Shown: one piece after another, positions 1 to 41,916 of the stretch
Layout of the letters: each line of letters begins with the position of its first letter
Numbering within the stretch: position 1 is the first letter of the stretch
Assembly: GCA_017450695.1 (NCBI GenBank)
Contig: JAFSTA010000124.1
Coordinates: 1-41,916, forward strand
DNA from: Kiritimatiellia bacterium
GTDB lineage: Bacteria > Verrucomicrobiota > Kiritimatiellia > RFP12 > UBA1067
Reading direction: 5' to 3'
Length of the DNA: 41,916 bases
Made by a program: the position numbers and the translations under genes
The notes under the pieces: model-generated
Seen by the model: the letters and a program-made list of their open reading frames with translations, nothing else
Database searches by the model: none
Told to the model about the DNA's origin: nothing

Positions 1-29
1 CCTACGACCGTCGGCGGGACATGGAATAA
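1..29 (+). CDS. C-terminal tail of an upstream gene (partial)
   Basis: Reading from base 3, codons give YDRRRDME followed by TAA at 27-29. The charged tail and the terminator that begins 15 bases later suggest this is the true end of a gene lying off the left edge. Too little is present to name the product. Confidence 0.4.
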
Positions 30-43
30 CCCGTGCTCCAAGC

Positions 44-75
44 CCCCTGCAAACCCCTTGCAGGGGTTATTTTTT
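44..75 (+). terminator. Rho-independent terminator
   Basis: A 9-bp perfect stem, CCCCTGCAA (44-52) with TTGCAGGGG (58-66), has a 5-base loop and is followed by TTATTTTTT (67-75). This is the best terminator in the window and closes the gene ending at 29. Confidence 0.85.
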
Positions 76-165
76 CGCTTTCCTGGATCCCGTTTTCCCA
101 CATCCACTAGATTACTTCCCAACTCCGGCCAGCCGATACAAGGCGCAATCCGTAGCATCAAGAAG

Positions 166-196
166 TTGGCATTTGCACAGGGGAAAATGGTATAAT
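166..196 (+). promoter_or_regulatory. Promoter for the ORF6N gene
   Basis: A perfect TATAAT at 191-196 lies 18 bases before the first ATG. The best -35 candidate is TTGGCA at 166-171 with a somewhat long 19-base spacer. It follows the terminator at 44-75, so the ORF6N gene has its own transcription start. Confidence 0.55.
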
Positions 197-213
197 ACAC
201 GGCAAGGCGGAGA

Positions 214-726
214 ATGATTATGAACAGCAGAAAAGCAGAATCTGGCAAGGTTGCGACGGCCTCGCATGATAGTGCGATATCCTATTCGGATGTCCAGCGG
301 AGAATCGTCTGCATTCGCGATATGTCCGTAATCATCGATGTTGACGTAGCGGCCCTGTACGGAGTCGAGACAAAACATGTCAATCAAGCCGTGCGGAACA
401 ACCGAGATAAGTTTCCGGCGGATTATGTGTTTGAGTTGACTTCCGGGGAGGTCGAGGATTTGCGGTCAAAAATTTTGACCACAAAATTGTCGTCGAAGAG
501 CAGGGTTACCCCCAAGGCATTCACGGAAAAAGCGCTTTATATGCTTGCTACGATTCTCAAGCGCAAGCGGGCGGACAAGATGCGGCATTTCGGCGAGACA
601 CTCGCAGATGTCGTCATGCCAGACCTTGAAACAGTAGAGACGGAATCTTCGCTTGAGTTGAATTTCTTCATCGGGAAGAGTAAGCACACTGTTCGCCGTA
701 TCAGGAAAGTGGAGCGGCACTCGTAA
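214..726 (+). CDS. ORF6N-domain DNA-binding protein
   Basis: A 170-residue protein. Residues about 28-115 match the ORF6N domain, with the typical core IDVDVAALYGVETKHVNQ followed by a KFPADYVFELT segment. ORF6N domains belong to the KilA-N/Bro group of phage and mobile-element DNA-binding or antirepressor-type proteins and are also common in gut bacterial chromosomes. The C-terminal third is helical and basic, ending in an Arg/Lys-rich tail. Two starts are possible: ATG 214 behind AAGG (204-207), or ATG 220 behind GGAG (209-212). It has its own promoter. Whether it is a regulator or a phage relic cannot be decided; no other phage gene is nearby. The family call is strong, the function unknown. 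Confidence 0.8.
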   Translation: MIMNSRKAESGKVATASHDSAISYSDVQRRIVCIRDMSVIIDVDVAALYGVETKHVNQAVRNNRDKFPADYVFELTSGEVEDLRSKILTTKLSSKSRVTPKAFTEKALYMLATILKRKRADKMRHFGETLADVVMPDLETVETESSLELNFFIGKSKHTVRRIRKVERHS

Positions 727-729
727 TGA

Positions 730-935
730 TTGAGGAAATGTTTAAAGACGGAAAGGATAAAAACGACACCTTATGAAAAATGGTCGCTCATTGGCATGTG
801 GTTGGGGGCAAGAGGCACGGTTTTATTGAGCAGACGAAGCCGAATGCGAAACGATCCAAGCTTCAGAAATACCGTCTCACGGCAAAAGGCCGCGAGTGCC
901 TTGTTGGTCTTGAATCCCGGCAACAATTAGGGTAA
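730..935 (+). pseudogene. Possible decayed winged-helix-type gene fragment
   Basis: No intact gene is convincing here. From ATG 780, one frame encodes about 51 residues ending with KLQKYRLTAKGRECL and stopping at 933-935. That segment looks like the last helix and wing of a winged-helix protein (compare 'YRLTEKGRELL' tails). A second frame is open from 730 to 930 but looks unlike a protein. The simplest reading is a broken remnant of a small regulator or of the C-terminal part of a larger gene. It could equally be chance coding. Confidence 0.25.
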
Positions 936-957
936 GATAGTGAGTGAAAGGCTGATT

Positions 958-2061
958 ATGAGCAAGAACTACGAGCGAGCAAGGAGCCTGTCCGAACACT
1001 GCGGACCTAGACCACATCTTATAGGCGCAATCGTTGGCGACATCGCCGGTTCGCGTTTTGAGTGGCGCAATTGCAAGTCAAAGGACTTTACACTGCTGGT
1101 GGGGAGTCACGATGAGGAGACGCCGTGCCGTTTTACGGACGACTCCGTGATGACGTTGGCGATTGCCGACGCAATCATGAAATGGCGCGAAGGTAGCGAT
1201 ACATCGTATGCCGCGCTATCCTCCTGTGCAATCAAGAGCATGCAAGCGTTCGGTCGGCGTCATCCGAATGCGGGGTATGGCGGTTCGTTCAGGGCATGGT
1301 TGCAAGACAAGAATCCCCGACCGTACAACAGCTGGGGAAATGGCGCGGCAATGCGCGTGAGTGCCTGTGGTTGGGTCGGGCGGACGCTTGACGAGGTGAA
1401 GGCTATGTCCCGCGCCGTCACCGAGGTGACGCACAACCATCCAGAAGGCATCAAGGGAGCAGAGGCAACGGCGGTTGCGACATTCCTTGCGCGTACTGGC
1501 AAGGCGATGGGCGAGATAAGGGAGGTTGTGGTCGGTGACTACTATCCGTTGGACTTCACCCTTGACAAAATCCGCTCCAACTACGAGTTTGATGTTTCAT
1601 GTCAAGGTTCCGTACCGCAGGCGCTGGAGGCGTTCTTTGAGTCCACGTCCTTCGAGGATGCAATTCGCAACGCGATCTCGATTGGCGGCGATTCAGATAC
1701 CATCGGCGCAATCTGCGGGGCGGTCGCCGGGGGGTACTACGGCGTCCCGGACGAAATCCGCATCAAGTCCCTGTCATTCCTTGACGATGATCTCATCAAG
1801 ACACTCGTCGCATTTGATGCTATGGTTGTGACGGAAGAGCAGCATAATCTCGTCGGATGCGAGTTCCGGCACTTCAAGGGAAACCGGTATCGTTTGGAGG
1901 GATTCGCCAAGGATTCCGAGACGATGGAGGAGATGGTCATCTATCGCGCCTTGTATGACGGTGGCGGATTGTGGGTACGTCCGGCAAAGATGTTCTTCGA
2001 GACCATCGAACGCGACGGGAAGCGAATGAAGCGGTTTGAACTGATGGAGGGAAAGGCATGA
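958..2061 (+). CDS. ADP-ribosylglycohydrolase with C-terminal DUF1653 domain
   Basis: A 367-residue two-domain protein. Residues 22-290 form an ADP-ribosylglycohydrolase (DraG/ARH) fold: LIGAIVGDIAGSRFEW opens it, FTDDSVM (T60-D61-D62) and GGDSDTIG (243-250) supply the acidic ligands for the two metal ions. This family removes ADP-ribose from proteins, nucleic acids or small molecules. Residues 299-367 match DUF1653 (CEFRHFKGNRYRLEGFAKDS, then LYDGGGLWVRP and a MFFE core), a small beta domain of unknown role. The chosen ATG has GAAAGG six bases upstream; an in-frame GTG at 940 is an alternative. The stop overlaps the next start as ATGA, so the Nudix gene is translationally coupled. Together they can release ADP-ribose and cleave it. 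The domain order is an unusual fusion; the substrate is unknown. Confidence 0.88.
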   Translation: MSKNYERARSLSEHCGPRPHLIGAIVGDIAGSRFEWRNCKSKDFTLLVGSHDEETPCRFTDDSVMTLAIADAIMKWREGSDTSYAALSSCAIKSMQAFGRRHPNAGYGGSFRAWLQDKNPRPYNSWGNGAAMRVSACGWVGRTLDEVKAMSRAVTEVTHNHPEGIKGAEATAVATFLARTGKAMGEIREVVVGDYYPLDFTLDKIRSNYEFDVSCQGSVPQALEAFFESTSFEDAIRNAISIGGDSDTIGAICGAVAGGYYGVPDEIRIKSLSFLDDDLIKTLVAFDAMVVTEEQHNLVGCEFRHFKGNRYRLEGFAKDSETMEEMVIYRALYDGGGLWVRPAKMFFETIERDGKRMKRFELMEGKA

Positions 2062-2594
2062 CAGACCTGACAGAAAAGACGCTCGCGGTCGAGCGCAAGT
2101 ACACGGGGAAGATCATCAGCGTCGATCTTCTCGACATCGAGTTGCCCGACGGACGCAAGGCGAAGCGTGAGGTGATTCGGCACGGCAACGCCGTTGCCGT
2201 CCTCGCCCGCCGCCCCGACGGAAAGTTCGTCTTCGTGAGGCAGTACCGCAAGGCGGCGGAAGAGGCGCTTGTCGAGGTCATCGCGGGCGGGCTCGAACCG
2301 GGTGAAGACCCAATAGAGGGTGCGAGGCGCGAAACCGCCGAGGAGACAGGCTACGAGGTGACGGACATCCAGTTCCTCACGACCATCATCTGTACGCCCG
2401 GATATTGCGAGGAGCGTATCCACCTCTACTTCGCGGAGCTTTCCGAAGTCGCCCACGCGCAAGACCAGGACCCGGACGAGAATGTTTATCCCGTCGTCCT
2501 CTCCGAGACGGAGGTTGAGGACGGTATCCGCAACGGCACGATTTTCGACTCCAAGACGCTCTCCGCCTGGCTTTGCTGGAAGATTGCGAGGTGA
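2058..2594 (+). CDS. Nudix hydrolase, ADP-ribose pyrophosphatase type
   Basis: A 178-residue Nudix protein. The Nudix box spans residues 77-99 (G77, E83, R91-E92, E95-E96, G98), all key residues present. The upstream strand FVRQYRKAAEEALVEVIAGG is the signature of the ADP-ribose/nucleoside-diphosphate-sugar pyrophosphatase subgroup (NudF/TrmM-like), which hydrolyses ADP-ribose to AMP and ribose 5-phosphate with Mg2+. Its start codon overlaps the stop of the ADP-ribosylglycohydrolase by four bases. The family and the coupling both point to ADP-ribose as substrate; that is inference, since other nucleotide sugars are possible. Cytoplasmic, no signal peptide. Confidence 0.88.
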   Translation: MTDLTEKTLAVERKYTGKIISVDLLDIELPDGRKAKREVIRHGNAVAVLARRPDGKFVFVRQYRKAAEEALVEVIAGGLEPGEDPIEGARRETAEETGYEVTDIQFLTTIICTPGYCEERIHLYFAELSEVAHAQDQDPDENVYPVVLSETEVEDGIRNGTIFDSKTLSAWLCWKIAR

Positions 2595-2647
2595 ACGATG
2601 ATGACATGCCTGCGGGGTGTTGTAGAAACGGTTTTTTGTGTTTTTCA

Positions 2648-2719
2648 TGCAGAATGGGGGACTTTGCGCGATAGGGTCAAAACGATTTGTCGTATCGCGG
2701 CAGGTGTTGCCATTCTGCA
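2648..2719. other. Nested inverted repeat (structured spacer)
   Basis: TGCAGAATGG (2648-2657) pairs perfectly with CCATTCTGCA (2710-2719), and inside it CGCGATA (2667-2673) pairs with TATCGCG (2693-2699). The flanks TTTTC and GAAAA could extend the outer stem after small bulges. It sits between the Nudix stop and the lipoprotein gene. It could be a structured RNA, a small palindromic repeat or a weak terminator; no U-run follows on the plus strand. Confidence 0.55.
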
Positions 2720-2788
2720 AGAAAACAGCAAAAGAGAGGATTCCGGTTTGAGAGCAAAGCTCTCGACCATCTGAAATCAGGAGAAATC

Positions 2789-2926
2789 ATGAGAACGCAT
2801 ATACTTCTTTTTATCCTTGGTTCGCTACTGCTTGTTTGCGCGGGATGCGCAAGCAATCCTGAAGTGCCCGGACAGGTGTTTTCCGGTGTCTTGACAGGGA
2901 TCGGCGCCGGTCTGTCAGGACTCTAG
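2789..2926 (+). CDS. Tiny predicted lipoprotein
   Basis: A 45-residue protein starting MRTHILLFILGS, preceded by AGGAG at 2779-2783. A basic start, a hydrophobic stretch and the lipobox-like VCAGC give a signal peptidase II site, leaving a mature peptide of about 27 residues beginning CASNPEVPGQ and ending with a glycine-rich hydrophobic tail (VLTGIGAGLSGL). Small lipoproteins with this layout resemble entericidin-like or other tiny envelope peptides, but no family can be assigned. A longer in-frame start at 2687 would add 34 residues unlike a signal peptide and crosses the inverted repeat, so it is rejected. The ribosome-binding site and lipobox support a real gene. Confidence 0.65.
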   Translation: MRTHILLFILGSLLLVCAGCASNPEVPGQVFSGVLTGIGAGLSGL

Positions 2927-2941
2927 GGTAACTTGGTCTCC

Positions 2942-2996
2942 GCGTGAGATCCAAGTCGTGGCCGGGAAAATTCCTTTGTCGGACAATTTGAAAAAC
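2942..2996 (+). repeat. Degenerate intergenic repeat, copy 1
   Basis: AAAATTCCTTTGTCGGACAA starts at 2967 and continues to 2996; over 30 bases it matches 13796-13825 at about 25 positions. The bases before it, GAGATCCAAGTCGTGG then CCGGGAAA, resemble 32231-32254 (GAGATCAAAATCGTTG then TTCGGGAAA). It is therefore a member of a loose dispersed repeat found only in spacers. Confidence 0.5.
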
Positions 2997-3021
2997 AATC
3001 ATGCCGCTTTGGAATTTTTTA

Positions 3022-3134
3022 GACTTTCACCTTTTGGGTGAATCAGCTTTTTGTCGTAACGTGTGTGCGGGGGATCGCACAGCTGTCGCCACTTTCTCTG
3101 CGTACTCTGCGACCTCAGCGGTTCTGCGTGAGAA
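3022..3134 (-). repeat. Dispersed ~115-bp repeat, copy A (minus orientation)
   Basis: The reverse complement of this spacer aligns over its full length with 37125-37245 on the plus strand. Shared blocks include GCAGAGTACGCAGAGAAAGT, CGCACACACGTTACGAC and GATTCACCCAAA, ending in GGTGAAA. Both copies lie in non-coding DNA and are in opposite orientation about 34 kb apart. No transposase gene is near either. Confidence 0.85.
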
Positions 3135-3244
3135 TCCAAATGAGGAATCTAGGTTGACTGTCTTATTCACCTGATGGATGGGGATGCTATTGTGGCAGAT
3201 TCCAGCGGTTGCATTTCGGCATGGTGGGTGGAAGGAGAACGAAT

Positions 3245-5389
3245 ATGCGAAATAGAGTTGTCGATACATTGCTTGCGGCATTGGTGGCGGAAAGTTGCGT
3301 TCATCGTGTCGGCAAGAGCTGGCTTGCCGGGAAACTCGCCGTTCTGACGGGCGTAACCTTGTGCTGCGCGGCGGTGGCGGCTGAACCGCGCATTCTCCAC
3401 CTGCCTAGCGGATTCGCGCTTCCTTACGGTTCGTTCACGACCGGCGGCGAGTTCCCGGGGGCGAAGGCTGAACTGGGATTTGAGCAGGAGGGCAACCGGC
3501 GCTTCGCCCGCCTGTCGTTCGACTTGACGAAAGGCCGTTATGTGGGATACAGGGTCACCGAGACGATTCCCGCCGGCACGTCGCGCGTTGCGTTCACCTT
3601 GCGTCTGCCCAAGGGGCTGGAACACGCGCGGGTATTCTTCCGCGTCCAGGATTCGGAGGGACAGACGCACATGCAGTCCGTGCCGTTCAAGGCCACGGGC
3701 GAATGGTCGGTGTTGGCATTTGACCCGCGCAAGGGCGGCGGACACTGGGGCGGGGCGAACGACGGCGTGGTGCGGCTGCCGGTCGTGGAGTGCGTCCTCG
3801 GCGTCGAGACGGATGGCGCCAACCGCACGGGATGTCTGGACGTTGCGGACGTGGTGATTGAGACGACGGCCGGCATTTCGGAAATCCCCTCCTCGACGGT
3901 CGCGTGTGTCCCCAGCCGAAGTACGGCCTTGTTCTATCCCGGCGAGAATCCGTCATTCAAGATTTCCGTGGCGCAGAGGGCAGAAACCACGCAGGCGGAA
4001 CGTAGTTCGGTCGATTGTCGGATAACCGATCACGATGGCCGCGAACAGTGCAGGCGGCAGGCGAACGGAGGCGTGTTCGAAGTCCGCCCCGAGGACGTGG
4101 AGCGACGCTTTGGCGCGTTCGCGCTCGATGTGACCACAGCGGACGGCGCGTCAAACAGAACCTGGTTCGCGTGTCTCACGTCGAAGGACGTGAAGCCGTG
4201 TCCCTGGGTAGGCACGCAGTGCCACGTCTATGGTTGGAGGAATGTCCCGCAGCTGGTAGATCTGCTGGCGGCGGCTGGCATCGGGATCGTCCGCGACGAA
4301 CCTGGCTGGTCCAGTTGCGAGCGGGCGAAAGGCGTGTACGCGGTCCCTGAGATCTATGAGGGGTTTGTAGAAGCACTGCTCGCCCGCGGCATCCGGATGA
4401 ACCTGTTGCTCAGCTACGGAAACGAGCTGTACGACAATCCCGTCGACGCGGAGGCATTCGCACGTTTCGCCGCCTGGTCGGCGGAACACTTCAAGGGCCG
4501 AATCGACCGTTACGAGATCTGGAACGAGCCGCAGAACTTCACGTTCAAGAAGGCGTATTGGAAGAATGGCGACAGCGATCAGGTGTGGGTCGAGAAGTTT
4601 ATCGCGTTTACGCACGCCGCAGACGATGCCATCCGGCGGGTGAATCCCGACGCCGTCGTGGGCGTGACGGGCGAGGATGTTCCCTATCTCCTTCAGGCGA
4701 TGCTCGCGGGCGGCATCGCGCGCCCGCACAACGCGGTGGCGTTCCATCCCTACTGCCATCGCCAGCATCGTCCCGAGCGCGAGTACTTCCTCCGCGACTT
4801 CGGGTCGGAGTATCGCGCGCTCGCGAAGAAGCACGGCGGCGCGAACCGCTGGTGCGTGACCGAGGCCGGCTGGACGACATACGCGGGCAAGGGGGAATAC
4901 TGGGAGGTCGCGGGCGGCTATCCCCGGTCGAGCTATCTGGGGCAGGCCGCCTGCATCGTGCGGATGTACCTTGCCGCGCTGGAGGCCGGCTGCGACTACG
5001 CCTGCCAGTACGATTTCAGGGACGACGGGTTGAGGGCGTCCTACACCGAGCACAACTTCGGGATGGTTCATCACGACTGGTCGCCCAAGCCGTCGTATGC
5101 CGCCGTCGCGTTCCTGACCCGGCACGTGGGGCAGCGAAGGTACGTGTGCGACCTCTCGTCCGACAAGCATGCGTTCCGCGTGGCGGAGTTCGCGCCGGAG
5201 ACAGGGGCGAAGGACGGCACCGTCCTTGTCCTCTGGAGCGTCGAGGGCACATGCGAGTGGGAGGTGCCGGCGTCGCGCGGCCCCAGGACCGAATGCCGCG
5301 ATCTCTTCGGCAATGTCATTGAGCCGCCGGTCGTCTCCGGACGCAAACTGCGTCTCACCGAATGCCCGATCTACCTGCGGTTCAAGTGA
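3245..5389 (+). CDS. Secreted TIM-barrel glycoside hydrolase (clan GH-A type)
   Basis: A 714-residue exported protein. Residues 1-50 are hydrophobic in two segments, the second (KLAVLTGVTLCCAAVAAEP) a normal signal peptide. Residues about 60-190 look like a beta-sandwich accessory module. From about 300, WVGTQCHVYGW opens a (beta/alpha)8 barrel; RYEIWNEPQ carries the acid/base Glu428 and CVTEAGWTT the nucleophile Glu540, the arrangement of clan GH-A retaining enzymes. The spacing and the WNEP/EAGW context recall GH39-like or related unclassified families. The likely substrate is a plant or host glycan in the periplasm or outside the cell. ATG 3245 follows AGGAG (3233-3237); the longer start at 3209 lacks a site. 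Its leader and first 19 codons closely resemble those at 6807-6870. The exact GH family is uncertain. Confidence 0.8.
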   Translation: MRNRVVDTLLAALVAESCVHRVGKSWLAGKLAVLTGVTLCCAAVAAEPRILHLPSGFALPYGSFTTGGEFPGAKAELGFEQEGNRRFARLSFDLTKGRYVGYRVTETIPAGTSRVAFTLRLPKGLEHARVFFRVQDSEGQTHMQSVPFKATGEWSVLAFDPRKGGGHWGGANDGVVRLPVVECVLGVETDGANRTGCLDVADVVIETTAGISEIPSSTVACVPSRSTALFYPGENPSFKISVAQRAETTQAERSSVDCRITDHDGREQCRRQANGGVFEVRPEDVERRFGAFALDVTTADGASNRTWFACLTSKDVKPCPWVGTQCHVYGWRNVPQLVDLLAAAGIGIVRDEPGWSSCERAKGVYAVPEIYEGFVEALLARGIRMNLLLSYGNELYDNPVDAEAFARFAAWSAEHFKGRIDRYEIWNEPQNFTFKKAYWKNGDSDQVWVEKFIAFTHAADDAIRRVNPDAVVGVTGEDVPYLLQAMLAGGIARPHNAVAFHPYCHRQHRPEREYFLRDFGSEYRALAKKHGGANRWCVTEAGWTTYAGKGEYWEVAGGYPRSSYLGQAACIVRMYLAALEAGCDYACQYDFRDDGLRASYTEHNFGMVHHDWSPKPSYAAVAFLTRHVGQRRYVCDLSSDKHAFRVAEFAPETGAKDGTVLVLWSVEGTCEWEVPASRGPRTECRDLFGNVIEPPVVSGRKLRLTECPIYLRFK

Positions 5390-5456
5390 TGACGGGGGCA
5401 TATCCCATACTGTTGAGTTCTGCGGAAGCACTGGGTACAACTGGTTTAACCTGCCA

Positions 5457-5492
5457 GTCTGATGTGGGGAAATAACCCTATCACACTCAGAC
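5457..5492 (+). terminator. Hairpin after the glycosidase gene
   Basis: GTCTGATGTG-GGG pairs with CCC-TAT-CACA-C-TCAGAC around the loop AAATAA; the outer six pairs GTCTGA/TCAGAC are perfect. It lies 68 bases after the glycosidase stop and just before the next promoter. There is no clean U-run, so it may be a 3'-end stabiliser rather than an intrinsic terminator. Confidence 0.4.
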
Positions 5493-5496
5493 AATA

Positions 5497-5560
5497 TTTC
5501 GATACAACGAAAAAATTTAATATTATCGTGATTGCATTTCGCTATAACGAATGATAGAAT
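5497..5560 (+). promoter_or_regulatory. Promoter with two palindromic operator-like sites
   Basis: TTGCAT (5532-5537) and TAGAAT (5555-5560) are separated by 17 bases. Two matching imperfect palindromes, TTTCG-ATACAA-CGAAA (5497-5512) and TTTCG-CTATAA-CGAAT (5537-5552), are 40 bases apart, close to four helical turns. The second fills the promoter spacer and the first lies just upstream, the usual layout for a dimeric repressor binding cooperatively. The repressor is not identified. Confidence 0.6.
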
Positions 5561-5596
5561 CTGTGCAAAACATCATTTTGAGAGGATGTACCTACC

Positions 5597-6805
5597 ATGA
5601 AACGCTCCTTTTATGTTGACCAGATCTTGCCCTTTGTCGACAAGGGGATTGTCAAGGTTTTTACTGGTATCCGAAGGTGCGGGAAGTCCAACATCATGGC
5701 CATGGTGCGCGATGTCCTTATAGAGAAAGGCATTCCTTCAAGCCAGATTGTGGAGGCCAATTTCGAGTCGAAGGCATTGGATTTTGTCAAGTCGTTGGAC
5801 TCGTCGGTCGAATATGTCAAATCGCGGGCCGAGGCGGTGGGCGGCAGAAGACTCTATTTGCTTTTCGATGAAGTCCAGGAACTTGAAGGGTGGGAAAAGC
5901 TGATCGCCTCGCTTCTCGTTGACTTCGACGTGGATATCTACATAACCGGTTCAAACGCGAAACTTCTGTCGGGAGAACTGGCGACGTATCTTGGCGGACG
6001 CTATGTGGAGATTCACGTGTTCCCGCTTTCATTTGGCGAGGCTTTGGAATGGCGTCGCGTTGAAAACCCGGACGTGTCTGCGCATGACGTGTTCCTACGC
6101 TACGTGCGCGAGGGGGGCATGCCTTTCATCTTCGACGCAAAAATACAAGGTACGCCGGCGATGGTCTATTTGACTGATGTATTCGGATCCGTCGTCGTGA
6201 AGGACATCGCCAAACGGCATAAGATAAGGGACATTGACCTGCTTGAAAAGATTCTCGTTTACCTCGTTTCTGAAGTCGGGCACCTGTTTTCCGCTTCTTC
6301 GGTCCAGAAATACCTCAAGCACGAGAAGCGCAGCATTTCGCTGGAGACCATGTACAACTATCTGAAGTATGCGGAAGAAGCCTGCTTGATTCTGCCGCTG
6401 AGGCGTAACGACTTGATTGGGAAACGTCTGCTTTCAAGCCAGGAGAAGATATACGTTGTTGACCATGGCTTCCGCGAGGCGTTGCTTGGGCGCAACCAGG
6501 CATCGATAGATCAGGTCCTCGAAAACATCGTCGCTGTCGATCTAATCAGGAGGGGATATTCGGTCACGGTCGGGATGGTAGGTGCGAAAGAGGTCGATTT
6601 TGTCGCCGAGAAGGATGGCGATAAGATGTATGTTCAGGTGGCGTACCTCATGCCGACGGAGGACATCCGCGAACGAGAGTTCTCGGCGCTTGAACTCATT
6701 CCAGACAACTATCCGAAGTATGTGTTGACGATGGACGAGATCGACTTTTCGCGAAACGGCATTCGACATCTTCGGATTGAGGAATTTCTGCTTGGGCACA
6801 TCTGA
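5597..6805 (+). CDS. AAA ATPase with DUF4143 domain
   Basis: A 402-residue protein of the AAA_14/DUF4143 family. Walker A is GIRRCGKS (24-31), Walker B LYLLFDEVQ with D91-E92, then YITGSNAKLLSGELATYLGG is the sensor region typical of this family. The C-terminal part carries EVDFVAEKDGDKMYVQVAY, the pattern of a PD-(D/E)XK nuclease-like core. These ATPases are abundant, patchily distributed and of unproven function. AGAGGA (5581-5586) precedes the ATG and the gene has its own promoter with operator-like palindromes, so it looks like a self-contained, separately regulated unit set between two carbohydrate genes. It ends 14 bases before the next start. The gene is intact, unlike the two other ATPase/nuclease genes here. 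Confidence 0.88.
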   Translation: MKRSFYVDQILPFVDKGIVKVFTGIRRCGKSNIMAMVRDVLIEKGIPSSQIVEANFESKALDFVKSLDSSVEYVKSRAEAVGGRRLYLLFDEVQELEGWEKLIASLLVDFDVDIYITGSNAKLLSGELATYLGGRYVEIHVFPLSFGEALEWRRVENPDVSAHDVFLRYVREGGMPFIFDAKIQGTPAMVYLTDVFGSVVVKDIAKRHKIRDIDLLEKILVYLVSEVGHLFSASSVQKYLKHEKRSISLETMYNYLKYAEEACLILPLRRNDLIGKRLLSSQEKIYVVDHGFREALLGRNQASIDQVLENIVAVDLIRRGYSVTVGMVGAKEVDFVAEKDGDKMYVQVAYLMPTEDIREREFSALELIPDNYPKYVLTMDEIDFSRNGIRHLRIEEFLLGHI

Positions 6806-6819
6806 AAAGGAGAACGAAC

Positions 6820-8574
6820 ATGCGAAACAAAGTTGTGGTTGCATTGTTTGCCGCGCTGACGGCGGAATGTGCGGTGGCGGCGCTGCAGCCGATGCCTAAG
6901 GGCGAACTGCCTGATCCGGCCGGGCTTGCGATCAACGCGGGGCGGCAGATTGCGTTTGCGAATCCGCTGCCGCGCATGCGGTGCGTCAAGGTCCAATGCG
7001 GCACGTACAACAATTGGGAACTGGCGTTCCCCGGCCTTCTGACGACGGCGGGTGCCGACTTCGGCAACGTGCTTTGGGACTTGCGCAAGGTGGTGTGGGC
7101 CGACCGGCGGCTCGTGTTCGTGGACGGGCGCACGCTCGTCTGCCAGCTCAACTGGATCCGCGCCACGTCCACCAGATGAAGGGTTACCGCCATTGGGAAC
7201 ATGACCTCACGAGCTTCCTCGACTTCATCCTCGACACGCAGCGAGCCGACGGGCAGTTCTACGAACTCCTCAAGCAGCTCGATGACTTCCACTGGACCTT
7301 CGTGCCACCGGACTGCCGCGTCCTCTATCCGGAGGACAACCAATCGCTCGTGCGCCTGGAACTGGAGGCCGACATCGAGTACCTGATGGTGGAGGGCTGT
7401 CTGCAGGCGTGGCGCGCGACGGGCGACGACGATTGGGCTCCGCCGCGCTCTGCCGCGCCTTGAAAAGGGCATCGACTACATGACAAGCGATCCCAAGCGC
7501 TGGGACAAGGCGCACGGTCTCTGCATGCGCCCCTATACGATCGACACATGGGATTTTACGAACGATCCGCTCTCTGGCTCCAACCGCTCCGTGATTCTCA
7601 CCGAACCGATGGCGATCATGCACGGCGACAATTCCGGTGTGTTTCAAGCCATGAACCAGCTGGCGTGGATCAACGAGCGTTTCGGAAACGCCGCGAAGGC
7701 GTCCGAATGGCGCTCGCGTGCCGAGGCGCTGAAGGCGAACATGTTCAAGTACTTGTGGAACGGCACGTTCTTCTGCCACCAGTTTCCGCTCAACTGCGAG
7801 CCGCTGGACGCGCACGAAAAGGAGCGGCTGTCGCTCTCGATGGCCTACGCGCTCAACCGGGGCATCCTGACGTTGGAGCAGAAGCGCGCCGCGGTGGCGG
7901 AGTACAAGGCGCGCCACAAGACGACGAAGGGCTTCTCCGAATGGTTCACGATTGACCCGGCGTACAGTCCGGCGTTCAAGGGCTACAAGCCCGGACAGTA
8001 CGTGAACGGCGCGCTCTCGCCGTTCACGGCGGGCGAGCTTGCGCGCGGCGCGTTCGAGTGCGGCGAGGAGGCGTACGGCTGGGACATCCTCGACCGCGTC
8101 GCGAAGATGGTGAAACGCGATGGCGGCAAGCTCTTCTTCCTCTACGATCCACTCACCGGCGAACCGCAGGGGCACGGACCGAGCGCGTGGGGCGCGGCGG
8201 CGATTCTGGCTGCGGTGGACGAAGGACTTGCCGGCGTGCAGGACCTCGACGCGCAGTACCGCGCGATCCGCTTTGCGCCGCGCTGGGCAGTGACACCGTT
8301 CAAGGAAGGCCGTTACCTCACGGGCTACGAGGCGTCGCACAAGACGGTAGATGTGCGTTGGATCTTCACCGACAAGGGATTCCGCTACCATCTGCGTAGT
8401 CCGGCGCAGTCGGTTCAGGCACACCTTCTCGTGCCATCCGGCAAGACGCCGAAGTCCCTACGCGTAAACAATGCCGAAACACCCTTTACGATTTCGACCA
8501 TCGGCGCGTCGCAGTATGTGGATGTTGTCGTCACACCACGGGGCGGAATTGCCGATTTTGAGGTCCTGTACTGA
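6820..8574 (+). pseudogene. Secreted six-hairpin glycosidase, frameshifted
   Basis: Three open segments join into one protein of about 584 residues. Segment one (6820-7179) starts MRNKVVVALFAALTAE, a signal peptide. Near 7140-7170 the frame moves by one so that HQMKGYRHWEHDLTSFLDFI continues in another frame up to about 7440-7463; a second shift restores the first frame, giving LEKGIDYMTSDPKRWDK onward to the stop at 8574. The RPYTIDTWDFTNDP and VNGALSPFTAGELARGAF stretches and the alternating helices fit an (alpha/alpha)6 barrel, as in GH78/GH63-like enzymes; the exact family is not certain. Two compensating one-base shifts about 300 bases apart could be real decay or assembly errors. As read, no full enzyme is made. 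The ribosome-binding site is AAGGAG at 6808-6813. Confidence 0.7.
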
Positions 8575-8593
8575 AGGAAAGTAAGCCCATGAC

Positions 8594-8797
8594 GGGGCAC
8601 CTAAAGGCGAATTCTTGAAATAGGGGACCTAAATAGCGGGTCAATTTTGGGTCACCTAAATGGAGAATCGGCGATTAGGTGAACCAAAATTTGACTTGAA
8701 AATGGTTCACCTAAATGCAAATTCTTGAAATAGGGGACCTAAAATACGGATTGATTCTGGGTCCCCTAAATTCAGATTCTTGATTTAGGTGACGCAA
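8594..8797. repeat. Array of GGGTCACCTAAAT-type repeats, 110-bp period
   Basis: The 20-base block ATTCTTGAAATAGGGGACCT occurs at 8611 and again at 8721, so the unit is 110 bp. Within it a 12-13-base motif recurs in both orientations: GGGGCACCTAAAG (8594), GGGGACCTAAAT (8625), GGGTCACCTAAAT (about 8650), its inverse ATTAGGTGAACC (about 8674), GGTTCACCTAAAT (8704), GGGGACCTAAA (8735), GGGTCCCCTAAAT (8759) and the inverse ATTTAGGTGACG (8783). No gene is present in 8575-8858. Multiple transposase-binding sites of an insertion-sequence end, or a multi-site operator, are both possible. Confidence 0.75.
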
Positions 8798-8803
8798 ATA
8801 CCA

Positions 8804-8832
8804 TTGCCCTTCTCACCATAAAATGATACAAT
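8804..8832 (+). promoter_or_regulatory. Promoter for the DUF234-type ATPase gene
   Basis: TTGCCC (8804-8809) and TACAAT (8827-8832) have a 17-base spacer. It lies directly after the repeat array and 26 bases before GTG 8859. It rules out ATG 8823 as a start, because that codon would precede the transcription start. Confidence 0.55.
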
Positions 8833-8858
8833 ACTCGCAAAAACTTGGAGGTATAGGC

Positions 8859-10302
8859 GTGAGGGATGCCTTCTTTGGACGTTCAGAACTGATTTCTGAT
8901 TTGTTGGCGCTGTGGCGTAAGCGAGTGTCATCGTTGGTGACATGTCGTGGGCGCCGACGGATTGGCAAGTCGACGCTTATCGAGCAGTTTGCCAAGCGTA
9001 GCGGAGCGCGCTTCATCAAGATCGAAGGGGTGCGTCCCCATGCCAAAATGACTTCCGCCGACCAATTGGCGAATTTTGCGAATCAACTTGCCGTGCAAAC
9101 GGGTGCGGAATCGACCCCGCCGCAGAATTGGTTGGCCGCTTTCGTTAGGCTAGACCGGGAATTGAGGGATACGGGACGGACTGTCGTTCTTTTGGACGAG
9201 GTTTCCTGGATGGCGTATGGTGATGCACTCTTCGCTGGAACGCTGAAGATCGCATGGAACAATTATTTCAAGAAGCATCCGAAGCTTGTCCTTGTCGTGT
9301 GTGGGAGCGTTTCTACATGGATAAAGGAGAACATCATCAATGCGGGTGCGTTCTACGGGCGTCGCTCGCTGGACATCGTCGTGCCTGAATTACCGCTTGC
9401 CGAGTGTGTGAAGTTCTGGGGGCAAGCCGCAGGGAGAATCGACACACGGGAAATCATCGACATTCTTTCTGTCACAGGCGGTGTTCCTCGTTATCTTGAG
9501 GAGATCGATCCTGGGGTCTCGGCTAACGAGAACATCAGGCGTCTTTGTTTTCGTCCAAAAGGAATCCTTCGTGAGGATTTTGACGAGATGTTCAACGATG
9601 TCATCACGCAGCTTCCATTGTTGACGGCCTCTGCGATTCGCGCATTGGCGGATGATGCGCTGAGCGCCTCGGAGGTCGCGCGTAAGATTGGCAAGAGGAA
9701 GGGGGGGGCACATGTCCGACGCACTTGAACAACTCGTCGAAGCAGGAATGGTCGCCGTGGACGAGGGCAAGAATCCGATGACGGGCGAGGATGCACGTGT
9801 CCGCCGTTATCGCCTGAAAGACAACTATTCTCGTTTCTACTTGAAATATGTTGAGCCGGAGAAAGTCGCCATAGACAGCGGGGCATATATGCCTGGTTCC
9901 CTTGAACAGTTGGATGGATGGCAGTCGGTTCTCGGTCTTGCTTTTGAGAACATGGTTGTCAACAACATTCCGGTATTGCTCGGTTTGCTTGGGATGTCTT
10001 CGTCGCTTGTCATATCTGCCGCTCCGTTCAGAAGGTCAGGTTCGCGTAAGGCGCATGATGGGGTACAGGTTGATCTTCTTCTTCAGACCAGGCGTTCCGT
10101 CTGTCTTGTGGAAATCAAGCGTAAGCGCGAAATCGGCAGGGAGGTAATTGACGATGTCGTGGAGAAAGTCCGCCGGCTTCCCAGGCGCAATGGCATCTCG
10201 GTACGTACGGCACTCGTCTATGAAGGGCATCTTGCGCCGATCGTCGAGGCGGACGGATACTTCGACGCGATCGTTCCGTTTCGGACCCTTTTGGGATTGT
10301 AG
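8859..10302 (+). pseudogene. AAA ATPase with DUF234-type nuclease domain, frameshifted in an 8-G run
   Basis: The ATPase part runs from GTG 8859 (TGGAGG at 8846-8851) with Walker A GRRRIGKS (31-38) and Walker B TVVLLDEVSWM. The frame then ends prematurely at 9728. The rest of the family, a winged helix (HMSDALEQLVEAGMV) and a PD-(D/E)XK-like DUF234 domain (VQVDLLLQ, CLVEIKRK), continues in another frame to 10302. Removing one G from the run at 9701-9708 joins them exactly as KRKGGHMSDALEQL, the expected family sequence. So this is one gene of about 480 codons with a one-base insertion in a homopolymer. It could be a switched-off phase-variable allele, a site of slippage, a true pseudogene or a sequencing error. 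Homologues are archaeal/bacterial ATPases of unknown role. Confidence 0.8.
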
Positions 10303-10334
10303 ATTTCAAACTGCACAAGGAAAACGAGGTGAAT

Positions 10335-13300
10335 ATGCGAATAATCGGCAGTATCGTTCTTGTGGTGTGCCTGTTCACGTCCTGTGTGTCGGCAGAAGGG
10401 AATAGGACTGCGGACGCGTTGTGGCGGTTGCCGCCGCCTGCGCGTTGGACGCTTGACGTGACGCGCCACGGTCCGCAGGTGGCGCCGAACACGCTGCCGG
10501 AGACGCTGGACGCGCTTACGATCTCGGCATGGGTGAAGCCCGCTGCGTTCGAGCGTTTCAACGAGATCTTTCGCATCGAGTCCGGAACCGGGCGTGTGCT
10601 CTTCTCTTTCCAGGAGAACGGGAAGATCCTGTCGCTCGGTTTGCACGGCACGAGCTATGTGGAGTGCGACGGACCGATTGACCCGGCGAAGGCGACGGAC
10701 GGCAAGTGGCACTTCGCCGTGGCGTCGCTGAACAAGGGCATGATGCGCGTGTGGTTCGACGGGGCGGAGCGGATGGCCGTGCCCCTGCCGGGCGGACGCG
10801 CCATCGTCGCGCGCGGTGTGCCGGGGTTCGTCGGGTCGTCAAGTGGGGTGAGTGAATTCTTCACGGGCGAAATCGCGGCGCTCACGATCGAGCCGTGTGC
10901 GACGACGGCGGGCGAGGTGCTGCGGACGTTCTCGGAGCAGTGTGCGGCGTATGGCGCGACGTTTGACGAGGCGGGTTTGCGCGCGAGCCTGGCGGCGCGT
11001 CGGGATGCGGTGTGCGAGTTCCGTCCGATCACGCCCGAACAGTGTGCCCGCGTGACGCCGGCGGAACGCGCCCGCGACGCGGCGTTCGACGCGTTCTGGG
11101 CGAAGCTGTTCCCGCAGGGAATCGAGGCGGCGACGCGCGAACAGCTCATCGCGGCGGCATCGGTTGACTGGCCTGCCGTGCCGGAGCGTCCAGTGCGCGA
11201 GCGGGTGGCGCCGTACCATCCGCCTGTCACGCCCGCGCCGCGTCAGCTCACGCGCGCCGAGGCGGAGGTCGCCGTCGAGGCCGACTGGCTGCGGCAGGCG
11301 GACGGCCGGTTCGACCCGGCGGACGAATTGGCGCGGACCGAGGCGCTGATCCGCCGGCTCAAGGCGGACGAGTCGGTTGTCACTCCCGGTCTCCGCGTGG
11401 CGGTGGCACAGGCGCGGACGCCGGAGGAGAAGATGTCCGCATACCTCGCCGTGCGGCGCGTGAAGCGCGAGGTGATGTTCGGCAATCCGCTCGTGTGCGC
11501 CGTGGAGCGTCTGTTGGTACTCGACTCGCCCAACCCCGAGGGCAGCGAATGGAAACACGAGACGCGCCACCGGCTCGGCTACATGGGCGTGCCGGGCGGG
11601 CAGTTGCTCGCGCTTGACGGACTGCGGCCGGATGCGCGCGTGACGCGCCTCGCGCCATACGCGCCGTTCGCCGGATCGTTCTGGCGTCCGGATGTCTCGT
11701 ACGACGGCACACGCATCCTCTTCTGTTTCAAGCCGCACAACGAGAAGACGTTCCACCTCTACGAGATGAACGCCGACGGCACGAATTGCCGCCAGCTGAC
11801 GAGCGGCATCTTCGACGACCTCGACCCGATCTACCTCCCCGACGGGCGGCACTACGTCTTCACCTCCACGCGCGGCCACACCTACGTGCGCTGCATGCCG
11901 CCCACGAACGCCTACTCCCTCATGCGCGGCACGTTCGGCGAGGACGACCTCTATTTCATCTCCGCGAACAACGAGCCGGACTACCTGCCGTCCGTACTGA
12001 ATGACGGTCGGATCGCGTACACGCGCTGGGAGTACACGGACAAGCCGCTCTGGCGTGCGCAGTCGCTTTGGACCGTCAATCCGGACGGTACGCAGGCCAA
12101 CACCCTTTGGGGCAACCAGAGCGTGTGGCCGGATGTGCTGAAGGACGTACGCGCGATTCCCGGAAGCTCACGGGTGATGTTCACCGGTTCGGCCCACCAC
12201 AACTGGTTCTCCGGTGTAATCGGCATCGTGGATCCGGGTGCCGGATCCAACTTCCCGAAGGGTCTCGCGAAGGTGACGCGCGAGCTGGCGTGGCCGGAGT
12301 GTGGCAACGGGCCGGAGGATCCTGGCGAATCAGCCGACTACCGCGCCTACGGGAAGTGGGACGCCTACATGAGCCCGTGGCCGCTTTCCGAAAAGGACTT
12401 CCTCGTCTCGGCGAGCCGCAACGGTAAGTTCGCGCTCTATCTCATGGACACGGACGGAAACCGCGAGCTGGTCTATGAGGGTGTGAACAACATCTTCCAC
12501 TTCGTGCCGCTCCAGCCGCGTCCGCGTCCGCCCGTCGTGGTGGACCGCGTGACGTTGCCGGCCCGCGCCGACCGCCTGAACCCGGCCGACGGCACCATCT
12601 ACTCGCCGGATGTCCACGAGGGTGTGCCCAAGAAGATGAAGGGACAGATCAAGTACCTGCGCGTGTGGTATCTGGAGCAAAAGACCTACACGTACTGGGA
12701 TCATCGTCCGGCACTTTCGACGGGGCCAGTGGTGAGCGGTCTGCAGACGGACGGCGTAAAGCGTTACCTCGGCGAGGTGCCCGTGCATGCGGACGGCTCG
12801 GTGTGGTTTCGCGCGCCGAGCGGACTCGCGCTCCATTTCCAAGCGCTCGACGAGCGGCACCGCGCACTCCAGACGATGCGCAGTTTCACGAGCCTTCAGC
12901 CGGGCGAGACGCGCGGCTGCACGGGCTGCCATGAGCGGACGTCGGGCACATCGGCATCGGCGTTGTCGGCAAACCGTGGCGCGTTCCGCGCTCCTGATGC
13001 GATCAAGCCCGCATCGTGGGCATCGCCGGGTGCGCGTACGGGCGTCGCCATTGGCTACAAGCGCGATATCGTACCGATTTTCCAGCGTTGCTGTTACGAC
13101 TGCCACACGGGAACGGGGAAGGGACGCGCGACCTTTGACCTCACCGAGGACGGGTGGCGTCCGTACATGTTGATTGTCGGCTGGCCCAGTTGGGCCAAGA
13201 CCGACAAGTTCCCGGGGCATTGGGCAAGCGTGGTGAAGGAGGGGTGGCCGACCATCGATCCGAAAGCACCGCCGCCTGGCTACGACCTCGCCGGTACGAT

Positions 13301-13649
13301 CAAGGTGGAGAATTACCCCACCACGGCGGCAGCTGCCTACGCCACGCTCGAACCGATGACGCGACTTTCCTACAACTCCCGCCTCGTCAAGATACTTTCA
13401 GGCGAGACGCCGCACCACGGCGTGAAGGGAACCGACGAGGAAGTGATGAAGGCTATCCTTTGGGTAGATGCGATCTGCCCGTTCCTCACGGACGCCGATA
13501 TCCGTGCGGAGAAGGATCCCATTTTCCCAGGCAACGATTGGCTCTCGCTGAAACCGCGTCTTGAGACAGCGCCCAGACCCGTGCGTCCCGGTCCGTTTAG
13601 TGCTCGCGCCGACCTTGATACCGTCGCGCGTGAGTATTGTTTCCCGTAA
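10335..13649 (+). CDS. HzsA-related secreted multidomain protein with two CxxCH motifs
   Basis: A 1104-residue exported protein with signal peptide MRIIGSIVLVVCLFTSCVSA. Residues about 40-195 are a LamG/concanavalin-like module (ALTISAWVKPAAF; DGKWHFAVASL; GEIAAL). The centre contains TolB/PD40-type propeller repeats (FHLYEMNADGTNCRQLTSGI then LDPIYLPDGRHYVFTSTRG). CTGCH at 862-866 and CYDCH at 920-924 are c-type haem-binding motifs. This layout matches proteins annotated as HzsA-related (hydrazine synthase alpha-like), widespread in planctomycete and Kiritimatiella-type genomes without anammox, so hydrazine synthesis is not implied; a periplasmic redox or glycan-linked role is possible. ATG 10335 follows GAGG (10326-10329); GTG 10329 is an alternative. 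It is intact, with neighbours for glycan breakdown upstream. Confidence 0.75.
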   Translation: MRIIGSIVLVVCLFTSCVSAEGNRTADALWRLPPPARWTLDVTRHGPQVAPNTLPETLDALTISAWVKPAAFERFNEIFRIESGTGRVLFSFQENGKILSLGLHGTSYVECDGPIDPAKATDGKWHFAVASLNKGMMRVWFDGAERMAVPLPGGRAIVARGVPGFVGSSSGVSEFFTGEIAALTIEPCATTAGEVLRTFSEQCAAYGATFDEAGLRASLAARRDAVCEFRPITPEQCARVTPAERARDAAFDAFWAKLFPQGIEAATREQLIAAASVDWPAVPERPVRERVAPYHPPVTPAPRQLTRAEAEVAVEADWLRQADGRFDPADELARTEALIRRLKADESVVTPGLRVAVAQARTPEEKMSAYLAVRRVKREVMFGNPLVCAVERLLVLDSPNPEGSEWKHETRHRLGYMGVPGGQLLALDGLRPDARVTRLAPYAPFAGSFWRPDVSYDGTRILFCFKPHNEKTFHLYEMNADGTNCRQLTSGIFDDLDPIYLPDGRHYVFTSTRGHTYVRCMPPTNAYSLMRGTFGEDDLYFISANNEPDYLPSVLNDGRIAYTRWEYTDKPLWRAQSLWTVNPDGTQANTLWGNQSVWPDVLKDVRAIPGSSRVMFTGSAHHNWFSGVIGIVDPGAGSNFPKGLAKVTRELAWPECGNGPEDPGESADYRAYGKWDAYMSPWPLSEKDFLVSASRNGKFALYLMDTDGNRELVYEGVNNIFHFVPLQPRPRPPVVVDRVTLPARADRLNPADGTIYSPDVHEGVPKKMKGQIKYLRVWYLEQKTYTYWDHRPALSTGPVVSGLQTDGVKRYLGEVPVHADGSVWFRAPSGLALHFQALDERHRALQTMRSFTSLQPGETRGCTGCHERTSGTSASALSANRGAFRAPDAIKPASWASPGARTGVAIGYKRDIVPIFQRCCYDCHTGTGKGRATFDLTEDGWRPYMLIVGWPSWAKTDKFPGHWASVVKEGWPTIDPKAPPPGYDLAGTIKVENYPTTAAAAYATLEPMTRLSYNSRLVKILSGETPHHGVKGTDEEVMKAILWVDAICPFLTDADIRAEKDPIFPGNDWLSLKPRLETAPRPVRPGPFSARADLDTVAREYCFP

Positions 13650-14094
13650 GAATCAGAGCTTTTTGACACGGTAGCATTGACACAGGAAACCTAGATTCCT
13701 CGCTTGTGCTCTCACGCGAAGCTGGGAGTGTCGCGCCCCGTCGCGACCGATATGCATCTGCACCGCGACCGATCTTTCCGTGGGTTACACCTAAGAAAAT
13801 TCCTCTGTTGAACAAGTTGAAAACCAAAGGTACTCGTTGAAAACGGACAACAACTGGAACAACGGATAGACAACTCGCGATCAGTCGTCGCGCAACCGTG
13901 CGACGTTTCCCATCCGGCTCACGGTTGCGAGCCGTCCATTCTTACGTTGTTTCAAGTTGTCCGTGTTGTTTCCCAATCCATGCGTGACCGGATTCTTTTT
14001 TGCCGACGCTGGATCATAACAAACGGATTTGCCCACGCCTAACGGCTCTCGCGTGAAGTGGGAACCGTTCCGTCCGAATCATGCTTAACACGCG
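13650..14094. other. Gene-free spacer with repeats
   Basis: This spacer holds CCTAGATTCCTC (13690-13701), which also occurs inverted at 3142-3153; the degenerate repeat copy at 13796-13825; and a nested inverted repeat. In the last, CGCAACCGTG (13891-13900) pairs with CACGGTTGCG (13920-13929). Outside it, the region around 13836-13863 (ACGGACAAC, GGAACAACG) is an imperfect inverse of 13944-13973 (ACGTTGTTTC, GTTGTCCGT). It separates convergent genes, so it may serve as a two-way transcription end. Confidence 0.6.
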
Positions 14095-14670
14095 TCAACG
14101 GCTAACTGATTGACAGGGGGAATCTTTGCTCAACTCATGGGCGGGGACGCCGCCGATGATGACGTTGTCGCCGAAGGATTGCGTGACGACCGCACCGGCG
14201 GCTACCACCACGTTGTCGCCGAGGGTCACGCCGGGATTGATAATCGCCCCCGCCCCGATCCAGACGTTGTTGCCGATGGTGATCGGTTTGCCCAGCTCCA
14301 GTCCGCGTAGCCGTGTGGCCGCATCGATCGGATGCGTTGCTGTGCAAAGCGTGACGCGTGGGCCGATCAGGCAGTTGTCCCCGATTCGAACGGGACAGAC
14401 GTCCAACACCGTCAGGTCAAAGTTCGCGTAGAAATTCTCGCCGACGAAAATATTGTAACCGTAGTCGCATTTGAAATCCGACTCGATCTGGATGTTTTTG
14501 CCGCATCCGCCGAGGAGATCACGCAGCATATCCGTGCGCACCTTGAGCATCTCCTCGGTCGTCTTGTTGTAGGTACGACAGATCAGACGTGCGGAAGCGC
14601 GTTCTGCGACCAGCGTCTCATCCGAAGCGTTATACAGTTCACCCGCCAGCATCTTCTGTTTTTCCGTCAT
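14095..14670 (-). CDS. maa: Maltose/galactoside O-acetyltransferase family protein
   Basis: A 191-residue acyltransferase of the left-handed beta-helix family. The N-terminal MTEKQKMLAGELYNASDETL is the Mac domain of maltose acetyltransferases. Hexapeptide repeats follow (IGDNCLIGPRVTLCTATHPI, ITIGNNVWIGAGAIINPGV), with the catalytic His in TATHPID and the closing IIGGVPAHEL. It would transfer acetyl from acetyl-CoA to a sugar hydroxyl in the cytoplasm; the real acceptor is unknown. It begins 4 bases after recN stops and is probably cotranscribed with it, an apparently chance pairing. Length and all motifs are normal. Confidence 0.88.
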   Translation of the reverse strand: MTEKQKMLAGELYNASDETLVAERASARLICRTYNKTTEEMLKVRTDMLRDLLGGCGKNIQIESDFKCDYGYNIFVGENFYANFDLTVLDVCPVRIGDNCLIGPRVTLCTATHPIDAATRLRGLELGKPITIGNNVWIGAGAIINPGVTLGDNVVVAAGAVVTQSFGDNVIIGGVPAHELSKDSPCQSVSR

Positions 14671-14674
14671 CGTC

Positions 14675-16348
14675 TTACTCCTTTGCTGATTCCAACAGTT
14701 CTTTCGCGTGCTTCTCCACCACGCTGGTCAATCCCTTGCCTCCTAGCATCCGCGCGATCTCATCCACGCGGCTTTCCGGTTCCAGTTCGCGGATGTGCGT
14801 TTTGGTCCGTCCGGCCTCGACCGATTTCGACACCACGAAATGGTGCCGCCCGTACACGGCGCTCTGCGGCAGGTGCGTGATGCAAATCACCTGGTGCGTC
14901 TGCGCGACGCGGCGCAGTTTTTGCCCGACCGCGCGACCTACTTCGCCGCCGATGTTCGAGTCGATCTCGTCGAACACGAGTACGGGGATCGAGTCGTGGG
15001 TGGCGAGCACCGCCTTTGCCGCCAATGCGACACGAGCGATCTCGCCGCTGGAGGCGATCGCCTTCAACGGACGCATCGCCTCACCGGGGTTCGGCGCGAA
15101 ACCGAACGACACCTCGTCCATCCCCGTCGCCGCCGGTTCACACGCGGCCAGCGCGATGTCGAAGCCGCCTTGCAGGAAACCGAGGTCTCGCAGTTCCTTC
15201 GTGATCGCGCGCGCCAGCTTGCCCGCCGCCGCCGCGCGCTGGCGCGACAATGCACGTCCCTTTTCGCGCAACTCGCGTTCCACATCCGCGATCTCGCGCT
15301 GGAGACGTTCGACCTGTTCCGTGCGTGTGCTAAGGTCGTGCAGACGCTCTTCGTGCTTCTTCCAGGTTGCCGCCACATCCGCCAGTGTCGGGCCGTATTT
15401 CCGCTTCAGCTTTTCCACCAGCGTCAGGCGGTCGTCGAGCCGCTGGAGCAGTTCGGGGTCGGGATCCATCTCGCTCAACTTGTCGGTGATCGATCCCGCC
15501 AGTTCCTGCACCTGTACCGCGATACTCTGCGCGTCCTTCCGCCACTCGGCGGCGGCGGGGAGGATGCGCGCCAGTTCGGTCAGTTGCTGCTGCGCCGCGA
15601 CTAACTGGTTGAAGACGGAAGCCTCACTTTCGTTGATCAGTTCGGAGACCGACTGACCGATGGCGAGTATCTGTTCCGCGTTCGCCGCCTGGTCGTGGCG
15701 TTCCACCAGTTCCTCGCCGTCGGCCTCCGTCAGGTTTGCGCTCGCGATTTCATCCACCATGTACTGCAACCGATCGATCTCCATCGCGATGTCGGAACTG
15801 TCGCCCTGCAACGCCGCCAGTTTTGTCTTGCGTTCCTGAAGCTGCCGCCAGGTCTCACGGTAGGCGGAAAGCGCGGAAGCGCAGCAACCGTAGGCGTCGA
15901 GAAAATCCCGCTGGTAGTCGGAGGAGAGGAGCGACTGGTGATCGTACGCGCCGTGGATGTCAACCAGCAGTTCGCCCAGTTGCCGCAAGGTGGCGGCGGA
16001 AACCGAGGTGTCGTTGACGAAGCAACGGCCCGCGCCCGTCTGCGAGACGGAACGTCGTACCAGCAGGGAACCGTCTTCGCACGGAGGCAGGTCCAGTCCC
16101 GTCAGCAGCGCGTCAATCGGCGCGATGCGGCACTCCGGCAACTGGAAGACCGCTTCGACCGTGGCCTGTTTCTCTCCCTCGCGAATCACCGACTTGTCCG
16201 CGCGTCCGCCCAGCACAAGGTTCAACGCGCCCATCAATACGGATTTTCCGGATCCCGTTTCACCCGTGATGATGTTCAGCCCGTCGCCGAACAGCACTTC
16301 GACGGATTCAACGATCGCCAGATTTTTCACGCACAACCGACACAGCAT
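14675..16348 (-). CDS. recN: DNA repair protein RecN
   Basis: A 557-residue SMC-like ATPase that binds and tethers DNA ends during recombinational repair of double-strand breaks. The N-terminus MLCRLCVKNLAIVESVEVLF and Walker A GETGSGKS (29-36) are typical of RecN. The middle third (about 155-370) is coiled coil. The C-terminal half has the ABC signature SSGEIARVALA and Walker B VLVFDEID (D460-E461) followed by SNIGGEVGRAVG, diagnostic for RecN. It is close to the usual 550-560 residues. It is first in a two-gene unit with maa and has a TATAAT-type promoter about 115 bases upstream. It is intact. Confidence 0.95.
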   Translation of the reverse strand: MLCRLCVKNLAIVESVEVLFGDGLNIITGETGSGKSVLMGALNLVLGGRADKSVIREGEKQATVEAVFQLPECRIAPIDALLTGLDLPPCEDGSLLVRRSVSQTGAGRCFVNDTSVSAATLRQLGELLVDIHGAYDHQSLLSSDYQRDFLDAYGCCASALSAYRETWRQLQERKTKLAALQGDSSDIAMEIDRLQYMVDEIASANLTEADGEELVERHDQAANAEQILAIGQSVSELINESEASVFNQLVAAQQQLTELARILPAAAEWRKDAQSIAVQVQELAGSITDKLSEMDPDPELLQRLDDRLTLVEKLKRKYGPTLADVAATWKKHEERLHDLSTRTEQVERLQREIADVERELREKGRALSRQRAAAAGKLARAITKELRDLGFLQGGFDIALAACEPAATGMDEVSFGFAPNPGEAMRPLKAIASSGEIARVALAAKAVLATHDSIPVLVFDEIDSNIGGEVGRAVGQKLRRVAQTHQVICITHLPQSAVYGRHHFVVSKSVEAGRTKTHIRELEPESRVDEIARMLGGKGLTSVVEKHAKELLESAKE

Positions 16349-16464
16349 AGTTCACCTCTGTTCAACTGAAGCGTCTCCATCTGATCCCTTGTGCCGCACG
16401 GGAGACAAAACAGCGGCAGATTTCGACGGGATCGGACAGATTCATCGCGTTTCACTTCCTTTTC

Positions 16465-16493
16465 ATTATACCAAAATCAAAAGCGCGATGGAA
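16465..16493 (-). promoter_or_regulatory. Promoter upstream of recN
   Basis: On the minus strand a perfect TATAAT covers 16470-16465. Seventeen bases further upstream is a poor -35, TTCCAT (16493-16488). The predicted recN leader is about 110 bases long. Confidence 0.45.
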
Positions 16494-16563
16494 TCATTTT
16501 CGATTCGCCTCTGGGAATGTTTCAATGATTAAATCGGTCTTCGGCCTTTAAATTTCACGTGAA

Positions 16564-16679
16564 GCGATTTAATCATTTAAGGGGAACGAAGTGACCATTT
16601 AAAAGCGACGCGACGAAGGAGCGACGCGATTTAAAGCAACGCGGTTTAACCATTGAAGGGGAGCGAAGCGACCACTTAA
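16564..16679 (+). repeat. Pair of 39-bp direct repeats, 77-bp period
   Basis: GCGATTTAATCATTTAAGGG at 16564 and GCGGTTTAACCATTGAAGGG at 16641 begin two 39-base units that differ at six positions and share the core GGGGARCGAAGYGACCAYTTAA. The second unit overlaps the last codons of the minus-strand gene ending at 16676. The spacer 16350-16675 otherwise contains only the recN promoter. Confidence 0.7.
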
Positions 16680-19294
16680 TAGCGAATTCGGATTTCCTGC
16701 GGATGATCGACCGTCAATATCAGCACACGTGCTTCGGGCAGGTACTGGAACGGGCAACTGACCTCTTCCGGTTTTTCGACGCGCGTCACGATCACGCGGT
16801 TTGGACGCTTCGGCCAAGGCTGGACGCGGAATGAGAGTGAGCCGTCCTTGGAAGCGACCTCTTCCACCGTACCCAGCGCGTGTATCAGCGAGCCTTTCCC
16901 AACGGGGCGGATCGTGTAGAGCGGCGTCAGGCCGAGCGCCTCGCCCAACATCGCCTGCACGGTTCCGGGATTGATGTCCGGCGCGTAGCGCGTCTGCGAA
17001 ACGGGATCCACGCTGTCCGGCAACAGTCCCGCGCGTTGTTTCGGATCCGAGATCGGGTAACTCATCTGCAAGCCCGTCAGCTGGATGCCGCGTGCGACCT
17101 GCCGCCACCGTTCCGCATCTGCGCCGGTACAGGTGTCTGCCAACCGGAAGAGTGCCGCGCCATAGACCAACCCGCACCACTGCACCGGCCTTCCGACCCA
17201 GCAGGGGGAAGTCCAGTCGGTGCTGCCCATCACCCCGGTTGTCGAATAGACACCGATCTTTCCTTCCGATGGCGGTGTCAGATAGACCATCGACATTCCC
17301 GTCCACGCCCAGTAGTTCGCCTCGTCCAGATACTTGCGGTCTCCCGTCAGCCAATATCCGGTGAGACAAACGCGAATCAAGTGTCCCGACGCCAGGATGT
17401 CCGGTGTGTGCAGGGGCATCTCCCACGGTTGCGCTCCATGCGGCACCTCGTTACGGTAACGGACGATCATCCGGTCCAGCACGGCGAGGAACGCGGAGAC
17501 AGCCTCCTCATCCCCCGTGAGCGTCACGTCTTCGATCATGCCGCCGAGCTGGATTGCGGTAAAGCCGTTGAAGACATTGGTTCCCGAATGTGCGGCGTAG
17601 TCCGGCCTCCCTTTCGCGGGCGAGTAGGGAATCGCCCCGGACGCCGCGCGTTTCGCCACATGGCGTACGCCCGCAGCCGCGCGTCGAATCCGTCGCTCCA
17701 GATTTCCGTACAGCAGCAGGCTTGCGGGAAGCGAGACGTGCGAGATGCGCCTGTCCGCCTGCCACTCTGGATCGAAGGTCGCGATCGTTTCATCCGCTGT
17801 CTTTTCCAACCGTTCCCGCAGTGCGGGGGTTTTCGTATGCGTTGCCAGCCACAGCAGATACAGCGGCACCTCTTCGGCGGTGCGCGGCTGGAAGTTCGGG
17901 GATCCCGACGCATGGCGCCACCGGGTTCCTTCGCGGCTGTTGCTGTCCAGCCAGCCCGCAGCCATCAGGCGGATTGCACCCTCCGTGCCACCTTCCGCTT
18001 CCGGCGGTGGCGGCAACCCGTTGCGCGCCACATACGCTTGCATCATCGGCACCACCGTGTCACCGCCCCCGGCGGAGAGGATCATCTCGCTCGTGTACGC
18101 GACACCCTTTTTCAGCAGCACTCCGCGATACACGTCCAACGAACCATCGAAACGGATGTCGTTGTCGGTGGCGGGAGACCAGAAACCGAGCAGGTGGCAG
18201 CCGCTACGGAAAAGACGGTCGGGGGAATCGAAAATCGGGGAGGCGGGCAGCGACGTTGCGCGTTGTTCGACGCTAAACCAAACGCCGTCCACCGTCAGTC
18301 CCGCTAACGGGTAGCAGAGTTTATGGCGGGGAACGAATCGGCGGTTCGCCTCCGGACCGTGAATCTCGAGATCGTTGCTGGAAGGCTCATCGGCGAGGTA
18401 TTCGCATCCGGGAAGCAGCGCTTGCGTTTTGTGTTCGCCGGAGGTGCCGCGTCCGCAGAACAAAGTAGTCCACGGCAGATGCAGGAGTTCGCGGTCGGCA
18501 GAGACCATAACCGACTGGCGGATTACGATGTCGCCGCGTTGCGCCGTGAAGGATCGCGTCGTGCGCCAGGTCACGCCGTCGGTATCCTCCCACTCGGCGG
18601 CGACCTCGAACCCGCCGTCCGGCAAGGCGCGTGAGGCGACCTTCGCCTGGTCGAGGGAGAACGTCTGCTGTTTGCCGGCGGCAATGCCGATCCACGATTC
18701 CCCACCCGCGCCCTCCGCCAGCTTCTTGCCGCGATAGGACAGGGCAAAGGCGTTCCAGTGCGCGGGATCGTGCGCGAGCCGCCATTCGCCCGTCTGCACC
18801 GTCAGCGGCTGCGGCGGCAGCTCGCGCCAGCGCGGCGTCCCGAATGAGGGCGTCGCGAGCGGCACGATCGCTTCCGCCTCCAGTTTGCGGAAGAACATCG
18901 AACCTTTCTCTCCGCCGGGCGGATCGAAACGGAACCAGAGCTTTCTGGAGAGGCAAGGCGTTACGGCGCTGTACACGCCAGGCTTCCCTGCGGACGGGTT
19001 GAGCGTCACAGCCGTTTCCTCGCTGAAGTTCGCGCCCTCGGAATGGTAATAGAGTCGTACGGACTTCGCCTCCTCCGAGTCGGCCAACAGACGGAGACGC
19101 ATTCGCCCTGCCTTCGGGTCCGGCGGGATCACCGCCGTAGGTCCGGATATCCACGGATCCACGCCCTCGTAGCGCACCAGCAGACCGTCCTCCTGCCGCT
19201 TGCATTCCGGCACGTACTGGTTCCCTCGCCAGTTGGCGGCAGGGTTGGAAAAGTCAATCACCGTCACGGTGGCAGCAAGCAGAACTGCGAACAT
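16676..19294 (-). CDS. Large predicted secreted protein, probable glycan-active, family not recognised
   Basis: An 872-residue protein. The start at 19294 is chosen because GGAGGAGG lies just upstream and the aroE stop (19298-19296) is one base away, so translation is coupled; the longer start at 19330 lies inside aroE. MFAVLLAATVTV is a short hydrophobic export-like leader. Residues about 10-160 and 160-430 are beta-rich, like carbohydrate-binding or super-sandwich modules (RLRLLADSEEAKSVRLYYHS; VTPCLSRKLWFRFDPPGG). From about 440 the chain is helical and tryptophan/tyrosine-rich (LYLLWLATHTKT; MPLHTPDILASGHLIRVC; YWLTGDRKYLDEANYWAW), as in alpha/alpha-toroid glycosidases and lyases. A polysaccharide-processing role is inference; no catalytic motif can be named. 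It is oddly tied to an ilvN-aroE unit. Confidence 0.6.
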   Translation of the reverse strand: MFAVLLAATVTVIDFSNPAANWRGNQYVPECKRQEDGLLVRYEGVDPWISGPTAVIPPDPKAGRMRLRLLADSEEAKSVRLYYHSEGANFSEETAVTLNPSAGKPGVYSAVTPCLSRKLWFRFDPPGGEKGSMFFRKLEAEAIVPLATPSFGTPRWRELPPQPLTVQTGEWRLAHDPAHWNAFALSYRGKKLAEGAGGESWIGIAAGKQQTFSLDQAKVASRALPDGGFEVAAEWEDTDGVTWRTTRSFTAQRGDIVIRQSVMVSADRELLHLPWTTLFCGRGTSGEHKTQALLPGCEYLADEPSSNDLEIHGPEANRRFVPRHKLCYPLAGLTVDGVWFSVEQRATSLPASPIFDSPDRLFRSGCHLLGFWSPATDNDIRFDGSLDVYRGVLLKKGVAYTSEMILSAGGGDTVVPMMQAYVARNGLPPPPEAEGGTEGAIRLMAAGWLDSNSREGTRWRHASGSPNFQPRTAEEVPLYLLWLATHTKTPALRERLEKTADETIATFDPEWQADRRISHVSLPASLLLYGNLERRIRRAAAGVRHVAKRAASGAIPYSPAKGRPDYAAHSGTNVFNGFTAIQLGGMIEDVTLTGDEEAVSAFLAVLDRMIVRYRNEVPHGAQPWEMPLHTPDILASGHLIRVCLTGYWLTGDRKYLDEANYWAWTGMSMVYLTPPSEGKIGVYSTTGVMGSTDWTSPCWVGRPVQWCGLVYGAALFRLADTCTGADAERWRQVARGIQLTGLQMSYPISDPKQRAGLLPDSVDPVSQTRYAPDINPGTVQAMLGEALGLTPLYTIRPVGKGSLIHALGTVEEVASKDGSLSFRVQPWPKRPNRVIVTRVEKPEEVSCPFQYLPEARVLILTVDHPQEIRIRY

Positions 19295-19295
19295 C

Positions 19296-20150
19296 CTACC
19301 TCCTCCGTTCCAGCACCTGGCGCAACGCATCCAGCATCGCGTTCTCGTCCGGTTCGCGCCCCGTCCAGATGCGGAACGATTCCGCGCCCTGCCGCACCAG
19401 CATCCCCGCGCCGTTGATCACCTTGCATCCCGCGCTGGCGGCAGCCGCCATCGTCGGTGTGACGGGCAGGACATACACGATGTCGTAGAACACCTGGCCT
19501 TTGCGGAACGCCTCTGCCGGGAGGACGGAGACATCATCGGGATTCAGTCCCGTGGTTGTGCATTGCACGATGATGTCCGCCTGTTGCGCAGCTTCAATCC
19601 ACTCCTCGGCGGAGAACGGGACGGCGCGTGCGCGGCACTCCGGACAGGCGGCGGCGATTTCCCGCGCCACCGCCTCGGCCTTGTCCTCCGTGCGATTCAG
19701 CAAGATCACCTCTTCCGCGCCGTGCATCGCACAGCAAATCGCCAACGCGCGTCCGGCTCCGCCGCATCCGAGAATCAACACGCGGCGCGTGGCGGGCGTG
19801 ATGCCCCCGACGATCTCCAGGTCACGGCAGAAGCCGATTCCGTCCGTGTTGAAACCGGACATCGTGCCGTCCTTCTCAAAACGCACGGTGTTCACCGCGC
19901 CGAAAAGTTCGGCATAACGGTCCAAGCGCGTCATGTACGGAACCGCTGCAACCTTGTGCGGTACGGTCAGGTTGATGCCCGTGAACCCCTCCGCGCGGCA
20001 CATCTCCAAGGCATCGCCCAGACTCTCCGGCGGCACGTCGAAACACTCGTATGTCGCGTCCAGTCCCAACGAACGGAACGACGCCTGATGGATGATGGGC
20101 GACAGCGAATGCCGCACCGGATGCCCGAACAAACCGAATCTCTCCGCCAT
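19296..20150 (-). CDS. aroE: Shikimate dehydrogenase
   Basis: A 284-residue enzyme reducing 3-dehydroshikimate to shikimate with NADPH in aromatic amino-acid synthesis. Substrate-site motifs are SLSP (15-18) and NLTVPHK with catalytic Lys66; NTDGIGF gives Asp103; the dinucleotide loop is GCGGAGRA (128-135), followed by the NRT NADP-type motif; the late GMLVRQGAESFRIWTG helix is also typical. ATG 20150 follows GGAGG (20160-20156) and lies 10 bases after the ilvN stop; the longer start at 20192 would overlap ilvN and has no site. It is the middle gene of ilvN-aroE-secreted protein. Confidence 0.95.
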   Translation of the reverse strand: MAERFGLFGHPVRHSLSPIIHQASFRSLGLDATYECFDVPPESLGDALEMCRAEGFTGINLTVPHKVAAVPYMTRLDRYAELFGAVNTVRFEKDGTMSGFNTDGIGFCRDLEIVGGITPATRRVLILGCGGAGRALAICCAMHGAEEVILLNRTEDKAEAVAREIAAACPECRARAVPFSAEEWIEAAQQADIIVQCTTTGLNPDDVSVLPAEAFRKGQVFYDIVYVLPVTPTMAAAASAGCKVINGAGMLVRQGAESFRIWTGREPDENAMLDALRQVLERRR

Positions 20151-20160
20151 TGTATCCTCC

Positions 20161-20673
20161 TTACTCGGCACTCGTGTCCGAGGTTCTCTCATGCACCATG
20201 TCCCGATCCACGGCGATGACGCCGGAACGGGAAATCGACACCAGCTTGTATGGCTTCAGCAACTGCAGGAAGTCGGCGACCGCGTCCTGGTTGCCGACCA
20301 TCTGCAACGTGATGGTTTGTTCATCTACAGCCACCACGCGGGAAACGAAAAGCGAGGCCAGCTCCACAATCTCCGCGCGGACACTGCGATCCTCCGTCGC
20401 AATCCGTGCGAGGATTAGTTCACGGTTGATGTGGCGACGTTTCGTCATGTTGGTAACGTCGATCACATCCACCTGCTTCTGCAGCTGGTGGATTACCTGC
20501 GTGATGACATGGTCATCGCCGGGTACGACCAATGTCATGCTGGAGATTGTCGGATCTGCCGTCGGTCCGACATTCAGCGTCTCGATGTTGTACCCGCGCC
20601 CGGAGATCAGTCCCACAATCCGCGCCAGCACGCCCGGCTGGTTCTCGACCAAACAATTGATGATGTGATTCAT
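20161..20673 (-). CDS. ilvN: Acetolactate synthase small (regulatory) subunit
   Basis: A 170-residue regulatory subunit of acetohydroxyacid synthase, which controls the first shared step of branched-chain amino-acid synthesis. Residues 1-75 are the ACT domain (HIINCLVENQPGVLARIVGL, then GRGYNIETLNVGPT), where valine binds in homologues; the rest is the ALS_ss C-terminal domain. No catalytic subunit gene (ilvB/ilvI) is adjacent, so it must be encoded elsewhere. A possible minus-strand -10, TACAAT (20689-20684), lies close upstream but its -35 is weak. Normal length and intact. Confidence 0.93.
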   Translation of the reverse strand: MNHIINCLVENQPGVLARIVGLISGRGYNIETLNVGPTADPTISSMTLVVPGDDHVITQVIHQLQKQVDVIDVTNMTKRRHINRELILARIATEDRSVRAEIVELASLFVSRVVAVDEQTITLQMVGNQDAVADFLQLLKPYKLVSISRSGVIAVDRDMVHERTSDTSAE

Positions 20674-20746
20674 AATGCCTTGATTGTAGCATTTTCGGGC
20701 GAATCACGAAACAGATAAATTTGGTGGTTGGGAGTCTGAATGATTG

Positions 20747-20845
20747 ACTGCTATCGATTGCTGTCGATCGCTGTCGATTGCTGTCGATTGCGAACCACCC
20801 AACCACCCAACTACCCAACCACCCAACTACCAAACCACCCAACTA
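20747..20845. repeat. Adjacent 10-bp and 8-bp microsatellites
   Basis: From 20747 to 20792 the sequence repeats with a 10-bp period (ATTGCTGTCG, about 4.5 copies). From 20793 to 20845 it repeats with an 8-bp period (AACCACCC/AACTACCC, about 6.5 copies). The minus strand of the second block is a series of GGG and GG tracts able to form a G-quadruplex. TTTGGTGGTTGGGAG at 20720 can also pair with it. It lies between the divergent ilvN and thioredoxin-fold genes. Confidence 0.85.
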
Positions 20846-20902
20846 TGAACTTCTAGGCAAGCCTTGGAACTCGAAACTGCTGGCGACCCTCTCAAATCCG
20901 CC

Positions 20903-20984
20903 TTGCGGTGACCGGAAGGAGCTGGTAAAATACTCAACCAGACGCGGGGCTTTCATTTTCCGTCAGAGAGGAAAAGAAGCCCGC
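20903..20984 (+). promoter_or_regulatory. Promoter and leader hairpin of the thioredoxin-fold gene
   Basis: TTGCGG (20903-20908) and TAAAAT (20926-20931) are 17 bases apart. In the predicted leader, GCGGGGCTT (20945-20953) pairs with AAGCCCGC (about 20977-20984) with one bulge, and TTTTCC pairs with GGAAAA inside it. The hairpin ends about 10 bases before the ribosome-binding site. Confidence 0.5.
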
Positions 20985-21006
20985 TGAAGACGAAAGGATG
21001 TTCAAG

Positions 21007-21705
21007 ATGAAAAAACTGATGCGTGTTGGATTTGTTATGGTCGCCTGTCTGTGCAGCATGGTCTCTGTTGCCGCCGAGAAAAAGGAGAAGGCAAAGCAGG
21101 TTCCTGTTGCGGGCGCGGAGATCGGTGCTTGGTCTCAGGATTATGAGGCGGTACAGAAACTCGCGAAAGAGAAGAATCTGCCGATCTTGCTCAACTTCAC
21201 CGGGAGCGACTGGTGTGGCTGGTGCAAGCTGATGGACAAGCAGGTGTTCTCGACCGATGAATGGAAGAAATACGCGAAGGATCAGCTGACGCTCGCATGG
21301 ATCGATTTCCCGCAGAACAAAAAGCTGGTTCCGGAGAAGTTCGTGAAACGGAATCAGGAGCTTTCCAAAAAGTTCGGCGTGAGAGGGTATCCGACCTACA
21401 TTCTGTTGGCGGCCGATGGGGAAACGAAGCTGGGGCAGTTCAGCGCATCCCGCGACGCCACGCCGGAGAAGTTTATCGCAGACCTGAAGAAGGCCGTGGC
21501 GCTTCCCGCGAAGATCGCGGCGCTGACGGGCGAGAAGAAAGCCGCCTACGAAAAGGCGAAGGAAGAACACGATGCTGCGGAGAAGGCCCTTGAGAAATGG
21601 ATTGAGGAACAACGGAAGAAGCAGCAGGAATTGCAGAAAGAGTTCCAGAGCCTGGCCGACAAGGTGAAAGAGGCTGACAAAAAGATGGAGAAAATCTTGG
21701 AGTAG
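21007..21705 (+). CDS. Secreted thioredoxin-fold protein with C-terminal coiled coil
   Basis: A 232-residue protein. Residues 1-24 are a signal peptide (KKLMRVGFVMVACLCSMVSVAA). Residues about 40-165 are a thioredoxin fold of the Thioredoxin_7/DUF255-like group: ILLNFTGSDWCGWCK with the redox pair C70/C73, and the cis-proline loop VRGYPTYILLAADG. Residues about 168-232 are a highly charged coiled coil (AYEKAKEEHDAAEKALEKWI onward). It probably acts as a periplasmic disulfide reductase or isomerase; the coiled coil may allow oligomer formation or partner binding. ATG 21007 is preferred to 20998 because AAGGA (20994-20998) would overlap the earlier start. It is followed by hisF after 76 bases and may be cotranscribed with it. 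Confidence 0.88.
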   Translation: MKKLMRVGFVMVACLCSMVSVAAEKKEKAKQVPVAGAEIGAWSQDYEAVQKLAKEKNLPILLNFTGSDWCGWCKLMDKQVFSTDEWKKYAKDQLTLAWIDFPQNKKLVPEKFVKRNQELSKKFGVRGYPTYILLAADGETKLGQFSASRDATPEKFIADLKKAVALPAKIAALTGEKKAAYEKAKEEHDAAEKALEKWIEEQRKKQQELQKEFQSLADKVKEADKKMEKILE

Positions 21706-21781
21706 TCCACTGCGGTTCGTGGCGTCTGAAAATGGCGTGGCGAGCAAATCATGTTTCGGAAAAACGAGAGGAGAATGTGAG

Positions 21782-22558
21782 ATGAAAGAGATGAAACCGT
21801 TGGCAATCATGCCTTGTTTGGATATGCGGAACGGGCGTGTCGTGAAAGGGGTGAACTTCGTAGATATCCGCGATGCGGGCGATCCCGTCGAATGTTGCCA
21901 AGCCTACTGCGCGGCTGGCGCCGACGAACTGGCGATGCTGGACATCACCGCAACGGTGGAGAATCGCGCAACGATGCTGGAGGTTGTTCGAAAAGTCGCG
22001 GCGGTTGTCACGGTGCCGTTCACGATGGGTGGCGGCATCAACTCCGTTCAAGCGGCGGGCGACGTTCTGGCTGCCGGTGCGGACAAATTCTCCACCAGCA
22101 GTGCCGTCTTCCGTAACCCGGAAATGATTGCCGCGCTGGTGAAAGAGTTCGGCGCGGAAAAAGTGACCGTGGCGATTGACGTGGCGAAAAACGAAGTGAT
22201 GCCCTCCGGCTACGAAGTGTTCATCGACGGTGGACGCACCGCAACCGGTAAGGACGCGGTAGAGTGGGCGAAACAGGTTGATGGATACGGAGTACGGACG
22301 ATTTTGCCGACGAGTAAATCCACCGACGGAGTGCGGACCGGTTACGACCTGCCGCTGATCCGCGCGATCCGTGCGGTGACAGATGCCGACATCGTCGCCT
22401 CCGGCGGCGCGGGAGAGATGGCGCACTTCGCCGAAGCGGCGGATGCGGGCGCGACGGTTTTGCTTGCCGCCTCCGTCTTCCACTTCCACGTCATCGGAAT
22501 CCCTGAGCTGAAGAAATACCTCGCGGAATGCGGTTATCCACTGCGGAAACAAGCCTAA
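21782..22558 (+). CDS. hisF: Imidazole glycerol phosphate synthase cyclase subunit HisF
   Basis: A 258-residue (beta/alpha)8 enzyme. The barrel begins IMPCLDMRNGRVVKGVNF with catalytic Asp14 and later has VAIDVAKNE with Asp133; phosphate-binding stretches are FTMGGGINS and IVASGGAGEM. HisF uses ammonia from HisH to convert PRFAR to IGP and AICAR in histidine synthesis. The loop reads ILPTSKSTDGVRTGYDLPL, a little unlike the commonest 'TSMDxDGT' version, so a HisF paralogue in another amidotransferase pathway is a small possibility. No hisH or other his gene is adjacent. ATG 21782 follows a GGAG-rich stretch; the upstream in-frame start at 21719 adds non-conserved residues. Confidence 0.9.
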   Translation: MKEMKPLAIMPCLDMRNGRVVKGVNFVDIRDAGDPVECCQAYCAAGADELAMLDITATVENRATMLEVVRKVAAVVTVPFTMGGGINSVQAAGDVLAAGADKFSTSSAVFRNPEMIAALVKEFGAEKVTVAIDVAKNEVMPSGYEVFIDGGRTATGKDAVEWAKQVDGYGVRTILPTSKSTDGVRTGYDLPLIRAIRAVTDADIVASGGAGEMAHFAEAADAGATVLLAASVFHFHVIGIPELKKYLAECGYPLRKQA

Positions 22559-22683
22559 CGCGACGCGGCTCTCGTTGCCGCCAGTTCTAAGTCCCGACAA
22601 GTCCCAAGCTGGGAAGCGGTCGTTTCCGTCCGCCCTAGTGCGTGGGAATATGTTGTCTTTCCCTTAAAGCACAACACTCATCC

Positions 22684-22718
22684 AGTACCCCTGCCTCTCT
22701 GTGAGAGACAGGGGTACT
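22684..22718. other. Long perfect hairpin downstream of hisF
   Basis: AGTACCCCTG (22684-22693) pairs with CAGGGGTACT (22709-22718), and inside it TCTCT pairs with AGAGA around the loop GTG, leaving only two unpaired C bases. It may end the hisF transcript, but no U-run follows. The rest of 22559-22940 shows no convincing gene. Confidence 0.65.
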
Positions 22719-22946
22719 CTCGTAACACACATATCCCATTTGCCCGGCTTACCATGCAGGTGCGCCCCTGTGTCTCCCACGTGAAGACATTTTTCTGATT
22801 CTGTACACATGCCGCCAGAATTCTGATACAATAGGCGCAGTCGGCGGCAATGGACGGTCAAGTGACTGAAGATGCTGGCGGCAGAATAGAGCGTTACGGC
22901 AAACATGGCGAGAGAAATCGCGTGATCAACAATTCTCATTTCCCGC

Positions 22947-22976
22947 TTGCCTTTGTTGGCGGAGGTAGGGTATAAT
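22947..22976 (+). promoter_or_regulatory. Promoter upstream of the candidate ncRNA
   Basis: TTGCCT (22947-22952) and a perfect TATAAT (22971-22976) have an 18-base spacer. A start near 22983 gives a leader with a small hairpin (TGCGG/CCGCA, 22987-23003) before the large folded region. Confidence 0.6.
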
Positions 22977-23057
22977 GCAGTTGTTTTGCGGGAGAAATCC
23001 GCAGGGATGAGCGGTTGGAACGGTTCATTTCGCTCATGGTACACGTTTACGCTTACG

Positions 23058-23210
23058 GCGTTCGTAGAAAATGTAGGAAGTTTTCGAATAGAAGCGGTCG
23101 GTATGCGAAAGGTGCCCCACCTGGGGCGCGGCTTTTGTGTCAGTATTTCTATTCGGGCATCCTACAGCCTTCTACGAGTGCAGATCGAAAGATCGCGCTC
23201 TTTCTTTTTT
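23058..23210 (+). ncRNA. Candidate structured non-coding RNA with terminator
   Basis: Nested complementary segments form one long rod: P1 GCGTTCGTAGAA (23058-23069) with TTCTACGAGTGC (23170-23181), 12 pairs with two G-T wobbles; P2 TGTAGGA (23072-23078) with TCCTACA (23160-23166); P3 CGAATAGAA (23085-23093) with TTCTATTCG (23147-23155); then a large internal loop of about 14 and 11 bases; and P4 GCCCC/GGGGC (23114-23127) with AAAG/CTTT flanks. A terminator follows: GAAAGA/TCTTTC (23187-23204) and six T. A rod with a big internal bubble is the general shape of 6S RNA, but no conserved sequence was recognised, so identity is open. It is preceded by a promoter and followed by the DUF1848-HIRAN-helicase set. 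Confidence 0.6.
23187..23210 (+). terminator. Terminator of the candidate ncRNA
   Basis: GAAAGA (23187-23192), loop TCGCGC, TCTTTC (23199-23204), then TTTTTT (23205-23210). It has a short stem but a clean U-run. It would separate the ncRNA from the operon that starts about 190 bases later. Confidence 0.55.
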
Positions 23211-23394
23211 GCATCGCGCCCAAAGCTGACGAGTTAACAACCGAGATCGGATGAGGAATCAGAAGGACTGGAGTGCGACACAAACAAGGGGCAAAGAAGG
23301 TGTTTTTCGAAGATACGAATGATAGTCGTTTCAGTATTCGGTCGCTGGATAATGTCGAGTGTCTGGTTATGTGAAATTTGAAGTGGGGGCTAAA

Positions 23395-23499
23395 ATGGAA
23401 GGGCAATTAAATACCTTGGATCAGAACTCTGGTTCTTCCGGCGGGAGTGAAGAGGGAAACTGGGAAAGCATGACAACGATAGTGGCGAGGAGGTTGTAA
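23395..23499 (+). CDS. Possible 34-residue leader peptide
   Basis: From ATG 23395, preceded by a GGGGG stretch at 23384-23388, a 34-codon frame (MEGQLNTLDQNSGSSGGSEE...) ends in TAA at 23497-23499 that overlaps the next ATG as TAATG. A GTG at 23371 would add 8 residues. The AGGAGG used by the DUF1848 gene lies inside its last codons, so termination here could feed re-initiation downstream. The Ser/Gly-rich middle has no known match. It may be a real small protein or only a coupling leader. Confidence 0.35.
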   Translation: MEGQLNTLDQNSGSSGGSEEGNWESMTTIVARRL

Positions 23500-24524
23500 T
23501 GGCTGGATGGACTAAGGATGAGATTGTCATTGCCGACGGAACGAAAGTTCCGGCGCAGATGCCCGTAATCATCTCCGCGAGTCGATCAACTGACGTGCCT
23601 GCGTTCTATGCAGACTGGTTCATGGAACGGCTCAAGGCTGGTTACGTGAAGTGGTTCAATCCGTTCAACGGACTTCCGCTTTATGTTGGTTTCAAGGAGG
23701 CGCGTCTCATTGTGTTCTGGTCGAAGAATCCCGCACCGATGCTTGCGAATCTCGATGAACTTGACAAGCTCTTCCCAAACTATTATTTCCAGTACACTCT
23801 CAACGATTACTACGCAGAGAAGATCGAACCGCGCGTACCAGAGGTCGATAAACGTGTCGCGACATTCAAGGCACTGTCCGAGCGGCTCGGACGCGACCGT
23901 GTTGTTTGGCGCTTTGATCCGCTCATTCTGACGGATGCGCTCACCGTCTCAAGGCTACTTGAGAAAATTGAACGGCTGGGCGATCGCATCGCCCCCCTTA
24001 CGTCCCGTCTCGTGTTCAGTTTCATCGACATTGCTGCGTACAAGAAAGTAGCGGCGAACATGGCTCGCGGCGGCGTCCGGGCCCGTGAATTTTTGGCTGA
24101 TGAAATGGAGGAGATAGCTGCAGGTATCGGCAAGCTTGTGAAAGGGTGGGGGATATCTGCAGGGACGTGCGGCGAGATAAGGGATCTGGACAGATACGGC
24201 GTAGAGCACAACCGCTGCATCGATGACCGGTTGATAATGAAGTGCTTTTCGCATGACAGGGTGCTGATGGATTTCATCGGCGCGAAATGCGTCTCTGGCA
24301 AACCGCTCTTCGGTGAGCCGGATAAGTGGATTTTAGATGGGTACAGGAAAGACGGCGGACAGCGCAAGGCTTGCGGCTGCATCATGTCGAAGGACATTGG
24401 CGAGTACAATACGTGTCCGCATCTCTGCCACTACTGCTATGCCAACACGAACAGCGCAACGGCCTTGGCGAACAGGGATCGGCATCTCGCCTGTCCGCAC
24501 GCGGAGACGATAACGGGGAAGTGA
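23499..24524 (+). CDS. DUF1848 protein with radical-SAM-like cysteine motif
   Basis: A 341-residue protein matching DUF1848 throughout: VIISASRSTDVPAFYADWF (23-41) near the start, the VFWSKNPAPML segment, YYFQYTLNDY, and VVWRFDPLIL. The C-terminal end has CGC (292-294) and TCPHLCHYCYAN, giving C306-x3-C310-x2-C313, the spacing of radical-SAM iron-sulfur clusters, but placed at the C-terminus rather than the N-terminus. Family function is unproven; an Fe-S enzyme is plausible. AGGAGG (23488-23493) drives the ATG. It is the first large gene of a tight set with the HIRAN and helicase genes; the next ATG is 6 bases after its stop. Family call is firm, activity inferred. Confidence 0.87.
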   Translation: MAGWTKDEIVIADGTKVPAQMPVIISASRSTDVPAFYADWFMERLKAGYVKWFNPFNGLPLYVGFKEARLIVFWSKNPAPMLANLDELDKLFPNYYFQYTLNDYYAEKIEPRVPEVDKRVATFKALSERLGRDRVVWRFDPLILTDALTVSRLLEKIERLGDRIAPLTSRLVFSFIDIAAYKKVAANMARGGVRAREFLADEMEEIAAGIGKLVKGWGISAGTCGEIRDLDRYGVEHNRCIDDRLIMKCFSHDRVLMDFIGAKCVSGKPLFGEPDKWILDGYRKDGGQRKACGCIMSKDIGEYNTCPHLCHYCYANTNSATALANRDRHLACPHAETITGK

Positions 24525-24530
24525 GCCACC

Positions 24531-25058
24531 ATGGGTTTTAAGGATTTGTTCAAGAAAGTTGTAGGCGAGAGGCAACGCGAAGAGGTTGCTGCGACACCGG
24601 TTGCCCAGACCGAGGTCAAGTCGAGTGCCGTTGTTCAGGCGCATCCAGAACCTCAACGCGAACAGAATCCCCTTGTGCCAGAGACCGACCCTGTGAAACT
24701 GGCTCAAATGCGATTGGCCGCCCAAAGGCGTGTCAGAATCGTCGTGCGTGGGATAACAAAATACGGAAGAAGCGGATATTCGGGAATCTTCTCCCCCGGC
24801 GAGACGGTTTCTCTTGAAGGAGATCCTTCAAACCCATATGACGTGAACGCAGTGAAAGTGCTTCTCGCCGATGGGAGTATGCTTGGCTATGTCGCACGTG
24901 AAATGGCGGCATCCATTTCTCGAGAACTGGCAGACGGGTGGACGTTCAAGATCCGAATTTCCGAGGGGCCGTTCGTTGAAGACAAGTGGGGTCAGTGCGA
25001 ACTTGAGGTGATGGATAAGTGTCCTCCGGAACGAGGAGTGCAACATGGCGTTTCTTGA
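24531..25058 (+). CDS. HIRAN-domain protein
   Basis: A 175-residue protein. Residues 1-12 are an amphipathic helix (MGFKDLFKKVVG), 13-65 are a flexible Glu/Pro/Val-rich linker, and 70-160 are a HIRAN domain: VRGITKYGRSGYSGIF, then FSPGETVSLEGDPSNPYD, NAVKVLLADG and MLGYVAREMA. HIRAN domains (as in HLTF/Rad5) bind free 3' single-stranded DNA ends and steer helicases to stalled forks or damaged DNA. In bacteria they occur alone beside helicase or nuclease genes. Here the gene overlaps the helicase fusion by 14 bases, which strongly suggests a shared complex: HIRAN as DNA-end sensor, helicase as motor. The partnership is inference from position. Confidence 0.85.
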   Translation: MGFKDLFKKVVGERQREEVAATPVAQTEVKSSAVVQAHPEPQREQNPLVPETDPVKLAQMRLAAQRRVRIVVRGITKYGRSGYSGIFSPGETVSLEGDPSNPYDVNAVKVLLADGSMLGYVAREMAASISRELADGWTFKIRISEGPFVEDKWGQCELEVMDKCPPERGVQHGVS

Positions 25059-28000
25059 GAGAGTTGCACAGCTTCAAGCTCCGACCTTCACGGAGGTAGT
25101 TGGGGCGGCCGCAGCAGAGGTTCCGCGCCGAGAGTGGGCGGGAGCTTGGTCGGACTTGGAGCGTGGCCGCACGATTCTCGAAGACGAGGTCAGTCTCAAC
25201 AAATACCTCATAGCATATGGTCTCATGCATCGGGCAAAGCTCCTGCATATGCTCGATGCCATGCGAGGCGCATTCCGAAAACCGTCGGGACGGATGTCCA
25301 TTGTGGACTGGGGATGCAGCCAGGGGTTGGCATCGGCGGTCTTCATCGACTGGTTGCGTAGGAATCTCCCGGTAAAGAAGATTGTGTCGATTCGCCTTGT
25401 CGAGGTTTCCAATTCCGCCCGCCGCCGCGCGGTTCGGATTTTGAAGCGATACTCGGAAGTATACGAGAACGTCGAGGCGGACGTAGGCGAAATCCGCTGG
25501 GGTCGCGACGAGCCGATAACGTTTGGGAAACTGGATTTGCCCGCAGGAGTCCCGGTCGTACACCTCTACTCTAACATCTTGGATCTCGAGGCTGTGGATC
25601 GGCAGATGCTGGCTGATCTGTTCGAGCAATCGCGTCAGATGGCCGGAGTTCTTGCCCTATGCGTTAGCCCGAAATGCCCAGTGGCTGAACACATCTACGA
25701 TTTTTTCCGCCTTGTAGGCGGAGATGAGATGGTCGCATGTGATGTCGGCGAAATCAACTTCGAGAATCCCTACTCCCGCAAGTGCAGCTGTACCTACAAC
25801 GGTTGCGGATTCGTGATGCCAGCGCTTCGCGTTGCACCTGCGCAGGAGCCGATTGTACAGCCCATCATGGTCCATCCTGCCGCCATGCCGCCTGTGGAAG
25901 TCCTCGCCACCCCGGAGCCGGTACGCCCGCCAACCCCAGCCGCGCCGCTGCGTCCAGTTCAGCGGCGTGTCGTGAGGCGGAGAGGCGACAGAGGGCGAAC
26001 GTACGCGTTCGGGTTCGCCTCGACGCCGTTCCGCGATGCGATGCGGTCGCGTCCGGGCTGGTGGACGTTCAACCTCGCACTTACGCGGAACGGCATCCCG
26101 TGCGATGGCGGAATCGCTGGACTGAATCCTTTTCTCGCGGTTCTCAACAACATAATCGTCCGTGGCTGTGCCTCCTTCCCGCCGATCAAGGTCGAGGAAG
26201 CCCTCGCTAAAGCTCTCGACGTGATTCGCCGTGACGACGAATCGCTCGGAACGATAGACGTCAAGTGTCCTGCAGAAGTGACTGAAATCGTCGAGCGAAT
26301 CCTCAAGGTGTACGATCCCCGCGTCCAGTCTGAAGAGGAGGATGGCTCGTCCGACGAGGCTCTTGATGCGCGAGTGTTCATGCAGATGAGCGTTCCAATG
26401 ATGGTGGCCCGAGTTCAACATGCGGTGGTAAGAGCACTCATGACGGGGGCAGTTGACTGGTCTACTGGACGGGTGCTCATTCTGGCCTTGGAGCGGGACA
26501 TCCCGTGTGTCGCGCTTGCGTTGGAATCTCTCTCCGAACATTTCAATCACCTCTCTGAGCTGTGCGGGGCGGGCGCGGGCGCGGCGGCTCTTGACTACGA
26601 GGTCTCGATTGTCCGGGAAGTCGGCGATTTCGCAGATATCATCGGAAGCGCGGCGAACGGTGTCGAAGGCCGCTGCCGTCTCGTCGAGCGCGAGGAAGCA
26701 CTCAAGTCGGAATACGATATTTTCCTTGATGTATCCTTCTTCAACAATGAGGAGCAGACATCGTGGGAGGATGGCAAGGCCAGGGCGCAGGTCGCCGCAG
26801 AGCTGTTCGCCGTCAACGATCTGTCCAAGAGCAAGCCTGGGAACTTCCCACTATGCACAACGGAGAACATTGAGTATAAACCAGTCATCGAGTGGCTCAC
26901 ACCGGAGAAGTCGAGGCCTCTTCCCGCCATCAAACATTTGCGCTATTTCCTGCGCGAGATATTCCGCAAGAGCGACTTCCGCCCCGGACAGGTCCCGATC
27001 CTAGACCGTGCCATGCGCGGCCTCATGGTTATCGGTCTGCTTCCAACTGGAGGCGGCAAGTCGCTCACATACCAGTTGGCGGGCATGCTGCAGCCGGGGC
27101 TTGTCATGGTTGTCGCCCCCTTGCAGTCGCTCATGGTGGATCAGGTCAAGGGCCTGCAGCGGTTCGGTATCGATTCGTGCCAGTACCTCAACTCCTCACT
27201 CAGGGGGGCGGACCGCGATGCCGCCATGACGAAGGTTACCTCCGGGAACTCGAAGTTCGTCTTCATATCTCCGGAGCGTTTGTCGATCCCATCCTTCAGA
27301 TTCGCTTTGTCTGAAATGGCAGACAATGAGCTGTACTTCTCATATGGTGTGATAGACGAAGTGCATTGCGTATCCGAATGGGGTCATGACTTCCGTCCGA
27401 TGTATCTACACCTTGGCAGAAACATGCACGACTACGTCCTGATGAAGGACTCGTATGGTACGGAAGACAGACGTCTGATCCCGCTCCTCGGCCTCACGGC
27501 AACGGCATCGTTTGACGTGCTTGCGGACGTGCAGCGCGAGCTCGCTGGGCGAAATCGCGAAGAGCTTGCTCCGGACGCAATCGTGCGATACGAGAACACC
27601 AACCGCCTCGAACTCCAGTACCGGGTTGTCAGGGTTCCGAATCCCGGCGCAGGAAAGAAACGAGGGTGGGCGGACAGTTTCATGGTGCAGGTCAGATCGC
27701 TTGATTCCCAGATCGAATCACTCAAGGCGAAAGTGGCAAACGGGGATGTGTTGGCGAAAGCACAGTTGCAGGTCGCGGAGTCGCGGCGCAAGGAGATCGT
27801 CGAGGGAGACAAGAGTCAGAATGGTTGGAAGTGCCTCAAGGTCGCCCAGGGGGCGTATAGGAAATTTGTAAACGGGTTCAAGTTCGATGCCCTAAAATCC
27901 GAGATGGACAGCCTCACGTCCCTGTTCAGGAGACTCCTGACCGAGCAGAGCATAAAGCGAATAAAGCATGATTTCCTTGAGCGGGAGAACATTACGAGAG

Positions 28001-29646
28001 AGGACAACCCGGAAGTCTATGAAATTGTCGACAATTCAGATCTTCGGGTGAAATTCTCCGGCGAGGACTGGAAGACGCCCCGCCCCGACGGCTCCTATCG
28101 TGGTGGCGGACTCGTATTCTGTCCGATTAAGGGTTTCTCCGGGAGAACCCCGAGCCCGCTCTCTGTTGAAAACGTGTGGAAGAGGCTTGGCGGAAGTTCG
28201 CCCTCCAGCGCAAACGCAGTCAGGTGGTTTTCGGGAGAGATCAAGAACAACCCCCAAATGGAGTCCATACGCTGGCGTAACCAAGACGAATACATCGCCG
28301 AGCGTGCGGGGCTCATGGTAGCTACGAATGCGTTTGGCATGGGCATCGACAAACCCGACATTCGCTTCGTCTATGAATTAAGCCATCCAAAATCCCTTGA
28401 AGCCTTCGTCCAGGAGGCGGGGCGCGCCGGGCGTGACAGGAAGATGGCGCTGGCGACTCTGCTACTTTCCGAGTGCGACGATGTTGATCTTGACGTCGTG
28501 AAATGGTTTCACGACCAGAACTTCATCGGAGAGAAGCAGGAAGGCGAGGAACTCGAGAAGATTCTCAAGGATATCGACATGCGTCTTGAGGCCGAGGAGA
28601 CCGGCGAGGAGAGAATGGTAAAGGGATTCCTCGATTCGCTCCTCTTGACCGAACCTGGCACAGTCACCACCTATGTCTTGCCAGCATTATCAGATGGCAG
28701 CATGAAGGATATCCTCGAAAAGTCAATCTATCGGCTTTGCTGTATCGGTGTCATCGACGACGTTGAATGTCTCTATAGTGGGGACTCTCGCGGCGGCTCG
28801 ACACTTCGCCTACGAATGGTGCGCCGGACGGATGATGAGTACTACGACGTGCTCAAGAGCTTTCTCGCACGATATTTCACGGTGGAAAAATCCGAGGAGA
28901 AGGTTGCCGTGCTCAAGGCCGTGAAGATGGACGCGCCCGTCATCAAGAAGTGCCTTCTCTATCTCACTTCGTTTGTATACGAGAATGTCGAACGCAAGCG
29001 AGCCCGTGCCATGCTCGACATGCATGCCTTCTGCCTTCAGGGATGTCGGAAGCTCGCCGCGAACGAGACGTGGCTTGATGTCAACGAGGAGTTGAAGGAC
29101 TGGATATACTTCTATTTCAATTCCAAGTACGCCCGAACGGGAAACACGGTGAAGATCAACGGGAAAGACGTTCCATACTCCTTGGTCGACGACACGGATA
29201 GCGGTAAGAAGAAAGAATGGGATCGCAAACTGCTTGAAAAATACCTTGCGGTTGTAGAGGATCGCCTACTTGAGAACAACTCCCCGAAGGACAATGTGAA
29301 ACATCTTCAGGGGGCAGTTCGGCTCATTCGCCGTGCCGAGACAGGAGCAGCAAACCCGGTGCTGTCTCTGCTGAACGTGTTTTGCCTGTGCTTTCTCGGC
29401 TTCAGAGACAACGACCTGCTGTTTGACGAGTGCGTAAAGAGTCTCGCGCAAGATGGGTTCGGGCGGTTGCTGGTGACGGGACAGATGACGCCAGACGAAC
29501 TCTGGCAGAGTTTCAGCTGGTTTGTGGCGGAGGTGAAAAAACGTGCGCCTGACTGTCCAGTTGAAATCGTTGATGACATCGCTGGGTCGGCGCGGGTCGA
29601 AATGCACCTCGCTATGGTACGCGAGTTGCTTGCAAAACTTTCATAG
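25045..29646 (+). CDS. Methyltransferase-like domain fused to RecQ-type DNA helicase
   Basis: A 1533-residue fusion. Residues about 50-240 resemble a class I SAM methyltransferase (MSIVDWGCSQGLASAVF with D88-G90-C91-G94, acidic LVE after the next strand, and VVHLYSNILDLEA). Residues 260-330 are a Pro/Arg linker, 330-640 an unrecognised middle. The helicase follows: motif I TGGGKS (668-673), Ia APLQSLMVDQ, II DEVHCVSEWGHDF (771 on), III LTATA (817-821), V VATNAFGMGIDKPDI, VI QEAGRAGRD (1123-1131), all RecQ hallmarks. About 200 residues lie between motif III and GGGLVFCP (1020), against roughly 60 in ordinary RecQ; the extra part is charged and helical. The 370-residue C-terminus has no clear RQC or HRDC domain. 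GAGGAG (25033-25038) precedes the ATG. Likely an ATP-driven 3'-5' DNA translocase with modification or sensing activity. Confidence 0.87.
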   Translation: MAFLERVAQLQAPTFTEVVGAAAAEVPRREWAGAWSDLERGRTILEDEVSLNKYLIAYGLMHRAKLLHMLDAMRGAFRKPSGRMSIVDWGCSQGLASAVFIDWLRRNLPVKKIVSIRLVEVSNSARRRAVRILKRYSEVYENVEADVGEIRWGRDEPITFGKLDLPAGVPVVHLYSNILDLEAVDRQMLADLFEQSRQMAGVLALCVSPKCPVAEHIYDFFRLVGGDEMVACDVGEINFENPYSRKCSCTYNGCGFVMPALRVAPAQEPIVQPIMVHPAAMPPVEVLATPEPVRPPTPAAPLRPVQRRVVRRRGDRGRTYAFGFASTPFRDAMRSRPGWWTFNLALTRNGIPCDGGIAGLNPFLAVLNNIIVRGCASFPPIKVEEALAKALDVIRRDDESLGTIDVKCPAEVTEIVERILKVYDPRVQSEEEDGSSDEALDARVFMQMSVPMMVARVQHAVVRALMTGAVDWSTGRVLILALERDIPCVALALESLSEHFNHLSELCGAGAGAAALDYEVSIVREVGDFADIIGSAANGVEGRCRLVEREEALKSEYDIFLDVSFFNNEEQTSWEDGKARAQVAAELFAVNDLSKSKPGNFPLCTTENIEYKPVIEWLTPEKSRPLPAIKHLRYFLREIFRKSDFRPGQVPILDRAMRGLMVIGLLPTGGGKSLTYQLAGMLQPGLVMVVAPLQSLMVDQVKGLQRFGIDSCQYLNSSLRGADRDAAMTKVTSGNSKFVFISPERLSIPSFRFALSEMADNELYFSYGVIDEVHCVSEWGHDFRPMYLHLGRNMHDYVLMKDSYGTEDRRLIPLLGLTATASFDVLADVQRELAGRNREELAPDAIVRYENTNRLELQYRVVRVPNPGAGKKRGWADSFMVQVRSLDSQIESLKAKVANGDVLAKAQLQVAESRRKEIVEGDKSQNGWKCLKVAQGAYRKFVNGFKFDALKSEMDSLTSLFRRLLTEQSIKRIKHDFLERENITREDNPEVYEIVDNSDLRVKFSGEDWKTPRPDGSYRGGGLVFCPIKGFSGRTPSPLSVENVWKRLGGSSPSSANAVRWFSGEIKNNPQMESIRWRNQDEYIAERAGLMVATNAFGMGIDKPDIRFVYELSHPKSLEAFVQEAGRAGRDRKMALATLLLSECDDVDLDVVKWFHDQNFIGEKQEGEELEKILKDIDMRLEAEETGEERMVKGFLDSLLLTEPGTVTTYVLPALSDGSMKDILEKSIYRLCCIGVIDDVECLYSGDSRGGSTLRLRMVRRTDDEYYDVLKSFLARYFTVEKSEEKVAVLKAVKMDAPVIKKCLLYLTSFVYENVERKRARAMLDMHAFCLQGCRKLAANETWLDVNEELKDWIYFYFNSKYARTGNTVKINGKDVPYSLVDDTDSGKKKEWDRKLLEKYLAVVEDRLLENNSPKDNVKHLQGAVRLIRRAETGAANPVLSLLNVFCLCFLGFRDNDLLFDECVKSLAQDGFGRLLVTGQMTPDELWQSFSWFVAEVKKRAPDCPVEIVDDIAGSARVEMHLAMVRELLAKLS

Positions 29647-29657
29647 GAGAAAAATCC

Positions 29658-30239
29658 ATGAGCGAAAAGAAAATCGATGAAAAACTGGCAGAACTCTGTG
29701 CCGCGATCAAAGAGTTCGCGAGCCTTACCGACAGGACGAAGGCCGTTGAGAACCTCGCCAAGAAGATGGCAAGCGTTGGCGAGGAGCATCTGTCCGAGGC
29801 AGAACGTCGTGTGAAGGACATGTGTGCCACTTTGGTGGACTCCCTGAAAAGCGCGAAAACTGCACCAGAGAAGCTCGAGGCGGCTTCGAAGAAGCTGAAC
29901 GGAAAGGTCGACGAGTACGTTGACGAAATTGACGCGAAGCTGGCTGACATGGAGGGTCGCGTGTCAACATGCGTCCTCAAGCTCGGGCAGGTTGTAAAGG
30001 CAATGGAAAAAGGTGCTGCGGCGGCAGCCAAGTCAATTGAAGAGAAGATAGCCGAGATGGAGACTGCATCTTCGATTGATGGTTTTGAAGAATTTAAGAA
30101 AGATGTCGGAATCCGGCTTTCGGCGTTGGAAAAGAAGACCGAGGCCGTGAGTGGAAAGCTCGCAGCGGTGGACGGCACACTCAAGGAGATTAGGGAAATG
30201 ATAGCGAAGATCCCAACAAAGAGAAGCATATTCGGATAA
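29658..30239 (+). CDS. Coiled-coil protein of unknown function
   Basis: A 193-residue, highly charged protein made almost entirely of heptad repeats (IDEKLAELCAAIKEF; KLEAASKKLNGKVDEYVDEI; KLAAVDGTLKEIREMIAKI), with alanine/lysine-rich middle and basic tail KIPTKRSIFG. No catalytic motif, signal peptide or membrane segment. GGAG lies 8-11 bases before the ATG, which is 11 bases after the helicase stop, so it belongs to the same transcript. It could be a scaffold or structural partner of the helicase fusion; that is position-based inference. A phage-type or SMC-accessory coiled coil is another possibility. Confidence 0.75.
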   Translation: MSEKKIDEKLAELCAAIKEFASLTDRTKAVENLAKKMASVGEEHLSEAERRVKDMCATLVDSLKSAKTAPEKLEAASKKLNGKVDEYVDEIDAKLADMEGRVSTCVLKLGQVVKAMEKGAAAAAKSIEEKIAEMETASSIDGFEEFKKDVGIRLSALEKKTEAVSGKLAAVDGTLKEIREMIAKIPTKRSIFG

Positions 30240-30281
30240 TATCCAGCCAACGGCCCCTACGTAATTTTATACTTGCTGCAA

Positions 30282-31861
30282 ATGAGACCGATAGCCACAG
30301 ACACTGCGGATTTCCCGTCCTTGCGGAAGAGGGGGTGCATCTACGTTGACAAGACGGGGTTCATCCACCGCCTCGTCACGGATCCCAACACGAGGCTTTT
30401 CTTCCTCTCGCGGCCCCGAAGGTTCGGCAAGTCGCTGACAGTTTCCGCCCTGAAGGCGCTCTTCCAGGGGCGGCGCGAACTGTTCGGCGGGCTGTACATC
30501 GACGGGACCGACTGGAAGTGGGAGGCGTATCCCGTGATCCACTTCGAGTTCAACGACCTGGAGACTACGAGTGTGGAGACGTTCGAGAAATCGCTTGCCA
30601 CGCACGTGCGCGACCGCCTCGAAAAGGCTGGGTTCTCCTACGACGTGGCGGAGTCCCCGGCGGGTAACTTCGGCAGCGCCATCACATCGCTCTCAGCGGC
30701 GAACGGCGGCAGGGGCGTGGTGATCCTCATCGACGAGTACGACGCGCCGGTGGGGCACTGCCTCGACGATGTGGGGAAAGCCGAGGCGGTGCGTGACAGA
30801 CTCTCTGCGGTCTATTCCCAGATGAAGAACCGCACGGGTGAATCCGCTTCCTGCTGATGACCGGCGTCTCGAAGTTCACGCGCCTTTCTGTTTTCTCCGC
30901 GCTGAACAACATCGTTGATGTCTCGCAACGCAGGGAGTACGCGACGATGTTCGGCTACACGGAGGAGGAGCTGGAGGCGAACATCGAGGAGCATTTGCGT
31001 GAACATGCGGGGATCATGGGGAAAACTTACGGGGACTACCGCGCCGAGATGAGACGTTGGTACAACGGATTTCGGTTTTCGCCGGACTGCGAAAAAACCG
31101 TTTACAACCCGATCTCCGTCGCTCTGACGCTCTCGGAGAAACGTGACGGTTTCTCCGCCACGTGGGCGACGACGGGACGGCCGTCGATGCTGATGAACTA
31201 CCTGAAGCGCGAGGATGTGCTGCGCATTGACCCGGATGCGGTGCAGCGCGTGAGGTCGGCGGCTTTCGACGTGGCGGAATTGCGCGATCTGCAGCCGATC
31301 CCCATGCTTTACCAGTCCGGTTATCTTACGATAAGAGATTACAAGTGTGGCATGTTCACACTGGGCGTTCCGGACGAGGAGGTGCGGCAGGACTTGAATC
31401 TGCTGATGACCGGCGTGGCTGCTGACAAGAGCACTTACTGGGCATCGCGACTCGGCGACCATCTCCTCTGTGCCGAATGGGATGACTTTTTCGAAGGACT
31501 CCAGTCGCTCTACGCAGGGATGGTCTATGGATCGACGGAGCGGCGCGTCCACGAGAACTCATACGGGATTTGTCTCTCGTTTCTCCTCGCGAGTTGCGGA
31601 TTCCGCTTTACGATGGAGGCGGTGCTGTCAAACGGCCGCGCCGACATTGTGGCGGAGCATCCGGCGGAGGTGTGCGTCTTCGAGCTGAAGGTGGACGAGT
31701 CCGTCGATAAGGCTTTCGCGCAGATACGCGAAAAAGGTTACGCCGAGCCGTACCTAGCCGACGACCGCCCCATCTGGCTCATCGGACTTTCATTTGACTC
31801 GAAGACCCGCCACCTCTTTGATTTTGCTGCTGAACGATACGGTGGCGTAACAGAAACTTGA
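30282..31861 (+). pseudogene. AAA-ATPase-like / PD-(D/E)XK nuclease fusion, frameshifted
   Basis: The first part, from ATG 30282, has the family start TDTADFPSLRKRGCIYVDKT, Walker A RPRRFGKS (44-51) and Walker B VVILIDEYDAPV, then goes out of frame and stops at 30857. From there another frame continues the family perfectly (IRFLLMTGVSKFTRLSVFSA) to 31861, ending in a PD-(D/E)XK nuclease core, GRADIVAEHPAEVCVFELKV. One missing A near 30840 (GGTGAATCC for GGTGAAATCC) explains everything. It matches Pfam-type AAA-ATPase_like plus PDDEXK_9, a family of many-copy genes in gut bacteria with unknown role. TATACT (30268-30273) sits only 8 bases before the ATG, so a leaderless transcript is possible. 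A sequencing error cannot be excluded. Confidence 0.8.
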
Positions 31862-32392
31862 CTGTCTCCCCTATCTATAAGTTCAAGGTTAGCCCGCCGC
31901 CCGCTTTTTTGTGCGGGAATGTACATGGGGGTAACTGTGTGATTGTTCACAAATCGTAGCTGTCAATTTGTATTTGTGGAATTTTTGAACATTTGGGATT
32001 TTGAACAATGAAGTGATAGGCAAGGCGGTTAAGTGTGTTAAGCGAGTCACGCAATATGCGGCCGCGACGGAGCGTGGCCCTCCCGTTATGGCGCGAACTG
32101 GCGGGAAACCGACATTCGGGAGTGACGGGCTTTGTCTCGTCTGCAAGCGCGAAGTGGGTCATATCAAATCTCCTTGCCTGGTAAACCTCCGCAAAACTAC
32201 GGAATCTTCGTGTCGCCGCGTCTCAGCATGAGATCAAAATCGTTGTTCGGGAAAGGTAACAGAGGAATTTAGAATCAACTCCAACAAGGAATCGGGGAAA
32301 TTGGAGAGGTAATGCCGAGGTGATTGGCTTTTTGTTCGTTTTGTTTTCCGGTCTGGTACTACGGATTGAACGTTGGGGCTGAACGTGTCTTA
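31862..32392. other. Gene-free spacer
   Basis: No convincing gene. It holds a CCCGC/GCGGG hairpin around T-rich loop (31905-31922), and a mixed copy of the degenerate spacer repeat: GAGATCAAAATCG with TTCGGGAAA (32231-32254) followed by AACAGAGGAATTT (32258-32270), the inverse of AAATTCCTCTGTT at 13797. It separates convergent genes. Confidence 0.5.
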
Positions 32393-33346
32393 TTATCCTG
32401 CGCCATTCTCGCTTCCTCTGCCACGGGAGGGTAGGGGGAAGGTGCAGGTTTGTCCATTGTTGTCGCGCGCAATCGTTTTTCGAAGCGGGCGCGGGTCGTT
32501 TGGACCGGGATACCAGAAGTCGGTCTGGTGGAGACGCACGGAGACTTCATGCGGGGTGACTCGCATCATTGCATATCCGATGTCACCCCGGAATCCTGTC
32601 GAGGGTAGTCCCAGCGTACGGAAAATTGTGGCGCGGGTTTGCGACCACTGTACCCAGTTCGGAAGCCACCGGTGGTTATGTCCGTGTATGTACCCGCAGA
32701 CGCATGGACATTTCAACAGAAAGTCACTCAGCAGCCCTTTCTTAAACGAGATCTCATGAAGCGGGTGGTGCGCACACAGGATTACCGGCCGAGGCCATGC
32801 TGGAAGTGTCTCCGCCAACCAAGCCTGCTGTGCCTTTCCTAGACCGCCCATGATCGGGTTCACGCCGATTTTCCCTTCTGTCAATGTGTCGAGCATCAGC
32901 AAATCGACATGCGGTAAAGAGGTAATGGTGACCAGACGGCCCGGAACCATGGTATGCGCGTCACGGCCCGGCCATGTTTCAAGAAAGGAGGCACGGCGGT
33001 CGTGGTTTCCCATACCGAAGACGAGTTTCACCCCTGCGTCTTCCAGGAGCCGTAACGCGGGCGCAGACGCTCGGTAGTCTGTCGCAAATCCCGTAAGCCA
33101 GGCGAGATCGCCGAACAGGACGGCATGGCGAGGTAACGGATGGACACGAAGGATCTCCGCCACCACGTCGGAGAGGTACGCCTGCATATAGCCGGGCGCA
33201 GGAGATGCGCCGACATGCGGGTCTGCGAGTAACGCGACCAGGGTTTCGTCGAAGTCGCCTTCCGATTTTGTGAACGGTACGGAGGCAAACGAGGATGCCG
33301 TCGCAAATGCGAGCACGGACTTGACAAATTGTCTCCGTAACAACAT
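32393..33346 (-). CDS. Tat-exported calcineurin-like metallophosphoesterase
   Basis: A 317-residue protein. MLLRRQFVKSVLAFATASSF has a twin-arginine motif (RRQFVK) and hydrophobic stretch, so export folded through Tat is likely. Metallophosphoesterase motifs are in order: ADPH (41-44), FGDLAW (79-83 region), GMGNHDRR (GNHD 113-116), CAHHPLHE and GHNHRW, supplying ligands for two metals. Substrate is unknown; such proteins cleave phosphomonoesters, phosphodiesters or nucleotides outside the cytoplasm. It follows the GH43 gene by 35 bases on the same strand. The last 20 residues (TCTFPLPSRGRGSENGAG) are low-complexity and look like read-through into a common spacer repeat (GGGAGGGTAGGGGGAAGG on plus), so the natural end may have been lost. 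Confidence 0.85.
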   Translation of the reverse strand: MLLRRQFVKSVLAFATASSFASVPFTKSEGDFDETLVALLADPHVGASPAPGYMQAYLSDVVAEILRVHPLPRHAVLFGDLAWLTGFATDYRASAPALRLLEDAGVKLVFGMGNHDRRASFLETWPGRDAHTMVPGRLVTITSLPHVDLLMLDTLTEGKIGVNPIMGGLGKAQQAWLAETLPAWPRPVILCAHHPLHEISFKKGLLSDFLLKCPCVCGYIHGHNHRWLPNWVQWSQTRATIFRTLGLPSTGFRGDIGYAMMRVTPHEVSVRLHQTDFWYPGPNDPRPLRKTIARDNNGQTCTFPLPSRGRGSENGAG

Positions 33347-33381
33347 CTTTCAGGCATCTCCGTCAGGGGAACCCAAACCTG

Positions 33382-34371
33382 TCATTTCGCCGGCATGGCG
33401 AATGGAAGCTCCTCCCCCATGTTCAGCGAGGTGCCGTCGTCGAGGAGGCGGAAGAGGTGGAGGCGTTCCCTGCCGCCGCTGTTCGGCTGGTGGACGGAGA
33501 CGTATTCTGTTCCGTCGAAGGCGCGGAAAACCATCGGATGCCCGCCGTCTTTCGAGGCGATGATCCGCGACCGCTCCCACGGTCCGGCGATTGTTCCGCT
33601 CTGCGAACGGGTGACGAGGACGCAATACGGGGTCTTTTCCGGGAAGGTGGACCACAGCATGTACAGCGATCCGCTTTTGGCACTGCGGTAGAGGAACGGC
33701 CCGTCCGTCACCTTGCCCGCCTTCGGGTCCTTCTTTGCGTTCGGCGCACTGGACGCGGCGAAGAGTGTGCGGGGCTTCCCCACGCAACGGCGCAAATCGG
33801 CGGAGAGTTCCTGAAGGCACATCGTGCCGTCGGTGATCTGCGTCCATTCGTGACAGAAGATCATGAAAGGCTTTCCGTTCTCCACATACAACGTCCCGTC
33901 CAGCGCGGACCATTCCGGCGGCGTGGTGGAGTCGTCGGTGATCGGCTGGAACGGACCGGACGGGGATGTAGATTCAAAGATCCAGGTGCCGCGCTTCGGC
34001 AGGGTGGTTCCGGGAATCTTCCGGTTGAATGTCAACGTCGCGAAGATATAGTACTTCCCGTTGTAGCGGTGGCACTCCGGCGCCCAGACGGCGGTGACGC
34101 CGGGCGTTTCCAGCGTCAACACCGCTTTCGGTTTCGTCCAGTTCTGCAGATCCTTGCTGGTATAGGCCATGACTCCGAATTTGCGGGTGCCCTCCATCTT
34201 TCCGAACGCGCCCATGTTCGCGGAGGCGTACAGGTAGTACGTGCCGGACTTTTCCTCGACCACGACAAACGGGTCTCGGATAGGGAAGTCCGTGCGCCGC
34301 AATGGCGACTCTTGCGCGAGAATCGTGGTTGCGAGCAGACAGAGGCAGGAGAGTATCCGAATCGTTTTCAT
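33382..34371 (-). CDS. Secreted GH43-like glycosidase
   Basis: A 329-residue protein with signal peptide MKTIRILSCLCLLATTILAQ. Five-bladed propeller features of family 43: IRDPFVVV with the base Asp33, VWAPECHRYNGKYYIFATL, SALDGTLY with Asp158 as the pKa-modulating residue, and VTDGPFLYRSAKSGSLYMLW. In the last, an Asp (223) stands where most GH43 enzymes have the acid Glu (EGP); a DGP subgroup appears common in gut bacteria, so it may be a distinct activity or a different acid position. Expected action is on arabinose- or xylose-containing glycans, or galactans. It lies between alaS (15 bases upstream) and the phosphoesterase on the same strand. Confidence 0.82.
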   Translation of the reverse strand: MKTIRILSCLCLLATTILAQESPLRRTDFPIRDPFVVVEEKSGTYYLYASANMGAFGKMEGTRKFGVMAYTSKDLQNWTKPKAVLTLETPGVTAVWAPECHRYNGKYYIFATLTFNRKIPGTTLPKRGTWIFESTSPSGPFQPITDDSTTPPEWSALDGTLYVENGKPFMIFCHEWTQITDGTMCLQELSADLRRCVGKPRTLFAASSAPNAKKDPKAGKVTDGPFLYRSAKSGSLYMLWSTFPEKTPYCVLVTRSQSGTIAGPWERSRIIASKDGGHPMVFRAFDGTEYVSVHQPNSGGRERLHLFRLLDDGTSLNMGEELPFAMPAK

Positions 34372-34386
34372 GCGTTGCCCCGTGGA

Positions 34387-36186
34387 TTACTGCAGGTTGG
34401 TGATGACAGCCTTGATACGGCGGACACCGGCGGAAGAGGATTGCTCCTTCTGGATTTTGAATCCTCCCAGCTCGGAGGTGTTCTGCACGTGCGGACCGCC
34501 GCAGACCTCCTTCGAGAAGTCGCCGATGGTGTACATCGTCACCTGTTCGCCGTACTTGGCCGTGAAGAGGGCGGTCGCGCCCTGCGCCTTCGCCTCGTCG
34601 AGCGTCAGCGAGGTTTTCACGACGGGAATCGCCTCGCGGATCTTCTGGTTGACCAGATCCTCTACCTGCTGGATCTGCTCCGGCGTCATCTTGTCGGGCC
34701 AGGTGAAGTCGAAGCGCAGACGCTCTGGCGTGATGTTCGATCCCTTCTGCAGGGCGGTCGGCCCGAGAACCTGGTGCAGTGCGGCGTGGAGCAGGTGCGT
34801 GGCGGTGTGCATCCGCGTCACGACTTCGGAGTGATCCTGCAGTCCGGCCTTGAACGAACCGGCGGAGGTAGTACGGGAAAGCTCCTGGTGCTTGTTGAAT
34901 GCTTCTTCGTACCCCTGACGGTCCACGGTCATGCCCTGTTCCGTCGCCAGCTCAATGGTGAACTCCAGCGGGAATCCATACGTGTCGTACAGCTTGAACG
35001 CGGTACGCCCGCCCAGCTGCATCTGGCCGTGCTGCTTCATCACGGTGGCGATCTTGTTGAACTCGCGTTCGCCCTGCTCAAGCGTCTTCTCGAAACGCTC
35101 CTGTTCCGCCGTCAGCTCGTGGATCACCGTTTCGCGGTTCTGGTCGAGTTCCGGATAGACATGCTTGTATTCGCCGATGATAATCTCCGCGATCTGCTGC
35201 ATGTAACCGGCGGCGAGTCCGAGCATCTTGGCGTAGCGGACGGAACGGCGGATCAGGCGGCGCAGCACGTAATTCGCGCCGATGTTCCCCGGCTTGACGC
35301 TCTGCTTCTGGTCACCGAGGATAAACACGGAGGTGCGCAGATGGTCGGCAATGATCCGTTCCGCTTTGGTCTGCGCCTCCGGGTCCTCCAGCGTTTTGGA
35401 GGCCAGTTCGCGAATCTTCCCGATGATCGGCGCGAAGAGTTCGGTCTCGAAAACGGTCGGATACCCGTTGATCATGCAGATCGTGCGCTCCACGCCCATT
35501 CCGGTATCGACATTGTGGCGGCCGAGCGGCTCGTACTTGCCTTCGGCGTTCTTGTTGTACTGCATGAAGACATCGTTCCAGATCTCGATGTACTTTCCGC
35601 AGTGGCAGCCGGGACGGCAGTGCTCGCCGCACTTCTCCTTGCCCGTGTCGATGAACATCTCCGTGTCCGGTCCGCACGGACCCGTCTGTCCGGCGGGTCC
35701 CCACCAGTTGTCTTCGCGCGGACTGGGGAAGATGCGCTCTTCGGGAATGCCCAGAGACTTCCAGATTTCGATCGCCTCGTCGTCGCGGGGAATCCCTTCC
35801 TCGCCGGCGAAGATCGTGACGTTCAGCTGTTCCGGGCTGAATCCCAGTTCCTTGGTCAGAAACTCGTAGGACCAGGTGATCGCTTCTTTCTTGAAGTAAT
35901 CGTTCAGCGACCAGTTGCCGAGCATCTCGAAGAACGTCAGGTGCGCGGGATCACCGACCTCGTCGATGTCCCCCGTACGTACACACTTCTGCACATCCGT
36001 GAGGCGCGTTCCCGCCGGATGCTTCTGTCCCAGCAGGTACGGGACCAGCGGGTGCATCCCTGCCGTGGTGAAAAGGACGGTCGGATCATTCTCCGGGATC
36101 AGCGAGGCACCGGAAATGATGGTGTGTCCCTTCGACTGAAAGAAGTTCAGGTACTTGTTGCGCAATTCGTCTGCAGTCAGTTTCAT
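34387..36186 (-). CDS. alaS: Alanyl-tRNA synthetase, short form lacking the C-terminal domain
   Basis: A 599-residue class II synthetase that charges tRNA-Ala. The start MKLTADELRNKYLNFFQSKG, PTVLFTTAGMHPLVPYLLG, and GPAGQTGPCGPDTEMF are classic. The editing domain is present: HTATH (H460, H464) and CGGPH (C562, H566) bind the zinc that clears mischarged Ser or Gly. The chain ends right after the editing domain (SSSAGVRRIKAVITN), so the usual 250-280 residue oligomerisation/C-Ala part of the roughly 875-residue enzyme is absent. The end is clean, with no remnant downstream, so this is probably a natural short form. It has its own strong promoter. Confidence 0.95.
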   Translation of the reverse strand: MKLTADELRNKYLNFFQSKGHTIISGASLIPENDPTVLFTTAGMHPLVPYLLGQKHPAGTRLTDVQKCVRTGDIDEVGDPAHLTFFEMLGNWSLNDYFKKEAITWSYEFLTKELGFSPEQLNVTIFAGEEGIPRDDEAIEIWKSLGIPEERIFPSPREDNWWGPAGQTGPCGPDTEMFIDTGKEKCGEHCRPGCHCGKYIEIWNDVFMQYNKNAEGKYEPLGRHNVDTGMGVERTICMINGYPTVFETELFAPIIGKIRELASKTLEDPEAQTKAERIIADHLRTSVFILGDQKQSVKPGNIGANYVLRRLIRRSVRYAKMLGLAAGYMQQIAEIIIGEYKHVYPELDQNRETVIHELTAEQERFEKTLEQGEREFNKIATVMKQHGQMQLGGRTAFKLYDTYGFPLEFTIELATEQGMTVDRQGYEEAFNKHQELSRTTSAGSFKAGLQDHSEVVTRMHTATHLLHAALHQVLGPTALQKGSNITPERLRFDFTWPDKMTPEQIQQVEDLVNQKIREAIPVVKTSLTLDEAKAQGATALFTAKYGEQVTMYTIGDFSKEVCGGPHVQNTSELGGFKIQKEQSSSAGVRRIKAVITNLQ

Positions 36187-36216
36187 AGTTCGTTTCCTTC
36201 AAAAAATGGAGTAAAT

Positions 36217-36245
36217 ATTATACAGGATTTTTCGCGCCTCGACAA
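36217..36245 (-). promoter_or_regulatory. alaS: Promoter of alaS
   Basis: On the minus strand, TTGTCG (36245-36240) and a perfect TATAAT (36222-36217) are separated by 17 bases. AAGGA follows about 10 bases before the alaS ATG. Confidence 0.8.
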
Positions 36246-36375
36246 GAACAGCTTGATTGCCTATCGGTTTTGGTTTGGTGGCGGGTAAGCTATTAACTGT
36301 TAGCCGGCCTCCCCCGTTTCGCATGGTAAATGATGGTGGAATGCCGCCATGCGCCAGCTAAGAAGCAGGGCAGAT

Positions 36376-36442
36376 AAGTGGCGGCTATACCGCCTAAGTG
36401 GCCTTGCGGCCTAAATGGGGCTGCGCCCCTAAGTTAACTTAG
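36376..36442. repeat. Tandem array of three small hairpins with TAAGT/TAAAT linkers
   Basis: The array is: TAAGT, GGCGG-CTATA-CCGCC (36381-36395), TAAGT, GGCC-TTGC-GGCC (36401-36412), TAAAT, GGGGC-TGC-GCCCC (36418-36430), then the palindrome TAAGTTAACTTA (36431-36442). Each stem differs but the linkers are the same. No gene is present in 36246-36665. Confidence 0.85.
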
Positions 36443-36665
36443 CGGGGAATCGGCACTGGGACTTGTTTCGTGTCTCGCATGTCTTTTGTCTCACGCAGGG
36501 GACAGGAGGACGCACCCCGTCGCGTTCTCGTGGGCAAGAACGGATGCCCCCGAAGCTAAAAGCTGACAGCTAGAAACTAAGTTTTATAGCCAAGGAATTC
36601 AGAGTCAAAATCAACGGTGGCGAATTCCAGAGATGTACCTTTCTTGGCAATCCCTGATGATTTGA

Positions 36666-36694
36666 TTGACTAGCACAAAAGTGAAAGGTATAAT
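36666..36694 (+). promoter_or_regulatory. Near-consensus promoter before the RHS remnant
   Basis: TTGACT (36666-36671), a 17-base spacer, and TATAAT (36689-36694): one mismatch from the sigma-70 consensus. The first ATG codons (36698, 36704) are at or before the expected start of transcription, so any message would be leaderless. Confidence 0.75.
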
Positions 36695-36697
36695 GAA

Positions 36698-37124
36698 ATG
36701 CGTATGAGAAAGAACAGCCGGGTGACAAAAGAATACGATGCGGAGAACCGCCTCGCAGCGGTATCGAACTTGGCGACGAACCTCTACACCGCCAACGCGC
36801 CTCTCTCCGACACCGTGTACGTCTGGACGCCGACCTCTCCGGATCAATGCAGGGCGCGGGCGGAGTCGGCGGGCTGCTCGCCGTTCAGCGCGAAGGAACA
36901 TGGTACGCCCCGCTCTACGACGCGGACGGACATCAAAAGAGCGCAAAGCCCAAGGCGGTGCCGCCGGGCGACCGTGATTTTATCGCCGCCCCACAGGGGC
37001 GGAGCGAGGAGCGGTATCCCGCGACGCAGCGGCATCTGTACGTGAGCGCATACGTCAGCGAGACTGGCGAGGTTGTGGCGGAATATGAGTGCGATGCCTT
37101 CGGCGCGACGATAACACAATTAGG
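36698..37124 (+). pseudogene. RHS-repeat core remnant
   Basis: The first frame encodes VTKEYDAENRLAAVSN, an RHS/YD-repeat motif. Near 36825-36840 the frame shifts, after which DLSGSMQGAGGVGGLLAV, WYAPLYDADG and AYVSETGEVVAEYECDAFGAT match the conserved RHS core end, which normally precedes the toxin domain. Between YDADG and AYVSETG about 35 extra codons encode two palindromes (GGCGG-TG-CCGCC at 36954-36965; CCGCCCC-ACA-GGGGCGG at 36986-37002), a repeat inserted in the gene. The copy B repeat begins right after. Both the large N-terminal part and any C-terminal toxin are missing, so it is a fragment of a polymorphic-toxin or wall-associated gene. Confidence 0.75.
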
Positions 37125-37245
37125 TTCTCAAGCAGAGGCGCTGAGGGGGCAGAGTACGCAGAGAAAGTGCCGAAAACAGAGGCTTTTCGATCCCCTCGCA
37201 CACACGTTACGACAGAAAACGGATTCACCCAAACGGTGAAAATCC
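37125..37245 (+). repeat. Dispersed ~115-bp repeat, copy B (plus orientation)
   Basis: It is the counterpart of the inverted copy at 3022-3134, starting TTCTCAAGCAGAGGCGCTGA and ending GATTCACCCAAACGGTGAAA. A four-base-shifted middle (about 37169-37187) is the main difference. It abuts the RHS remnant, and may have replaced its end. Confidence 0.85.
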
Positions 37246-37311
37246 GTCTTGTTCCCGAGAACCGTTCTTCTTCCTGCGTCCCCCGACGGGTTAGGCCGAC
37301 CCCATGACTTT

Positions 37312-37378
37312 GACAGGATTAACAAGATTTACAAGATTCGGATCTGCCGCCAATCCTGTGAATCCTGTAAATCCTGTC
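37312..37378. repeat. Inverted repeat of CAGGATT(T)ACA units
   Basis: The left arm 37312-37338 (three units: GACAGGATT, AACAAGATT, TACAAGATT) is an imperfect inverse of the right arm 37352-37378 (AATCCTGTG, AATCCTGTA, AATCCTGTC), with about 22 of 27 positions pairing and a 13-base loop. It would form a strong hairpin. Similar 9-bp-period palindromes are known from many environmental bacterial genomes. Confidence 0.8.
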
Positions 37379-37387
37379 TGAAAACTT

Positions 37388-37548
37388 GCCCGTAGAACGG
37401 GCGTTTAGTCCGTTCGCGGCACGGCGGACGCGACGGAGCGCGTCCAAAGCGGCAGGAGTGCCGCTTCCCCGAAAGCCGACGGCGAGGGCGCCGTCGCTAC
37501 GCAGCGGACGCGACACGCATACTAGCCTCTCGGCTGGCGCGTAGCGCC
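37388..37548. repeat. Array of six GC-rich hairpins
   Basis: Perfect stems in series: GCCCGT-AGA-ACGGGC (37388-37402), GGACGCG-ACGGAG-CGCGTCC (37426-37445), AAGCGGCA-GGAG-TGCCGCTT (37447-37466), GACGGCG-AGGG-CGCCGTC (37478-37495), AGCC-TCTC-GGCT (37524-37535) and GGCGC-GTA-GCGCC (37536-37548). No gene is present from 37125 to 37608. Confidence 0.85.
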
Positions 37549-37608
37549 TCCGTGTTTTTGAAATTGTCCAACAGAAGAATTGAAGTCCGAATGGCTGTCG
37601 AGCCATTC

Positions 37609-39099
37609 CTATTTGCTCAAGCCTTCCTGCTTGGCGTTCTGGATGGCTTGGGCGTCTTGGCGGGCGTCGGAGAAATCGCCCGGTAACTTGGAAAGGTCGA
37701 TCGTATCTACCGGAAACGGTTTCGCCGTGCGCCACGCGCCGCGCGTGAAGTCGGGACAATCAACCGGACGTGATCCGGAGTCCACGGATTTCTCGGTCAG
37801 CTCCACCATCGCGCTCCAGGCGGCGAGGTCATAGGCGTCGGTGTCGAGCGGCAGTCCGTTCTGGAGGCAGTAACTCCAGCGGAGGTCCATGATGAAGTCC
37901 ATGCCGCCGTGTCCGCCAACTTTCTTGGCGACTTCGCCCGCCACCTTCCAGAAGGGATGGCGGTATTTTTCCAAGATGGCGTCTGTCGCGTCTTTGTCCA
38001 TGTACTCGTGGGTTTTCTCATCGCCGGTTTTCTCTTCCAGCGCCACGCGGAACTCGGGGTAGCTCACGGCCATGCCGCGCGTACCTGAAATGAGGTTGAG
38101 GCGCGAATAGGGGCGTGGCGAGGAGACGTCGTGTTCGAGCAGGATCGAGCGACCGAGCTTGGTCCGGATCAGCGAAAGGTTCATGTCTCCCATCTTGACC
38201 TGGAAGTCCTTGCGCCAATCTTGGAAGAGCGAGCGGCCGTAGTGGTGGTAGTTCGCCTGCCGCGATTCCAGCGAGACGAGGAAATCGAAATTGTCGCCAT
38301 GATTGATGTCCATGTATTTCGCGACGGGACCGAGACCGTGCGTCGGGTACCAGTTGCCGGCGTGTTTCGAATAGAAGTCGAGCGCCCAGCCGGGACGTCC
38401 GGCGGAGGAGGCGTCGGGATGTCCGTCCAGCGTGTGGTAACGGCTGTTGTACTGGAGGTTACGCTGGTCGTGGATGTACCCCGCCTCGCCATGTACGATC
38501 TCGCCGAACACCCCCTGCCTGACCATGTTGAACATCGCCATCTCGTACTCGCCGTAGCAGCAATTCTCCAGCATCATGCAGGGAATCTTCGTGCGTTCGC
38601 TTGTCTCCACCAGTTTCCAGCACTCGTCGAGGGTAAGGCATCCGGGCACCTCATTGAGCGCCACTTTCCCGTGTTCCATCGCGTGCTGGGCAATCGGCGC
38701 GTGCATGTGCCAGGGCGTCACGTTGTACACCACGTCCACCTCTTCCATCTCGCAGAGGCGCTTGTAGCCTTCAGGACCGGCGAAGGTCTTCACCGGCGCG
38801 GGCTTGCCGTTGGCCTTGAGCCACTGCACCTGCTGGTCGATCCGATCTTGGAACAGGTCGGCGATGACCGTCACCCGCGTACCTGGAATCGACGCGATTC
38901 GGTGTAAGGCGGCGGATCCGCGCGATCCCACGCCCACGCATGCCACACGCACCTCGTGCATCGGTTTGAGCGCAAACCCCTGCATCGGCGCACCTGTCGT
39001 GCCGGATAGCTTGAGCGGCGCGGCGGCACCTTCCGTCGCCATAGCCGCCACCCCCATCCATGCCGTACCCTTCAGAAAATCCCTTCTGCTCTGATCCAT
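37609..39099 (-). CDS. Tat-exported Gfo/Idh/MocA protein, GH109-like
   Basis: A 496-residue protein. MDQSRRDFLKG with a following hydrophobic stretch is a twin-arginine signal, so it is exported folded with its cofactor. The Rossmann loop is VGVGSRGSAAL (55-65), and VVYNVTPWHMHAPIAQHAME plus LNEVPGCLTLDECW, MLENCCYGE, MVRQGVFGE and YPTHGLGP follow the pattern of GH109 NAD-dependent alpha-N-acetylgalactosaminidases. Such enzymes remove GalNAc from glycans such as mucin using bound NAD; related exported Gfo/Idh proteins act on other sugars. ATG 39099 is chosen for the Tat motif; the open frame to 39225 lacks a site. It stands alone with hairpin arrays downstream. Confidence 0.85.
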   Translation of the reverse strand: MDQSRRDFLKGTAWMGVAAMATEGAAAPLKLSGTTGAPMQGFALKPMHEVRVACVGVGSRGSAALHRIASIPGTRVTVIADLFQDRIDQQVQWLKANGKPAPVKTFAGPEGYKRLCEMEEVDVVYNVTPWHMHAPIAQHAMEHGKVALNEVPGCLTLDECWKLVETSERTKIPCMMLENCCYGEYEMAMFNMVRQGVFGEIVHGEAGYIHDQRNLQYNSRYHTLDGHPDASSAGRPGWALDFYSKHAGNWYPTHGLGPVAKYMDINHGDNFDFLVSLESRQANYHHYGRSLFQDWRKDFQVKMGDMNLSLIRTKLGRSILLEHDVSSPRPYSRLNLISGTRGMAVSYPEFRVALEEKTGDEKTHEYMDKDATDAILEKYRHPFWKVAGEVAKKVGGHGGMDFIMDLRWSYCLQNGLPLDTDAYDLAAWSAMVELTEKSVDSGSRPVDCPDFTRGAWRTAKPFPVDTIDLSKLPGDFSDARQDAQAIQNAKQEGLSK

Positions 39100-39253
39100 T
39101 TCCCGATTCCTTTCATTTCTTGGTTGCGCATTTGGGGGAACGCCTCTCCCAAAGGAACGCGGTAAGGATAACAAAAGAACGTGGCACACACAAGAAAAAA
39201 CCGGCGACGGCTTGTTCTGCGGCACGGTGGAGGAATGGAAAGGAGAGCGGGAA

Positions 39254-40999
39254 TCAGTGTTGTTGTCCCTTGATCACGATACGGCCGGAACCTTGCGGGT
39301 TCTCGTAGTTGATCGGATAGTTGGCAAGCGACCTCAACGGAGAGGTCGCCGTGGTGATAGATGGCATCCCGGTCGAATCGATCCGGAACGCTCTGGCGTA
39401 CTCGGACAGGACGAGGTAGTCCATCGCCAGACCGTTCTCGATCTTCTTTGTGCTGCGGAACATGGCGAAGCCGTCACCGCCGTCCACCAGCGTGAAGGCG
39501 TTACCCGCCACGCGGTAGATGGCGTTCAGGTCCAGCGGCGCAAACGTTCCGGTCTTGGCACTGTACACCTGAACATCCTTGACACGGTAGACGCCGTTCG
39601 ACGGTCCGGACATCCAGGAACCTGTGGCATCTACGCGAACGCTGGACTTGACCGTTGTGTCAACCGTGTACTTGAGTCCCGCAACATGGAGAAAGCCGCC
39701 GAACTCGCCGGAGCCGACCGCCTGTGCGCCGAATTCGAGCGCATCGAGAATCTGCCGTCCGTTCGCTTCCACGATGCCGATGTCGCCCGCAAACGGTTGG
39801 ACGGTACGAAGTGCCTTGAGCGTGACCGCGCCCTCCGGGATATCGGCGCGCACGTTGCCGCCGTTCATCATGGCGAAGTCACAGGCGCGTCCCTCCCGCA
39901 TATTGGCATACCACAAGACGGCATCCGCCGCGAAATCGCCGGCCGAGCAACTCTCCTTACGTGCCAGCCGTTCGTTCGTGCCGGGACGGTAGGAACAGAG
40001 GGCGACAGGCGCCGAGGCGATTTTCACGCCGAGCTGGCGTTCCACGGCGTTGGAGAGATTCTTCTCCAGACGCTCGACCGTCGCGTCTTTCTCGCCGCGC
40101 GTGTAGATCGTGCCGGCCATGACGCACTTGCCGTCTTCCAATGTCAGGCAGCCCAGCAGTCCGAGGTAGCTACCGCTCTGGGTGAGAATCACGTCCTTTC
40201 CGGCGGCGTTGCGAACACGCGAGCCTGTGTATTCCGAGTGGGAGTGGCCGTCAATGAGCGCCACGAAGTTGGTGGTGTGCGCGATTACGTCCGTGGACAT
40301 ATACCCTGCGCAATCGGGGGAGATGCCCAAATGCCCCAGTACGATCGTATAGTCCGCGTGAGCTGCCGCCTCGTTCACCGCGTTTTGCACGGCGGCGTAG
40401 AGTGCCTCGCCGCGTTCTCCCGCGATGAAGTCGTACTCACGCCATTTGCCCGTGGGGTCGAGGAAGGTAGTGGGCTTTGCGGAGACGAGCGCGGTGGGCG
40501 TGGTCACACCGACGAACGCAACGCGCGACGTACCGCTCGTCACCACCGTGTATGCGGAGAAAACGAGATGTCCCGCGTCATCAGGAGATTTTCGCTGGAT
40601 GAAGTTGCAACTGACCGTCCGGAACCGGGCGCTCCGCGCATTCTCAAACATGGCCGCAATGCCATAGTCGAATTCATGGTTGCCGAGCGTAGCCACCTTG
40701 TAACCGGTGGCGTTCATGATTTCGATCGCGCTACGCCCGGAATCGAATCCGCCCAAAGCCGTACCCTGTACGTAATCGCCCGCATCCACGAGGATCACGT
40801 TCTCACCCTCCGCCTCCAGTCGCGCCTTTTCGGCCGCAATTTCAGAGAATGCCACACGCCCGTCGTCGATATGTGTGTGGGTGTCATTGGTGTGAAGCAC
40901 CACCACGCGCGATTTCGCCGCAAATCCGGGTAGCACCACTGCAAAAGCCGCTACAATCGCCAACCAGAAAGCTGTCAACCGATTTGAGTCTTTTCTCAT
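39254..40999 (-). CDS. 5'-nucleotidase / UshA-family bifunctional phosphatase
   Basis: A 581-residue exported protein with signal peptide (RLTAFWLAIVAAFAVVLPGFAA). The metallophosphatase domain carries HTNDTHTH (36-43), LVDAGDYVQG, TLGNHEFDYG, LGHLGISPD and LIDGHSHSEY. The C-terminal substrate-recognition domain is present (FAMMNGGNVRADIPEG and VQPFAGDIGIVEANGRQ). It would dephosphorylate nucleotides or UDP-sugars in the periplasm, salvaging phosphate and nucleosides. ATG 40999 has AAGGA about 8 bases upstream; ATG 41008 lies too close to it. Full length for the family. Its stop is 154 bases from the GH109-like gene's start. Confidence 0.92.
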   Translation of the reverse strand: MRKDSNRLTAFWLAIVAAFAVVLPGFAAKSRVVVLHTNDTHTHIDDGRVAFSEIAAEKARLEAEGENVILVDAGDYVQGTALGGFDSGRSAIEIMNATGYKVATLGNHEFDYGIAAMFENARSARFRTVSCNFIQRKSPDDAGHLVFSAYTVVTSGTSRVAFVGVTTPTALVSAKPTTFLDPTGKWREYDFIAGERGEALYAAVQNAVNEAAAHADYTIVLGHLGISPDCAGYMSTDVIAHTTNFVALIDGHSHSEYTGSRVRNAAGKDVILTQSGSYLGLLGCLTLEDGKCVMAGTIYTRGEKDATVERLEKNLSNAVERQLGVKIASAPVALCSYRPGTNERLARKESCSAGDFAADAVLWYANMREGRACDFAMMNGGNVRADIPEGAVTLKALRTVQPFAGDIGIVEANGRQILDALEFGAQAVGSGEFGGFLHVAGLKYTVDTTVKSSVRVDATGSWMSGPSNGVYRVKDVQVYSAKTGTFAPLDLNAIYRVAGNAFTLVDGGDGFAMFRSTKKIENGLAMDYLVLSEYARAFRIDSTGMPSITTATSPLRSLANYPINYENPQGSGRIVIKGQQH

Positions 41000-41227
41000 G
41001 TTAATCATCCTTTCGCCATCATCATATCAAATTCCAACCGCCGAATCAATCTTCGAGCTGGGTGTCGCGTCCGAGCGGATCATACACATGTGGAACACGG
41101 ACATGAATGCCCGCGCAGAGAATTGGCGTGACTGTCAAAAAAACTTTGGAAAATTATTCTCGCGGAGCGAATAGGTTCTTAGTACAATCTGTTTGTTTTT
41201 TGGATTTCTTACATGAAAGGTTTTGTC
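41000..41227. other. Divergent intergenic region
   Basis: It separates the 5'-nucleotidase gene (minus) and the VIT-domain gene (plus). A TACAAT at 41183-41188 could be the -10 for the plus-strand gene; no good -35 was found. No other feature is visible. Confidence 0.3.
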
Positions 41228-41916
41228 ATGAATCATCATTCCGTTCCTTCGATCCTCTCCGCGTTGACACTTTCCGCGCTGGGAGCGACCGCGCAGGTCA
41301 TTACGCCGCCGGAAATCCCCTGGCGCCCGATTCCGTGGATCGATACGGTTCCCAAGGAAAGCAACGACAAGCCCTGCACCGTCGATTCACTCGATGTGAC
41401 GGCCAAGGTCAAGGGGCTTTTCTCCCGCGTTGACACCGTCATCACCCTGCGCAATCCGAACGGGCGCGTCATCTCCTGCCCGCTCCAGTTCCCGTTGCCG
41501 GACAACGGGACCGTCTGCGGGTACGCGCTGGAGATCAATGGGCAGCTGGTGGATGGTGTGGTCGTCCCGAAGGAGAAGGCGCGCGTCGCGTTTGAGACGG
41601 AACAGCGCAAGGGGGTCGATCCTGGACTCGTCGAGTCCGTCAAGGGCAATGTCTATCGGACCCGTGTCTATCCCGTTCCCGCCAACGGGACGCGCAAGGT
41701 CAAGGTCTCGTATGTCGCGCCGCTGCTCGTTTCCGGCGACGGCGCCGCACTCTCCCTCCCGATGCCGGACGTAACGCTGGCGAAACGTTCCGTCACCATC
41801 GAGGTCGCCGACAACGTGCAGACCGCGCCGATTCTCTCTGGACTTGGCGACCGCCGTTTCGAGCAGGCGGAGCGCGTCTGGCGCGTGTCGAGTACGGAGA
41901 CAAATCTCGCCGTCCG
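41228..41916 (+). CDS. Secreted VIT-domain protein (partial, runs off the end)
   Basis: The frame is open from ATG 41228 to the window end (229 complete codons, no stop). AAAGG (41216-41220) precedes it. MNHHSVPSILSALTLSALGATAQ is a signal peptide. Residues about 50-160 form a vault protein inter-alpha-trypsin (VIT) domain: VDTVITLRNPNGRVI, CPLQFPLPDNGTVCGYALEI, VVVPKEKARVAFETEQRKG, GNVYRTRVYPVPANGTRKVK. VIT domains usually precede a von Willebrand A domain; that part would lie outside the window. Such proteins act at the cell surface or periplasm, role uncertain. Confidence 0.85.
   Translation, partial: MNHHSVPSILSALTLSALGATAQVITPPEIPWRPIPWIDTVPKESNDKPCTVDSLDVTAKVKGLFSRVDTVITLRNPNGRVISCPLQFPLPDNGTVCGYALEINGQLVDGVVVPKEKARVAFETEQRKGVDPGLVESVKGNVYRTRVYPVPANGTRKVKVSYVAPLLVSGDGAALSLPMPDVTLAKRSVTIEVADNVQTAPILSGLGDRRFEQAERVWRVSSTETNLAV

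What the first reader, a model, noticed from the sequence alone, without database searches (positions are those of the whole stretch)
22947..23210. Promoter, long nested RNA rod and terminator: candidate ncRNA just ahead of the helicase module
Three perfect or near-perfect stems (12, 7 and 9 pairs), a large internal bubble and a capped GC stem are arranged in strict nesting over 124 bases, then a terminator. Chance is unlikely. The shape is 6S-RNA-like, but a module-specific RNA is also possible because the DUF1848 gene starts 290 bases later.
Basis: seen in the sequence. Interest (0 to 1): 0.66.

Follow-up and report, generated by a model that had tools for sequence, protein, structure and literature searches.

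The report
Shared RNA leader of defence genes
The rod-shaped RNA is one of about 22 related RNA leaders in this gut bacterium's genome, many of them placed directly in front of different anti-phage defence operons, so one unreported RNA switch family may control much of the cell's antiviral arsenal.

Summary
A promoter-like site, a 124-nt rod with 12-, 7- and 9-pair stems and a GC cap, and an intrinsic terminator lie at window 22947-23210. It is not 6S RNA: no Rfam family matches, and this genome's 6S RNA is on another contig. It is also not specific to the helicase module. Covariance models built here find about 22 divergent copies in this genome, copies in 168 of 346 genomes of the class, and sporadic copies elsewhere in the phylum. 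The stems are kept through extensive compensatory change. Copies lie directly upstream of genes on the same strand. About 26 of 81 first downstream genes are DNA methyltransferases; none appeared among the families listed for 68 upstream neighbours. In this genome 13 copies lead defence-type loci: type I, II and III restriction-modification, MAD2, BREX, an Hma/DrmD-type helicase and the window's own operon. In most copies with a clear terminator, its 5' arm is also the 3' strand of the rod's closing stem, so the two folds exclude each other. Best reading: a new family of cis-acting leader RNAs gating accessory and defence operons by transcription attenuation. The signal is unknown and no expression data exist.

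The parts
22947..22976 (+). sigma-70-like promoter, TTGCCT and TATAAT, 18-nt spacer
   Evidence: consensus scan, 10 of 12; related copies have an extended -10 TGNTATAAT at a similar place; not shown to be active
22983..23057 (+). inferred 5' domain of the RNA: hairpins 22987-22991/22999-23003 and 23007-23013/23031-23037, then a short hairpin around 23049-23061
   Evidence: fold; a GGGAGAAATCC motif is shared with copies L041, L071 and L075
23058..23181 (+). rod: closing stem 23058-23069/23170-23181, stem 2 23072-23078/23160-23166, stem 3 23085-23093/23147-23155, cap 23112-23118/23123-23129
   Evidence: compensatory changes in homologues
23176..23210 (+). intrinsic terminator; its 5' arm 23176-23181 is also the 3' strand of the closing stem
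   Evidence: terminator hairpin -13.0 kcal/mol, 6-nt overlap; two-state energies -68.1 (terminator) and -64.9 (closing stem) kcal/mol
23395..23502 (+). possible 35-codon ORF whose stop overlaps the DUF1848 start (TAATG)
   Evidence: read from the sequence; not tested
23499..24524 (+). DUF1848 gene, first long gene behind the leader
   Evidence: Pfam E 4.5e-90; PADLOC RTasDUF1848
24531..25058 (+). HIRAN-domain gene
25045..29646 (+). 1533-aa DEAD/RecQ-like helicase, similar to DpdF and PsyrT models
29658..30239 (+). predicted coiled-coil protein, probably of the same operon
   Evidence: many weak low-complexity matches only
30857..31861 (+). PD-(D/E)XK nuclease-superfamily gene
   Evidence: PDDEXK_9, E 1.5e-12

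Best explanation
The element is a member of a new family of cis-acting leader RNAs of Verrucomicrobiota, above all the class of this genome (Kiritimatiellia). It works as a transcription-attenuation switch in front of accessory operons, many of them anti-phage defence operons. RNA polymerase starts near 22983 and makes the rod, whose closing stem (23058-23069/23170-23181) forms first. The terminator can then take over the 3' strand of that stem (23176-23181) and stop transcription at the U run. Something that holds the closing stem (a protein, RNA polymerase itself, a ligand or fast transcription) would block the terminator and let polymerase read into the DUF1848-HIRAN-helicase operon. Shown: conserved structure, position directly upstream of genes, mutually exclusive folds, enrichment for defence genes. 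Inferred: that the switch works in the cell, its direction, and its signal. Type B copies have no good terminator and probably act at another step.
For: Compensatory change: 164 both-side-changed cells against 50.5 in shuffles, 96.3% paired against at most 50% when slid (type A); 101 against 28.9 (window-like and type B). ORF start usually about 20-60 nt behind the 3' hairpin on the same strand. Terminator-like hairpin overlaps the closing stem by 5 nt or more in 62 of 86 measurable copies. Window: the closing stem is the best nascent fold, the terminator wins by 3.2 kcal/mol at full length. About 26 of 81 first downstream genes are methyltransferases against none listed among 68 upstream neighbours. 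Thirteen of about 22 copies in this genome lead defence-type loci. Copies in genomes of other classes also precede a type III methyltransferase and an SNF2-type helicase, by reading of the sequences.
Against: No transcript, termination or regulation was observed. Type B copies lack a good terminator, and hiding of their ribosome site was not clearly above shuffles. Many copies lead genes with no known link to defence. In the window 184 nt separate the terminator from the first possible ORF, more than in most copies. No ligand-like pocket of strictly conserved unpaired bases is evident.
Confidence: 0.64

Rival explanations
1. A processive-antitermination RNA (put- or EAR-like): the rod binds RNA polymerase and lets it pass its own and later terminators in long accessory operons.
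For: Stable conserved rod with few strictly conserved unpaired bases; stands before long operons such as BREX and type I and III restriction-modification.
Against: The built-in terminator that competes with the closing stem is enough for simple attenuation; no such family matches in Rfam.
Confidence: 0.15
2. An independent small RNA acting in trans, for example a 6S-like RNA that binds RNA polymerase; the genes behind it are incidental.
For: Own promoter-like site and terminator, long rod.
Against: Genome has its 6S RNA elsewhere; about 22 diverged copies, each just ahead of a gene on the same strand; cargo is strongly non-random.
Confidence: 0.11
3. A DNA-level palindrome, such as an integron attC-like site or transposon end, that moves gene cassettes; the structure is conserved because single-stranded DNA must fold.
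For: Diverse accessory cargo; fast-changing stems with a fixed shape; a few tandem copies (L083, L149, L169).
Against: Copies are scattered, usually one per contig rather than in arrays; promoter-like site, terminator and fixed orientation to the gene; the overlap of terminator and closing stem has no meaning at DNA level; no integrase among the families listed for the led genes, though none was searched for systematically.
Confidence: 0.05

Closest known systems
Attenuator-type riboswitches and T-box-like leaders with an intrinsic terminator
   Same: Structured 5' leader, mutually exclusive closing stem and terminator, many copies per genome before different genes (general knowledge)
   Different: No sequence or structure match to any Rfam family; ligand unknown; cargo dominated by defence and surface-protein genes rather than one metabolic theme
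put and EAR processive-antitermination RNAs
   Same: Structured leader RNA before terminators and long accessory operons (general knowledge)
   Different: No Rfam match to such a family; its own terminator is built into the fold
6S RNA (RF00013)
   Same: Long rod-like RNA with internal loops
   Different: No RF00013 match at the element; the genome's 6S is elsewhere; many copies, each leading a gene
Integron attC site
   Same: Imperfect palindrome with variable sequence and kept fold, linked to accessory genes
   Different: Dispersed, promoter-bearing, upstream of and co-oriented with genes; not in arrays

Membership tests
6S RNA (RF00013) | Match to the 6S covariance model | tested here: not met
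   no match in the window; the genome's match is at G000:C222:22569-22744
6S RNA (RF00013) | Binds RNA polymerase and templates pRNA | not testable with these tools
   needs biochemistry
Any Rfam 15 family | Score at or above a family's gathering cut-off | tested here: not met
   window and 31 homologous loci: only two tRNAs, outside the elements
Cis-acting attenuator leader | Lies in the 5' leader, directly upstream of genes on the same strand | tested here: met
Cis-acting attenuator leader | Terminator and closing stem share a strand | tested here: met
   62 of 86 copies by 5 nt or more, including the window; not met in type B copies
Cis-acting attenuator leader | Structure kept by compensatory change | tested here: met
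   the null does not model relatedness
Cis-acting attenuator leader | Signal-dependent readthrough in the cell | not testable with these tools
   no expression data
Riboswitch (small-molecule aptamer) | Specific ligand binding | not testable with these tools
   no ligand known; conserved core listed
Processive-antitermination RNA (put, EAR) | Makes polymerase resistant to later terminators | not testable with these tools
   needs transcription assays
Integron attC site | Cassette arrays with an integrase | tested here: inconclusive
   copies are dispersed with only a few tandem pairs; integrase not searched systematically

The most novel reading that the evidence does not exclude
One RNA switch family senses a single cue, for example an infection- or growth-linked signal acting on the elongating polymerase, and jointly gates many unrelated defence systems (BREX, type I, II and III restriction-modification, Hma/DISARM-like, MAD2-type and the DUF1848 module) as an RNA-controlled defence regulon.
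Probability: 0.35. Interest if true: 0.92.

Novelty: new variant of a known kind. Interest (0 to 1): 0.78.

Why it matters
How bacteria time the expression of a large, costly and potentially self-harming defence arsenal is largely open. A single structured leader family in front of many different defence operons would be a shared RNA-level control layer, and it gives a sequence handle to find uncharacterised defence loci (as in this window) by their leader rather than by their proteins. It also adds a widespread RNA family absent from Rfam 15.

Tried and rejected
6S identity: rejected. Plain DNA similarity search in 144 genomes found one good and one weak true homologue, so structure-based models were needed. 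Ribosome-site hiding in type B copies: suggestive in some (6 of 27 at 0.05 or below), not clearly above shuffles. Phage carriage: five exact patterns found nothing in IMG/VR. PADLOC hits to generic kinase models among upstream neighbours were not counted as defence. Literature searches gave no earlier description, within an open-access subset only.

Full report
At window 22947-22976 lies a promoter-like site. At 23058-23181 lies a 124-nt rod with stems of 12, 7 and 9 pairs and a GC cap, and at 23176-23210 an intrinsic terminator. The rod folds at -53.1 kcal/mol, z = -6.15, with no shuffle of 200 as stable.

Identity. Rfam gives nothing for the window at gathering score, and nothing for the region up to E 5. 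The genome's 6S RNA is on another contig, C222. By plain DNA search the element is single-copy, with one clear relative in another genus of the family. That relative lies just ahead of a restriction-modification operon: a Dam-type methyltransferase, a second protein that I read as an AlwI-like nuclease, and a third that I read as RadC-like; the last two were not scanned.

A covariance model from three sequences found copies in 76 of 115 genomes of the family. The copies share a fixed plan: 5' hairpin, linker, rod with closing stem, two inner stems and a GCGCC cap, then a second hairpin with a U-rich tract. An independent pattern made only from the 3' hairpin of the commonest type returned 22 stretches in GTDB genomes, whose titles name Kiritimatiellae, Lentisphaerae or Verrucomicrobia where they name a group. 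Nearly all of these carry the rod.

Conservation. On 24 type A copies 96.3% of cells pair and 164 cells show change on both sides, against 50.5 in shuffles; sliding the partner drops pairing to 50% or less. On 19 window-like and type B copies the figures are 91.2% and 101 against 28.9. The closing stem and third stem take nearly every pair type. The shuffles do not model relatedness, so a tree-aware test remains to be done, but the size of the effect and the slid controls leave little doubt.

Range. Model R3 hits 168 of 346 genomes of the class at E 1e-4, in 44 of 121 genera, with only seven candidates scored per genome. In a phylum-wide draw it hits 74 of 388 at 1e-6, including 13 genomes outside the class. 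Distant copies that were read show the same plan, most with a terminator and an ORF close behind. Model E-values are rough. A deep search of this genome with R2 and R3 gives about 22 copies whose folds or flanking genes were inspected; some weaker matches were not examined. The class name is inferred from the organism titles of close matches; the genome itself is unnamed.

Where the copies lie. Start codons usually follow the 3' hairpin by about 20-60 nt on the same strand. Of 81 first downstream proteins about 26 are DNA methyltransferases: 13 EcoRI-type, 9 MAD2/N6-type, 2 D12 and 2 N6_N4 (overlap between classes resolved by reading the sequences). Others are restriction enzymes, helicases, lipoproteins and signal-peptide proteins. 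Among 68 upstream neighbours no methyltransferase appears in the listed families (only the first 25 families are shown), giving Fisher p about 2e-8.

In this genome copies lead the following loci. C258: type III-like methyltransferase. C163: HsdM. C42, second copy: HsdM with what I read as HsdS and HsdR behind it. C181: type ISP/IIG. C223: type III methyltransferase. C220: an operon with an N6_N4 methyltransferase. C177 and C24: EcoRI-type methyltransferases. C211: MAD2-type. C106: helicase, with a methyltransferase further on. C131: BrxA with a BREX-like gene order behind it. C261: HmaA/DrmD-type helicase. The thirteenth is the window. Twelve of 22 with library support, at an assumed 3-5% background, has p of about 1e-10 or less. 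The converse is partial: roughly half of the methyltransferase loci found by three Pfam families have the leader at the head of the operon.

Mechanism. In 62 of 86 copies where it could be measured, the best terminator-like hairpin before the U run overlaps the 3' strand of the closing stem by 5 nt or more, and 53 copies have a hairpin of -6 kcal/mol or better. In the window the shared strand is GAGUGC, 23176-23181. Before the terminator's 3' arm is made, the 12-pair closing stem is the best fold. With the full sequence the terminator fold wins by 3.2 kcal/mol, -68.1 against -64.9. That is the logic of an attenuator: whatever holds the closing stem turns the operon on. This is inference from anatomy; no transcript was seen. 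Type B copies lack the terminator and may act on translation, but the pairing of their pyrimidine arm with the ribosome site was not clearly above shuffles.

The window operon. DUF1848, HIRAN, a 1533-aa DpdF/PsyrT-like helicase, a coiled-coil protein and a PD-(D/E)XK protein fit a defence module, and the leader family supports that reading by association. It is not proof.

Novelty. Nothing in Rfam 15 and nothing in the papers that could be searched describes this family. A large published set of candidate structured RNAs from human microbiomes (PMC8040213) was listed by a search but not checked sequence by sequence, so an unnamed earlier listing cannot be excluded.

Noticed in passing
L083 2835-4996 and L149 148-2140: Tandem pairs of the element about 2 kb apart in the same orientation; in L083 each copy has its own downstream gene.
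   Followed up: partly
L169 (G088:C8), L129 (G221:C43), L133 and L134 (G249): Identical or near-identical copies 3.6 kb, 12.8 kb and about 1 Mb apart in one genome, as if recently duplicated.
   Followed up: no
type B copies, e.g. L042, L043, L045, L056: Type B copies sit behind a PknB-like kinase gene (12 of 68 upstream neighbours) and ahead of lipoprotein genes; a further conserved block lies upstream of their promoter.
   Followed up: no
window 23395-23502: A 35-codon ORF overlaps the DUF1848 start by TAATG, which suggests translational coupling.
   Followed up: no
L224 (G000:C131) 643-10603: BREX-like operon (BrxA by model, then genes of about 1188 and 1162 aa) with a copy of the leader at its head.
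   Followed up: partly
promoters of type A and type B copies: Many carry an extended -10 box TGNTATAAT.
   Followed up: partly

Follow-up and report, generated by a model that had tools for sequence, protein, structure and literature searches.

A methyltransferase-like/RecQ fusion linked to a DUF1848 protein: one copy of a recurrent gene set with a putative role in anti-phage defence

A locus in a 41,916-nucleotide contig of a Kiritimatiellia bacterium (JAFSTA010000124.1; the whole stretch is called here the window) probably represents a conflict system that is modular and moves horizontally, and whose targets would most likely be phages or plasmids. Its recurrent core, as comparison of sequences from many genomes shows, is a methyltransferase-like domain (MTL) and a nearby redox enzyme, either a DUF1848 protein or an AlkB-type 2OG-Fe(II) dioxygenase, which are coupled to a motor or to another module. 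The gene set is widespread, and apparently mobile and unnamed.

The four genes of the module, which encode a DUF1848 protein, a HIRAN protein, a 1533-aa fusion and a coiled-coil protein, were found in the ORFs and by Pfam where an earlier note on this DNA had placed them, and the spacings that it gave (+6, -14 and +11 nt, plus a TAATG junction) were those of the sequence (Table 1). Promoter-like and terminator-like sites were no more numerous than in shuffled sequence, so that the single transcript that we infer is based on the gene spacing. The flanking AAA-ATPase_like/PDDEXK_9 genes are two abutting ORFs in different frames, in agreement with their earlier reading as frameshifted, and the 'candidate ncRNA' of the same note had no Rfam match at the gathering score, nor had any other part of the window. 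The other genes of the window are mostly ordinary, and a Pfam scan of ten other ORFs detected no restriction- or BREX-type family.

Table 1. Features of the module (positions in the window).
Feature	Position	Strand	Basis
Leader ORF, 34 codons, putative coding	23395..23499	+	TAA overlaps DUF1848 ATG (TAATG)
DUF1848 protein, 341 aa	23499..24524	+	Pfam PF08902, 4.5e-90
C-x3-C-x2-C, DUF1848 residues 306-313	24414..24437	+	40/40 aligned homologues
HIRAN-domain protein, 175 aa	24531..25058	+	Pfam PF08797, 3.6e-12; domain about 24780-24965
MTL-RecQ fusion, 1533 aa	25045..29646	+	ORF; full-length relatives
MTL, METTL17/Rsm22-like class I SAM-methyltransferase domain	25045..25839	+	Fold matches, motifs
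Conserved middle region of fusion	26122..26904	+	Alignments
RecQ-type helicase core	26929..28536	+	Pfam, NCBIfam, motifs
Conserved C-terminal region of fusion	28537..29643	+	No Pfam match at E 1e-3
Coiled-coil protein, 193 aa	29658..30239	+	Weak matches, coiled-coil-type models only

The fusion is made up of a METTL17/Rsm22-like methyltransferase domain, as judged from its modelled fold, and a RecQ-type helicase. Its methyltransferase-like N-terminus had no Pfam match at E 1e-3, and residues 1-625 gave no match at E 1 in a sequence search of solved structures. The MTL model resembled class I methyltransferases (best row: Z 18.4, rmsd 3.1, 226 aligned), and Foldseek (2.8e-7) also assigned it a Rossmann methyltransferase fold. 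METTL17/Rsm22 is named in the title of one of the top structure entries, and the other seven top chains are presumably METTL17/Rsm22 as well; these rows are distant, with 10-12% identity. The window fusion carries DWGCSQG at residue 88 and HLYSNILD at residue 173, and among 90 MTL domains a motif-I-like glycine-rich SAM pattern was present in 81 and an HxFSNxLD-like pattern in 86. Methyl transfer by MTL is predicted. The middle region (about residues 360-620) was covered by a model of 640 residues, whose confidence was moderate (pLDDT 70.5). An insertion of ~120 residues, absent from the window fusion, occurs there in 11 of the 20 relatives that were aligned, and at locus L056 this region matched the MTES_1575 nuclease at 0.0032, under the cut-off. 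The helicase core carries GGGKS (669), DEVHC (771), LTATA (817) and QEAGRAGRD (1123), and was matched by Pfam DEAD (9.2e-16) and Helicase_C (2.5e-9) and by the NCBIfam recQ profile (1.3e-69); at 235.2 bits it stayed below the recQ equivalog cut-off of 640.2 bits that would mark a housekeeping RecQ orthologue. When 20 long relatives were aligned, 18 covered the entire or nearly the entire fusion, one with 79% and 17 with 30-36% identity to it. Both parts of the fusion proposed earlier were found, by the fold model and by Pfam/NCBIfam, and its enzymatic activity is a prediction.

The DUF1848 protein, which had been noted earlier for its C-x3-C-x2-C motif and given no specified role, is predicted here to be a radical-SAM enzyme. 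From 51 homologue rows 45 were retained as non-redundant, and in alignment A3, of 40 rows, Cys 306, 310 and 313, which form the CX3CX2C motif of the radical-SAM superfamily, were invariant in all rows, as were four more Cys at residues 224, 240, 292 and 294. The first 13 VIA-align entries for the AlphaFold model (pLDDT 93) were all radical-SAM enzymes, of five kinds, and seven of them were Elp3 (Z 8.2-9.6, rmsd 3.5-6.0, 168-216 aligned), which points to a barrel of the radical-SAM type; the margin over the best non-radical-SAM barrel (Z 7.9) was modest, the identity to the radical-SAM rows, among which Cfr was also present, was 8-12%, and Foldseek by itself gave weak matches. The cluster motif is expected near the N-terminal end of such a barrel, whereas in DUF1848 it is C-terminal and is followed by a helix (residues 319-331), so that, from the order of the segments, the barrel is probably circularly permuted. 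PF04055 (gathering score 29.5) did not match the window protein in either native or permuted sequence, and its scores with the DUF1848 protein of locus L059, from Ignavibacteriales, were 12.4 bits and, after permutation, 14.5 bits. An NCBIfam radical-SAM family matched the Cys motif weakly (0.0041, far under the cut-off), the sequence search of solved structures gave no match at E 1, and no literature on DUF1848 was found among the open-licence papers of PubMed Central.

A genome scan with MTL recovered 80 loci from many phyla, with Bacteroidota, Bacillota, Actinomycetota, Pseudomonadota, Campylobacterota, Cyanobacteria, Ignavibacteria and Kiritimatiellae among the organism titles; several loci are near-duplicates, and the 80 do not represent 80 independent cases. 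DUF1848 was present in 57 and an AlkB-type dioxygenase in 14 of these loci, and at least one of them in 68 (DUF1848 only in 54, AlkB only in 11, both in 3, neither in 12, four of which have >9 kb of upstream sequence). At 38 loci MTL was preceded by a DUF1848 gene whose end lay ≤60 nt away, and AlkB lay within 60 nt in 7. The seeds of the scan (alignment A1) were all DUF1848-linked, and L050 and L124 are seed loci that were recovered. An ill-specified AlkB active-site pattern, which matched 3 of 14, was disregarded. The control was small and consisted of 27 short loci, together 86 kb, each surrounding a weak methyltransferase match from the 387-genome search given below; neither DUF1848 nor AlkB was found in them (0/27, vs DUF1848 in 57/80). 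A broadened MTL profile hit 16 ORFs in these control loci, so that the border of the MTL family rests on score, and the RecQ-fusion profile hit 4, hits of the kind expected from generic methyltransferases. Alignment A1 matched 29 of 387 genomes; 26 of them matched weakly (6e-7 or worse), were taken as generic methyltransferases and were left out of the counts. A tblastn search of plasmids with fusion residues 1-625 gave one partial match. In the class of the window's own genome the fusion is sparse: residues 1-625 matched 6 of 288 genomes at E 1e-3, and in two of these, one being the genome of the window itself, the match extended along the whole query. DUF1848 genes of this class were mostly seen without MTL, and MTL was present at none of 13 other DUF1848 loci fetched from it; the ORF caller, which takes long ORFs greedily, overlooked the DUF1848 gene at 4 of these 13 loci, as it did the coiled-coil gene of the window, which was added by hand.

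A coiled-coil-like ORF was found directly downstream of the fusion in 16 of the 17 long RecQ-type loci with room for it, and what recurs as a set is the MTL-helicase with DUF1848 (or AlkB) and the coiled coil. HIRAN, a DNA 3'-end binding domain according to the part of PMC9503650 consulted, matched PF08797 clearly in the window protein (46.4 bits, cut-off 24.7). When 34 genomes with MTL loci were searched with a two-row profile, weak for distant copies, 9 had HIRAN matches (7 above the cut-off), and in one, the relative UBA3783, the match lay in the module, at a position different from that in the window. HIRAN was therefore rejected as a core part, and it is a local, lineage-specific add-on. 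The earlier note had asked for recurrence of all four families in unrelated genomes; this was not seen, but the fusion does co-occur with its partners outside close relatives and across distant phyla, even though DUF1848 in the class occurs mostly without MTL.

The defence surroundings anticipated in the same note were found in part. Three modules (L106; L108, from Lewinella cohaerens; L116) are embedded in BREX operons, with PglX on one side and PglZ on the other; in Acinetobacter sp. (L126) a Cas_NE0113 gene, MTL, AlkB, vWA and PP2C are consecutive; on a plasmid, MTL and AlkB are preceded, some 3 kb away, by a gene annotated as viperin; and a viral contig with a terminase bears the MTL-RecQ fusion and the coiled coil. 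The nearest PADLOC model of the AlkB protein of L077 was CARF_2OG (1.4e-49). By fusion or gene order, MTL is also coupled to UvrD-like proteins, to UvrD-like proteins with an ADP-ribosyltransferase/glycohydrolase, and to repeat domains; in this sister type the protein beside MTL at locus L127 carries both PF22546 and PF22545, and 20 similar ORFs were found. Bacteroides gallinarum and Phocaeicola massiliensis share a near-identical fusion, and the genes upstream of it agree in size; in the tree of the fusion, Bacteroidota fall into more than one clade. Multiple changes on this tree do not, however, prove transfer, and MAG contigs may be misbinned. Among 101 neighbour proteins (64 of 66 loci, each contributing one or two proteins in the range 230-1260 aa, after removal of six duplicate or near-duplicate loci and of the longest proteins), known defence families were scattered among housekeeping ones, a reading taken from the best 25 of 168 and the best 25 of 120 families in a sample that has no matched control.

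These contexts make an anti-phage role most likely. The RecQ motor and its coiled-coil partner would engage foreign or stalled nucleic acid and expose single strands, with the HIRAN 3'-end binder assisting the motor in the window's lineage, and MTL and the redox enzyme would introduce a base modification on the exposed strands, take one away or change it into another, which might mark or inactivate the invader. Action on nucleic acid, DNA or RNA, is likely, since helicases and AlkB enzymes act on it. A bolder version, which we advance tentatively and hold to be possible rather than probable, is a new class of immunity based on writer/eraser base chemistry, in which a METTL17-like MTL and an interchangeable eraser (permuted radical-SAM or AlkB) would work on motor-presented strands, the attack would consist in modification of the invader's nucleic acid, and the redox enzyme would serve as a safety or activation switch; the permuted DUF1848 might stand in for the oxygen-dependent AlkB, e.g., in anaerobes.

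An unlikely alternative is that the genes form a mobile nucleic-acid repair cassette, in which AlkB and a spore-photoproduct-lyase-like radical-SAM enzyme would reverse base damage on helicase-opened strands, with MTL as a sensor or scaffold, protecting the carrier rather than attacking invaders. AlkB family membership, the helicase partners, the 3'-end binding described for HIRAN in the part of PMC9503650 consulted and the weak, far sub-cut-off radical-SAM match of the DUF1848 Cys motif are consistent with it, whereas the copies inside BREX operons and beside the Cas_NE0113 gene, the ADP-ribosyltransferase/glycohydrolase partner of the sister type and the SAM-site motif retained in 81/90 MTL copies argue against it. 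We consider it still more doubtful that the system is RNA-directed, i.e., that MTL and DUF1848, whose fold is Elp3/Cfr-like, place modifications on rRNA or tRNA or take them off, so that translation is shut down or rescued in infection. METTL17/Rsm22, Elp3 and Cfr act on RNA or ribosomes, and the nearest folds of MTL and DUF1848 are of these kinds, but the matches are distant, a common fold is no demonstration of function, and partners such as RecQ and HIRAN suggest DNA. Chance neighbours or a housekeeping replication-repair operon, with which the ordinary character of the other window genes would agree, are highly improbable and were rejected, because the linkage is repeated across distant phyla, the set is rare in close relatives and the linkage counts contradict such a reading.

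The conflict system that we favour would unite several orphan families (DUF1848, the METTL17-like domain, the RecQ-type fusion and its coiled-coil partner) in a single system that is found in many phyla and on elements of several types, and would offer a role for DUF1848; if it is correct, radical-SAM/AlkB base chemistry joins the bacterial defence repertoire. As had been noted before, it could be matched to no named system: the gene set is unnamed in the models searched and was recognised in none of the open-licence PubMed Central papers listed, and it is not described in the passages seen of PMC9503650, PMC10853773, PMC7824862 and PMC11090510. The fusion was rejected as a part of Dpd, DISARM, BREX, PsyrT or an NCBIfam-modelled system, with which its matches were helicase-only or sub-cut-off. 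In Dpd, the window helicase core scored best against the PADLOC DpdF model (257.9 bits), but only helicase parts matched, the fusion reached 133.6 bits against the NCBIfam DpdF equivalog cut-off of 550 bits, and no DpdA is among the matches listed for the six module-region genes scanned. DISARM follows a similar idea, a helicase plus a methyltransferase, but DrmA matches were confined to the Helicase_C region (best 1.2e-5), and no DISARM methyltransferase is among the matches listed for these six genes. BREX is a defence operon with a DNA methyltransferase, within which three MTL modules sit; in the window, however, no PglX, PglZ or BrxL is among the matches listed for the six genes, and MTL is METTL17/Rsm22-like. 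The window DUF1848 protein matches the PADLOC model RTasDUF1848 of DRT-associated proteins (5.1e-38), but none of the six genes encodes a reverse transcriptase, and its partner is MTL-RecQ. The 2CompART/2CompARG domains (PF22546/PF22545) of the sister type are absent from the window module; no paper from which these two Pfam names derive was found, so that a description of the ADP-ribosyl branch may already exist. Finally, DarTG, which carries out reversible ADP-ribosylation of DNA, uses different enzymes but would be alike, by analogy, in setting a writer/eraser pair to work on nucleic acid.

The four-ORF layout claimed in the earlier note, with distances of +6, -14 and +11 nt between the DUF1848, HIRAN, fusion and coiled-coil genes and with the overlapping leader ORF, was borne out by the ORF coordinates, and so were the frameshifted ATPase/nuclease neighbours, which look like a single gene that has been split. 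In the 5.03-Mb assembly of 287 contigs, the window is contig 17.

Genes of the module and other ORFs of the window
Feature	Position (nt)	Remarks
Leader ORF		34 codons, upstream of DUF1848; TAATG overlap with the DUF1848 start
DUF1848 gene	23499-24524	Pfam DUF1848, 4.5e-90
HIRAN gene	24531-25058	Pfam HIRAN, 3.6e-12
Fusion gene	25045-29646	1533 aa; Pfam DEAD and Helicase_C
Coiled-coil gene	29658-30239	Sub-cut-off Pfam matches, to coiled-coil-type models only
AAA-ATPase_like ORF and PDDEXK_9 ORF	30273-31861	Abut in different frames, 3' of the coiled-coil gene
Other window feature	940-2061	ADP-ribosylglycohydrolase domain and C-terminal DUF1653

Part of the fusion had been called methyltransferase-like, and the predicted structure agrees: in a model of residues 1-640, built from a 20-row alignment (mean pLDDT 70.5), the first 260 residues are matched by class I methyltransferases (Foldseek, 2.8e-7), and the best eight structural alignments were with mitochondrial small-subunit chains (Z 15.5-18.4; next entry, 14.7). 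The title of one of the eight names METTL17/Rsm22, and we take the other chains to be the same protein; the domain is termed MTL here. Its conspicuous motifs across 90 copies are DWGCGQG, LIEPS and HLFSNILD, the first pattern being kept in 81 copies and the last in 86. The RecQ core carries Walker A, DEVH, TAT and a motif-VI-like QEAGRAGRD. All or nearly all of the 1533 residues are covered by 18 of the 20 aligned long relatives (one with 79% identity, 17 with 30-36%); the remaining two are a split gene and a contig-cut gene. On a Salinibacter ruber plasmid (L044, 11089-15030), the middle region of the fusion is shared by a DEAD/DEAH helicase (32% over residues 438-611).

The five-row MTL alignment A1, run against the genome_contigs collection, gave 87 relatives; the 80 loci listed from these include two seed loci found again (L050 and L124) and several near-duplicates. 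DUF1848 alone was found in 54 of these loci, an AlkB-type dioxygenase alone in 11, both in three and neither in 12; in the partnerless loci the sequence upstream of MTL was <1 kb in six, 3-5 kb in two and >9 kb in four, in one of which (L074) the MTL ORF has merely 89 residues. In 38 of the 80 loci the DUF1848 gene ends ≤60 nt 5' of MTL, and in seven AlkB lies ≤60 nt from it. Neither gene was present in 27 short control loci, 86 kb altogether, that surround weak matches to the methyltransferase; there the broadened MTL profile matches 16 ORFs. AlkB and DUF1848 occupy the same position, which hints at related functions, perhaps oxygen-dependent for AlkB and not for DUF1848; they are not strict alternatives, because three loci carry both. 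Of the 19 RecQ-type MTL genes >1300 aa, 17 leave space for another gene downstream, and in 16 of the 17 a coiled-coil-like ORF (187-343 aa) comes next on the same strand, at a distance of -38 to +22 nt. Since five of the 16 are seeds of the coiled-coil profile and ten score <50 bits, position outweighs similarity as evidence. As a part of the module, HIRAN turned up solely in the window (5' of the fusion) and in the relative UBA3783 (3' of the coiled coil), and therefore the module is a core of three with a local extra. Recurrence, which the earlier note had set as a test, holds for DUF1848, the fusion and the coiled coil but not for HIRAN, and a recurrent four-family set was not recovered.

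The C-x3-C-x2-C motif reported for DUF1848 was confirmed near the C-terminus, with a helix after it. The predicted model, a confident one (pLDDT 93.1), gave weak barrel matches with Foldseek, and with VIA-align the first 13 entries were all radical-SAM enzymes at modest scores (Z 8.2-9.6; best other barrel, 7.9), namely Elp3 (seven), pyruvate formate-lyase activase (two), sactipeptide enzymes (two), biotin synthase and Cfr. Several of these enzymes align only from beyond the position of their cluster motif, while CX3CX2C is C-terminal in DUF1848, and we infer that DUF1848 is probably a circularly permuted radical-SAM fold. The Pfam radical-SAM model scored 12.4 bits against the DUF1848 protein of locus L059 and 14.5 after permutation (cut-off, 29.5), and did not match the window protein, permuted or native. 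Seven cysteines are invariant in a 40-row alignment. The C-terminal Cys cluster is reported in Pfam to resemble that of radical-SAM enzymes.

DUF1848 occurs in 18 of 146 genomes of the class, and it is not exclusive to the MTL system, since 13 further DUF1848 loci gave no MTL match (ORF calling displayed the gene in nine). One of the 13, with UvrD-like, ART-type and divergent methyltransferase-like proteins and DUF1848 (L152, 489-6362), is a variant without recognisable MTL. Another is a second DUF1848 gene of the source genome (L151, contig C127:10623-11513), which adjoins the gene of a 1427-aa protein with NERD and AAA_11/AAA_12 domains; along most of its length that protein shares 32% identity with a 1501-aa protein that sits between two MTL genes at L010. 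Elsewhere, protein-ADP-ribose hydrolase, Sir2 and DUF1848 genes are consecutive on a Roseburia plasmid (L049, 6343-8963), and a human-gut contig (L047, 5340-21438) has DUF1848, a different methyltransferase-like gene and a UvrD-like gene, with a PDC-M01A/B pair 3.4 kb on and two integrase-like ORFs (by eye) as borders.

In one sister type MTL is fused to UvrD-like helicases (Pfam-confirmed for L046), and in another an MTL protein of ~490-640 aa comes after two ORFs, one UvrD-like and one of the L127 kind (2CompART and 2CompARG domains by Pfam in L127 alone; 20 similar ORFs by profile). Other MTL proteins carry an LRR_5 (L091) or Fib_succ_major (L072) domain, or ankyrin- and Sel1-like repeats identified by eye, and short MTL genes pair with AlkB at L114, L121, L126 and L129. 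Within the class, fusion residues 1-625 have matches at E 1e-3 in six of 288 genomes, the source included; the match extends over the full query only in the source and one further genome. Bacteroidota are split over more than one clade of the fusion tree, and near-identical copies occur in Bacteroides gallinarum and Phocaeicola massiliensis, where the genes just upstream match in size; this pattern is consistent with horizontal transfer, although misbinning of contigs and paralogy may account for part of it. In a genome of the same genus (L012, 465-2300), an intact DUF1848 gene precedes a decayed fusion start, apparently the remains of a lost copy.

Proximity to defence genes, part of the same test, was seen for some copies; in the window, no restriction- or BREX-type family was found in the ten other ORFs scanned. 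PglX and PglZ flank the module in Algibacter lectus (L106), Lewinella cohaerens (L108) and Salegentibacter tibetensis (L116), and BrxL comes next in L108 and L116. In Acinetobacter sp. (L126, 1225-5604) the order is Cas_NE0113 (which we take to be a CARF-type family), MTL, AlkB, vWA and PP2C; the best PADLOC match of the L077 AlkB was the CARF_2OG model. On Moraxella osloensis plasmid pSKB0120-4 (L168), a viperin-annotated gene is followed ~3 kb further on by MTL and AlkB, which are themselves annotated as hypothetical. An IMG/VR viral contig with a phage terminase gene (L164) carries MTL-RecQ and the coiled coil at 5986-11996, DUF1848 being absent from the 12.6 kb fetched; on another viral contig (L167, 1353-5950) a reverse transcriptase lies upstream of DUF1848 and MTL. 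At L059, a 100-aa ORF 3' of the coiled-coil gene (15471-15773) looks, by eye, like the beginning of PglZ and may be what remains of BREX genes around that copy too. Among the matches listed for 101 neighbour proteins from 64 loci were AriA-type (five), reverse-transcriptase (three, Pfam) and relaxase (three) families and many housekeeping ones; because this sample has no matched control, enrichment of defence families is suggested rather than measured.

The genes are linked, with defined domain content and conserved catalytic-type residues. Judging from the helicases and AlkB, the substrate would be a nucleic acid, on which the chemistry may be modification or de-modification, with action at the RNA level as one alternative. 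Gene context and mobility point to a role against invaders, to which a repair function is the rival. The set had not been matched to a named system, and searches of PADLOC 2.0.0, NCBIfam 20.0 and Pfam likewise gave no match; we recognised no description in the open-licence papers and passages covered, and a prior one elsewhere is possible, above all for the ADP-ribosyl branch. The fusion helicase scores well under the NCBIfam thresholds set for both DpdF, of the Dpd system, and housekeeping RecQ. The MTL system probably belongs to a known kind, the modular helicase-modification defence cassettes.
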